The position numbers and the translations under genes are program-made. DNA of 64,000 nucleotides. It comes from Asterias amurensis (taxonomy: Eukaryota > Echinodermata > Asteroidea > Forcipulatida > Asteriidae). The notes beneath the pieces were generated by a model that was given only the letters and a program-made list of their open reading frames with translations, searched no databases and had not been told where the DNA came from. This document shows positions 1 to 64,000 of this stretch, in pieces. The DNA lies in the NCBI RefSeq assembly GCF_032118995.1, contig NC_092651.1:13975285-14039284 (forward strand). The letters are read 5' to 3'. Every line of letters starts with the position of its first letter. Within the stretch, counting starts at the first letter, position 1.

Positions 1-352
1 ACACTATTGGTAATTACTCAAAATAATTATTAGCACAAAACCTTTCTTGGTGACGAGTAATGGGGAGAGGTTGATGGTATAAAACATTGTGAGAAACGGC
101 TCCCTCTGAAGTGCCATAGTTTTTTAATTTGATTTCGTGACCTCAAATTAAGAACTTGAGGTCTCGAAATCAACCATTTGAACGGACACAACTTCGTGTG
201 ACAAGGGTGTTTTTTCTTTCATTATTATCTCGCAACTTCGATGACCGATTGAGCTCCAATTTTCACAGGTTAGTTATTTTATGCATATGTTGAGATACAC
301 CAACTGTGAAGGCTAGTCTTTGACAATTACCAATAGTGTCCACTGCCTTTAA
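1..352. repeat. TTAA-flanked MITE, family 1 (left end cut by window)
   Basis: The right end reads AGTGTCCACTGCCTTTAA and the left begins ACACTATTGGTAATTACTC, its inverse. It also carries the family's inner hairpin around an inverted GACCTCAAAT pair. Further copies lie at 18985-19270 and 23031-23307. The TTAA at the tips fits a piggyBac- or Kolobok-type target site. Confidence 0.75.
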
Positions 353-472
353 CCCAAGAAATAAAGAAAGTTTAAAGAATGGTCTAAAAGTATACCTGAT
401 CAACAGGGATAGTTGATCTAGCTACAAGGATATAAAGTGAACTGTAGAAGAACCAAGTGTGATTGCTCTTAC

Positions 473-2988
473 CGTTGTTCTTTAAATTAATAGCTGCATT
501 GAACATCTCTCTCTGGGGTCGGAGGTCACAAAGAAGACCCTTCATCATTTCAGTGACGCTGAATGCACTGGGGATGGAGAGATTTTGCTTTTTGGCAGAC
601 TCAGTGGCACCTTTGTGCAGTTCCTCAACGAGCTATACGACAAAAAGTTTGATTATATTGTTAATTCAACTGCTTTACTTCTTACAAGAAAAGTTTGGAG
701 GTTCCAGGGGATTTTGAGAAAATCATGAAATCCGAAAAAGTGTAAAGTAATCACACGTCTAGTTTTGACATACCTGTGAGACTGCAAGTTGGCCTCTTTC
801 ACATTGGCACATAGCATTATTTGGTGCACCTTTTCTCATTTCATCCAGCATGAAAGTCCTACATGTTCACATCATAAAACAAAGAATACAAAATATCTAG
901 AGATTAATTAATGATTTGTATAGCACTTGTTGATGCCAAGTCATTTAAAGCCATTGGACCCTTTCGGTTCAGAAAAAAAAATAAAAATTCACAGATTTAC
1001 AAATAACTTACAGGGTTTACAGAAGGCAATGGTGAAAGACTTCTCTTGAAATATTATTCCATGAAATGCTTTACTTTTTGAGAAAACAGCAAAACAATAT
1101 AAATTCTTGTTAACGAGAATTACGGATTTATTTTAAACACATGTCATGACACGGCTAAACGCGCGGAAACAAGGGTGGGTTTTTCCGTTGTTTTCTCCCG
1201 ACTCCGATGACCGATTGAGCCGAAATTTTCACAGGTTTGTTATTTGATATAGAAGTTGTGGTACACAAAGTGTGGGCCTTGGACAACACTGTTTACCGAA
1301 AGGGTCCAATGGCTTTAATTGTGTAAACCATCTCAGCTCCCTGTCCAGAAGTGCAGCCTATCATGTTTTTAAAACATTGAGCTTAGACAATTACAAGAAC
1401 CATCTCTGCCCTGACAGACACCCATTACCTGCAGGGTGAATAGAGGCAACCACTTTGAGGCAAAGTATCCTGCCAAAGAACACGACTGCTACGGCCAGGT
1501 TTTGAACCACTACTACCAACAATACAGAGCGGTGTCACATACAAAGGTTGTTTCAAAGCTTAATATTTTTCCTGCAATGTATGCAGAGCTACGGCTTTGA
1601 AGACCTTATGGTTATCCCAAGTGGCTTGGCCCACTAGTTGATTGGCTAAAAAAGCTATGTTATACCGAGCCTGATACTTCAGTCTTATAAAGCCAAGATG
1701 CAGTGCAGCTTTCTACACGCCATTGGACACTTAAGGTAAACAGTATTGTCCAAAGGCCCACACAAGTTCATGTATCACAACTTATATATAAAATAACAAA
1801 CTTGTGAAAATTTAGGCTCAATTGGTCATTGGAGTCGGGAGAAAATAACGGGAAAGCCCACCCTTGTTTACGCAAGTTTAGCTGTGTCATCACATGTGTT
1901 TAAAATAAATCCGCAATTCTCGATACCGAGAATTGATAATTGTTTTAATGTTTACTCAAAAAGTAAAGCATTTCATGGAATAATATATCAAGAGAAGTCT
2001 TTCACCATTACCTTCGGTTAACCCTGCAAGTTATTTGTAAATCTGTAAACTTATTTTTTTTCTTGTTCGAAAGTGTCCAACGGCTTTAAATAAAGAGCAC
2101 CTCTAGGGCCTATAAGGACAATTTGAATTTCTAATTGAACATTTCAAGGGGCACCAGGTCAAGCTCTGCAGTCTTGCAGATTTTCCTAAAATATTTGAGC
2201 CCTGATTTCATACTGGGCACTTTCCCTCTACCCGCCACTCCTGCACTCTTGATTGAGGATGTTTTACGATTAAACCCTATACAAACATAACTAGTTTTAC
2301 AAGATTCACACTGTACAAATGGCACTCACTGATTACTTACGGTGGCAAGCCATGTTTAGTTGCAAACTCCATCAGGTACTTGATGGGGCTTTCAATAAGG
2401 ACGCCCCCAATGTCAAAGATCACTGCTTTGAAAGCCATCGTCTGCAGTTGAAAAAAACAAACAAATTTGAACACCTCGAACATTTAGTGTATTTTGATTT
2501 ATTGCATGGAGATCCGGTGGCCATGTTTTAAGCGTGTATACACAGCGAGATATCCACGAGCAGATTGAGTGAAAAGAGGGTGCGTCAAACAACTTCGCAG
2601 AGATGTGGTTCAGCTGTGGCTCTTTTGTAAACATGGTATGTCAGAATTGTTACATGGTCTTCAATCATTGTATGTGTGACAAAACAACACAAAAGTTTTA
2701 GTCCCATTGGCCTAAAAAATTCAAATTGGTAAAAATAAGTGAAAAAGTGTTGGCAAAATACATACATTTTTTCACAAACTTTTATTATTATTGTTGTTAT
2801 CATTTATTCGGCCATTTCACAAAGTACAGTCAAATGAGAAGTCCAACCTGCGCTAAGTCAATACTTGCATTTTGCAAACAAACATTTAGCTGCCGGAAAA
2901 AATAGAATTTATATGTGTACAGGCTATACATATAGCAACTAAAGCAGTAAAGAATACAATTCACCTGCGATCTGGGTTCTTTTGCCAT
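473..2988 (-). CDS. HAD-superfamily hydrolase, EPHX2/ACAD10 N-terminal-like (5' part, gene continues past the left edge)
   Basis: Four minus-strand coding exons join in one frame: 2965-2988, 2341-2441, 774-858 and 473-632, all with GT/AG borders. The product starts MAKEPRSQ, then TMAFKAVIFDIGGVL; an in-frame TAA lies just upstream of the first ATG, which sits in a good ACAATGG context. The FDxGGVL motif is the HAD nucleophile loop, with Asp18 as the expected nucleophile. The following helical cap (RKGAPNNAMCQCERGQL, then a stretch ending LRPQREMFNAAINLKNNG) matches in order the N-terminal phosphatase domain of soluble epoxide hydrolase and the HAD domain of ACAD10. The second motif-I Asp is Gly, as I recall for ACAD10. 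The rest (HAD motifs II-IV and any hydrolase or dehydrogenase half) lies outside the window, so EPHX2 and ACAD10 cannot be separated. The small first exon is the weakest part; the alternative start is the ATG at 2438. Confidence 0.75.
945..1318. repeat. TTAA-flanked MITE, family 3
   Basis: Tips TTAAAGCCATTGGACC and GGTCCAATGGCTTTAA are inverse copies flanked by TTAA. It shares internal sequence with the copies at 1718-2090 and 56499-56872. It lies in the intron between HAD exons 774-858 and 2341-2441. Confidence 0.75.
1324..1545 (+). repeat. SINE-like repeat fragment (same family as 31607-31925)
   Basis: Shares CATCTCAGCTCCCTG and ACAAGAACCATCTCTGCC with the longer copy at 31607-31925 and with 55975-56330. 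Confidence 0.6.
1718..2090. repeat. TTAA-type MITE, family 3, second copy in the same intron
   Basis: Inverted tips GCCATTGGACACTTA and AAGTGTCCAACGGCTTTAA, with the internal block beginning CAGTATTGTCCAAAGGCCCA. The left TTAA is lost. Confidence 0.7.
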
Positions 2989-3318
2989 TGTTTACAATGT
3001 ACTGCAAAGTACATGGGGACTGTCGCCAAGGTTGGACTCCTGGGTTGTACTGGCCACATAGTCAGTGCATTGGCACAAGGAGTAGGCTTTAAGTTTAAGA
3101 TGACAACGGAACAAACGTGCAGACGACATAGAATGAGTGTGGAGATGATAGCTGAACGTACCTCTCGTATCATAGTTCTAAATGACTATGATATGAGGAG
3201 TAGGCTAATAGTAGCCAACCTCCGGGCTGTCTGTATTATGGCTCTCTTTTAAACATCGGTCTTATCTATCATTCAAAAACTAAGCACAACATGGTTTTAC
3301 CTATTTGATCTCCACACT

Positions 3319-3512
3319 TTAAAGCCATTGGACACTTACGGTAAACAGTGAAAAGGGGGCGACTGTGGAGGGGAGGGGGCGACTGTGGAGGGGGGCGACT
3401 GTGTCGGGGGAGACATTGTGAGGGGGCGAGTTTGTACACGGAGGGGGCGAGCTTGCTAGGCGCGACTTTGTAGAGGGCCACTTTGCAGGGGGCCACTTTG
3501 CAATGGGGCGAC
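3319..3512 (+). repeat. G-rich minisatellite behind a lone MITE tip
   Basis: A family 3 MITE tip (TTAAAGCCATTGGACACTTA) runs into imperfect repeats of GGGGGCGACTGTGGAG from about 3350. Later units drift to GGGGGCGAGTTTGTACACGG and AGGGGGCCACTTTGCA. No right tip is found. Many runs of four or more G lie on the plus strand. Confidence 0.7.
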
Positions 3513-4458
3513 ACGTGAGGATTGGCATTCAATTCATTGAAACATGGAGCAATAAACTATTGCTCCATGATTGAAACCATGACTTCACTGTTCAGATCAA
3601 ACTTGACTGAGGTTCGTTCCACTAATTAATTCTATCTCTTTCTACTTAGGAGAAAGTGCCACTATGTTATGTTACTCACCTCACCTGTGAGATAGTTTTC
3701 ATCGGTAAAACAAAACCCAGAGACCTCACCCTATCACTTTGTACACTACGCTGTGAAGGTTCTTTACTGCAAGAAGAGCCGGTGTACGAGCATGCAATGG
3801 CAATGGCGTGTACTACACACACACATGTTCTGTCCGTCCGATCCCTGTTGTTGTCCGAATCGCATGGACCATTATTTTTTAGAAGTGAGCCCTCTACTGC
3901 CTAGCCTCAACATCGACGTCACACTTCGAGGCTCAAAATGCGCCCCTACTGGATAAAAAGTTCTGTGCAAACGTTGTGTGCTATGAGGGTTCCGTAAGCG
4001 CAGAATTCTGTGGTAAGCGGCGCCATGAAATTGGGCCCAGTTAACTTTTCTCACTTTGTAACCACTTATTTATTTTTATCAAAGCTCAAAGAACAAAGAG
4101 CTCATCATGGACTCCATGGTTTTTCATCATGTGAAGCGCCTTAGTTTGATAATTATTTTAATTGGCGAAGGCGGGGATCACTTCCAGTATATAACAAAAA
4201 CGGGGCGGGGCAGGCCGGGGGCTGTACAGTGTTTATTAGTGACTGTGTGTCTGGTGACTTGCATAACAAAAATATAAAAAACATCCCCACCAATGACAAA
4301 TTGTAAATAGAGCATAAACATAATGTACAACAATTGCTTATCTCCACCAATGAGCTTAATGTCGGACAAAATAAAACAGTACAACTGTGTTCTGCTAAGA
4401 AGTAGGCCTATATGCCAATGACAGTATTTTATTATTAAATGCAACATACTATGTTATT

Positions 4459-4790
4459 ATGGCGAAGAGAAGCAAACATGATTAAATCGTTATTGCTTCT
4501 CTTCGCCATGGAGGATTGTGCATGCTTTTTGTATGTATAATCTAACAACATTAATAATTGTTATCTAAAAATGAATCTAAATGTATTGTTAATGAACTAA
4601 ATGTAGATGAATTTTATAAGTGTAAATAACAATCAAGTTAAAATAATCATGATGTTTGCCTTTCTTCGCTTGCTTTTATAAACATAACAAAATTAACAAT
4701 GGTTAACTAAAAATGAATCTAAATGTATTTTCTAATGAACTACATGTAAATGAATTTTAAAGTATATAAGTAACCAATCAAGTTATTATA
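4459..4790. repeat. Hairpin followed by a diverged direct duplication
   Basis: TGGCGAAGAGAAGCAA and its inverse TTGCTTCTCTTCGCCA form a 16-bp stem. Then about 4545-4640 is repeated at about 4690-4790, sharing AAAAATGAATCTAAATGTAT in each. Confidence 0.6.
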
Positions 4791-5737
4791 CATTGATTAG
4801 AAATTACGAAAGAGACCGAACGTGACCATTGTTTTTCCCTTCGGTGTTCATTCCCTTAACAAGTCATGGAGGCAGAAGACAAGGTTAACCTTTTCATTTA
4901 GACACTGAGTGTTTCCTTACTGGCGTAAGCATTTCACCGAACTGTCATCAATTCATTTATTGCTCATCATTACATTTGTAAAAGCATCACTTTCAGGTGA
5001 TTTCTACAACATCAGAGTCAGACATACGGTAATACTTATTTTCTTACAAAATGTTATACTATGTCCAAACATTCTAACTACGTCGTATACACCCAAAAAA
5101 TCCAAACTTCAAATTTTCGAGATTAAAAAGATTTTGTACAATGTGAAGAGAACGAGTATGATCAGAGAACAAGATGCTAAAAAAAATAATATCTTGAATA
5201 ATTTTCACTCTTTATACCGACATTATAAAGCACTGAATTTTATATAGTTATTCATTCATCATGTGTTCATTCAACACAGCTCTAACTCATTCTTAATATT
5301 TACAAAGAGATTAAGTCTTTTGTTTTTGTTTTTGTGTTCTGATCCACTAGAAAGAAAACCACTATAAATTTAGGGCTTTGAACTACCACAAGTATTTCAT
5401 GGGGTAATTGTTGTACATAATGTAAAAACATTTTATTACGGTTAAAGAGTTGATATAATAGGTAAAATAAAATTAGAGTAAATTGAGTTAATTTTACAGA
5501 CACGAAATAACAAAAGTCCAATTATACACAATATGGCATCGCTATTTCATTTGTTTGAGAGCAGTTAAATTTATTTTTCATGGAATCATAGTAAACGTCC
5601 CACCTTTTGACCACTTCTCAGTTCAGCCTGGCCTATAAATGGGTCAGGTGCCCCAAGTCAATTCTGACTAGGATTTATCTAGAGTGAACCTTCGGCCCAT
5701 CTTCTGCTTGTTATGATACCGGTCGGTACATTATGCT

Positions 5738-6118
5738 TTAATGGGAAGGTACACGTTTGGTAATTACTCAAAACAAATATCAACTTAAAAACTGACTTGG
5801 TAACGAGCATTGGAGAGCTGTTGATAGTATAACACATTGTGAGAAACGGCTCCCTCTGATGAAGTAGCATAGATTTTGAAATAGAGGTCATTTCTCACTT
5901 AAATAATAAAAGACTTCTAGCTAGAAGTCTTTTATTCATATCTGACAGCACACAAATTTATCCAACAAGGGTGTTTTTTCTGTCATCATTTTCTCCCAAC
6001 TCCGATGACCAATTGAGCTCAATGTTCACAGGTTTGTTATTTTATGCATAATATGCTGAGATACAACAAGTGAGAAAATTGGTCTTTGAAAATTGCCAAA
6101 AGTGTACCTTCCCTTTAA
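5738..6118. repeat. TTAA-flanked MITE, family 1 variant
   Basis: Tips TTAATGGGAAGGTACACG and GTGTACCTTCCCTTTAA. The centre has a perfect palindrome with AAAAGACTTCTAG and its inverse (5906-5935). It shares a TTAA with the next element at 6115. Confidence 0.75.
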
Positions 6119-6468
6119 AGGGACATGCTGCCTTGGATCGGTCGAGTTGGTCCAAAATGCAAATGGTTAGAAAAATGTTGTAAAAGTAGAATATAATGAT
6201 TCACACAAACGTGCCTCAAAATTGAATGGTTTTTCTTTAAGCAAACTAATACGGCACGCCATTTTGTGGTTGATTCTATTGACTGGCCGATCGTGTTAGT
6301 TCGCTATAAGTAAAAGGATAACCACGCAATTTCGAGGCATAAATATGTGTTGATAATTATATTCTACTTTTAAAATACCTTTCTTACCATATCAGTTTCA
6401 TAGCAACAAAAGGTTTCAAACGCTTTTCATGGATCAACTCGACTGATCCGAGGCAACATGTTCCTTAA
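6115..6468. repeat. TTAA-flanked MITE, family 2
   Basis: Tips TTAAAGGGACATGCTGCC and GGCAACATGTTCCTTAA. Internal inverted blocks GATCGGTCGAGTTGGTCC and CAACTCGACTGATCC. The full, less diverged copy is at 13649-14038. Confidence 0.75.
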
Positions 6469-6825
6469 ACATGCAGTCAATGCATCTGACATGTATAAAT
6501 ATAACAAAATCCCGGTTGTCTGAGAAAGAAAGAAATCATTCAATATGTCACATTTTAAAAGACATAAGCGAAAATGAATTCAAGTTAAAAGCCTGCCAGA
6601 AAGACAATCTAAAAAGAATCTGATTCTTTATACTAATTTGTTATCGAAGTTAACAGCATTTCGCTCAAACATTTTTGTCAGGGTGTGGCGTCACAGACAT
6701 TTTCACTTGGGGCCTAGTGGTAGCAAATTAAACAATGGGGGAAGCTTCCGATAACAAATCCCGCCCCCTATACCACCCACTGGTTACATCACTCCGTGTA
6801 AAAGCTTACTTTCTTCAAGAAAATG

Positions 6826-9800
6826 CTAATGGTTGTACATCTCTGGAGTCTTCCCTACTGTGAAGGCAGCCACACAGCAACAGCAGCAGCACAGGACGAT
6901 TCCGAGTGCCACGAGACCGTACACTGATACAATCGTGCCGAAGGTAAACCAATATAGAGAGTGCCGACAGTAAGTCACGGCTGTTGGGTCGGTAGTATTC
7001 GGAGTCAACACACGAAAGACCCATACGTTGCCTTGAGAGAGAAACAAAGAAGAAAAGTAAGAACAACAATCAGCTCCAAGCGCTTCACACTCCGAAGAGC
7101 CGCGTCCCATAGCACTCATTAATATTATTTCATAATAATGCTTTTATGGGAAGGTACACGTTTGGTAATTACTCAAAACAAATATCAACTTAGAAACTGA
7201 CTTGGTAACGAGCATTGGAGAGCTGTTGATAGTATAAAACATTGTGAGAAACGGCTCCCTCTGAAGTAGATTTTGAAATAGAGGTCATTTCTCACTAAAA
7301 TAATAAAAGACTTCTAGCTAGAAGTCTTTTATTCATGTCTGACAGCACACAAATTCATCCAACAAGGGTGTTTTTTCTTTCATCATTTTCTCCCAACTCC
7401 GATGACCAATTGAGCTCAATGTTCACAGGTTTGTTATTTTATGCATAATATGTTGAGATACAACAAGTGAGAACACTGGTCTTTGAAAATTGCCAAAAGT
7501 GTACCTTCCCTTTAAAGGGACATGCTGCCTTGGATCGGTCGATGTCGTTCTCAGAGTTTAGCTCTCTATGAACCCAAACAGCACTTAATATATAGTTTAC
7601 AGTAAGCGATTAATACCTCAATTTTTGGCGAAGCGTTTAAAAACTCAATTTTCGACGTCAGACGCCAAAAGTTGAGATAGGCCTATTACTCGCTTACTGC
7701 AAACTGCGTACACATGACATAATTTGACAAGTATAGGTTAATAGTGCTTGCAAGTCCAACAGCAGTGGATTCATGCTTTGGGATCCAGAAAGCAATCCAG
7801 CAATGATTGAACTTACCAGCAATGAAGAACGCGAAGATGACCAACCCAAGCAAAGAGTTGATGCCGCCAATCACCTTTTCAACTGTGGTGCGCTCTTCCA
7901 TTAAATTTTGGCCCCTCTTCTCACAGCACCTCTTAATTCGCAAGGAATGAGTAATCATGATTTGGAGTGTGCATAAACTTCCTTGCACAATCATGTAGAT
8001 GGGGATGAATGGCTCGACGGGGCATTCATCCAAATGAATAGCGCCTATCGGTGGGAAAACCGTCAAAATGGTTAAAAGTGAATGAACAAAATCTGCACTG
8101 CCTATCTGTCGTGGCTTTTGCTTAAAGCTTTAACAGGCACCGTTCGAACGCGTTCGTGGTAAGCAGATCCATGAATTTTGACCAAGTTGGATATGTAACA
8201 AACTGGCCAGTGCACTCCGTACATGACATCACAACATTGCAAATCAAGAGTAGTCCTATTATGTTGCCTACTTGTATTTCAAGTATGCGTCCAACTCATC
8301 ACCAGTTTGCAGAAACGGTATCAAAATAGTCCGACTATTATAAATCCGATAATATTTTGTTCAATGTTTGGTTTTAATAAATAGGCCTACACACAATTAT
8401 CTGCTTATACAGTTGTTACTCGACTTTGTGTGAATTGTTCCTTAATAAACTTTTTTTGTTCAATTATTAGTGGTTTATTTCATTCTGCCCTTTAGTATAG
8501 AGTCTGTAAATGTAAAAATTGCTTTTGTGATATATGTCCATCATATTCAACCCACAAAAATGTTGTCACTAAAATGCACTCAAAATCATCATGCACGTGT
8601 TCAATACTTACCATTGATGAGCATAGCTAATGGAAGTCCCAACAACCATGGCAGTAAAATAACTGCATCTGTAACAAATGAGCGAGCGAGAGTAGAATCA
8701 AATCATTTATTATTTACAGCTAGGCGTCATAGATACTGGTGTCTTCATTCGCTCGGCCCCAGCGGCCAGTCTATCCAGGACCGCTGGGATGGGTTAATCG
8801 CTTGCACAGATTCTTGTTCAGGAAGTACGTCATGCGCACAGTGCATATAAATATGGCTCAGTGTGAGTGTGATGCATGATGGGACTGTGCATTATTAAAC
8901 CAAACAGTGCATGATACGTTTGCCCATCCCAGCGCCTTTGGTTAAAGCAAGGCGCTGGGGACGAGCGAAGTGTCTTCATTCTGTACTTATGACGTCGTGG
9001 GTTTTTTCCCGGCTACGGGCTTCGGTTGATGTTGGAAAATGCTTGTACACTGCTCCAAACTTTATGAAGGAGCCCAGCAGGCCAAAGGTTGGAACTCCCA
9101 AACTCCCTCTCCATTGTTTTCATATTTTTTCCCCATTGTTATGGCGATTTGAGTAGGAACATCGTGATAATACGCCACCTTCGTACAAACTCCTCCAGCT
9201 ATTGCTATTTACCGTAACTGGGGCAGCCACTGAAGGACACCGGCTACTTGTGTTTGTCATGATATAGATGAAAGTGTCAAAAGCCCTCGATTTTTCATGT
9301 ATGAACCATTTTTTCCACAGATTGTCCTACGGCAAAAAAGTCCGCAATAGTCGTAGAGCGTCCCTTTTCAAAGTGAGTTGATGGACTATGTTATTATGAA
9401 CCTTCCTGCTGGCTATGTCACTGACAATTGTATAAGGCCAAACATGTGAAGAGCAAAGCGAAAAATTATTTCCGTAACAAACGTACAATATAATAAAACA
9501 AATTAATGGGGGTAATGTTGATGCCTGATGGAGATAGTCACGGTTAACACTTAGACATAGATAGAATGGTGTTCTTACATGAGCCCATGATCTTGGCAGC
9601 ATTGCCGGCGTATTTTGCGTTGTTATCAGACTCGTTCTTTGCATCTTGAATTTGCTGGAAAATAGGCTTATTGGTGGGGGCTGCAAAAATAAAAATTACA
9701 TTATATTAACAAGCATTGTTAAGTTATAAACATGTTATAAAATCAATTTCACCTGTGTGTCAATATGTGTTTGCAGGACCAGATGTGAAGGGGGACAAAA

Positions 9801-12575
9801 ACGTGAAGGGACATAATGTTTAGAGATATCATTTTGTTAAAGTAAATTATTTGCCCCTTTCTCCTGTGATTGTGTTGTAGGCCCTATAATAAAATAAACT
9901 GAACTGTTTTCCGCAATCGGCAAATCCTAAAGAAAGCCAATCGGTGCAAGGAACTGGGCAGGGAATACTTTAAAGGAATTGAAAATGTGTACACCAATAT
10001 TGATTTGTTGTTGCTATCGTGGAACGAAAGCTTGGATTTAAGAAAGGGCATTTTGAGCTCAATAAATGCACCCACCACCACAATGTATCTTTATTCTGTT
10101 CTGGAACTTCTGAGAATCTCAAGAATTCTTGAGATTATTTTAAGGGGAGGTCCCTACTTTGTTCATTAAAAACATTTGGTTTGTCCACCAGAACTATCCC
10201 TGTCACATTTTACTGTAAGACGTTTGTGGAGGGCTCACGGCAACTGATAACCCAGGCTTCACAGGGGTGCGTTTATGGGCTTGCGGTCTTTGGCTAAATT
10301 AGGTGCCGTATTGCAGACTTCTCATTTACATCAATAATGTATAATGATTTATAAAGCCACATTTTCCATTATAAAATATATTTATAAAATACAGCTAATG
10401 AAACAACAAATAATGCTCTCAACACGTACGCACACTTTTGTCTCACCCCAACATTTGAGGACTTCTCTTGTTCTGTTTTTGTTTGCACTTCATTTTTTTG
10501 TCTCTAAAGCCACCCCCCCCCCACTTTTTGGTTTGTTTATAGAACCGGTTTTTTTATACAAAGTGAATCTGAAAACTTTATCTCTGTCAAATTTGATCCG
10601 TTTTGTTATACTTTCAGTGTCATAGGGTAGCCCCACCCTCACCTATTCCCCATGGTATTTGCCAACAGCTACAAGTCCTAGTGAGACTGATGCTCTTGAT
10701 ACAATCATAGAGCTAGGTTCTATACTAGCTCTATAATGGGGGACCTTGAGACACCCTCGTATACAAAGGACGATCCACCCCCACAAAGTTCTCAAGACCC
10801 GAAACAAATTCCCTCGTGTTAAAAAAAAGAACATAATATGGGACGTGTGACCTTTGTCAAATATATATACCTGAATTGCATTCATCCTTGCTTGCTAGCT
10901 GCATTGAACTCGTATTCTGAAAGAAATATATAAAGCAAACTCAAAGATAGAAGATGTTCTTCAAGTATGTGGATGTCAGACCTCCTCTGTGCTACTACTT
11001 TGCGTAGGTAAACATTCCGGACAATGGGCAAACAGTCAGAGTGAAAGCAAAGAGCTAGCTCTATGGTGGAACATGGAGGTAGGATGGGTGGAAGTTAATG
11101 GAAAAGGAAGCCTGGTGGTGGTTGAAGGACGTTTCGCAAGGAAAGTAAACACTTCAAACAATGGGGAACAAAACGGCTACTTTGAGTTAAGAACTGGTTG
11201 CGTAACAACCATGTGTGCATTTTGCGTTTGGTTACCATGTTGCTATTTGTCAACTACATGCAATGGGTCTGCCATATAAGGCATTAAAGAAAGGCTAGTA
11301 GCCTGTGTTCAGAAACACAACGGTTACAATGGTTATCTTCATACTTCTGCCAAATTTATTTCCCAGCGAAATATTACCCGCATGTAGATTCTACCATCGA
11401 AATATGCTTAGCCAGTGTTGCTATTCTATAATTTGGGTGTCAGGACACTTCGTATATATGGACACTTCGTACCCTTTGCAAGGTACGAAGTGATTTTGGA
11501 CACCTCGTACATGGACACTTCGTACCTTCTACACAAGACACTTCGACCATTTTCTATCTCGTACTAATTCGGAAAGACTGTACTATAACAAATATGTTTT
11601 CAATCCAAAGGGAAAATAAATGAAGATAGTCTTTCAAAAAACAAAACAAAAAAACAAACTGTATCTGAAATGAAAAATCGATAGAGACTTCATTGCTATG
11701 ATAAGTGGCATTTGGATACGAAAGTTCTTTCCTTCTACTTTCTCCAATAACTTCAGATTTTGTGTATGAATTTTTCGGCAATTTTGTAAGGTAAAAGATA
11801 AGGGTACAGTGTGGGGGAAGATTGGACATAAACAGTTTTTTGATAATTAAAATTTACCATAGTTTGTCACATGTGCTCACTGATACTAAAGGTTGTTTAT
11901 ATTTTCACATTTTAATGAAATTTCAATGGTTTTTGACAATTTCCAGATACTAAAACTTGTAAGATTAGCCGTGTCCAAGGCTCTTTACGCAAGCACCGGC
12001 CCGCTCTGACTTCACGAAATGCATAGATACTATACCGCACGGCACACAACAGTACTTGATACCGCGGGGTCGAAGCATGGCTTTCGAGGTATCAACGAGG
12101 TTACAAAACGAGGCCGGATCAAGTACTGTTGTGTGCCGTTTTTTCGTGAAGTCAGAGCGGGCCGGTGCTTGCGTAAAGAGCCTTGGACAAGGCTAAGGTA
12201 AGATGGGATGCATGCATTGTATCAATGACGGGTCAGCGAATTATGAAATTTGCTTAATAAATATCTGTTTGGGTTAAATAGTTTCATAAACCAGATATGG
12301 ACGAAACTGTTATGCATAAGGATGGGTTTGCCAGAAATGATTTTGTTTAATGTATAACTTATTGATTAGCCAATGCCCCATCTTACCTCGTATCACATCT
12401 TCCCCCAGTGTACCCTTGGCACCGACTGAACTGCGGCACACCTTTGATGAGTATTGAAAGGCGAAAAAACAGTTTACTCTAAAAATCTAGACCACACGTA
12501 AGAAACATTAACCAAATGTATATTTTCGGTATGGAGATAAACATGTTGATTTACCTTGTCGGTGTTTCCGTCCAT
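6826..12575 (-). CDS. TMEM272-like four-pass membrane protein, paralogue A
   Basis: Six minus-strand exons: 12555-12575, 10871-10916, 9579-9680, 8612-8668, 7817-8044 and 6826-7031. They give a continuous 219-residue protein beginning MDGNTDK. After the first intron (phase 0) every intron is phase 1. The N-terminal ~57 residues are polar and probably cytosolic. Membrane segments fall in exon 4 (around 58-76), early exon 5 (FIPIYMIVQGSLCTLQ), the end of exon 5 (SLLGLVIFAFFIAG) and exon 6 (YWFTFGTIVSVYGLVALGIV). The CPVEPFIPIY and GNVWVFRV signatures are what I recall for the TMEM272 family, whose function is unknown. Six consecutive cysteines (199-204) follow the last membrane segment, a likely palmitoylation or metal-binding site by inference. 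It is the most 3' member of a three-gene tandem array and is closest to paralogue B. Confidence 0.8.
7143..7543. repeat. MITE family 1 variant plus a truncated family 2 tip
   Basis: Near-copy of 5738-6118, including the same central palindrome, followed by the first ~30 bp of family 2 before ending abruptly. It lies in the last intron of TMEM272-like A. Confidence 0.75.
8743..8975. repeat. Small imperfect inverted repeat
   Basis: TTCGCTCGGCCCCAGCG (about 8750) is inverted as GCGCTGGGGACGAGCGAA (about 8953), with CCGCTGGGATGGG and CCCATCCCAGCG between. Intronic in TMEM272-like A. Possibly a decayed foldback element. Confidence 0.45.
11440..11545. repeat. Short repeat cluster of GGACACTTCGTA
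   Basis: Four or five near-copies of GGACACTTCGTA plus one inverted GTACGAAGTG in about 100 bp, in the first intron of TMEM272-like A. Confidence 0.65.
11965..12195. repeat. Long-arm foldback element
   Basis: Arms of about 75-90 bp are near-perfect inverses: GTCCAAGGCTCTTTACGCAA at the left, TTGCGTAAAGAGCCTTGGAC at the right, with GGCACACAACAGTACTTGAT and its inverse inside. No coding capacity, so a non-autonomous DNA element. Confidence 0.75.
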
Positions 12576-12822
12576 GTTGATTGTTTTGCTGTGGCTGTGT
12601 GATGGCTGGATTGGGTTGTTGTTCTTAAGTGAGCAGCAGAATGTGAAATGACGACAACGCGAATACAACGGTCACTAATGCCGTATGTTGACTGACATGC
12701 GCTTTATAATAAAGGGACAAGGATCAGTGAGGCATGACCACTCTACAACGATTGACAGCCTACTGTCACAGGGATTTGTGAAACGAAACACTTAACTACG
12801 AAGTGGAATTTTCCATAGGATG

Positions 12823-12915
12823 ACGAGTTATCTCGAGTTAGGACCAGCATAGGACTATCCATGCAATTGTATTTCTTCTAGGACTAGTCCCAACTCTTTG
12901 TGAAATCGACCCCTG
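12823..12915. repeat. GTTAGGACTAG-type foldback repeat
   Basis: Shares AGTTAGGACCAG, AGGACTAGTCC and CTCTTTGTGAAATCGACCCC with the copy at 57617-57808. It is flanked on each side by a TGGAATTTTYCAT block, and B has that block only once, so it looks inserted after the A/B duplication. Confidence 0.6.
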
Positions 12916-13648
12916 ATGGAATTTTTCATAAGGTGATGACTCCGTCGTTTTCATTGAATTTGAAGCACAAAGGTGTTTGTGCTGCAACATTAATCTTTTG
13001 TGGATGTTATTCATCAGCAGCAGTTCACGGTATTATGTCTTTTTCTTTGAATTGGGAAAAAATCAATGATGCGATATATCAACCGATGCCCTAATTATCT
13101 TCATTTGTTTATAAAAATTATTAAGTATACAAACATAAATTGAAACTTGATGGACATTGAAATGTTCACACCACACACCGATGTTCAATGACTTCAACTG
13201 GTCCCTTTTGTTTTGAGTTTTTCCTCTTTTCAAGGTAAACGAGAAAGAATGGTTTCCCGGTGAAGCCATACGTGGAAGAAATATATGCAGTGACTACAAG
13301 TGTTCTGTGAGACTCTGTGTATGACTCTTTAGCCAGCAGGTGTCTTAATTTTATTCACGATTTTTTTTATGACATTTTAAAAATTACCATGGTAATTTGC
13401 ACACACACAAACATTTAATAAAAAGTGTGAATAATTATTGGCTTTTCATTCTGATATTATTTATTTTTAATAAAAATAATTACCCAAAATATTTATAATA
13501 AAGCGTAAAAATAAAAAGTCATAATTGAATCACCAATACGAGGGTTAAAAAAAATCTCAAAAAATCTCAGAGCCTTTAAGCCTACTGTATTTTTTTTCCA
13601 GAATACTCAGCAGAATGTTCAGTCACATGATTAAATCATCGTGAATTG

Positions 13649-14038
13649 TTAAAGGAACACGTTGCCCATGGATCGGACGAGTTGGTCAAAACAAAAGCGT
13701 TTGTAACCGTCTTTTATAAAAAGCATATGGTTGGAAAGATGTTTTAAAAGTAGAATACAATGATCCACACAAGTTTGCCTCGAAATTGCGTGGTTTTCCT
13801 TCTACTGTGCGAACTAACATGGTCGGCCATTTATGGGAGTCAAAATTTTGACCCCCATAAATGGCCGACGTGTTAGTCGACGAGGTAAAAGGAAAACCAC
13901 GCAATTTCGAGGCATGTTTGTGTGGATCATTGTATTCTACTTTTACAACATCTTTCTACTCATATGCATTTTATAAAAACGGTTACAAACGCTTTTCAAA
14001 GACCAACTCGACCGATCCAAGGCAACGTGTTCCTTTAA
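13649..14038. repeat. TTAA-flanked MITE, family 2 (best copy)
   Basis: Tips TTAAAGGAACACGTTGCC and GGCAACGTGTTCCTTTAA are exact inverses bounded by TTAA. The centre is the palindrome GGCCATTTATGGG/CCCATAAATGGCC. No coding capacity. Confidence 0.85.
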
Positions 14039-14549
14039 TTGAAATAGTGTTTGATGAAACTTTTTCGGTTTTTTTATATGGCCTCAACATTATGACATAT
14101 TTTTGTACCTTGTAGAAATGCCTAAAATACCAAACTTTTTGCATTTGCAAGTGCAAATAACCAGTGGAGCCTTACGTGTTTTTTAGTTTTGGTCAAGGGA
14201 GAGGAGACTCTTTGCTTGGCAGATAAAACCAAAATTTTTGTATCTAGGGACTGTTTACATCGCGCACAGAGAGGTAAAAGATTTGCCACGATTTTAGGGA
14301 CACCTTGAAAACAGGACCTCCTACTGACGATATAATGATAAAAAACACAGCTGTCTACTGAGTTTTAGTCTGAAAGCTTACTCATCATGGATCATATAGG
14401 CCTACTAAAACCATGTGTGAAATAATTTTCTTCTGAATAAGAGGAAATTCGAGAAATCAAGAAAACTGTAGGCCCTATATCTGTTAACCCCCCCCCCCCC
14501 CAGCTGTCGGCTGTTACAACCCAAATATGGTGGCCCTGAGGGACATTGA

Positions 14550-14710
14550 ACAGATATATTTACGTGAATGGATTTTTCCAAAACCGCAAATATTCACGTA
14601 ATATTTGCGATTTGTGACCAAACGCAAATGTTTACGTAAATATTCACGATATGTGCCAAAATCGCAAATATTCACGTAAAAATTCACGATTCGCGATTTG
14701 TGCCCGAATT
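14550..14710. repeat. Short array of CGCAAATATTCACGTAA units
   Basis: CGCAAATATTCACGTAA occurs twice, with variants such as CGCAAATGTTTACGTAA between, alternating with CGATTTGTG blocks and spaced about 40-70 bp. Confidence 0.55.
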
Positions 14711-15482
14711 TTGTTATTTTAAGAGCACCATTTATAGTTTTCATCTTAAAAATAAAAACAACTGCTCTTGAAAATAAAACTAAAAACTAAAACTACTCTC
14801 CAAAATAAAGCACCGATTGCACTTGCGGACTTTTGTGCGAATAATAACAATACCATTATATTAAATACTTTGTTAGGAGTACTGTAATAATAGGGTACAA
14901 CGAGAGGTTATTGGAGTACGAAGATATACACCCTCAACATGCTCACATTTTATTCCACTAACACATTTCCACAAATTACAAAACAACATTGTTATGCATA
15001 AAGACAGAATAAGAATAAACTATCGGGAGAGCGCGTGGAGGTAAGGCCCCCAACATAAGTCAGCTAGCTGTAACGATTTGCCTTTACATATCAAAATACA
15101 TAAACAAAGGTAAGTTCTTAGGACAACAACATACGGACAGACGGACAATGACAAAATAAAATGTCAAATTACGCAAAAACTTAAAAGAAAAGTATAGAAA
15201 CTAATGTTACCATAACAGGAAATAATGACCTTTTTATAAAATGTTTTAATCCTAACCACACCGAAGATGAAGCTCTGATAGACAACCGAATTCCAAATAG
15301 TGGTACCCGGGAATTGACACGGTTTAAATGATTAATTGCGCACAATTTACTGTATTTCAATCGGATTGAATACCAATATCATTAATCGCAGCTAAGTGCA
15401 AGACCTCTTTTTAAAACTTTGTTAAATTCCCCGGCTTACTACAGACTGCATGCAGAACAAAATGATGCTCAACGCCTAGATG

Positions 15483-15492
15483 TTTATTTATT
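15483..15492 (-). promoter_or_regulatory. Candidate polyadenylation signal of paralogue B
   Basis: Two overlapping AATAAA hexamers read on the minus strand, 56-65 bp beyond the stop codon of paralogue B. Position and sequence fit; use is not shown. Confidence 0.5.
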
Positions 15493-15547
15493 CACAGTGC
15501 TCTGTTGTATAGTGTCACTCGGAAGTGGTAGTCTTGGCTCAAGTCGT

Positions 15548-18500
15548 TTAACTCTTATCTTGAGAGTTTTCAGTCGCATTCCTTGTAGCGTAAGCAGCCG
15601 CACAGCAGCAACAGCAGCAACACATGAAGATACCGAGTGCTAGTAGACCATACACTGCTACGATCGAGGCGAATGCAAACCAATATATAGTGGGTTGGCA
15701 GTAATTCGCGGCTGTTGGGTCGTCGAAATTCGGAGTATACACACGAAACACCCATACATTGCCTTGAGAAAGAAACAAAGAAAGTAAGAACAATTCATAT
15801 TAATCAGTTCAAAGCCCGTCACCCGGGTTCATGCACAAAACGACGGATCTATGAGGACCAGAACTTAAGCCCAAAGACTCAAATATCATACCAAAGTGAT
15901 CTACTGGTACCACTCTCAGAATTTAGCTCGTTTTGAACGAAAAACAGCTCTGTGTATAAGTTAAAAATCGCTGACGACAAAAGTCGAGTTATCAATCGCT
16001 AACCGCGAATCGCGCGCTCATGACATATTTGACAAGAGGCCCATTTTATATATAGTGCTATTACTTAAGTCCACCCCGATCTAGTGCTTTTGGACCAAGA
16101 AATCAAATCAACAATGATTGAACTTACCAGCAATAAAGAAAGCGAAGGTGAACAACCCAATCAAAGAGTTGATGGCATCAACCACCTTTTCAACTGTGGT
16201 GGCTTCATCCAATGGTCCCCTCTTCTCACAGTGCCTCTTCATTCGCAAGGTATAGTCAATGATGATTTTGAGTACGGAGACACTTCCAGCCACAACCATG
16301 TAGATAGGGATGAAAGGCTCGACGGGGCATTCGTCCAATCGAACAGCGCCTATAGGTGCCAAACAAATTCAAAATGGTCACGTTGAAGAGAATAAACGGT
16401 ATCTGCACGGCATACTTCGTGCTTACCTAGTGTGTGCTTTAACGGACACCGTATGATAACTTACGCAGATATTGTTAGCAGATCCATGAAATTGGACCAA
16501 GTTGGATAAATTGCATTGCAAATCAAGAGTTAAATTGCAAATCAAGGCCTACAGTATAAAATTTAAAGTTTGCGTCCGAACACATTGTTGCAGAACAAAA
16601 CGGTGTCAAAATAGTCCAGTAATGATTTTATGGCCAAAATTATGCAACAAAATCCGTGTCAGTACGGAAGCGTATTGCCGCCACCTGGATTTTTCTTCTT
16701 CTTCTCATTTATCGTGTACGTACACGATAACTTATTATGCATGTACACGTAAATCCAAGCTTATCGTGTACGTACATGATTAAAATATATTGGCACCTTG
16801 ATACTTTGAATATTTAATACATTGTTGCGGAGGATTTCCTGGTTCCAAGAGACATTTGCATGTAAATTTGGTGTGAAATCATCAATTCTACAACTATCAG
16901 GGCGTGTGCACACATAGTGAAAGAAGAGGCGAATATGGAAATTTTTGATTTATGCAAACTATGCATATTTTCCGTAATTCCTTTTTTCTTACTTTACTTT
17001 GGAGGGTTTTCAGTGACATTAACATGATAAGTTGTTGTGTACGTACACGATAACTTTGGATTTATCGTGTACATACATGATACGTTTTTGGATAGTTTAT
17101 CGTGTACATACACGATTATCGTGCACATACATGATAAGTTATAGTTGTTTGGATTCATTGTGTACGTACACAATAATTTATCGTGTACGTACACGATACG
17201 AGAGGGACAAAATATTCATGTGGCGGCAATACGCTCCCGTTTAAAGCAACACTAATAGCTGTGATGCAAGTTTCAGCACAAGCCATTTTACTCTATTTGT
17301 TAATGTAAACTGATAATAAAAGTGCACACTAATCTGCTTATCAATTGTAATTGTATTGTTACTCTGGTTTGTATTGACCGTTTTAATTACATATTGTTTT
17401 GTTTAATTATTAGTGGCTCAATCCTTTATTTAACTTCGATGTGTACAAATGGGTTTATAATACAAGATAGTGTAGTTTTGCTTTTGAATGGGCAATTCCA
17501 TCTATCTTTTTATCTAACATTGTGCCCATATACAATACCACAACAACACATTGAACGACCCTTGTAAACATTTTGACTCACAAACAGCGGAGCATGCACG
17601 TACAAATGAGCTGCGTGTCGTGGAATGGGCTATCGGATTTTTTTTTTTTAAGAGAAGAAATTTGCCGCATTTCAAATCAATGAAAAATAATCAAGTCCGA
17701 TTCAACTGCTCTGTGCCTGCACCCATGTAGTGATCATGCATTGCATTGTTTAATACTTACCATTGATGAGCATGGCTAGTGGTAGAGCCAACATAGATGG
17801 CAGTAAGTATAAAATCCAACCTGTATGAGCGAGAATAGAACGAAATCATTGAGACGTAAAATGAACTGACGGACTAGTCATATCAAGTTTCGTTTTTGCT
17901 AGTCACTCACATTGTTAAGGCCAAACTTGTGGAGAGCGAAGGGTAACAGCAGAACGTACATAAGTACCCCCCTTCATTGATTTAAAATTATTTGTTCATG
18001 GTGTTGTTTTAAAAGTGCAAATGCGAGATCCGGAGACTTTCACGGATAACGCTTAAGCCTGCGAACGCGATACGAATTTTGACGTCACAAAACTTGCAAA
18101 TAATTCGTCACAGCTGATCTTTGTTCAATCCTGCGAAACATTCGCTACGAAAACAGCCATATGTGACGTCACACGTATCACATTCGCAGGAAGTGTGAAC
18201 CGGGCTTTAGATAGTCTTTATGGATGATATAGAATGGTGTTCTTACGTGAGCCACCCACTATTTTGGCAGCTTTGGCGGCGTATTTCGCGTTGTTGTCAG
18301 ACTCTGTCTTTGCATCTTGAACTTGCTGGAACATAGGCACATTTGTGGAGCCTGTAGAAATAAAAATGAAGTTGATAACCCTTATTAAGTTACAGTTTAT
18401 AGACCAAAATCACTAGGGTATACATTTTGTTTCAGCAGAAACATATTCCTTCCATAGGAAGAAGATGAAAATAACATGTACATGTTTAAAGATATCTTCT

Positions 18501-21500
18501 TCTTCTTCTTCTTGTCTTTTTTAAAATTTATTTTAAATATATTTTCGCAGTCTTTCATGGTGGTCTGTTTCTGTTCCCTATCTTATTTTACTTAATCTTC
18601 AATGTATGCTTTAATTTTCTTTCCTAAGAAGATTCTATTTTACTATTTTTATTGTTAACTTTGTACATATCAGATTGTTTTTATATAGGCTATATGAATA
18701 TGTCTAATTGTATATTTTGTATCCTTTCCTGTAATTGGCGGCTCGTCCGCTGTTGGTTTGGTCAATAAATATAAATAATGTGTAAGCAGTTGCGCCTCTC
18801 TCACTTTTGTTCTGTTTTTGGCCATCGTTATTAATGAACACAACTAAAAATTCCCAAACCCCACAATGCTTAAAACATCAAGGATGCTGAGAAAGTTGCG
18901 TGCTTGATACAAAATACAATGTAGGGACCTTTAGACACTCTGTAAACGTACAAAAATGATCGAGCCACCCCGAAAAGTTATCACTTAAAGATCCCGGACA
19001 CTATTGGTAAATGTCAAAGACCAGTCTTCTCACTTTATATGCATAAAACAACAAACCTGTGAAAATTTGAGCTCAATATTGGTCATCGAAGTTGCGAGAT
19101 AATAATGAAAGAAAAAACACCCTTGTCACGCGAAGTTGTGTCCTTTCATGCTTGATTTCGGACCTCAATTAATTCTTAATCTGAGGTCTCGAAATCAAGT
19201 TCGAGGAAAATTACTTCTTTCTCGAAAACTACGTCACTTCAGAGGGAGGGATTGTGTCCACTGCCTTTAACAGAACAAATTCCTGTTACCATGCCGAAAA
19301 AAATACCATTAATTGGTTGAAAGTTAGTATATTCCCTATATAGAAAGCCATCCGACCAAAACAAAATCACATTTAAAACTATACTAAATAAAAGGTGTAA
19401 AATGATGAAGTTTAATGAAGTACCTTTTGGCACTGGAAAGGTATGCAAAGTATAACTGTGTCCTATGGGACATGTGACTTAAGTCGGAGGTATATACCTG
19501 ATTTGGATCCCGTCGCGCTCGTTAGGTGCGTAGAGCTCGTAGCAGTCATTTTAATCTGAAAGGAATGTACAAATAAAGCAAACTCAACAGTTAAATAAGA
19601 CGCTTTAAGTGCTGTATATACAGTGAAGGTTAGAGCTCCTACTTTGCATAAATAAACTTTCCATACAAACAGGCATATCGAAAGTTAATGGAAGAAACCT
19701 GGTAAGTGGGGTTTGAAGAACGTTTCGCAGGAAAGTAAACATTTCAAACAATTAAGTATATGGCTGAGTTTGAACAGGTTGCGTCACAACAACGGGGCGT
19801 GCATTTGGGGCTCGGGTAATACTATGTTGCAGCGTGTGCTATTTTTAACAACAAAGAAAGGATGCTTGTTGTATTTTCCAACCAGATTTTGTTAAAGTGA
19901 AGTTGCGTAGATAGTTTTATGGGTGTGTGTGTATGTGGACACTTGTTCATCACAAATTTGAATATGAGAAGCGTTACCGCGGTAACGCTCCTTCAGAGTT
20001 TGCATTATATAGGGATTATTATTCCTGCACTGACATGTCCCTCTGGAGTTTCTGCAATTTTGTAAAAAATCGCGACCTTTTAAAATTAAATTTGTACCAA
20101 GTTAATTATATTGCATTCTCTAAAGATTTATACAAGGTACAAAACCATCGAACGGTTCCAAAAACCAAAGGTATACAATATGCATGTGTCTATCTTGGCC
20201 AACCTTTTTAACTAATGCGCATCATACGATGGATGTGGTTCCACAAAATGGAGAAAATGGCTATAGTTTAAAACGCGTTCACTCGGAAGTCAGGATCGAT
20301 TTGACTGCGGACAGAGTTTAAAAATGCACATTAAAAGGGATTGGTATTAAATTTATCAGAACTTCATTATAAACAAATAACTTCTCTTTGATTACGAGGG
20401 CATAAGCCTTGAATTTGTTATCAGTTATCAGCGAAGTGTTACGTAACATAAGTGTGCGCTGCGGATGAGCACCAGCCTGCTTTTAACCTCAATGCTGAAG
20501 TTGGAAGAGCAATGGAAGGTGGAATTTTCCGTGTTTGATGAAACGCCTACGCTGTTAATTTTCCTCGTTTGATGAAACGCCTACGCTGTTAACAGCATGT
20601 TACCATGGGGGCTAGTTTTGTTTGGAGGCGAAGTGTTACGTAACATAAGTGTGCGCTGCGGATGAGCACCAGCCTGCTTTCAACCTCAATGCTAAGCTTT
20701 CAGCAAACACTTCACATCTACACCCTCTGGATTGTATATACAAGGGCACGGGGTCCTCTAGTCCTCTCAAAAAAGCTTATTTAAAATTCACAGGTTTACA
20801 GTTAAAAAAATGCATTTTATGAATTTTGTGAATGGACTTTTGTCAGTTAAAAATCACCATTATGTTTTTAATGTCCTCAAATGTTTATGCTGCCAATGCA
20901 TCTCACAAAAGGGTCTGCCACAGTTTGAACATGGTTTGATGGTTTGATAATTAATCTTGCTATTAACGATAATAAAAACTAAAGTGGTACAGCAGCTTTG
21001 GATATAGTAAAATGCACTTTTGATAAACATTTCACTTTGAACCACTGGGGGGAAAAGATATAACTTTTTTATCACCAACAAATTTAATAAAAGAAGCGTT
21101 ACCATAGTAACGCTTATCAAATCGTCCATTCCTACAAGCAGGTTATTCTTCCTACAATAAATATATATCTTGTGCATGTAAATCATGCTATATTGCTAAC
21201 TTGGACACATGGAAAAACTTAGAAACGACAATGTAGATGCAATTTATGTTGTTTTTACGCGTTTTAGTTATAACCATAAGACGTAAATCTTAGATCCCCT
21301 TAATCAGCAAAATTGAACGGGCGTTCTTTGAGTACAGTTTTTGTTGTATTGTGGCTTCATGGGACCATGTGACACAATGTTGCCTTTGGTTATAAACCCT
21401 CCTCCGGTTATAGGCTACTAGAGCGAGAGACTCAATTGCTAGGCCTATACCATGGTTCTACCTCCATGCCTAAATACCACACTTCTTCCCTTCTACTTTC

Positions 21501-21810
21501 TCCAATTAGTGTCGGCGATATTGTAAGATAAACGATCACGCAAAAATACGGCACACCTTGGTGAAACATGTATAGTATCACTTTAACAACAATAGTTATT
21601 TGTAAGGCGCAGAAACTTATCCCCAAGGTGCTCAACATGCACGTGAGGGCAAACAAGAACAAACTTTAAATCCAATGTAGTGCAAACTACCTCGCAAGGC
21701 AAGGCATCAGTTTTATGAGGTCTTGGTTATTAATCTTGCAATAAAATCACATACTTTTTTTCGGAATGAGGACAAACATTTTGATTTACCTGCTCTGTGT
21801 TTCCGTCCAT
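15548..21810 (-). CDS. TMEM272-like four-pass membrane protein, paralogue B
   Basis: Six minus-strand exons: 21790-21810, 19498-19555, 18247-18351, 17761-17820, 16128-16349 and 15548-15762. They translate as a continuous 226-residue protein starting MDGNTEQ. Intron phases are identical to those of A (0,1,1,1,1), and the proteins align throughout: DECPVEPFIPIYM, RMKRHCEKRG, TTVEKVVDAINSL and NVWVFRVYTPN. Four membrane segments are placed as in A. Seven consecutive cysteines (203-209) follow the last one, then a short tail ending NSQDKS. A minus-strand AATAAA pair at 15483-15492, about 60 bp past the stop, is a plausible polyadenylation signal. Introns contain a palindrome-rich element (16664-17240), a TTAA-flanked MITE (18985-19270) and a 195-bp-spaced direct repeat (20.4-20.7 kb). 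Function unknown; family assignment is from signature motifs only. Confidence 0.8.
16664..17240. repeat. TIR element packed with a GTACGTAC-centred palindrome
   Basis: About 24-bp terminal inverted repeats: AGCGTATTGCCGCCAC at the left, GTGGCGGCAATACGCT at the right. Inside lie about eight perfect or near-perfect copies of TATCGTGTACGTACACGATA or its half, clustered at 16709-16780 and 17030-17200, separated by ~250 bp of plain AT-rich sequence. It lies in an intron of TMEM272-like B. I do not recognise the family. Confidence 0.75.
18050..18215. repeat. Small inverted element with TGACGTCA cores
   Basis: GCCTGCGAACGCGATACG at the left and CGTATCACATTCGCAGG at the right are imperfect inverses, with TGACGTCA on each side of the centre. 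Ends near GAACCGGGCTTTA. Intronic in TMEM272-like B. Confidence 0.55.
18480..18780 (+). repeat. Possible retroelement 3' tail
   Basis: A (CTT)n tract, then T-rich DNA and GGCGGCTCGTCCGCTG followed by AATAAATATAAATAATG, a style common at non-LTR retroelement 3' ends. No coding sequence remains, so the call is weak. Confidence 0.3.
18985..19270. repeat. TTAA-flanked MITE, family 1
   Basis: Tips TTAAAGATCCCGGACACT and GTGTCCACTGCCTTTAA, with the internal CTTGATTTCGGACCTC inverted pair. Intron 2 of TMEM272-like B. Confidence 0.75.
20432..20700 (+). repeat. Direct duplication, ~70 bp units 195 bp apart
   Basis: GCGAAGTGTTACGTAACATA and the next ~50 bp occur at 20432 and 20627, nearly identical. 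Between them CGTTTGATGAAACGCCTACG is itself repeated in tandem. Intron 1 of TMEM272-like B. Confidence 0.7.
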
Positions 21811-23030
21811 GTTGATTGCTTAAAAGCAGCAGAGTGTGAAACGACTTCAAGACGGAACAGTCAGCGATGCGAGCTGCATGTCCTTGTGCCACGGCTTTAA
21901 AGGGTTAAGACGGTGGGTAGGGCAGAACAGCGATGCGTGACCACTTTACGATGACCGACAGCTTGATGGGTGTGTCACATGGGAAATGTACAAACGAAAC
22001 ATTTACTTATTTAGATGGAATTTTCCGTAAAGAAGGGATAAGATGAATCCGTCGTTTTCACTGAAGCCCGAAGGCGTTTGTGTCAACACCTTTTTGTTTG
22101 GATGTTATTCATCACCAGAACGGCATGTCTGTTTCGTTTGCTTATACAAAGGTTGGGAATTATGCAGGATTGGCAAGGATAAAAAAAAAAACCATTGTTT
22201 AATTTCAGTCTGAAAGTCTACCGTTATTCAAAACAAACCTTTAGGAACTATACTGTAAAAGCCCCATTATTGGTTTGCTATACGTCGTACCCATTACTAT
22301 GTTTCATTTCATGTTCGTTTCTTCTTTTCTTGATCTGTGCTTGACTGTCCTTTAACTTAAGTAGTTGAAGTTGGTTATAAACCTCCTTTTTGACCAACAT
22401 GAAAATAAATGTTGGTTGTATTGAAACATTGAATTGAATTAATATGAAGTTCATTAAGCCTACAGTTGATCAGACATAACACGAACACTGTCTGTGACTT
22501 TATACTGGGTAATAGTCTATAAGTAATCGGGAATTAAAATTGTTGATCGACTTTCGTTTAAGCCTCTATTTATGAATTTTGGTCGATTCATCTGCTTATA
22601 TATTAATTTGTCAATAAGTATTTTTACCTGAATCAAAACAAGCAAACCAAATCCTGTTTAAGTATAGGCCTAATGGGTGATATTGATTAGTGCTATTGCA
22701 ACATGGAATCAAGTTTCTTTTCAACGTTTCTATAGTTTAATCAGTGTGTTTTGTTGCTTGTTTTGTTTCCTCTTTTTATATTTACTGTGACATAAGTATG
22801 AAAACAAACCAAACAGGTCTTTGAAAATAAATAAAGAAGTACAAAAGAGTCAATGCAGAATAAAATGAACGACTCGTTTTAAGAACTACACAAGTAACGT
22901 ATATTGCGGTTTTTATAAAATAAAATTTAAGTTTCTTCATTTCTTTAGTACTTCACTCTAGAAATTACATCAAAATTGTATAAAAATGTATTATATCTCA
23001 TCCTAGAGAAGGGACTCGAGCAATGGGCGT

Positions 23031-23307
23031 TTAAAGGCAGTGGACACTATCGGCAATTACTCAAAATAATTTTTAGCGTAAAAACTTACTTGGTTACAAG
23101 TAATGGAGAGCTGTTAATAGTATAAAACATTATGAGAAACGGCTCCCTCTGAAGTGTATAGTTTTCGAGAAAGAAGTAATTTTCTCGCAACTTCGACGAC
23201 CAATTGAGCTCAAATGTTCACAGGTTTGTTATCTTATGCATATGTTGAGATCCACCAAGTGAGCAGACTACCGTTTGACAGTTACAAATAGTGTCCAGTG
23301 TCTTTAA
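23031..23307. repeat. TTAA-flanked MITE, family 1
   Basis: Tips TTAAAGGCAGTGGACACTAT and ATAGTGTCCAGTGTCTTTAA. Shorter inside than the copy at 1-352. Confidence 0.8.
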
Positions 23308-23805
23308 CGACCTTATTGTATATGTTTTTCTCCGGGTAATAACAACTGCATTTAAACATACAGAGATTAAATATATACAAACACCAACTACTTACAAAAA
23401 TATCCAAATGGGTATCAAATCGTTGAACTTGAATATTGTTATGCATGCATGAACAATACAAAAAGTACAAGTATAAAACTGGTAATGTCATAAAAAGTGC
23501 GACGGGGTCGTCCATGTTAAACATTTTTATTCCCCCAAAAAGGTGAGACGCTGAGATTATCCGCTGCTTTTGCATGGTGGGGTTGAAAATGAGGTGACTC
23601 TTAAGAGTGATTCATATCACAAGGTTTAAATATGGCCAAAATATCAACTACAAAATAGGATAGTTTGAATTTAAATCCATACTAAGTAGCTCCAGCTTTT
23701 TTTGTTAACACGCAGAATGTATAAATCACTGAAAATACATATTACAAATTAAACTGAATTTGTTGCCCAAAATTACACAAATACTGGGTATAGAAGAGTT
23801 TGCGG

Positions 23806-24048
23806 TAACACCATATAATAACAATATCTAAATGAGTTCACTTCCCGCCTATATTTCCCGCCTTCGTGCATCACCGCTGATCCACCGCCCAGTACTTAAG
23901 CAGCATGCAGCATCAGAGTCCAGCATTCTCCAGAAGACGATCAGAGCATACTGATCGAAACGTCGAGTTAATCCAACGGTTCTTTTCAGAACCACCCCAA
24001 CTCATTTAGAGATTGTTATTACATGGTGTTACCGCAAACTCTTCTATA
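23806..24048. repeat. TIR element with GCGGTAACACC tips, copy 1
   Basis: GAGTTTGCGGTAACACCAT and ATGGTGTTACCGCAAACTC are inverse tips. The interior has a GATCAG..CTGATC hairpin followed by GAAACGTCGAG. Related to 28985-29356. Confidence 0.7.
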
Positions 24049-24885
24049 TCTTATTTCCACCATGCAAAGTTTCAAATCCTACTTAAATACTGGGTACAGA
24101 AGAGTGCATTAGAGAGTGCTATAGAACATAATCAAGGTAAAATCTGGATGAGGCGAAGCCAATGAAACGGAAGAGCATTTCACCGAGTGATTGTATTCTA
24201 CGACAATGTACAAATGAAATGCATTAAATATTTGTTTTATATAACACACTAGTCTAGTTACATTCTACTCTAGTCTTTTGAAAAAAGTTCACAACACACA
24301 CAAAATGGACATGGAAACCCCAAACTGTGTTTAGCAAACCCTAACAATTTTCTTTTGAGAGAGAATATTTTTGTTTTAAACAGCAAGGATGAATATTAAC
24401 TCCATAAAGACACCAACCTTATTCCTGTGGCAAACGACCTTGCCTCATTTAAAACGGTGGGGAATAATTATTTGGGGGACGATTAAAGTTTGGAGCCTTG
24501 CAGCAGTTGATGCATAGCAAATTAATGGAAGAAATGAGTCATGTTCCACGAATCAAATAACTATGATTTGTGTGTGGTAAACAATCAAATATAACACCAC
24601 TTGAATAAACACATCTATCATCACCCATATAGAACATAATCATCGACGTTGTCATCATACAACGTTTCATAAACAGTCAAGAGTCAAACAGTTTTTGCTC
24701 ATCATGAGCAAAGTGTTATGTAAACTTTCTAATATGCAGTACAAAATAAGTCACAAATAATGTGTGCACCTTCTGATCATAATGTTGCCGTAAGGCATTA
24801 TTGAAAGAATTAAATATATCTTTGGAAAAAGAAACAAAAATAAAATCTATAATTTGAAACCACCATATATATATCACACTAATTT

Positions 24886-25613
24886 GTTTAAGAGTCCCTG
24901 CCTGTAAGAATGTACCAAATTAGGGGGGGGGGGGTGTGATTCATGGGTTCGCAGATCTTCTTCCAAAAAATTAGAGTGATACACCATCATACCAAACGAA
25001 TAAATCAAAAATTTTAGTTTGCTGACGCTTTCGGTTTTGGAGTTACCAGTTATCAAAGTTTGGGCCAAAAAGCCCTCAAGAAACGAATAGTACATTCCCT
25101 GTAAACACAAAAACGTGCGCCAAGGTCATCCCAACAAAAGTAAAACATTTTTTGAAACCTCAAGATCCTCATTTTTCAAGATCCCATCAATGTTTTCTTG
25201 TATTTGGTTAAGTTGAGTGTTCCTAAACAGATTTCAATTGAAAAATAATATGGATCATGTTGGCCCACCAATATAACAAAGGTCAAAGGTCATATGAAAC
25301 TACACTACTGCCTATTTCGGCTTATTTTTACTTTTGTTATGAGCCCAACTGGAGGTTTCAAAAAATGTTTTACTTTTGTTGGGATGACCTTGGCGCACAT
25401 TTTTGTGTTTACAGGGAATGTACTATTCGTTTCTCGAGGGCTTTTAGGCCGAAACTTTGATAACTGGTAACTCCAAAACCGAAAGCGTCAGCAAACTAAA
25501 ATTTTGGATTTATTCGTTTGGTATGATGATGTATCACTCTAATTTTTTAGAAGAAGATCTGAGAACCCATGAATCACCACTTGGTACACTCTTACAGGCA
25601 GGGACTCTTAAGA
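24886..25613. repeat. Foldback element with ~275-bp arms
   Basis: Tips TTAAGAGTCCCTGCCTGTAA and TTACAGGCAGGGACTCTTAA. The arms stay near-identical inverses through GTTTGCTGACGCTTTCGG and TTGGCGCAC to TTTGAAACCTC. The loop is about 170 bp. A G run differs between the arms (about 24924). Confidence 0.85.
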
Positions 25614-26630
25614 TATCTAAGATATCTTTATCTTGCACAAAAAAAAAACTCCTTCTAGTAGAAACATTATTTACAAGCATTGGTCCTTTTTCAAATTGAC
25701 CTTTATCAAAAAATACATGCTCTGAGTACAGTGTGAAGATCAAACTCAAATCAAAAAGCCATCAAATTCAAAGACTTGAATTTATCTATTCTCAGCCTAA
25801 TAGACTGTGCAAGTCTTGCAGCATTCAAACTCCAAGGACTACGAAGACTAAAATAAAATTGATGCGCTAAGCAGCTCAACCAATAAAGGATCTTGGAGCG
25901 ATTTTATTACAGAGCGATTTAGCAGGAAATATCTAACAACACTGCCAGCATATGAACAAAAAACTCAACAATTGCGTGTTCTTTGTGAGTAGGTGGGTAT
26001 AGCAAGGGGACTTTTTTTCAGGAGAGAGTCAGGAAGCCTGTATGCCTACAGGGGTGGGGGAGGGGGTAAAGTGTGCCAACATTTTCCATCTACTTCAAGA
26101 AAGGCTATTCGACTCAGCAAGGGACCCACTATACACAACTGACTCAACTTGGCAAGTGACTTTCAGTCTGGATGCCCTTGTTTTGCTAAACTTAGTGCTT
26201 CAATTGCGAGCGAAGCTCAAAATTGCTCACTGAGAAGTATTTTTTTAGGAATTACCCCCCCCCCCTCACTCGCTACGCCCCTGTTTTTGAGATTTATACA
26301 GTAAGAACCAAGGAGATACTGAAATACATTGTATAATTATATTACCCAAGGATGTGCATCTATACCTCAACACTACACTCAAGAACCGTATCAACCCCCC
26401 ACAATAAAATTGTTTAGATACAATAATCATGTTATTACACCAAAAACTTTTTCTACTAAAGCTCCCGTACCCTTCGCCCAAATCTTAGGCCGTATCCGAA
26501 TTGGCAACTTCAGTCATGGCTCTCACTGTTGCAAAGGGTGTAGCTAAAGACATCCTATACTTCAATGCATGATGATGCTGAATCTTACCTTTGCCGTATA
26601 CGCCAATTCAGATATTGCCTTACTTACAAT

Positions 26631-29600
26631 CTATTCACTTACAGCAGAGGTAACTCCAGCAGCGCAGCAAACACACAAGCATCCACATGCCACCAGAATG
26701 TAACAACTTGTAATTATCCAAAATGCAAAATAGTATAGGGGTCCGAAACAGTACTCGGGGTCATCTGGATTAGCACTTGGAGGGTAGTTACTGTAAACCC
26801 ACACGTTTCCTGAAATGAAAATGGTTTAGAGGACTTTGTAAATTACTTTGTGTGACTTCTTTTAAGACTTAAACAGGGGCTTCAACCACAAGTCAAAGAA
26901 GGTACACATTATTGGTTCTTTACAGTTGTAACTGGTCGGTAAATGAGCGCAAATTGAACTATCCGACCTCACTATATATAACCTTACGGGCAAGGGGTAA
27001 GCTTAAACAACACCCCAACGAGTCAAAAGAAGGTACACAGTATACTGGTTTTTAACAGTTTTAATTGGCTGGTGCATGTGCGCAGGTTAATTATCAGACC
27101 TCACTATGGCCTCATGTTTAAAGGAGTAAACCTTAGCAGTGCCCTAAACAAGTCAAAAGACACATTACTAGTGTCATAGGTGTAATTGGTTGGTACATGT
27201 GCCCAGGTTAATTATCAGACCTCACTATGGCCTCACGTGCATGGGGGTAAGCCTTAACAGTGGCCCAAAAAGTCAACAGGTACATTAGTAGTTCAAAGAT
27301 GTAATTGGCCACAACTTGTGCAGTTTCATTAGACCTCATTATGGAAGCATGTGCGAGAGTGAAAGCTCAAACAGCGTTCTCAGCGAGCCAAAATGCACAA
27401 TTCTGGTTTATAGTTGTGGCTTGCCCTTGCACACATACATGAATAAAGCTGCTTACTTTACAAAGAAAACTGCACAAGAATTGAACATGAAAACTTACCT
27501 GCGATAAAAAATGCAAAGAGAAAACATCCTATGAGACGGCTAAAATTGTTTTTCTTGTTTATGGTTTCGTCAGACGCTTCTCCCTCATTCTGATCTCTCT
27601 TCTGACACCTTGTGATGAGATCAATAAAGGATTTCAGGATATAGAAGGAGCCGGCCACTACCAAGTACACAGGGATTTTAGGTTCAACGGGACATTCCTT
27701 CATATAAACAGCACCTGTGAGTTTGAAAAAAATAAAGGATTTACTTGGACGGAAATACTTGAGGAACTACATACACATGTACATGTATGGGAATCCACTG
27801 GTGGAATTAGGAGTGAAAGCTGGTGTGGTGTGTGGGAGGGGGGGGTGGAATGTCAAAGTTGTAATTCCTTTTTGTTTAGAGTTTACGAACTGTAACTGAA
27901 ATAAATAAATAAATAATCAACTATCATAACTGTTTCTACAGTGTTGCTGTCACTCAGTGTTGGTGGTCAATAAGGTCAATCAACTTGAACCTAGAGCTTG
28001 TTTGGTAGCTTGATCAGTTAAGTCAACTATCTGGAAATAGCTCTTGGTGGTCAGGTCATATAGGTCAACTAACTAGAACTAGCATTTAGGGGCTAAGGGA
28101 AATATTTGAAACTTGTGCTTGGTGGTTAGTTCTATTAGGTATGCGGCTGCCAACGAATGCCTTAAGGCACATAAAGACACATCCAACAGATGACTTAAAG
28201 CATCCAACAGATGCTTCAAGGAATCCAAAAGATGCTTTGAGGCATCCAACAGATACCTTGGGGCATCAGACAGATGTATAGAGGCATCAAAAAAGTATTG
28301 ACTGCTATGAGGGGCACATTTAAAATTATAGGCCCAGGGTGATGTCAAAACCAATTAGTCAACTATGATAGTTAACTATGATGTCATCTTGATAGAAAAA
28401 GGGGGCCCAGCTATTTCAATAACTAATTTTTTAACCAGTCAGATTAGAGGAATCTATGGTATATAAATACATGAGGCAACAAACAGTTGCCTCAAAGCAT
28501 CCAAAATATGCTTTGAGGCATCCAACAGATACCTTGAAGCATACAACAGATGCCTTGAGGCATCAAACAATTGCCTACATGTATTGCTTGTTGATTCTTT
28601 GGCCAGTCATATTAAGTTTTCTTACAGTCCACAGGGTTTGCAGCTGAGGCACTATTATGTTTGATGCTGGTGATTTTGTTTAGGGTTTCATTATGTATTG
28701 TTGTTAATCAATTCAATACTTACCAAGTACAATCATGGCAATGGGAATGGCCAGCAATATTGCAATGACAATGGTGACCAAGACTGTTTAAAGAAAAAAC
28801 ATAGAGACATCAATTAAATATTTTCCCCTCAAGTGATCATGTTTATTTGTTAGTGGTTAAACTGCTCAAGTTCCTTGTTTTTTCCTTTGCCCTGTTATCA
28901 TGGTAAGAGGCGACTACCGTATTCCATATAGGATTTGAGGCATTGCATGGTGAGGTTTCAATGTATATTTGGTTTGCGGTAACACCATGTGTGTTAGTTG
29001 ATCTTAGAGAACTGTCTTGCTTTCTTCTACTGCCGCGGAGTAGATAATCGGAGGTTCGGGAGACTTCTCAGTCTCCTAACGATGACTAGAGCAAGCTAGT
29101 CAAAACGTTGAGACCAATTCAGAACTGATGCCGCGGCAGTACAGTTAATTACAATCGTATAAGCTAAAGTAGTAGTCCAGTCTATTTTCTATACCATCTG
29201 CCCTAATAATAGTTAAAAAGCAGGACAGTTCTTTTCAGAACTGAGAAGTCTCCCGAACCTCCGATTATACTCCCCGGCAGTAGAATAAAGCAAGACAGTT
29301 CTCTAAGAACAAAACTCTACTTGGCAAGTAGATAAACACATGGTGTTACCGCAAACCAAATATACATTACTGTACTCCATTATCCAAAACCCTCGCACAT
29401 TCTAATCAGTCTGATTGTTATTGCTGTTCATTGTTGTAATAGAATGCTACATGTGTCTTCTTGACTTTGACAGTGTTCAGTGTTTCGGATGAAATCATTT
29501 CTCTGGAGGTACTTTATCTTTAAAGGGGAAATTACATTATTATATTACTTGAGAACTAAGCAATGATGGTATGAGCGGTCTTCAAATGCCATTCTCTTGA

Positions 29601-32600
29601 CTTTGACACAACATTCAGTGTTTTGGATGAAATCATATCTCTGGAGGTTCATGACATCCTTTAAAAGGACAAAAAAACCTTGTGAACCAATTTCACTAGC
29701 TACTTGAAAACAAAGAGTCAACAAATTGATAAACTTTTTGCATACTACTCTTACTGCAGTGGGGATGGTCCAGGTAGAATAAGAAACAAATAGCTTCTGA
29801 AATACTTACGTGTGCTTAACAAGATGCTGATGATTTTGGCGATAAATTCCATGGGTGTGGAAGAAGACTTCTTGGCATCTTGCATCTGCCCAAATATGTC
29901 TTGATAAGAAGGAGGGGCCTCTGCATACCAAGAAAGAAAAACAAACAAATAAACTTAATTTAAAAAACAAGAGTTGGGAGATGTGTGTTTATACCACTGC
30001 TATATTTTTATCTTTATTTATTTGTTGTCAATATAAACCACAAGGGAACTGACTGGGTAAATTTGTAAATGACTTTTGGGGTTGAACAAAGAATTGACTA
30101 GAGTAGGATTCGAACCAACGACCTCCAGATTAACCTGCCGGCGCTCTACCAACTGAGCTATCTAGCCCTATATTGGCGGTGTCCCTATTTTGTCAATAGC
30201 TTTGTTCGGGGGTGCCAGTCAGAAGCCATACAACCGTTAGCTGCAGTGTAGCCAGGGATCCCTGGCTTTTCTGCTCGTTGAGCCACAAATTAGAGACACT
30301 GATCGCATGGGGGGTTGCCATGTGCAGCAACCTTATCTTTGCGGTGCACTAATGATACAGAAAACACACCAATGTGACATAGACTTATGACCTAAGAATT
30401 AATGTCAAGTTTCCTTTCCTCAAGGGCGACCTCCCCCCCCCCCAATGACAATGTACATTACGAATGTCACTGCTAATTGGACAGGAAATCCATTGGTTTC
30501 ACTCACCACCATGATGTTGACCGTTGACCTATTCACCCTAAAGCAATCCAAACTGCCATAAGCCCAAGTTTCCTTCTACCAAACGGCAACCCCACCTAAG
30601 TTGCAATTCTAACTAAAGTTACAGAACGGACACAAAGGTGCCTAGCCATTCATCCGGTCATAATCCAGACAACACAATGACAACACCCCTTCAGCCTATG
30701 GGGATTAGGGTCCAAGGTTAACAATATTAATTCTCATTATTACCAGAATTTTGTTTATTTACCATTGGCAATCATGTATCTTATCTTTAAGGGTCGTAAG
30801 GCCAAGACCTGCGATGGCCCTGTTTACTTTGGCATTTAGCACTTACAATACAGAATTGTGCACATAACGGGCCCTGTAAGCGCAGAATTAAGTGGTTAAC
30901 AGGGCCATGAAATTAGGCCCTGCTATGCAAGTATTGCCCTGGACTGGTGCTACAATGTCTATTAGTTTGTCCATTTTAAGCGAGTCTACTTACCTTTGGC
31001 AACATCTTCGTACCTTGGAGGTGGTGCTTCATTCTCTTTTGGAGATGAAATATTCACACTGGTCCCATAATCAGGGGGAGGGGGTAGATTGTTTGTAAGA
31101 CCCAATTCAGGATCTCCATTTACCTATGCAATGAAACACCAACAGAGGAAGTTTTACCATTGCTATCTCTTATAATTCGTCTGTTATCAGTCTATGTAAT
31201 TGATTTCATATTTTGATCAAACAAACCTTGCATAGGATGAAGAAGGGCGTTGTATTGAGCTTGACAACAGAATGTTGTTTCCAACAACATTTAAAAGCCA
31301 ATAATTTATAATGCACGGCCTTATCATCAACACTTTTGTTAATCAGCCTTTACAGATTGGTGTATTACATAAGTAGACAAATGTTTATTTAATCCCTTGA
31401 GGTTTGTGTGCAAAGTGCATACAGGACAATTCAACCCACAGAACTATCCTAATGTCTGACTCTGAAGTGGGAAGTCATGCACAATCTGCACGGTATAAAG
31501 TATACATAACATGGATGTGTGGGAGCAGACATACCCAATGAAACCAAGAACTTCACTCAGAGGTATCTGGGTGTTTTCACAGTGAGCACGTCATTGTTTC
31601 GTTTTCATGTAATAATAATAATATAATAACCAGTTTTTTTATATAGCGCTTTTCACACCCGAAGGGCGACTCAAAGCGCTTCCAACATTATTACCCCTGG
31701 TCAGAGGGCCTTAAATCATTCCTTATACCATCTCAGCTCCCTGGGGAGAATACAGCCTGTGCAACTAATAAATGCGCTACTCGACTTAATCAATCACAAG
31801 AACCATCTCTGCCCTCACAGGTACCCAGACTCTACTGAACAGAATCACAAGAGCTCGAGTTCTGTGCTCCGTTCCGCTCAGCCACAACACCCTATACGCA
31901 GGGTAAGCAGAAGCCCTTTATAAACAAAGGCAACAAACGTGCGTCTACATTGGAGGGGCAGGGTAAAGCTTAGTTAAAATGTGCTCTCAATCACATTACA
32001 CTCTGAATAAGATGTTCAAATCCTACTTGGCAACATTTGTTGTATCACGGTAAATAGATTGTGAATTTTTATTGGTCAAGAACCATTTAAGCAATGTGCT
32101 CAGGGGAACATGACTGATGTACCTTGACCATGCCCACCATTGTTTTCTGCAGCATATTTTTTCAATATAGTCAACAGTAAACAGAAAAGGCTGTTCTGCC
32201 AAATCTCTTTACTCCATAGTCGGTGTGTGCGCTGCAAAAAAAACTAAATCAGTCTGTAGCAATTGATTGTGTCGTTGTCCTTATTGCGTTGAAGTAAACC
32301 GTAAAAACGTTATTATGAGAATGTAGCATTGGCAATTAGAGGTTGGCCCAAATGGGGCTATCTGCGTACTCTTCTAGAAACTACATACTTCTAGAAACTT
32401 GGCCCCCCTACCTGCTTACCCCCCCCCTGAGCCCTAACTAAATGTTATGGATTCTTGAGGAATCGTGACCTCTACTCTAGCTCTAGCAGTCTAGTTGACA
32501 CAGCATAGGACGACCTGCTGGCTGGCAAGCTGTATAATTTTAGTAGTAACTGTACTGAATGACCCTAACCATCCGCTTATGGTATGAAGTAGTAGTTTTT

Positions 32601-33750
32601 CTTGTAATTACATACATGAATGACACAGAAGCCTAGCTAGGCCTAGATTCCAGAACTGTTTTTAATGTTTTTAATGTTTCAATCATTAATCAATCATCAA
32701 TGTTTTTACTTTAGTTAGGTATAATTTATCGATGAATTTGGGCTCTCGCATTTCAATTGATTTTTTAAACACATAATATTTGAGAGCAATAATTATATCG
32801 TAGCATCATATGTTATCAACCCTCATTTGTTTTCAAACCCAAACTTTGATTCCCGTTTACCGCGAGACTGTGCAAGCTCCACCGGTGACAGAAGCTCTGC
32901 TGTTTACTCACGATCTGTATTTCCGTCAGGCTTAATCATGCTGAGAATAAAGTTTCCTGTCGAAGGCTACGCTCAAACATGTATTAAATGATGTAGTTTT
33001 TGTATGAATCACTAGTGCATTATTATGCCAACAATTAAATGAGTCTAAGAACCATCATCCAACCTCTAAATTTCAAAAGAAAGTTATCATCTGCTAGATT
33101 AAAGTTTCATTCCCTTGTCGGCAGGAGGGTTATGTTGGCGCAACTATTATTTTGCATGCCATGCAAGCTTCTGAATATTCAATAAAATACCAACCAATGC
33201 AAGGTTTGAAAACATATGACCTCGCTCCAATGTCGTACATGCATTGGCACTGTAAATAGTGGATTATCTCTCCTAAAAGTCCCAACAGAAAAACAAAACT
33301 TTTAAGATTTCAACACACGATTAAGTGTGGAAGTGTCATTGTAAACAAGTTGGATTGATGATTTTTTTTTCTCGTTTAATTTTTGATTGTGAACAATTTT
33401 CCTGTCATCCTACTGAAAACACATGACACCACTGGTGTCACCAGGGTACGTTTAAATCTGTATTTCAGTGCTTCACACCACGTACGTCCACGGGGGTTTT
33501 CCGAAATGACGTAATGCCATGATGATCAGGAAGCAAAAATACGTTCAGGTAAAAAAGTAAAACACAACTCAACCAAAAACCGTCGTAGGTGTCGAATACT
33601 AAATAGCAACAATATTTCCGCACGTCCATTTGTCGCATTTGTTAAGACCCTCAAAATTTGAGTGGAGTTTGAGTGAAAATACTTAGAGATTTTTCTTCAT
33701 GATCTTACCCCCTCTCTCAAAACGATTGGACCTTCTTCTGCATCGGCCAT
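26631..33750 (-). CDS. TMEM272-like four-pass membrane protein with three PPxY motifs, paralogue C
   Basis: Six minus-strand exons: 33709-33750, 30994-31123, 29810-29920, 28724-28783, 27499-27714 and 26631-26809, giving 245 residues. The start MADAEEGPIVL has a strong CACCATGG context. The intron phases match A and B. The N-terminal region is longer than in A and B and contains PPDY (30-33), PPRY (49-52) and PPSY (60-63), which are class I WW-domain ligands as used by Nedd4-type ubiquitin ligases. Membrane segments: exon 4 (VTIVIAILLAIPIAMIVL), early exon 5 after KECPVEPKIPVY, end of exon 5 (LIGCFLFAFFIAG) and exon 6. The GNVWVYSNYPPS signature follows exon 5. The cysteines after the last membrane segment are dispersed (CGCLCVCC) rather than a solid run. 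The last codons contain a donor-like GTAAGT, so an alternative 3' exon is possible. The gene shares its upstream region head-to-head with ATP7. Confidence 0.83.
26892..27400 (+). repeat. Degenerate tandem repeat, about four units of ~125 bp
   Basis: Each unit carries AGTCAA..AGGTACA, then TGTAATTGGYTGGT, CAGACCTCACTATGGCCTCA and a GTAAGCCTTAACAG block. Intron 5 of TMEM272-like C. Confidence 0.7.
28160..28580 (+). repeat. Two clusters of a 21-bp minisatellite
   Basis: Units close to CATCCAACAGATGCTTTGAGG run at 28165-28290 and 28490-28580. Each unit can fold as GATGC..GCATC. The clusters are separated by ~200 bp of unrelated sequence in an intron of TMEM272-like C. Confidence 0.75.
28985..29356. 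repeat. TIR element with GCGGTAACACC tips, copy 2
   Basis: TTTGGTTTGCGGTAACACCA and its exact inverse bound the element. Inner arms (AGAACTGTCTTGCTTT through GGAGGTTCGGGAGACTTCTC and their inverses) add ~90 bp of foldback. GACTAG..CTAGTC followed by AAAACGTTGAG parallels the hairpin in copy 1. Confidence 0.8.
29455..29670 (+). repeat. Diverged direct duplication
   Basis: CTTGACTTTGACA..CAGTGTT and GGATGAAATCATTTCTCTGG recur ~125 bp downstream with few changes. Intronic in TMEM272-like C. Confidence 0.6.
30077..30256 (-). repeat. tRNA-derived SINE, copy 1
   Basis: On the minus strand TAGCTCAGTTGGTAGAGC (A box) and GTTCGAATCC (B box) sit in a tRNA-like block at 30098-30171. Flanks on both sides match 62145-62325, so this is a dispersed SINE and not a single tRNA gene. 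Confidence 0.75.
31607..31925 (+). repeat. SINE-like element with a TATAGCGCTTTTCAC head
   Basis: It begins in a TAATAATAATA stretch, then TATATAGCGCTTTTCACACC, CATCTCAGCTCCCTGGGGAG and ACAAGAACCATCTCTGCCC. It is the fullest of several copies here (1324, 42063, 52560 inverted, 55975). Intron 1 of TMEM272-like C. Confidence 0.65.
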
Positions 33751-34231
33751 GGTGATTTTGATTTTGTAGTAAAATAGTCTTGACACCAGACTAAATTCCT
33801 AACTAATGATATATTAGCTATGAGACGTCCGGGTACAAGACAAGACAGACTCCTAGTGTTCTTGTTAACTATTTAAACGGAAAAATACATTAGTTGTTGA
33901 GGTATCTGACTAAATGAGCTACGTGCGGAAGGAAACACTGGAATTGGACTTTTTGTTGACGTTGTGATCGGGTCCGGTTGTGATCTAACAACAGTTACAC
34001 TTCTGCTTTTAAATTTAGTGTTAGTTACAAAACAGGTTGAATGGACTTCGACATGGGAGACATGTAATCCCAGGTGCAGTCTGGCTGATTTGCTACTGTA
34101 AAATTGATCTTCCTGACTGAGAAAAGGTAGGCATGCATGGATTTTCAGGTTAGATTGGAGTTGTGCGATGAAATTCTAGCCCACCTTGTTTTGGTGGGAG
34201 CCGTAACTTGTATTGAGCTGTAAATTTAAAA
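33751..34231. promoter_or_regulatory. Divergent promoter region between TMEM272-like C and ATP7
   Basis: Under 500 bp separates the ATG of paralogue C (minus strand) from the first plausible ATP7 5' exon (plus strand). A shared or bidirectional promoter is inferred from this geometry. I see no convincing TATA box paired with either start. A second donor-like site (AAAAG/GTAGGC at about 34126) could belong to an alternative untranslated ATP7 exon. Confidence 0.5.
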
Positions 34232-34315
34232 ATGGCTCTATCTGTCTCACCACAGTCTGTAATGGCGACTGTGATGAGACCGATGTTAAAAGAGAGTAAT
34301 TTACAGTTCAACAAG
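34232..34315 (+). other. Candidate ATP7 5' exon (uORF or alternative N-terminus)
   Basis: An open stretch of 28 codons starts at an AAAAATGG context (MALSVSPQSVMATVMRPMLK and on to NLQFNK) and ends exactly at a good donor (AACAAG/GTAGGA). Joined to the acceptor at 35940 it stops after six codons and would be an upstream ORF. Joined to the AG at 35958-35959 it stays open and would replace the first two ATP7 residues, giving about 1,524 residues. The sequence alone does not decide between these. Confidence 0.4.
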
Positions 34316-34734
34316 GTAGGAGGATGGTATGCACTACTCGTACAACACGCAGAGTAGAGTCATCTTCCTTTATAAGGGGGCGGGGAATGGGCGGGGAGGG
34401 AAAAAACCTGGGGTGGGTGGAGAGGGGGAGAGAGGTATGGAATTGGCTGGATATGGGAATTGGACATTGGTTTAAAATGGGCGTGTGTAAGGAACGGTTG
34501 GGGCTGGGGAATGCAAATGGGTTTGGTGAGGGGCTTGGACATGTTGTTGGATGGCCTTGGTTTGGATGGCAGGGACAGGGTATAGCCCAGGTTGGACTCC
34601 TACACCACCTGGCTAGATCACTCACAGGGCAGGGAAATGGCTATTTATGTCTTTGAGGCGATGGGAAATTACTGCTCAGAAGTTAGACTTAGAGTAATTA
34701 ACTTAGATTTTTTTTAAACTTTGGGAAACTTTGC

Positions 34735-34830
34735 GTATCCTGCCACCACTTTCTTACAAACACTTTAAACTGATCTCATTTGAGTAAATTATTTTATTTC
34801 ATAACAAATGAAAAAGTGGTGGCAGGATAC
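34735..34830. repeat. Perfect 18-bp inverted repeat
   Basis: GTATCCTGCCACCACTTT at 34735-34752 and its exact inverse at 34813-34830, loop of 60 bp. Possibly a small MITE. It lies between the candidate ATP7 5' exon and the first certain coding exon. Confidence 0.7.
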
Positions 34831-35688
34831 GGACACAAACCTGGTGTATTACTAATAGTAAAACACAAGTGCTTGTTATTGTTACAAAAGAAATGCACTT
34901 TCTTTGCAGTGAAGATTGAGTTAAAAGACTCATTTATGTAGCACCTCAAACTGATCATGATGTTCCAATTTGATTCGGTGAAATATGCTGCCAGTGCCAA
35001 CCATGCCAGACACACCAGGGACAAACATGTGCCCAATTTCATACAGCTGAACATTGTCTAACAAAAGACACCGTTGAGCTAATTTTTCTGCTTGAAGCAA
35101 AAAATGAGTGCGGCACCAGTCACATTCAATGTTGACTGGAGTAACCTGTTTCTGTTGAGCAATATTTCTCTATGATTGGCAGCTTTTATGAAATTGAGCC
35201 CTGGGCCCGAACACACACATTGGTGGAATGTGGTATCTATTGGAACTTTTCAAAGGCTCCAACATGGCAGCAGACACAAGGGGGTTTAAGAGGCATTCAC
35301 AAGGCAACTGAGGCTTAAGTCATGTTCCCATTTGACTTTTTCTTCTGCTGCCACACTGAAAGTTACCGTTCAACTGGCTTTGGTGTAATTCTACTGTGCA
35401 TTCCCTCCTGGACTTAAATTCCACAAAGTTTGCAGAGCGTTTCAGAGCGTGGTCGCCACAGGTTAACAGCGCGGAGCTGTTCCAATTGGACTTTGTACAT
35501 GTAGAACCATGTTAATTTATACCCTGGTCTAGAGTAATGGTTGTGGGTTTGAATCCCAGCAAAGTACTCTGCTCAGAACCCTTGCCCTCAAATGAGATCC
35601 ACAAAACTTAACAACAGAGATAGCTGATGGCCCATTGCCTCTGTGAAGTATCATGCCTGTTGTAAAGTTTCTAAGTTCTATTGGAGAG

Positions 35689-35727
35689 TGTCCCTTTAAC
35701 TTGCAGAGTGTCCCTTTAACTTGCAGA
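35689..35727 (+). repeat. 20-bp tandem duplication
   Basis: GTGTCCCTTTAACTTGCAGA occurs twice in direct succession, about 230 bp before the ATP7 coding start. Confidence 0.75.
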
Positions 35728-35953
35728 TCATATTAATTCAATTCCAGGCCTGAAGTCTGGGTCTCGGACTCTTGAGACTAAGTGATCGTGGACTGAATAT
35801 TACAAGGTGATAGAACAAAGGCTTCACACGTCCCAACAACCCAAGGAGCCGCTATAAGCAATCAAAAACGCCTTTCCACCTGTACGTCAGCTGTTGTGGA
35901 AACACCACCTCTAATTAAAATAATTTTTTCTCTCAAAAGTTTATACCAGCTCT

Positions 35954-38900
35954 ATGAAGATGGACATATTTGACGAGCACTATCACTGCGTTATTGTCAG
36001 TGTTGAAGGGATGACATGTGGGTCTTGTGTGAGAAACATCCAGGAGCAAGTGGGAGATGTGGAAGGAGTCCAGCATATAAAGGTTAGTGTAACTTCTGAT
36101 GCCGTATCCATATGCTCTGGATGCTAACTTCAATTAATGATTAAATCTTTCATTGAGCTCAATTTAATTAAATCTGAAGTTTAGTGAAGAAAATGAGTCT
36201 TGAAACCTGGCACCCAACCCAAAGTGTTGGACTCTTATTATGGTGGTTTACCTGGATTCATGACCAACTCTGACTAACAGGATCATGCAAAACTTCACAT
36301 TGAAGTCTTATATAATGGGTTTGGGGATTTCTTCTTGAACAGAACTTTCAGTTGAGGCCAGAAAATAACATTTCTTAAAAAGCAGCATTTAATTATGTGA
36401 CCAAAATACACACTTTAATCAGGTTTAAGTTCAAAATGATAACAAAAAATGTATCAAATTTATAAACAAATTCTTGGATGCAACAGTGTTTAAATACATT
36501 CTTGCTCACAAAGTGAGCACGATGATAGCAATAAAATGGATTGACCATGAGTCTAAAAAACAAAAATTAATACATTAATAAAATTAATAAAATTAACTAA
36601 TTAATATATAGTTTATTCACACTGGTTGGCCATTCCAGTGTATTAACACGAGATAAAAAGACTGGCTCTGTGAACTAGCAAATAAATGTGTCTTGATTTG
36701 ATGTGTCACAGAACAACAAATAATTTAATTTTCAATTCATGGCAAATGTGTAAAGTGGTTTTGACAATAAGTGATACTTTTAAATAATTGTAGGCTACTT
36801 AAAATGTTTATTATTCTCCTTTTTTACCAATACGAAAATAAATGTTGATTATATTGAATTGAATTGCTGATATTGAAAAATAACAACAATAAATATATTT
36901 TTATTAACCAAATCAAATTCACAAAAACCATCAAGATAAAACATTCTAGACAGTTCTAGAATTGCACAGTAGGGCTGTTTAAACCAAGATAAATGCCCAG
37001 TAGAAAGCTTTCCAAGGACCTTGTTTCAATAAGACATTTTCAAGTGAGATATCGCAAGTTACCATCTAATTTTTGAATTCCTCAGTCTATAGAGACAGTT
37101 GCTACATGTACATGTACGTATAGTCAACTGGTTTAGGCCAAGCTTTTGTATGACAGCAACCTCCAGATGAGGTTACCCTAACTACATGCAACAGCTTGCC
37201 CCAAATCATGATGTGACGTAACAACTTTAGAGTCTGATGAATGAGAGTTAATTAGTTATGACTAATGTTATCAAGCAAGTCATTGTATCATTATTCAAAT
37301 CTAACCCGCAAAAGGCCAAACTTCACCAAAACTTCGCATCCAGAGTGCCCCACAGTTTGAAATCATTCTGGGGAGAACCCTGGGTGCAACCAGGTGTAAA
37401 TCTCTTCGGAGGAGGGGTGTTGGCTTTGAGGGAACAATATTAACAACATTGACAATCAGTTACGGTGGCCACAGAAAGAATTGAGACCCCTGTACAGGAG
37501 CAGCTGTTTCACTGGGCTTTTACTAACACAGACCACAGTATATCTGTTTTTAGATCATGTATGATGAAATACAGTTTTTATTTAGATTGTTCCCTTGAAC
37601 GATGTCCTTGACGCCTGCCTGAGGCGAAGGCTAAGACGCAGGTGCACCATGCAAGAAAAACATTAATTATAACTCCACTGTGATTCTGAAAAAAATCCAT
37701 TATTTCCTGTGAGATAAAGGCAGTGTCTTGATCATTTTAATCAACTTAAAAGTTGATTGCAGCAAGAAATTGATTGAGATTTAACTAGTCATTTGTATTA
37801 GGCAGTATTATTGTCATTGTCAGGAGACTATAGCAATCTAGTCAAAGTGTTGATACTAAATTTATAGGGGGCCTATCTCTCGGGATAGCGACAATAATTA
37901 CAAGAAGTACCCATGATACGCTAATCTACTCTGCTTTAGGCATAATGTAAAAAGGTGTAGGAATGTGCAGGGCAGTGTCTTTTAGAACTAACTATCTCAA
38001 TCAGGGATAGTGACAATTATGAACCCTTTTTTTATAGAGGTATTGTAAGTTCAAAACTCTGTGAAAAGCAGTGCCATGAAATTGGGCCCAGAACTTGAGT
38101 CTGATGCACTAGCCCACTCGGCCACTGCATGTAGTGCCTCAAAACGTTATCAACCATTGTCAGTCGTCAACCATTAACAAAAATAGTTGGATAGATGTAA
38201 TAAAAAATAAAATTTGTGGTAATCTCTTATCTAGACTTTCAGAAAGGACTTTGAATGTCTCATTATGAATTGTAAAATTAATCAATTAAATTTAATATTG
38301 GCCCTGCATTCAGATAGTTTCATCCCCATATGTTAGCTTTTGCAACAGTAGAGAAGGTAGTGTATTAATTTCTTATTTGATAGAATATGGTGGAACATAA
38401 TCAAATGCCGATTTAAATATGGGATGCAGACACGCTATGTTTCTATAAATTTATCTTCAATTAACCTTTGCGAACAGCTTATAGCGCAATATGCAGAGTG
38501 GCTGATATGGACCAAGCAATAATATAACATCACACTGTTGTTGGTATGTAACGACTCATCAGAATTGAGGATTCTTGAAGATAAAAAGTAACTCTTGATT
38601 GAGATTGAGTTTTCTTAACTCTCAGGTTTCTCAATTGTTGTTGGTGTTTTTGTTGGCATTCAGCTACAAGCAGCTTTAAAAGTTACCAGTGAAAACAAAA
38701 GTTGTACCCTGCAATTGAAGCATACTTTTTCATCATTCATCCGTGCCTTTGTTTGTGTGTGGGGGTGGGTGGGCTAGGTGAGCTCACAAGAAGGAACTGG
38801 AGTATGCAAATGATCTAACAAGGAAATAGCGGTTCATAGAAATCATTTGATTTGATATTCTGTACACAAGGCAGAAAGGTGTTAAGGGCAAGCCATTTTG

Positions 38901-41900
38901 TTGCTTACATCCTGGTGGGACAAAAAGGTTTACATACAAAACAGGTAGGCCTAGAACATATTGTACACACAGTACTTCTGTGCATGCTGTATAACTTTGC
39001 ATCAAAATAGGGTCAACTGTAGACATTCTGGTTTATTTCACCAACAGATGGTTTATGTAGCTCTCAGATTTCGCATTGTTCTGAAAATGGCAATAGTGCA
39101 AAGTAAAAAACCTGTAAGTTTGAAACGGTATGAAGGCTTGTGCCCATTATGCGTCTTTATTATTATTATTGATTTTTTGCGATTACCAGCAAAAATGTAA
39201 CTGTACCAGTACAGGCTTATTCCAGTTTGTTGTGTGCACATTATTTTAACCATTTAAAATACATTTTAAATGTTTACAAATTTTAAACTTCTCTTTTACA
39301 GCATTTTTTACAAAGTGAAAAACATTCGATTGTTAATTCAGTACTTTAGGTGAAAAAAAGTCACCAACGCGCTTCCATTATTGATGTATAAATCACAAAT
39401 TACTGTACATTTTAAGTCACATTCATGAATGTAAATGTGTAAGTTCACACTCTGCATTTATTATGTGTGAGCTAAAATGTAATTAGTTGCACGTACGTAT
39501 TGACCTTCAATTTTTGTTTGGTTAATAATATGCTCTCAGCCTGGCTTATCTACCCTCCAGCTATTCACTAATAAATGCAGTCAACATAGTTGATGGAATT
39601 ATCACTTGAAAGTGAACTGAGGATTGTGGCTCAAATGTTTAATTAACGAAAGATTTACATTTATGTACCCAGCAATATTGTTATTCATCAGCAGATGGTT
39701 TGGTTCTGGGTTAATAATTAGAGTCCCATCCCGAGTTTTGTTTCATTTTTTGTTCATTTCATTTCTTTCTTGATTAAGCCAGTCAGTTTTTAGTGGAAGC
39801 TTTCTCCAATTTCAGATGGACTTGTCATGACTTATCTGATTGATACTAAAAATGAGTATGGAATTTTGATGGGGCATAATGTCACTGGAAGTTGTACAAA
39901 AGATACGTGTTATTGTGATGTCTTATGGAGTAAAAACAAGTTGTGTCTCAGGAGGTTTACATGTGGGTTTATTGTTTCTGATTATTGTTGTTCTTTTTTT
40001 TTTTTTACAGGTATCACTTGAAGAAAAACAAGCTCTCATAATCTTCGACCCGACAAAAACAAATCAAACAAAGCTGAGGGACAGAATCGACGACATGGGA
40101 TTTGAGGCTTCACTTCTAGACATGTCACTTCAGACCGGTGTCCAAATGACGGTCGTTAAGATTGAAGGGATGGCGTGTCAGTCTTGTGTCAAGTCTATTG
40201 AGGGAAGAATTGCCACTCTTAGCGGTGTTTGTGGGATAAGAGTTACCTTGGATGCAAAACGTGGTGAAATTTGGTACCAGCGGGTGGTCATAACACCGAA
40301 ACAACTATGCAGTGAAATAGAAGATATGGGTTTTGATGCTACAATTGAGGAGGACAACAAAATGGACAAATTAAAAGAAGTTGTGATTAACATCAGTGGG
40401 ATGACATGCAAGTCTTGTGTGAGATCTATTGAAGGGCAAATATCCGACATGGATGGTGTGGAGAAGATCCAAGTATCGCTAGAGGAGAAACTTGGGCGTA
40501 TACATTACATATCTTCAAAGGTCTCTGCTGAAACCCTCAGAGATGCCATTGATGATATGGGGTTCGAGGCCACTCTTAAAGACACTGGTGTTTCACTGAC
40601 ATCGGTTTCAATCCACGTTGAAGGAATGACCTGCAACTCCTGTGTACGCTCTATCGAAGGGATGATATCAACATTTGATGGTGTCAACAAAATTACTGTT
40701 TCTCTCGACAAGAAAGAAGCCATGATTGAGTTTGACTCTAAGAAGACCACCTCTGAAACATTACGGGTAGGAATTGAAGATATGGGGTTCGATGCCACTC
40801 TTCCTTCGAGCTTCTTATTGGTTGATTTGAGCAGCAGCTCAACTAAAACAGTCACCTTAGGGGTGAAGGGAATGACTTGTAATTCGTGCGTCCGAAACAT
40901 TGAAGGAATGATCTCGACCCAGCCCGGTGTGCAAGTTATCAAGGTATCCCTTGAGGAAGAAAATGCAACAATTACCTACACACCGTCTCAAACTAGCCCA
41001 GAGACTCTACGAGATGCTATCGATGATATGGGGTTTGAATGCTTTATTCCATCGGAAACTAAACGTGAGACCCGGTTTGAAATCGTCACCATTAATATCG
41101 TGGGGATGACCTGCAACTCGTGTGTGAAGTCCATTGAGGGGGAAATCGGACAGAAAGGCGGGGTGAGGTTGATTAAGGTCTCTCTTGCTAATAGTTCCGG
41201 GACTGTTGAGTATGATCCTGTAGTAGTGACGCCTAGCCAGCTGGTGGAAGCCATTGATGATATGGGGTTTGAGGCTTCCTTACAAGGTAAGAAGTTTGAT
41301 ATGGACCCAATTTGTTGATTGGATAGAAAAATGATTACTCAAAGTTCAATGTTTTAGAAACTAAAGTAAAACAAATACATGTTGGCATTTTTGTTTCAAA
41401 TTGAAATGTTATATTGAGAGTGTAGTTACTTTTGGTGACACTAAAGTTTTTATTGTTCAAAATTTGTTCAAGTACATACATAAAACATCTGTTTGTCAAC
41501 AACTGTTATCAACGCTTCAATGCGCCAAAAAAGACATTAACATTTTTGCTATAATATACGTGACTGAAAATAAACAAACAAAATTGAAAATATGGGTTTT
41601 AAGCAATCTCATTTAAACACCAATATAATGGCTAGAGCACTGGCTTGTTAACCCTGAGGTGGCAAAAACAAGTCCCACTCTAGTAAATGTTTCTTTGTTC
41701 ATCCCAAAAATAAATTTTAAGAAAACAGATTCATTGGCAGCTGTTTCCAAAGTTCTTAAGTGTGAAGATGACACCTCTCATCTGCAGGGGAAGGTTTTCA
41801 TAGCTGTTCATTGTAGATTTAGCAGGACAGCATACACATTGTGTAAACATACAATTGTGGGCTTAATTAGTTTTACAACATCTTTGCATAACAAAGTGCA

Positions 41901-44900
41901 GAGCAAATGGTTTTGTTTACCCAACAGTCACATATGAAAACTATGTGCACTTTCTTTTCATTATTTAACAATCAAAATAAAGGTGTACTTAAAACAAAGA
42001 AACACACCTATTTAGGCCCTACGCCTTCATAAATTAATAATTAGTATAATAATTTTAATTATATCAATAACCATTATTGCCCTGGTCATTTGGCCAATAA
42101 AATTCTTGCGATCAAATTCTCAGCTCCCTTGGGCTACAGCCCGGGCTACTGTGAAGGCTTTAAAGGCTTTTTCAAACACAATATGAACCTGTACTCGTGC
42201 ATATACCCATTTATACCCCTAGATAAAGAGAAGCAATAGTAAAACATCTTGCTTAAGGACCAGGATTTGAACCCACACCCCAATGACTTCACCACCTGAG
42301 CTTGAGTTCGGTGCAATAGACAGTCTCGCCATGACTCTCTACATTGTAGCTTATGAATTATAAAGTCAAATTCTGAAACCTTATAAATTGTTGTTTTGAT
42401 ATGACATCAATCAAACAGAGGCTCTTCCCAGTAAAACACTCATGCCTCCAAGACGGCAACAAGGTGCTCATGTGACCTTCAAGCCGGCCCAGACTGGAGA
42501 TGAGATGGCTATTGTAAGCTTGACGGACGGTGACATTGAGAAGTGCTATCTCCATGTTACTGGGATGACATGCAGCTCATGTGTGGCCCTCATTGAGAAC
42601 AAACTCGGAAAGAAGAAAGGTGAGATTCACACAAATTCATGTTCGCTATGTGCTTCACATTGTCATCTGGGATTAAATATGTCAGACTTTCATCGGAGTT
42701 TAGACTTTTTTATTAGACGGTTTTATGCCTGCTGGGGCCCAATTTCATAGAGCCGCTTGCTTTTAAAACTAAAAAATTAAATAGTTGAAAAGTAATTGTG
42801 CATCCCAGAAATATTCTGTGCATCCTCAAGAGACAGCAGAGTATACCGTTTGAAATGTTGAGACCACACAATTACTCTTTCCAGAGCCAACACTCGTCCC
42901 CAAAGAGATTTACACATAGTTGTACCCACAGGTCTACTAGTTATAGGTACATGACTCTCTGGGTTGCTGGCTCAACCCTCCCCTTAAAGAGATGTTAAAC
43001 ATACTTATATACTTGCAAGTTTACTAGTTATAGTTACTTCCTAGGGAGTGTCTCAAGACTCCTCCCTAAAGAGATTTTATACATAGTTATACTTGCGAGT
43101 TATAGTTACTTCTTAGGTAGCATCTTAACACTACCCCCAAAAGAGATTTATACATGGCTACATTGCCGTTTGACCTGCAAGTTTACTAGTTACAGTAACA
43201 TCCAAGGCTTCCCAAAAGAAATTTACACTTGGGTAATATACTTCCCAACAGAACATGTGTTTGTTGACAAATATTCCTTCAACAAATATTTTACTTTTCT
43301 GATAGGTATAAAATCAGTCATGGTTGCCCTGATGGCCCAGAAAGCTGAGGTGACCTTCGACTCTTGCCATTTGACCCCAAGTGAGATTGCCACCATGGTG
43401 GATGACATGGGATTTGGTGCCACGATCATGGAAGATCAAGACAAAAGAAACCAAGAGGGTTTGCTGGAATTACATGTAGGTGACATCTTAATTCCAACTT
43501 TTCAATATCATCAACTTTTGAAGGATGAATGCATAATTATGCCAGCCTACAATGATGTTGTGGTGAATGCATCTACAGTACACAGCCAACCCTCCTTCTG
43601 TCGGACTATTTAATACTATTGATTTGAATGATAAACAAACTTTGCTAGCCTGCAGCATATGACATTATGTGTTGAAACAATCTAAATAGTACACAGTAAA
43701 AACAAATATTTTGATAATTATATACCCTACAATTTTTCATATTTGTTTGTATTTATTTTATCTTAATGAGACAGATTTCTGGTATGACCTGCGCATCTTG
43801 TGTTTCCTTAATCGAGTCGTCCCTCATCAGAAAACCAGGCATCAAGTCTGCTTCGGTGGCCCTAGCAACCTCTAGAGGGCGCTTTGAGTTTGAACCGTCA
43901 GTTACAGGACCAAGGGATATTATTAAAGCTATCGAGGTACTTAGAAATATTAATAATATAAAATAATAATATTGAAGTCTAATATTGCGCACATATCTAC
44001 CAATGAGGTACTCCAGGTGCTTAGTATATACATTTTTACAGAGAGATATAGGTTATTGAAGTTATGAATTCTGAGAACAAACTATTTAGCACCTCGTAGG
44101 GGTTTACAAGGTGCTACGGCCCATTCAAATGGATACCTTTAGAATTCAAATACAATCATCATTTTAAATTTAACATTGTTTTTTAAAATGAACTGTGTAG
44201 ATGTTTTTTCTTGTTTTTATTTGAGTCCTATAGACAATTTTCCGGTCTCAGACAAGCTCTGCAGTCTTTTGGATTTTCGCCCCAATTTTGAGCCCTGAAA
44301 TATTGGACTGAAAAAATAGAAAACTGCTTGCAGATTGGGACAAGCAGAGCAAATTGTATACTGGACATTAAGTGGCCCTTTGTGGAGTTCTTATTTGTGT
44401 TTGTTTATCCACGTTTACATTTGTTTTGTTTAAGGATGCTGGTTTTGAGGCATGTCTGATCACTGGCAATAACAGGGATAAAAGTGCAGCTTTGGATCAT
44501 TCCGATACCATCAAAAGGTGAGTTGGAGAGAAAAACATTGTTTGGGTTTTAGGGGAATGGAGAATGTATGTGTGCTAGTTGGGGAAAAAACATTGTTATT
44601 GTTGGGGTGGTTGGGGAGTGGATGGAAACACTTCGTTAAAAATGCTTTATATTTGCTTTCGGGTGAAACTTATTTACCAAAGTTCACATGAAAAAGTGTG
44701 TCAAAAAAAAATTAAATTCCATTATGATTTTTTAAAACTTTGTTTTATTATTGCAGATGGCGTCGTTCCTTCCTATTCTCTTTGGTCTTTGGTCTGCCTG
44801 TATTTTGTATGATGTTATATGACATCATAGCCCATCCCATACATGCCTGTATATTTCCAGGCTTATCACTTCACAATCTCCTGCTCTTTGGTTTCTGCAC

Positions 44901-47900
44901 TCCGATACAGGTAAAAATTGGGGAGTTTTCTTTCTACTTTTCACTTCAAAGTTTCATAATGTTTATCAACAAAAGAGACAAGTTGTAAAGAAAGAGATGT
45001 TGAGAAACTCCTGATCCCATTTACACTAGATCCAGAATGGCGGATCAGATCGAGCCTTGGAACTGAGCAGGTTCTTGCCAAGTGTACCTTGACCTTGCAT
45101 ACCAAACACACTACACTCAACACATGTGTATTTCACTGCACGAATGTATCTACTTATTAGTTTGAACAATCTTTCAAACATTATTTGTCAACCCAGGTGT
45201 TTGGAGGCCGTTACTTCTACATCCAAGCCTATAAAGCTATGAAACATGGTGCAGCCAACATGGACGTCTTGATCGTATTGGCAACCTCTGTCTCCTATCT
45301 CTACTCTGTCACTGTGCTTCTCATTGCCATCTTAGTGGGAGCGACCACAAGCCCAAGGACATTCTTTGATGCTCCTCCCATGCTATATATCTTTGTAACA
45401 TTAGGGAGATGGATGGAACATGTTGCCAAGGTGAGTTTTGTTCTTACAGACCTTTGATGGGAAAGAGGGTTGTAATGTTGATCCCAACCCGTCACCAACA
45501 AGATTATCAATACACTTCTGCTTTCTTTCTAATAAAGACAATGACAGGCAGAAGCTCCAGCCCAAATGTGACAAGAATACTCCATTATTAAGGGGCTTAT
45601 GGCTATCTTGTACAGATAGAGAGTAGCATCAGGAAGTAAGAACTTCTGAGCTCGATATAGACAACCAACTCGCATGGTAGCTCTTCTTGCAATGCCTGTG
45701 ATATACCTCTCCCAGCTGGTGCAGCATGAGTGGAGAAGTCAAGTCCAAAAGCAGGAACCCTCTTCTGTGAGATCTTACAACATATCAAATAAACTAACTG
45801 GTTACTCATGTTACCAGACATATCTGCACATTTTAAATTTATTTTTCTCTCTTGCCACCAGGGCAAGACTTCTGAGGCCCTGACCAAATTGATGTCAATG
45901 CAAGCCACTGAGGCTCGTCTGATAAACTATGACGATCTCGGTCGCATAGAGAAGGAGACATTGATTGATTTAGACCTCCTGCAGAGGAATGACAAGGTGA
46001 AGGTCCTGCCCGGAGAGAAGATCCCAGTGGATGGGGTCGTAGTTGAGGGGTCGTCCATGGTGGATGAGTCTCTGATTACGGGAGAGTCCATGCCGGTCAC
46101 CAAGAAAATTGGTGAGGTTTTAATTTTTTTGCTAGAATAGATATCCAAAAAAATTAAACAAGAAAAACCTAAATGCCTATAAACGAGAAAACCAGAGACA
46201 AAAGAGAAAAAAAGGACAACAAGATGACAAAGAACTAGACAATACCAACCAGATGTCTTGGTCAGTTGCAGACGTTGGCACAGACATAAATCATGGGGGT
46301 AATATGGAGGATGTACCAGGGGTGAGAGTCACTGCTGACAAACAAAATATGGAACTCTGATGTAATTGTTAGGAGGTGTGATGAAATAATGGCAATTCCA
46401 CCTTTTTGTACCCCCTAGAGTTACACATTGTAAGGAGCTGTGATTTCAGGATTTCTTTTCAATAAAGCCAACATTGTTTCACCCTCGGACAACAGCAGAT
46501 TTGAATCCTTGAATACTAATATTTCTTTTGACACCAAAGTTTTTCCCACCATTTTCATATTCTTGTTTATTTTCCTTTGGTCTGCTGTCTTTGTTAAGAC
46601 ATTTTCATTCGGGGGTTAATTTTTTACAATTCCAGAGAGCACGGTGATCGGAGGCACCATTAATCAGAATGGTGTGTTGCTGATTAAGGCCACCCATGTT
46701 GGTGCAGATTCAGCACTGTCTCATATTGTCAAACTGGTAGAGGAGGCACAAACATCTAAGGTAGGTGTTATGATAATCTATTAAAAAAAGGTGCCTTTCC
46801 TAAATTCCATATTACACTGGAAACAAAACAGCTACAGATTACATTGGAACAACACAGAGGCATTTTCACTTTATGTTTTGTAAGCTACACCACATATTAA
46901 CACTGGAATTTTAACAGTAAATCACTTTGAACAATTCTAAATTTTATAATGTATTTTTCAAGTTATCACTTCAAATTTTGAGGTTCGTTATCCAGCTAAT
47001 TTTAAGCCGTCATAAATAAACAAAAACTATACTCTGATTTGTTGATAGTCACAGAGAAAAAGACAGTTTTGTAACAGTACAATATTTAAAATTTGTTTCC
47101 CAATGCAGGCGCCTATTCAGAAGTTAGCTGATCGCATTGCTGGAGTCTTTGTACCCGGTATTGTTATCATCACCCTTATCACTCTGGTAGCACATGTTGT
47201 GACGGGATATAACAACCCTGACATGGTTCATCCGACATTCCTCTTAAATGTAAGTTCAGTATATTTCTACAAATTAATTGCTGTGTTAGGGCTATTGTAT
47301 TGCAATGAACCAAAACTGTCCTCTTAAAAAACAACAGCGTTGGCTGAGACTAGCAGGGCACTCATACAGATACATCAAAGAACCTGTTTCTCAGCTTATC
47401 ACCTGGCCACCAAAACATGGAAGGAGAAATAGGGGATGAGGGAAGGTCAGCTATACAGCTGTAGTTGCCGGGGACACCAGGGTGTTTCCAACTGATCTCC
47501 TCAACTTAATGAGGGCTAGACAAGAATGGGCAAATCTCAACAAGATTTTGACCTCAGTGGACTAGAGAGAGAGAGAGAGAGAGAGAGACAGAGGGCTATT
47601 GTACTCATGACAACGTCCTTATCGAATGACTTTGGCTAAGGTTATGACCCTTTGCCTCAGTGACAATGTTGAAGAATAGACCTTGGCATCAGTCATGCCA
47701 TAGTCACTGCCAAAACCGTTATTTCAGTGGATGATTTATTTCTTTACTCGAATACTCCATGTCACAAATGTACTCGCTCCTGAGTTCTTACTCCAAATGA
47801 GTGCATCAGGAAATTGAAATTGAATCCAAAACATTTTATTATGTTGGCATCTCAATAATGAGCACTTTGATATTATTAATAAAACGGACCATTTTGAACC

Positions 47901-50900
47901 GATAAGCTATAATGGCATATTATTCCTTCTTCTTGACCAAGAGACTTCTAATTAATGTCTCTCTATCAAATTATTTCGGATCCAGAAAAACCACAACATG
48001 ACCAACACCCAGATGGTGTGGCAGTACTCCTTCCAATGTGCAATATCTGTCCTGTCTATTGCCTGCCCATGTGCCCTGGGTCTTGCCACCCCTACTGCCG
48101 TCATGGTGGGGACCGGGGTTGGGGCAATCAACGGAATCTTAATCAAAGGAGGGGGACCTCTGGAGATCGCACACAAGGTGAGAGAAACTATTATTTGGGT
48201 TTTCACACATAATTTCAATAAAGAAGTGGGACTTTTCAAAACGCTGAAGAAGATAGCCCTGTCAAAAAACATGAGTTCAATACATGCTCCAAAATATTTG
48301 TCTATATACAATGTCCATTGTCATTCTTAAAAGTTGTGGGGCATGTTGTGGCCGAGTGGTCAAGCATACACACTGGACTCAAGCTCAGGTGTTTCTGACC
48401 AGCGCAGTGTGGGCTCGAGTCCCAGTCTTGACACTTGAGCAAGAAACCATTTTGTTTTGTCCTTCAAATGAAACATTAAGCCATTAGTTCTGTGTAATGT
48501 TCAAGGCGTGTTAAAGAACCCAGTATACTTATCATTCATAGAGAAGGGGTTCAACCCAGTGTTTTCTGGTATGGTTGGCTGCAGATTGCGCCAAAGGACC
48601 TTGTTTAAAACCATTGCTAGGTGCTATTTAAATAAATGGGTTTTATATTTCAAAGATAGCTCCGCATTCTTTGTAGAAAAACAATGAGAGCTTTGAGACA
48701 CAGTCGGGTTTGATAAAGCCCTAAATAAGAACTGCGATATACAAGAACTACACAATATACAATTAAAACTGCAATAAAAATTCCATGACACATCAAATCC
48801 GTCAATGAAAGAAAACAATTTTCTCGATTGCAATTGCCCAGATAAAGACGGTAGTGTTTGATAAGACTGGGACTATCACCCAGGGAGCTCCTAGAGTCAT
48901 CAGGGTCCTTCTCTTCCTCCCTGAGTCCCTCTGCTCTCAGCAGAAGCTGGTTGCTCTGGCCGGCTCGGCTGAAGCTAACAGTGAACACCCTATCGGAGCA
49001 GCCATTACCAAGTTTGCAAAGGAGGTAAGCATAACATTTCTTTGTTGCGTTCGTCGTCATTGTCAAATCATGTGTGACTTAAAAATACATGAATTACATG
49101 CTTTGATTTACATGAAAAAGTTCCATGTAAAGAAATTTGATGTTGAGTTAATCTCAATAGACCATGCAAGTCTGGCATGTATCAGAACCGAGAAAACAAC
49201 TTGAACAAAGATTATATTAGTCTATACTTTCTCCGAATCCTGTGCAATCAATTCCACTGGCAAACTACTTTAGTGGTATTTGAACTTGTGACCTTTACCA
49301 CTAGATCACAGAGATTGCCCAATAGCTAGCGGCAGTTTGAATGCTATATTTTAATAGATTTTATTAATTTTATAGATTTTATCTGCATTTTTGACATCCT
49401 TTTTCAGATGTTTCATTGTGACATGCTGGCCAAGTGTTCAGAGTTTCTGTCCATCTCAGGATGTGGTCTGAAGTGTAACGTTCACTCATCGGAGGTGGAG
49501 CAGCTACTAATGAAGGCAACCAATTTTGACATTACGTCAGAGGTGGAGAATGGCAGCCTTATGGTTGAGATTGATCGTCTGGTGGTGGACGTGCTGGACA
49601 GTGGTCCGCCGGTCATTCCACTCAGTGAAAAGGGTAAGATTTGACAAATGGGTCGGCCCTGTTGTGTCTCTTGTCTGAACAGAATCTCCGTTTTCACACT
49701 ACAAAGCCAATTCCCATGAAATAAAACTCAAGGAAAGGGAGTATTAACCCCACCTTAAACCTATGTTTGATTCACACTTTATACAATGGTCTCGGGGCAA
49801 ATTAACACTCGGTGTACTAACTCTTGGTCTCGGGGAAAATTAACACTCGGTATACTAACTCTGGGTTATTTTCCATAACCCTACACAAAACCAGGTGTAG
49901 GTTTGCCCAGAAAATGCCTTTTTTTCTGTGAGTTTGCATGGGTAAGCAACTCAAGTGTGAAAAGGTCTGCCAAGTTTTCCTAAGAATTCACAGGAAATTT
50001 CTGTAGTGTATCAGGGTCTAATTCGTTCTCTACATAGAACAGGTCACCCATTCAGTACAAAAAAGATGTAAAGAAGTCATTTTTATTTGTATACTACATA
50101 CATACCAAGGTCTTTCCTGAGTCTCAAAAAAATCCACAGGCATAACAATGTCATTATTCTTTTCAGTAAAACAAATGTCTTTTCCTACAGAACAACTGCC
50201 TTCCAACCTAAAACTTCCAGGAAAGGGTGCTCAAGACAAGATACTGATTGGCAATCGGGAATGGATGAAGAGGAATTTCTGTGATGTGACATTTGAAATT
50301 GACTGCCAAATGAAAGACCATGAAGAGAGGGGTCAAACTGCTGTGCTCGTTGCTGTAAATGGTAACTTCACCGTCACACTTTATCAAAGAAAATCCACTG
50401 TGCTATTATTATTAGTAGTTGACCAAGAATTATACATGACTGAGGTCATTTGATAGTGCTTGAAGCTTTCAACTCTCCAGTCTTTATACTTAACCAAAAT
50501 CAAACCATTGTACTTATTATTGTTAACAGTTATTGACAAAGATATTGATTGTGACCCTCAGAGTCAGATCAGAGTGTTTGTAACTGTTTACAAGGCACAT
50601 GAACAAAGATAAACTCTTTTTAAGACAAGTTTTTAACATAAGAAATTATGAGACTCATTAAAGTATCACGCTCAAAATAAGGGTTGGGCAAACCTCTTTT
50701 CTTACATCCCATTCGAAGGACACAGCAATATTGGTACAGTGTCTTGCTTAAGGTTCAAATGTCAAGACTGGGACTTTCCCCCACACTCTGCTGATCATGA
50801 ACACCAGAGCTTGTGCACTTGACTGGTCCGCTAAGACAAGCCACTTGTATAAAAGTGTAATGGCATGGAAAAGCTGGTGCTTTTCAGATGAAGTTAATCT

Positions 50901-53900
50901 TTGCCATGCACTGAATCAACCCCTATACCATAATTAGATAATATCTCAATTCCTCTGTGATATATGCAGATGTGATAGCTGGTATGATCGTTGTAGCTGA
51001 TGCAGTCAAACCAGAGGCGGCATTAGCCGTGTATATTCTCAAGAAGATGAAACTTCACACAGTACTGCTGACTGGAGACAACCGCAAGACTGCCCAGGCT
51101 ATCGCTGGACAAGTAAGAAGTTAAAATGAATAGTTTTAAGAAGCAACTGTTGTCATTAAATCAGATGGAAACTCAAGATGGGTTTTCACAGCATGCCTTT
51201 TTCTTGCACAGTACGTTATTCAGCATGAAAGAACACCTGCAGCCTTTAGTGTATGCAACATAAGAAAACCTGATTTAATTACCAGGCGTACCTCGGCAAT
51301 TGTAGATTAATCTTATCCAAAATACATCCTGAGCATACAATGTGTATCAAGCATTGGTGTTGGGTAAAACCAAAAAACAAATTTAACGTTACATTCTTGA
51401 ACTGTGTTTTCAATCAGTTTTTTACATCACAGTTGACTGTTTTTGCCTATACATGTAGGTTGGCATCGGGCAAGTGTTTGCAGAGGTCCTACCGCAGAAC
51501 AAAGTGGATAAAATCAGAGAATTACAACAGCAGAAGCAAATCGTGGCCATGGTTGGCGATGGTATTAATGATTCCCCAGCGTTAGCTCAGGCTGACATAG
51601 GAATGGCAATTGGTACAGGAACGGACGTAGCTATAGAGGCAGCTAATGTGGTGCTAATCAAGGTACTCCTATTGTTCTGCTTTCAGATTCCTTTTTCAAA
51701 CGGTGTTATCAAACCTGATGCATCTTGGAGATGATGGAGGCAATGCCATGACAAGACTGTATGCTTCGTTTTTTAAAAGGGCAAGGGCACCAAGGCAATG
51801 ACCAGGGTTCGTTGCCTCCTTGAAGTATCAGGCCTACCCTAAATAGTAGTACTAATAATAAAAACGAAGAATGACACATGTGTTTGTTATGTTACAAACA
51901 CTGGGGATTCGATTGGTGTAAAAAAAAAAAAAAAAAATAGCATTTGATATAAATGTTTAGTTTGGTCGAAAAACCCTACTGGAACCTTAACTACGGAATC
52001 GGGGATCGCTGTAAACAAGTAAATTAACCCCCTGCTAAAATATAGGATTCAAACTGCCCCTAGCTACCCGGCAATCTCGGTGGTCTAGGTGGTGAGACAC
52101 TGCTCTAGAATTGCAAAGGTCATGGGTTTGAGTCCCACCCGAGTAATATGCCTGTGATTTTGTTCACAGAGCTCGGGAAAGTACTGAGTATATAGTGCTA
52201 ACACACATCGGTGTATATGGGTAAAACCAAAAATTAATTTTCTTTATCCCCGATGCAAATTTCCATCTATTAAACTACCTTTTGTTCTCTCTTTATTTTC
52301 AGGATAATTTACTGGATGTCCCAACAGCCATCCATCTTTCCCATAAGACTGTACAGCGGATTAGATTCAATCTTGTCTTTGCTTTATTCTACAACATCAT
52401 TGCCATACCAATCGCTGCAGGTAAATAACTCTCTTCACTTTAAACACCATGCCTCCATTTCAGTACGTTACCAAGACGGAACCATGCCAATACATTATTT
52501 TGTAGTACCTGGGTGAGAGTTCATAACTCCATTAGAGAGGGTTCGATTCCCAGTTGTAACACTTGTGTTTTTGACTATAAATGCATCTTCTATCCAGGGG
52601 CAAATGGGTACATGTGATGGCAGAGATGGTTCTTGTGATTAATTTAGCTTGTAGCACTAGGGAGCTGAGATTGTTTAAGGAATGACGTTAGTGGTCCAGT
52701 GATATGGGGTAATAATGTTGTAGTGGCATGAGCATCACTAGGTGACTATTTTTAAAGCTATACAAGAAGCCACTATTACTATCGTCCTTATAGACCATGC
52801 GATACTGCAAATACCAAATTAGATCCATTACCTCAAAATGTACTTTAAAATAATTTTGTTTTTTTAATGATGTTTCCAGGTGCTTTTATGAGTTTTGGTC
52901 TTGCCCTACCACCATGGATGGCTGCGGCTGCCATGGCCATGTCTAGTGTCTCAGTCGTCAGTTCATCACTTCTACTTAAGTTGTAAGTTGCCGAAAATAC
53001 ATGTTTTGTTTTTACCCAATATACAAGTCTTTCGCATTCAAATGTAAATATATGTTGACCAAACCAACAGCGGACAAGCCGCCAGTTACATTCTGAGATC
53101 CCAGATTCCCAGCATACCATAGAATATTGTTGCCCGTGGCATACGACCGAGGTTCTGCAAAACTTGGCAAGTGCCTACTCATATTTTCTCACCAAATCCT
53201 GTGATTATTATTAGAACCTTTCCTTGTTCAAGTCAGAGTGTTATTGTGGCAATGATTTCAAAGAAAAATGGTTACTCTGAAAGTAAAAAAATATTCAGTA
53301 AAAAATACCATGGGTGGGCACAGAATGTTTTTGTTTCAGAATTCTGACTCGAAGCAATTAAAGCACAGGGGTGTCATCCAGCTCACTGCCCTCATTTAGA
53401 AGACAATTTGTCAAAGTAAATTCTGGTTTGTTTTAGCATTTATGTTTATGTTAACATGGGGAATTTTCAACGTCCTTCTGTAAAACCATTTAGGTCCAAA
53501 GTAGGTCAAATCTTGGGGTCCTTTTCTGGGTTATTTGTACAAACTGCTGGTGTTTGCAATGGTCTCTGAGGAGCTTAGCTTGTCAACGAGTGAGACACTA
53601 TACAGACCTTTGATTAATTAAGGTTTTGGGGGAAGAAAAAATATAAGAAATCTCCCAAAGAACCATATGAAATGACACTTTCAGTTTATCTATATTCACT
53701 TGAGGACTTCATTTCCCCCCTCAGGCATACAAGTGACCTTAGACAATGATGGTGGCAGTGTGTTAAATCAATTAAGAGTTTTTAGGGGAAGAATTGGATA
53801 TTTTTTTAAAGGAGCTGTTGATTTAACTATTTTAAGTTAAAAGTGTTAGGGTTGGAGTTGGAAGTAAATCTCCAGAGGACTTGAAGAAGTGCTCTTCCTA

Positions 53901-55495
53901 TTAGCAGGATAATGAGTAAAGCAGTGTTTAAATTCAGACTAATTATGAGAACTAAGGGAAGAGAGTAATTAACCCTCCTAGGCCTGGTAACATTTTGAAC
54001 CAAGATGACTAGACACTCAAGCAAACCGTTTGAAACTGTTCAACTGCACCGGGTGTATAGCTTCAAAATGCAAGTCTCACATACATGTACATGTAAACAT
54101 ACAAATGTGCATTCAGATATCAAATGGCAGAAAAGCGTAATTATCATTCATAGTTACAAAACCAATGCGGACGTCGCTTCAAAAAACAAAGTCCAAACCA
54201 TAAGAGATTAAAGGGAAATCCTTGACGTACTGTCTGGATGGGTATAAGCATTCAAACTGGGAGTTATAACAAAAGGGATAATAGGGTTCCCCGTAAAATG
54301 AACATCCGCAGTTGGAAAGAATGTTCAAAACTAAAGAAAGCTGCTTCTAAAGAAACTAGTGTCCAAAAAATAGAGGGACAGTAGGAAGGTAAGAAGTGGG
54401 GGGGGGGGGTGGAGAGGGGGTAAGAAGTCATATAAAATACCTTTTTGACGAACATCCCTATGCTGTCAAGCCAAGTCTCCTACATGCGCTAATACAATCA
54501 GTGAGGGGTAAAATGGTCACCAGGGGCAAAGTGGGATTTATATGGGATTGACTCATTACTATTTGGGCGTCTTGGGGGAGGGTAACTTATTTAATGAAGA
54601 TGAACTGAAGCTCCCCGAAACATGACAGTTGGGGAATTCCCTGTGCACATGACTCAACTCCCACTAAGGAGATTGTTTCTCCTTTGAGTCGAACATGACT
54701 TCTTTTTGGGAGTTGTGAGGGGGTTGTTATTCATTAGAAACAAAATACAAAATGCTCTTCTTGGCAGCCAGAGAACTTTTAGAGACCCGTCGGCCAAGAT
54801 TCATTAAAACAAAACAAAAACCAGAAAGTTTTGATTTCCTGTGGGCCTTTCTGATTTTCTTCCTGTGAGAAACTGATTGGATCAATATATTGCTATTTTT
54901 GATCGGTCTGAGGAAGTTGTCGATGGGATGAATGAGACACTGAACAAGCGAATTCATCATTAGGTTGTGACAAAAGTAATCGTGCTGGGATAGCACTTAT
55001 TTGAAACGAACAGAATTATTATTATTTTTTTAGCCTTTGAGAAGACTTTGCTAGTGGTCGAAGCATCAGGCCATTAGCAATTTGTTGCATTTATACCATC
55101 TTTTTGGTTGGTAAGCAGTTTGCAACAGCTAATTCTATTTTCACAATTTAAATAAGTGTTTGCTTTAATTTGACATGATCCTAGCCGCTTAGTCTCATTT
55201 GAAAACGCCAATATGGATATGTCTAAATTAATTCGCTTTCTGTTTTTGTTATTTTATGTTTAGTTACCGTAAACCTGATTACGAAAAAATGGCTGAGAAA
55301 GACATGGCTAGTATCCGGAGCAGCTCAGGGATGTACTTCGGAAACGGAAACACAAAGACTCACAAGAGGGATTTGGAGATGGACGAAATGGCCTCACAGA
55401 GTATGCTGAAACGACTACTCACAAAAAACAAACCAACTCAGAAGGACAAGGGAATGAGCATGCATCTCTTGAGCGAGTCAGATGAAGAAGAGTAA
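35954..55495 (+). CDS. ATP7: ATP7-type copper-transporting P1B ATPase with eight metal-binding domains
   Basis: Twenty coding exons give 1,498 residues with no break: 35954-36082, 40011-41286, 42419-42619, 43306-43475, 43775-43936, 44435-44517, 44757-44910, 45197-45430, 45862-46111, 46636-46760, 47109-47249, 47986-48177, 48842-49024, 49408-49633, 50191-50361, 50970-51112, 51459-51662, 52303-52420, 52880-52982, 55264-55495. Eight ferredoxin-like metal-binding domains have CxxC at residues 22, 99, 176, 251, 333, 411, 520 and 598. Then come TM1-TM4 (exons 7-8), the actuator TGES (876-879), the CPC copper site (1002-1004), phosphorylated Asp1046 in DKTGT, SEHP (1086-1089), TGDN (1267), GDGIND (1313-1318), NLVFALFYN in TM7 and a [13 protein letters not shown]8. 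The tail ends [11 protein letters not shown], where LL may be a trafficking signal. It pumps Cu(I) into the secretory lumen or out of the cell. Length fits human ATP7A/ATP7B (about 1,465-1,500), though those have six domains. The start could lie further upstream (see 34232-34315). Confidence 0.97.
36083..40010 (+). other. ATP7 intron 1 (within MBD1)
   Basis: A 3.9-kb intron that splits metal-binding domain 1 after its IKVSL-type strand. It holds A+T-rich DNA, a tail-like AATAAATGTTG motif (36838), a diverged GCCATGAAATTGGGCCCAG repeat (about 38070) and no exon I can support. Confidence 0.7.
42063..42330 (+). repeat. SINE-like repeat, diverged
   Basis: TCAGCTCCCTTGGGCTACAG resembles the 31607 family; the tail has ACCAGGATTTGAACCC, a degraded B-box-like end. 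ATP7 intron 2. Confidence 0.45.
42895..43235 (+). repeat. Degenerate tandem repeat, about four units of ~80 bp
   Basis: Units carry CCCAAAGAGATTTATACATA, then GCAAGTTTACTAGTTATAGT and ACTTCCTAGGGAG. Lies in ATP7 intron 3, ending about 70 bp before exon 4. Confidence 0.7.
47336..47565 (+). mobile_element. LINE 3' ORF fragment
   Basis: One frame reads [30 protein letters not shown], then after one stop [20 protein letters not shown] to a terminal stop. This matches the usual C-terminal layout of many non-LTR retrotransposon polymerases (RLRWLGH, GRRxRGR, RDxWR). A 5'-truncated relic in ATP7 intron 11, followed by a (GA)n tract at 47564-47588. Confidence 0.65.
48335..48602 (+). repeat. tRNA(Leu/Ser)-like SINE
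   Basis: TGGCCGAGTGGTCAAGC (A box) and GGGCTCGAGTCCCAG (B box) begin the element, followed by CTTGACACTTGAGCAAGAAAC and a body ending near GCGCCAAAGGACC. A diverged inverse copy lies at 50730-50865. ATP7 intron 12. Confidence 0.7.
49788..49865 (+). repeat. ~40-bp tandem duplication
   Basis: GGTCTCGGGG..AATTAACACTCGGT.TACTAACTCT occurs twice in a row, in ATP7 intron 14. Confidence 0.7.
50730..50865 (-). repeat. tRNA-like SINE, inverse diverged copy
   Basis: On the minus strand: GACCAGTCAAGTGCACAAGC, CAGAGTGTGGG, AAGTCCCAGTCTTGACA. Matches the order seen at 48335-48450. Confidence 0.6.
52070..52235 (+). repeat. tRNA-like SINE, second type
   Basis: TGGTCTAGGTGGTGAGACAC and GGGTTTGAGTCCCACC have tRNA A- and B-box layout; the body runs through GAGCTCGGGAAAGTACTGAG. 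A diverged partial copy is at 35520-35600. ATP7 intron 17. Confidence 0.6.
52560..52735 (-). repeat. SINE-like element, inverse copy of the 31607 family
   Basis: On the minus strand it reads CATTATTACCCCATATCACT, ATCTCAGCTCCCTAG and ACAAGAACCATCTCTGCCAT. ATP7 intron 18. Confidence 0.6.
52983..55263 (+). other. ATP7 intron 19
   Basis: A 2.3-kb last intron separating TM8 from the cytosolic tail exon. Apart from a short G run (54400) I see no repeat or exon. Confidence 0.7.
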
Positions 55496-55974
55496 CATGC
55501 CACCCTTGTGAGATTCAAAGACAAAGAGTTTCACATAAACATAAATATTTTTGTACTCCCAAAAGCATGAACGCCAAGAGTGTGACACGATAGGTTTTAA
55601 CCAACAGTGTATTTCCAAATTGGTATTACAAATTAAGTAACATAGGGTTATAATTACTGTAAGATTTGCAATTGTGTCACCTTGTTTACAAGTCGCATGA
55701 CATTGTGCATTTCAGGGCATCTTCTGATATGTTACATACAAAACTGCCGATATTGGATATTTTGTATTGTAATTGTAACATGAAATCCGATAATGTTAAA
55801 GTTGTTTATAACAGGTTTTGAAACGTGATTCCTTTTTTTTAACGATTAACTGTGAAGTTTTATGCCTGCAGAAAACATGTGATTTCATCAGTAACATGGT
55901 CTTTACTTGGGTTAAGAACAATCATCATCCCCCATAACAAATGACATAAACTGCAACAGGGCTCAGTGAAAAAA

Positions 55975-56330
55975 TAATAACAATAATTGACTTTATATTA
56001 GCAACAGTGTCCACCAATGCTGACCCTCATGGTGCTCCAATTACCTCGGGTCACTGGGCCATTTATTTATTTCATGAAACCATCTCCACTCCCTTGGAGT
56101 AAACAGCCTCTGCTGCCAAGTATGTACATGTAGCCCACCAAGCTAAATCAATCACAAGAACCATCTCTGCCTTCACAGGTACCCATTTACCCAGTGGATG
56201 AAGAGAAGCAGTTACAGACAGAAGTGTCTTGCTCAAGGATACAAGTGTCATGGACAGGAATTGAACTCGCACACTTATGCTTTTACCACCAGAACTCAAG
56301 TCCATTGCCAAGATACACAATAAACTGCCA
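55975..56330 (+). repeat. SINE-like element, 31607 family
   Basis: CATCTCCACTCCCTTGGAGT, ACAAGAACCATCTCTGCC, TACCCATTTACCCAGTGGAT and GTCTTGCTCAAGGATACAAG in the family order. In the ATP7 3' flank. Confidence 0.65.
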
Positions 56331-56498
56331 CCATTATGTTCTCATGTCAAATAACATTTGTTCCAAGCAATTTCACGTAAAGTAACTTATGCATTTGTAG
56401 CTGATAGTAACATGCATGATACCCATAATGCAATTTTCATAGTGAAAGTAGTATCGGATGTATTTACATATTTAATACATTCACAAAGTTTACATTCT

Positions 56499-56872
56499 TT
56501 AAAGCCATTGGACACTTTCGGTAAACAGTATTGTCCAAAGGCCCACACTTCGTGTATCACAACTTATATATAAAATAACAAACCTGTGAAAATTTAGACT
56601 CAATCGGTCATCGGAGTCGGGAGAAAATTACGGGAAACCCCACCCTTGTTTCCGCATGTTTCGCCGTGTCATGACATGTGTTTACTATAATCCGTAATTC
56701 TCGTTGTCGAGAAATGATAATTGTTTGAATGTTTTCTCAAAAAGTAAAGCACTTCATGGAATAATATTTCAAGAGAAGTGTTTCACCATTACTTTCTGTA
56801 AACCCTATAAGTTATTTGTAAATCTGTGAACTTTTTTTTTTTTTCTGTTCCGAAAGTGTATAATGGCTTTAA
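56499..56872. repeat. TTAA-flanked MITE, family 3
   Basis: Tips TTAAAGCCATTGGACACTTT and AAAGTGTATAATGGCTTTAA. Internal block CAGTATTGTCCAAAGGCCCA as at 1718-2090. Confidence 0.8.
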
Positions 56873-57616
56873 AACAGTCACTTGTTGCAAGAATAGATTC
56901 GATCATTTTGTTCTTTGACATCTACATTCAACATAGCGTTAACAGGTTTTTTAAAATCATGTATTCGGCAGTTGATCCTTGTTAAATGAAAATCGCACAC
57001 AAAAAAAACTCTAATTATTATAAGTACTCTTTCTTTACAGCTCTTGACTTTCAAAGATTGAATGCAAGTTTAAAAGCAGTGGTTTAGAGTGCAGATTATG
57101 TCTATATTTTCTCAAATTTTTACAAATGTGTTGAAAATAATATTAAGAGTATTTTTATATGAAAAAGTCAAGTATAAATTTTGTGAATTCTGTTTTGATT
57201 TTTTGATTTGATTTTTTTTTATAGAGGTATAGTTACGAGTGTAGCCAAGATTTGTGTTTAGTGTAAATGAAAAATAGTTTTGGGAATCAAATACTTTTCA
57301 GAACTGACCACGAAAAGCATCTTGTACAAACTACTCCATGTAATATTTTGGTTTTTTTTGTAGAGTGCTACAAAGACCTCTTGCATAAAGAGGCCACAAG
57401 TTTAAGCAGTGCCCCAACTCTGAGGTCAAAGGGAAACTTCTCAACGGCCAATAGTTGAAGCATCAGCTGTACTGTATGCAATGGGCCGTTATAACTTATG
57501 AATTTTATAAATAGTTAATTTTGAAAAAGTAGACCACTGTTGGTCCGATTCCTTGTATAGTGACATGCGTATAATGCTTATGGTACATGTATTTAAGGGA
57601 CCAGGCCTCGCCCGGT

Positions 57617-57808
57617 TTCACAAAGAGTTAGGACCACCTCTAACTTGGGACTAGTCCTAGGGGATATTAAAAACGTACGGCTAGTCCTAAGTTAGGACGA
57701 CGTCCTATTACCCGTCCTAACTTGAGATAAGACTAGTCTTATCGCGAGTTAGGACCAGTCCCAAGGAGTACAGTCTTAAGTTAAGACTAGTCATAACTCT
57801 TTGTGCAA
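57617..57808. repeat. GTTAGGACTAG-type foldback repeat, longer copy
   Basis: Ends GGTTTCACAAAGAGTTAGGA and TCATAACTCTTTGTGCAATC are inverses; between lie several AGTCCTAAGTTAGGAC-like palindromes. Related copy at 12823-12915. Confidence 0.75.
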
Positions 57809-58819
57809 TCGACCCCAGACCATTCATCTTTCAGCCATGGTTACATTTCAATTATTTACATATCACTAGTTAACATATAGCAAAAGAAAAGAAATGTTGA
57901 AAAAAATCTATCAACTCAGCCTCATTACAAATCGTCCTTGTACAAACTTGACAGAGTCTGCATTTCACAGCCAGACAAAACCATGTGGACATGGGATCCA
58001 AAGGATTGGAAGTTGAGAGACATTAAAGTTTGATGGATTCAATACTGCGCAGCCAAACTTACATAGTTGTTCTTTTAGTAACAAACCTTTGTTTACTAAC
58101 AATCATTGGAATAAGAACAAAATGAAACAGCAACAAGATACTTTCAGAGATTCAAGTAATTTTTAATCACTGGATTTACAGCAATGTAATAAGAGTATGG
58201 AGTACTATTAACAGGAAATATCTTAAGGGTATCTCGTAGCTTGACTGCCAGATATTTTATGGAACGATATTCAAAGTAGAATTAAAATGGTGCATAATGT
58301 ATGTTTTGTGAAGTGTGTACTAATATAGAAGCACAGTGTTTGCAATATAAGATACTTTAACCAAATAAACTTATTCCAAAACCACCAGTTGAATTATTAT
58401 TCTCTCGTTTCCAACTTTCATTTTTGTCACTGAGATTTTTAGTGTATACCTAAAGCAAAATGTCTGTAAATACAACTATAAACCACTCCATAATTTAAAA
58501 AAAAAAGTTATGTACTAGCCATCCAGTAATTTCCTTCTTTGTCTTCCTAGGGTTATGACCCTGAAAGGTGTAAAAATGTATCGTTTGTAATACAGTTTGT
58601 ATCAATTATGTGCTACATGAAAGTAGTCCATAAAGTATTAAGGGCGCCCTCAACGTTGACATACAATGAGACAACAAACCATAGGCATGATGGGAAAAGT
58701 GCACCAGGAAAGAAAGTGGCGCCCTTTACAATACAATTACTCCCCCGCACTAACATGTCCCTAACTATAATAAAAGAGAAGTTGATTAACTCTAACTACG
58801 AGAATGTTAATGGAGTCGT

Positions 58820-61800
58820 CAAAGCAGACCCAGTCTTTTCTCCATGAGAGCGTGTGGATTACCCATCACTTCAGCATCACCGGGAGCTGCAGCAAAGACA
58901 AGAAAATAACAGGAAAACTATAATTAATATTCAACTCCACTCTATCTAGTATCATGAGACACCTCAGACTGATTTAATACTAACTGCAATTGCAGATATT
59001 ATGTTAAAACAATAGAGCTATTTCTATAATTGGATGAATGGCTGTTGCAAACCCTATTAACAACAAAAACGACAATATTCTTATATGAGATGTTAAATTT
59101 GTTATTATTCTGATTCTTATTTGAATTTTACTATTTAATGAGTAGGGGGGGGATGGGATTGGCTTTCGATTCCAACAGGACCTTCGTCAGAGGCATCAAC
59201 AAGTAAAAACATATATATATTTATAGCAAAAAGAGGTCCCAGTTTACAGGGAGGTATTTAAACAAAGCGGGAAAATTTAATTATTATTTATTTAATATTA
59301 TATAGTTCTGGTAATGAAACCAATGCTGCCTCATAAGTGAACTTAATCCAGAAATATCCTTGTAGTTTGCTACACTAAGGAAACCTGTAAACAACTAATA
59401 TGAACGATTAGTGTTCTGAGTTCTTTTACAAATGACCCAACATGTTTTTATCTGCCCATTGTCTACATTTGACCAGTCAATCGTCTGGACGCATTCAAGT
59501 GAAACACAGACCACATTTAAAAGAAAGCAAATTAAATAAAGGTTAGCATCAGAACTTGCTCCTAGTTGAAACGATGAGAACTACTCTCCCCCGAGTCACA
59601 TCTTCCTATAAGAAAAAAGAAACACTGTGTACCTGAACTAATTTTCACAACTGAATGAAACAAATCTAAACAAATTATCATCTGTGTTGATCGGGTTATG
59701 CAGAATTACAGCTGAAACATCTTTACATCTGCTCTTTCAGATACAAGGAGAGAGAATAACCTATTAGTAAACGTTGACGCCACAGGAACAGATCCAAACC
59801 CTTTTCTTTTGACTTATTTACACAAAATTTAAAAGATGGGAGCTGAATTTTGAAGTATGCGTTTACAAAGTTGAGGCACAGGCTGCAAGTGGACCTAGTA
59901 GCCAGCCACATCAATCTATATATGACCACAGAGCACAGCTAAGTGTTGGATTTTTTTCCGGAGGGAGGAAAACCGGTGGTCCCGAAAAATCCTTGTGACA
60001 CAGGAGAGAATCAACTCATAGCTCTACCTACAAATGGCCCTAGCCAGGAATCCAACCAAGACCACAGTGATAAGGGGCCAGCAATTTACCCACCAGCCAT
60101 CCATTGCCTTAGGGTAAAGGCCTTGTAGTAGAAGACATCTTGTCTAGGCGACTCAGAGGCAACCACCTGTTGAATGACAAAGGAACACTTTGGCAGCACA
60201 AGGAACTTTTTTGTAACAGTCTGTCACTATGCCCCCCCCCCTAACAAAATCATTTAACTGAAATGCAACTGTGTTCTTCTTCTTAAAGATTATCTGGAAC
60301 AGGTTGCCTGTTATAATTACATCGTGTGACACGCACAGCCCTTGGGGCAATACTAAATTATATTGACTGCTTCTCACTACAATAATTAAATAAATAGTTT
60401 ATTGAAGCCACTAACAGGCACGATATCTTTAACGCTTCACTTGATGGAGCTGCGGACAGGCCGGTTCCATGACGCATCACCACGAGAGGATTCAGACCTT
60501 ATAATGGTCACCCTTGACAATCAGTGTTAATGCAATAACCTTCACAACTGTGTTTGATCATCCAACCAGTCAACCCAGCCGCCTATTGTCAGTACTGGTG
60601 ACCCTCAGGACAGAGATAAGATTTAGTATGACACCAAGAACGAACCCAATAGGTTAACATTGACACTTAGCAGTTGTACACTTAGCTCTTCAAGGCAACA
60701 ACTGCCCTGAGATGTAATGCATCAACATCAAGAATATGAATGTTCCTGGTTTATTAAATGCTATAAGGTCCAAATCTGTGAGCATTTATATTTTCGCTCA
60801 ATGCGAATGCTGTGCATGCTCCGGGGTGTAATAAAGCGCTACATAAGAACTGTGTGTTGCTCTAGCACTCAAATGTTTTTCATTCGTGACCCTTTCACTT
60901 TCCCAAGAAATGTAGCGTTTTATTTCCAGCTTGACAACAGCTGCAAGAGCTCTATAATGACAATGCGCCCTACAGGTGCCAGGTACACTTTGTCAGTCAC
61001 CTTCCTCATCCAAAATACCTAGAAATTTTTCAGCTTAAACTTGACTTTTGACAGTTATAACCCTGAAGATCATATTGGGGGGAAGTGAACAAATCGTTGG
61101 TCAGTTCATACGGTCAAATAACAGGTTGAGGTTGTCAGAGTTCAAATGGTTTTGGTCAAGATCAATGGCGTGGTCGTCTAGTGGAAATCCTGCCGGTCAT
61201 TTCTGATTGAAATCATATCCGTGTGGTTTTAGCAATGCAGACCGCCTCTCTCTCTCAAAATAAAGAGACGCAGGAAGAACTCCGCCCACAAAAAACATAA
61301 CAAAACAACAAGAACTTCGCTCACAAAAAAAAAACATAACAACTATAGAGCTTATAAATACATGTTTTTCACTTGACAACGAAGGGCACTGTTAATAAAG
61401 ATGATGTAATTGTTACCGTTTTTACGAGGTCAACAATTATTTTGGGACAGACTTACGGCGGGATTTGTTGGGAACAAGTTTAGATTTTCCTAATTTTTTT
61501 CGCTGGCAGCTACGGCTGACAAATATACCAACCCAGAATTTCCAGTGTATTCTGTGCAGTCATGCACCTACTGTGATATGTTTTGTTTCACCTGTGCAAA
61601 GAGGGACAACAGGTGAACTGGAGAACACGCCTTGTAAAATCACTTTCCAGGGGGTCATTGTGTAACCCCTGATTCCAGACCTTTGTCCAAATGTTGTACA
61701 AATGTACAAATGTTTTAAACAAGAACGAACAGGCCTTCACCATCGTTTGTCATTATATTTGACTTATTGGAAGGCAAGTCCAAGCGTTCCAAGATTACAG

Positions 61801-63945
61801 CACATACAATGGCAGATTATCGGCCCACAAACTAGAAAGGTTATATGCTGTTCGTATGTTGTACCGTCCCCTTAAGTATGGACCCCAGACACAATATGCA
61901 TTTTAACTTTACCAAGATGTTACCACAAAGAGGTCAATTAACTCAGTGAAGATGCAGGAAACATACACTACATGATTCATATTCAATGCTGTCATCTACA
62001 GGGTATTAAAGGAGCATTGACTGTTGCTTAAAAGTGCCTGGGTTGTTGCTGCAGAATAAGAGGTGGATTATAAATACAGCAAACAGGAATGGTTACGGCA
62101 CAGTGGGGGTCTTCAACCTGCAAGCTTACTAATTATGGATCTGATTTGGGGTTGAACAAAAAAAAATTGACTAGAGTGGGACTCGAACCACTGACCTCCG
62201 GAGCCCTACCAACTGAGCTATCTAGCTCTATGTTGGCAGTCTCCATTTTCTGTCAATATCTTTGTTTGGGGGCGCCAGTCAGAAGCCATGCAACCGTTAA
62301 CTGCCGTGTAACTATAGATCTCATACAAGTACCAATCCTTCAGAAAATGATTTATGCTTCAAATAACACCCCATTTCAATTTCTGCATTTGCATTAAGCC
62401 TAACATGCACCTGCACAAAATACTTGAATTCTTATTCAAAATGTTTAACAGAAAGGGAAGAAGCACAGACTTATTATAAACTAGTACATGTATATTTCCC
62501 AAACTTTAGCACAGAAGTATAAATCAGTATATAAAAATATGTGCAAAAAGATAATTCAAACGTTGACCATGTGCTTGTTCATTCTGCCACCCACACAAAG
62601 ATCAAGCCAGTCTTTCTGTTATCCGCAACTGTCATTTCTAATCAAGATACATCATACTCATCTTCAGTTAATTGATTAAACAAATAATATTGTACATCCA
62701 CAGTTATTAAAGAAAAAAATGTACACTAAAAAAGAAGAGATTCATTGATATCAAGCCATATCCTCCAAAAAATGTTCCCTATTTCCTGCTTAGGTTGCTA
62801 AAGATTGCTGTTATAGCGATCAACAACAGGAAATTCAATTTTGAAATCGGACACTTTTTCGGCAGAAATTCTTGAAAACATGTGTTCGGAATCTTGCAGA
62901 ATTCAGTTTGGGAGAATTAGGACCTACAAAGCGGCAGAAGATCTAACAGAGTCAGACGTTTGGTCTTAGGTCATTCTCAAAAAGTCTTCAGCTGTATTTT
63001 GAACATGTAAACTAGCCATGGTTAAAAAAATTAGGTATTTCATGATGTTGTAAAGGAAACATGTCTGACTCAAGACATGATTTTGGTGACTCGGATTTTA
63101 CTCTATTCACATCGGCAAAAGACTCAGACTTCGTCTGGAGTCTATTAAGGAGTCATGGACATGAAAAAAGCATACACAAACTTCAGATTTAATTTTTGTT
63201 ATCAACTTTCCGCCATGCAACTGCAGTTTTATTCTGTAGATTTTTAAGGGACGTACCAATCACATTGTTTTTCTAATTTTCAACAGCACAGCTGAGAAAC
63301 CCGAATACTAGGAAATCCGCTGATCAGCTGAAAAGTTGCATGCCTGGACCTAACATCAAGATCGAATAAGGTCAACCCCAAGAACGAATTGTCATTATCA
63401 GACAAAGTAATTCCGTCTCAAGAACCAGCCAACTTTGACACAATTTCAAGGCAGAAAAAGTCTCTCATCACGAGAAGTATATGAAATTCAATTTGGCGAT
63501 AAAACGTCATCGCTAGACAATTTTCCTGGTCGACCGCATTTTTTTTACAAAGTGCTATTTTCAGACGTGTTATCTGAGGGAAAAGCATGTTTCTCCCTTG
63601 TCTGGACTCTCGGATGTCTCAGCTTTCCCCTAAGACTTTATTTTACCACCATACTCGAGAAAGAGACGCCCTAACAAGAAGCATGTCCCGCCCTGACAAG
63701 CAGGCAGGAACATTTCAGTTGATCCGAACAGCTTTTCCAGAAGATCCATCAGGCTATAATGTTAAATAAAAATGGAGCCACTCTTTAATAGCCGAACAGA
63801 GTAAAGCCATCTACAGGTCATGTTTAAAGGGATGGTATTCAAGTGGAGAGTTCATCTTAACTCTTTAGTTTACTAAAATAACAACAAATTATAAAAATTT
63901 GAAAGGCTGATCAATCTTACTTGCAGGCCGAGTACCCGAATTGCC
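58820..63945 (-). CDS. Unrecognised gene, last two coding exons (continues past the right edge)
   Basis: A 25-nt exon at 63921-63945 (acceptor TTTTTCAG, donor CAA/GTAAG) joins in frame across a 5-kb intron to a terminal exon at 58820-58886 (acceptor CTGCAG, stop TGA). The joined tail reads GNSGTRPATPGDAEVM then GNPHALMEKRLGLL. The frame continuity, clean splice sites and protein-like composition support a real C-terminus, but I do not recognise the family and assign no function. The gene is convergent with ATP7; its stop lies about 450 bp beyond the candidate ATP7 polyadenylation signal, so the two 3' UTRs may overlap. Confidence 0.5.
58887..63920 (-). other. 5-kb intron of the right-edge gene
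   Basis: No further exon supported. Contents: a TCCAACAGGACCTTCGTCAG motif of retroelement-end style (about 59175), a dispersed repeat with GGAGGAAAACCGGTGG and ATGGCCCTAGCCAGGAATCC (about 59960-60110), and a SINE (62145-62325). The rest shows no pattern I can name. Confidence 0.5.
62145..62325 (-). repeat. tRNA-derived SINE, copy 2
   Basis: Minus strand TAGCTCAGTTGGTAGGGC and GGTTCGAGTCCC boxes, with the same GGGGTTGAACAAA and CCAGTCAGAAGCCAT flanks as copy 1 at 30077-30256. Confidence 0.75.
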
Positions 63946-64000
63946 CTGAAAAATAATACAACATGCTTGAACTGCAGCCAGCCTCATTGACCCATATATG

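Follow-up and report, generated by a model that had tools for sequence, protein, structure and literature searches.

Copper-transporting ATPases of the ATP7 type differ among animals in the number of metal-binding domains that they carry at the N-terminus, and the question raised by the locus described here is whether a long array of such domains was gained in one lineage or was present early and lost from others. In the published picture domain number generally rises towards higher organisms, with three domains in C. elegans CUA-1, four in Drosophila ATP7 and seven in the amphioxus protein BRAFLDRAFT_63720 (PMC3308323). A stretch of 64,000 nucleotides from Asterias amurensis (contig NC_092651.1, positions 13,975,285 to 14,039,284 of the forward strand; hereafter the window) had been interpreted, in a sequence-only reading, as encoding an ATP7 with eight. 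That reading held nematode and insect proteins to have fewer, as the published counts confirm, and took eight to be a lineage expansion when set against the six of vertebrate ATP7A and ATP7B.

Gene structure and identity

The window contains an intact ATP7-type copper ATPase gene that in the spliced model has 20 coding exons and encodes 1498 amino acids, with GT-AG borders in all 19 introns and a stop codon that ends at 55495. The coding exons and the N-terminal metal-binding (HMA) domains, D1 to D8, are arranged as follows.

35954..36082, + strand: coding exon 1; runs from the start codon into D1 and encodes its first half, with CxxC at residue 22 (GMTCGSC, 36008-36028) and donor gttagt
40011..41286, + strand: coding exon 2, 1276 nt long; completes D1 and holds D2-D6
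40149-40346, 40380-40577, 40605-40802, 40851-41048 and 41085-41282, + strand: D2, D3, D4, D5 and D6, inside exon 2 (Pfam HMA and gene model)
42419..42619, + strand: coding exon 3; joins D6 to D7 through a linker and contributes the first half of D7 (GMTCSSC, 42562-42582)
43306..43475, + strand: coding exon 4; completes D7 and supplies the opening residues of D8
43775..43936, + strand: coding exon 5; most of D8 (GMTCASC, 43781-43801)
44435..44517, + strand: coding exon 6; finishes D8 (DAGFEACL) at about 44458 and then carries the linker that leads to the membrane domain
44757..55495, + strand: coding exons 7-20; rest of the ATPase, with its membrane, actuator, phosphorylation and nucleotide parts and its C-terminal part

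The array had been placed at 35954-43936; 43936 is where exon 5 closes, and D8 is completed in exon 6.

The translation includes CPC in the membrane domain, TGE, DKTGT and GDGIND, together with SEHPI (isoleucine for leucine in the SEHPL-type ATP-binding motif) and MAMSS (the MxxSS of the last membrane helix). We take CPC, DKTGT, TGE, GDGxND, the SEHPL-type motif and MxxSS to be the hallmarks of ATP7 as a P1B-type Cu(I) ATPase. Pfam matches in the core are E1-E2_ATPase (4e-46) and Hydrolase (1.4e-33). The closest solved structures in a PDB search, both with E=0, are a chain of 7si3 (1255.5 bits), which is presumably Xenopus ATP7B, and human ATP7B (1222.6 bits), and in full-length similarity these two rank above HMA4 and bacterial CopA. 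The earlier assignment to ATP7 is borne out by the motifs, the Pfam matches and the ATP7B structures alike: the gene is an intact ATP7, by its motifs a P1B-type copper(I) ATPase, with transport of copper(I), location in the Golgi and copper-driven trafficking as its predicted properties.

Eight metal-binding domains

Exactly eight CxxC motifs occur in the protein, at residues 22, 99, 176, 251, 333, 411, 520 and 598, and each sits in G-M-[TA]-C-x-S-C (GMACQSC being the variant in D2). There are eight Pfam HMA matches, and the protein as a whole scores 363.7 bits where the cut-off is 24.8 (E 4.5e-111). Aligned with one another, the eight domains need no internal gap and have the same residue in 13 of 71 columns; the match is far beyond chance. 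Eight complete domains with CxxC at these residues had been proposed, and both the spliced model and Pfam agree. The accompanying description of every domain as GMxCxxC...DDMGFEA is accurate for its opening motif but not for its closing one, as DDMGFEA is confined to D1, D3 and D6, with EDMGFDA in D2 and D4, DDMGFEC in D5, DDMGFGA in D7 and EDAGFEA in D8. The protein thus has eight domains rather than the six that mark the vertebrate ATP7A/ATP7B type. It resembles human ATP7A in its short N-terminus before domain 1, and the 18 residues that precede the first GMTC lack FAFDNVGYE, the apical signal that lies ahead of the first domain in ATP7B (PMC3308323).

Within exon 2, where D2-D6 lie head to tail, there is a direct repeat family of 6 copies at a spacing of 225-246 nt. 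Assemblies commonly go wrong at tandem repeats, and a collapsed or repeated assembly, or the merging of two genes in the model, might be suspected here. The copies, however, are only 41-62% identical in nucleotides and 23-42% at third codon positions, the longest exact word common to them is 20 nt, and the closest pair, D3/D4, reaches 61% protein and 62% nucleotide identity. All repeats, D3/D4 included, are saturated at third positions and no pair is visibly young; the copies that make up the array are ancient. Divergence this strong makes it unlikely that the copies arose by recent duplication or through a fault in the assembly. Exon 2 is moreover a single open frame, all exon junctions preserve the frame, the model has one ATPase core and the window is free of N, and an artefact, rejected on the divergence of the copies, is most improbable. 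Saturation itself gives no date for events beyond its own limit. Skipping of the whole of exon 2 as a simple in-frame isoform was also rejected, since the joining of exon 1 to exon 3 shifts the frame to an early stop.

Correspondence with the vertebrate domains

The individual domains were compared with those of the vertebrate pumps in a tree of 66 columns, in which support is 17-44 at five deep nodes and for which the letters of four ATP7A domains out of six are provisional; the domain numbers given to PDB single-domain chains are our own presumed assignments. D7 is nested in the domain-5 clade (support 95) and D8 in that of domain 6 (82); their kinship with domains 5 and 6, the two nearest the membrane in vertebrate ATP7A/B, is shown by sequence. 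D6 is closest to ATP7A domain 4 (86.9 bits; support 73). D1 is closest to ATP7A domain 1 (78.6 bits, against 60.2 for the best single-domain chain that represents a different domain; support 76), and its internal intron, at IK|VSLEEK, lies at the same position as the exon 2/3 boundary of ATP7A, whose exon 3 begins at c.121 (PMC4562349). D2 groups instead with ATP7B domain 1 (93). Since D1 and D2 pair with different vertebrate first domains in the best tree, domain 1 of ATP7A and domain 1 of ATP7B are probably not counterparts of each other.

The tree contains a built-in control, which fails: counterparts 2, 3, 5 and 6 of ATP7A and ATP7B are recovered, but ATP7A-4 and ATP7B-4, counterparts by position, come out split. 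The split between ATP7A-1 and ATP7B-1 carries less weight for that reason, and confidence in the origin favoured below is slightly lowered. The AU test leaves possible the grouping of ATP7A-1 with ATP7B-1 (p=0.055), of D1 with ATP7B-1 (p=0.117) and of D2 with ATP7A-1 (p=0.111); it excludes a single clade of D1 with both vertebrate first domains (p=0.041), which the SH test does not, SH rejecting none of the rival groupings.

These comparisons bear on the proposal of a true lineage expansion, in which an ancestor with six domains, as in vertebrates, would have added two by duplication inside exon 2. The head-to-tail order of D2-D6 in one exon, at a spacing of 225-246 nt, speaks for such duplication, as do the similarity of D3 to D4, which no other pair of copies equals, and the acceptance by AU of clades made up of D3+D4 (p=0.657) and of D3+D4+D5 (p=0.491). 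Against it stand the separate partners of D1 and D2 in the best tree, the AU exclusion (though not by SH) of D1 with both first domains, the seven domains of amphioxus and what seems to be a dead extra domain in ATP7A, and we consider it unlikely.

Possible traces of lost domains in the vertebrate proteins

Human ATP7A differs from the window protein in having six working domains, and in place of D2 it has the linker between its domains 1 and 2, the letters of which are provisional. HMA is the sole Pfam match of this linker (E 0.0037, score 18.1, under the cut-off of 24.8), and its score was reached by none of 2000 shuffles on each of two profiles, one shuffle coming near it on the window-only profile (10.6 against 10.7). 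Three other ATP7A linkers gave no HMA signal in the same profile comparison. The stretch where D2 would sit seems to be a degenerate HMA domain without CxxC. Its identification with D2 by sequence is unsupported, as D2 (score 16) is not its closest relative (D1 44, ATP7B-1 49, ATP7B-6 49), and the two are matched by position only. None of the literature matches listed was visibly on point for a degenerate seventh ATP7A domain, which cannot be claimed as unreported; ATP7A may be annotated with seven HMA domains in UniProt/PROSITE.

Human and Xenopus ATP7B, the top full-length PDB matches, likewise have six domains, and where the window gene has D1 they have an N-terminal extension with FAFDNVGYE. 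The phmmer alignments that run from residue 68/69 of the window protein on extend into this stretch in both species, and FAFDNVGYE is the best match to the end of D1; among 20000 shuffles in each case, 16 equalled the human match and 71 the Xenopus one. From here to the next GM there are 27 residues in both human ATP7B and the window protein (28 in Xenopus), an equality that makes descent from D1 likelier. In fixed register, human shuffles matched the 10-mer in 0 of 20000 cases, this 10-mer having been chosen after it was seen, and the whole stretch 44-89 in 28 of 20000. With broader profiles 166-1064 of 20000 shuffles do as well, by free local alignment 156 and 109 of 5000, and HMM comparison of the ATP7B N-terminus with HMA (Pfam and local profiles) gave no match. 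It is suggestive that FAFDNVGYE may be the stump of a lost D1.

A fuller account can be offered tentatively. The half of D1 that lies in its first exon, copper site included, would have been replaced in ATP7B and the remaining half turned into an N-terminal regulatory tail, with FAFDNVGYE as a fossil of the D1 terminal strand (IDDMGFEA), the second domain of ATP7A surviving as a dead HMA fold, and the vertebrate six plus six representing complementary decay of one larger copper-sensing tail. We take intron 1 of ATP7B to lie at codon 17/18; its position is not stated among the literature matches listed, and may be stated elsewhere.

Origin of the array

Six is a poor baseline for domain number, to judge from the sequences compared, and expansion from six, as first proposed, is either not right or not shown. 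Amphioxus, which like the window gene has more than six metal-binding domains and by published count one fewer (PMC3308323), the saturated duplications and the apparent degenerate extra domain in ATP7A (its linker letters provisional) together mean that this lineage may have gained a single domain overall, and if the ancestor already had eight it gained none.

The most plausible explanation, and probably the correct one, is an intact ATP7 with an ancient eight-domain array, in which the ancestor common with vertebrates would already have had about seven domains (D1, D2, D3, either D4 or D5, D6, D7 and D8). After the vertebrate gene duplication each paralogue would have disabled a different member, the second domain decaying in ATP7A and the first being lost from ATP7B, while the lineage of the window gene would have acquired about one more between D3 and D6. 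As to which of D3, D4 and D5 is the extra one, AU gives p=0.193 for D3 with vertebrate domain 2 and p=0.404 for D4 with domain 2.

Alternatively, eight may have been the deuterostome ancestral number, with one domain lost in chordates and a further, different one in each vertebrate paralogue. The absence of any visibly young pair, even D3/D4, favours this, but a single eight-domain lineage is in hand, saturation cannot date what lies past its limit, and this reading is possible but doubtful. Among the matches listed for other invertebrate ATP7 proteins, mostly titles and abstract openings, no eight-domain count was found; C. elegans CUA-1 and Drosophila ATP7, also invertebrate copper ATPases, differ in their three and four domains.

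Implications for copper sensing

In vertebrates the far domains are regulatory and domains 5/6 deliver copper (PMC3308323, PMC9484656). By extension from the vertebrate proteins, the CxxC sites would receive Cu(I) from an Atox1-like chaperone, D7 and D8 would relay the ion towards the CPC membrane site, and D1-D6 would form a copper-responsive inhibitory tail that copper loading loosens from the ATPase core. More domains would then offer more sites and a more graded response, with the transport chemistry unchanged.

How sensitive the Menkes and Wilson disease pumps are to copper, and how they traffic, is believed to depend on how many N-terminal domains they have and which ones, and a long, fully intact array allows one to ask which of the vertebrate domains correspond. 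If ATP7A-1 and ATP7B-1 are not counterparts, this would matter when results are carried from one pump to the other. The array also recasts the picture of domain number rising towards higher organisms (PMC3308323) as a scenario of loss that can be tested.

Gene model and domain layout

The window holds an intact ATP7 gene. Rebuilt from the reading frame and splice sites, it comprises 20 coding exons, from 35954 to the end of the stop codon at 55495, separated by 19 GT-AG introns that all keep the phase, and encodes 1498 residues; the window is 38.4% G+C and has zero N. The translation contains CPC, TGE, DKTGT, SEHPI, GDGIND and MAMSS, the remainder past the HMA array matches the E1-E2 ATPase and hydrolase domains of Pfam, and the top PDB relatives are the 7si3 chain (1255.5 bits), which we take to be Xenopus ATP7B, and then human ATP7B (1222.6 bits). 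The assigned start codon is one option: 14 bases upstream of it lies the end of an acceptor-like site, and with no stop in frame as far back as 35924 an upstream exon could lengthen the N-terminus.

Eight stretches match Pfam HMA, which with the intact gene model bears out the sequence-only reading of an ATP7 with eight CxxC domains; all eight CxxC residues it listed match the rebuilt protein exactly. These copper-binding domains are designated D1 to D8 from the N-terminus.

Placement of the eight HMA domains in the gene model
D1: first half in exon 1, second half in exon 2
D2-D6: whole, all inside exon 2 (1276 nt)
D7: divided between exons 3 and 4
D8: first residues at the 3' end of exon 4, most of it in exon 5, remainder in exon 6

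The two of the eight scanned singly against Pfam HMA, D2 (42.7 bits) and D7 (52.4 bits), exceed the curated cut-off of 24.8. D1-D8 align with no internal gaps, 13 of 71 columns being invariant, both cysteines among them, and successive CxxC motifs lie 77, 77, 75, 82, 78, 109 and 78 residues apart. Exon 2 carries a direct repeat family of six copies spaced 225-246 nt, and its whole deletion in silico produces a frameshift and early stop. In the D6-D7 linker (42419-42541) HMA is matched faintly and in part (4.9 bits, equalled by 2/2000 shuffles; 3.8 bits and 3/2000 with a second profile). This may be what is left of a further half domain or, with seven stretches tested, a chance match.

The 28 domain pairs are 41-62% identical in nucleotides and 23-42% at third codon positions, and their longest exact words in common measure 7-20 nt; D3 and D4, the pair most alike, agree at 39% of third positions. 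By these low identities the duplications are old. Such divergence of the copies fits neither an assembly error behind the extra domains nor a species-level expansion of recent date.

Correspondence with vertebrate domains

Single-domain PDB searches were run for D1, D3, D5 and D6, with presumed domain numbers for the chains. The nearest single-domain chain to D1 is ATP7A domain 1 (78.6 bits) and to D6 ATP7A domain 4 (86.9 bits), but the latter also heads the single-domain chains for D3 (72.7 bits) and D5 (80.9 bits), so that match is not peculiar to D6. The D1 intron falls between IK and VSLEEK, and domain 1 of ATP7A has IK-VSLEEK at the corresponding point, its K presumably being codon 40. 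ATP7A exon 3 begins at c.121, after codon 40 (PMC4562349).

A tree of 26 domains over 66 columns (eight from the window, six from human ATP7A and six from ATP7B of human and of Xenopus each) recovers vertebrate counterparts for domains 2, 3, 5 and 6. It joins D1 to ATP7A-1 (support 76), D2 to ATP7B-1 of human and Xenopus (93), D5 to domain 3 (64) and D6 to ATP7A-4 (73), and places D7 inside the domain 5 clade (95) and D8 inside that of domain 6 (82); five deep nodes are weak (17-44). ATP7A-1 is separated from ATP7B-1 and likewise ATP7A-4 from ATP7B-4; since the domain-4 pair, counterparts by position, is also split, the domain-1 split alone proves little. By the AU test a single clade of D1, ATP7A-1 and ATP7B-1 is narrowly excluded (p=0.041) and ATP7A-1 with ATP7B-1 nearly so (p=0.055), other swaps remaining allowed; the SH test excludes 0/12 constrained domain trees.

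Possible traces of lost domains

If D2 is older than the ATP7A/ATP7B split, room for it is expected in ATP7A. The human ATP7A domain 1-to-2 CxxC gap is 163 residues in the presumed sequence of this linker, and D1 to D3 spans 154. Against all Pfam the linker's sole match is HMA (E 0.0037, 18.1 bits, under the cut-off of 24.8). It outscores 2000/2000 shuffles with a window-only profile and with an ATP7A-free one, in two separate runs, though one shuffle reached 10.6 against 10.7 with the window-only profile; the same profiles match neither the ATP7B N-terminus nor any of three further ATP7A linkers. The linker shows no special likeness to D2, so the pairing is by position, and it seems to be a dead HMA domain at the D2 place.

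In ATP7B, phmmer extended the D2/ATP7B-1 alignment leftwards unprompted, setting the D1 end against human FDNVGYEGGL and Xenopus FDNRGYEGSP. Tested alone, this stretch is where the D1 end fits best in either N-terminus. Shuffles do as well in 16/20000 (human) and 71/20000 (Xenopus) with a D1-only profile, 166/20000 and 359/20000 with D1-D6, and 695/20000 and 1064/20000 when every non-ATP7B row is included; under free pairwise local alignment the counts are 156/5000 and 109/5000. Owing to their shared ancestry the two ATP7B proteins are not independent tests, and HMM profiles did not see a D1-end match in the ATP7B N-terminus. The motif lies 27 residues from the next GM in human ATP7B and in the window protein, against 28 in Xenopus. 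When this distance sets the register for human ATP7B, 0/20000 shuffles equal the score of the 10-mer, which was picked after viewing, and 3, 20 and 28 of 20000 equal that of residues 69-89, 60-89 and 44-89 of the window protein. ATP7B intron 1 presumably follows codon 17 in phase 0, as the D1 intron does. The stretch is that of the apical-targeting signal F37AFDNVGYE45 (PMC3308323; also named in PMC7403968), and as a putative D1 stump it is a lead, not a result.

Elsewhere in the window

Three similar open frames with CPVEPxIPxYxxVxGS form a tandem array upstream of ATP7; they have no Pfam match, and we take them to be TMEM272-like.

Open frames with the motif
7686-8129, minus strand
16108-16368, minus strand
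27458-27766, minus strand

TMEM272 adjoins or sits near ATP7B in chicken and cat gene lists (PMC10976558, PMC10969784), and the neighbourhood may thus have been conserved from before vertebrates. A histone 3' UTR stem-loop lies at 23973-24019, plus strand (35.6 bits; Rfam cut-off 34). A six-frame search of the window found 0/5 core-histone protein motifs (H3, H4, H2A, two H2B). A weak tRNA-Ser-like match in ATP7 intron 17 (52074-52146, plus; 30.5 bits, E 0.023) is perhaps a tRNA-derived mobile element; a tRNA-Asn at 30095-30167, minus, scores better (51.9 bits).

Domain history and copper handling

One review counts three metal-binding domains for C. elegans, four for Drosophila, six each for Danio, Xenopus and human and seven for amphioxus BRAFLDRAFT_63720, describes the number as generally rising, and credits a predicted zebrafish ATP7B with only four sites (PMC3308323), by which loss within vertebrates was already suggested. 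The window ATP7 exceeds all these counts, though amphioxus by only one; no report of an eight-domain ATP7 was found among the open-access papers listed, and the count widens the known range modestly. The lineage expansion from six first proposed stands as one of three readings, beside an ancestral eight, and the comparison leans towards vertebrate loss, from about seven, plus about one gain.

In vertebrates the tail receives copper from the Atox1 chaperone, its far domains act in regulation and inhibition, and transport reportedly needs domain 5 or domain 6 at the least, with the counter-case in one cited study of an ATP7A active with every site mutated (PMC3308323; PMC9484656). By correspondence, D7 and D8 would deliver copper and D1-D6 would sense it; with 8/8 CxxC sites intact, the predicted load of the tail is up to eight Cu(I).
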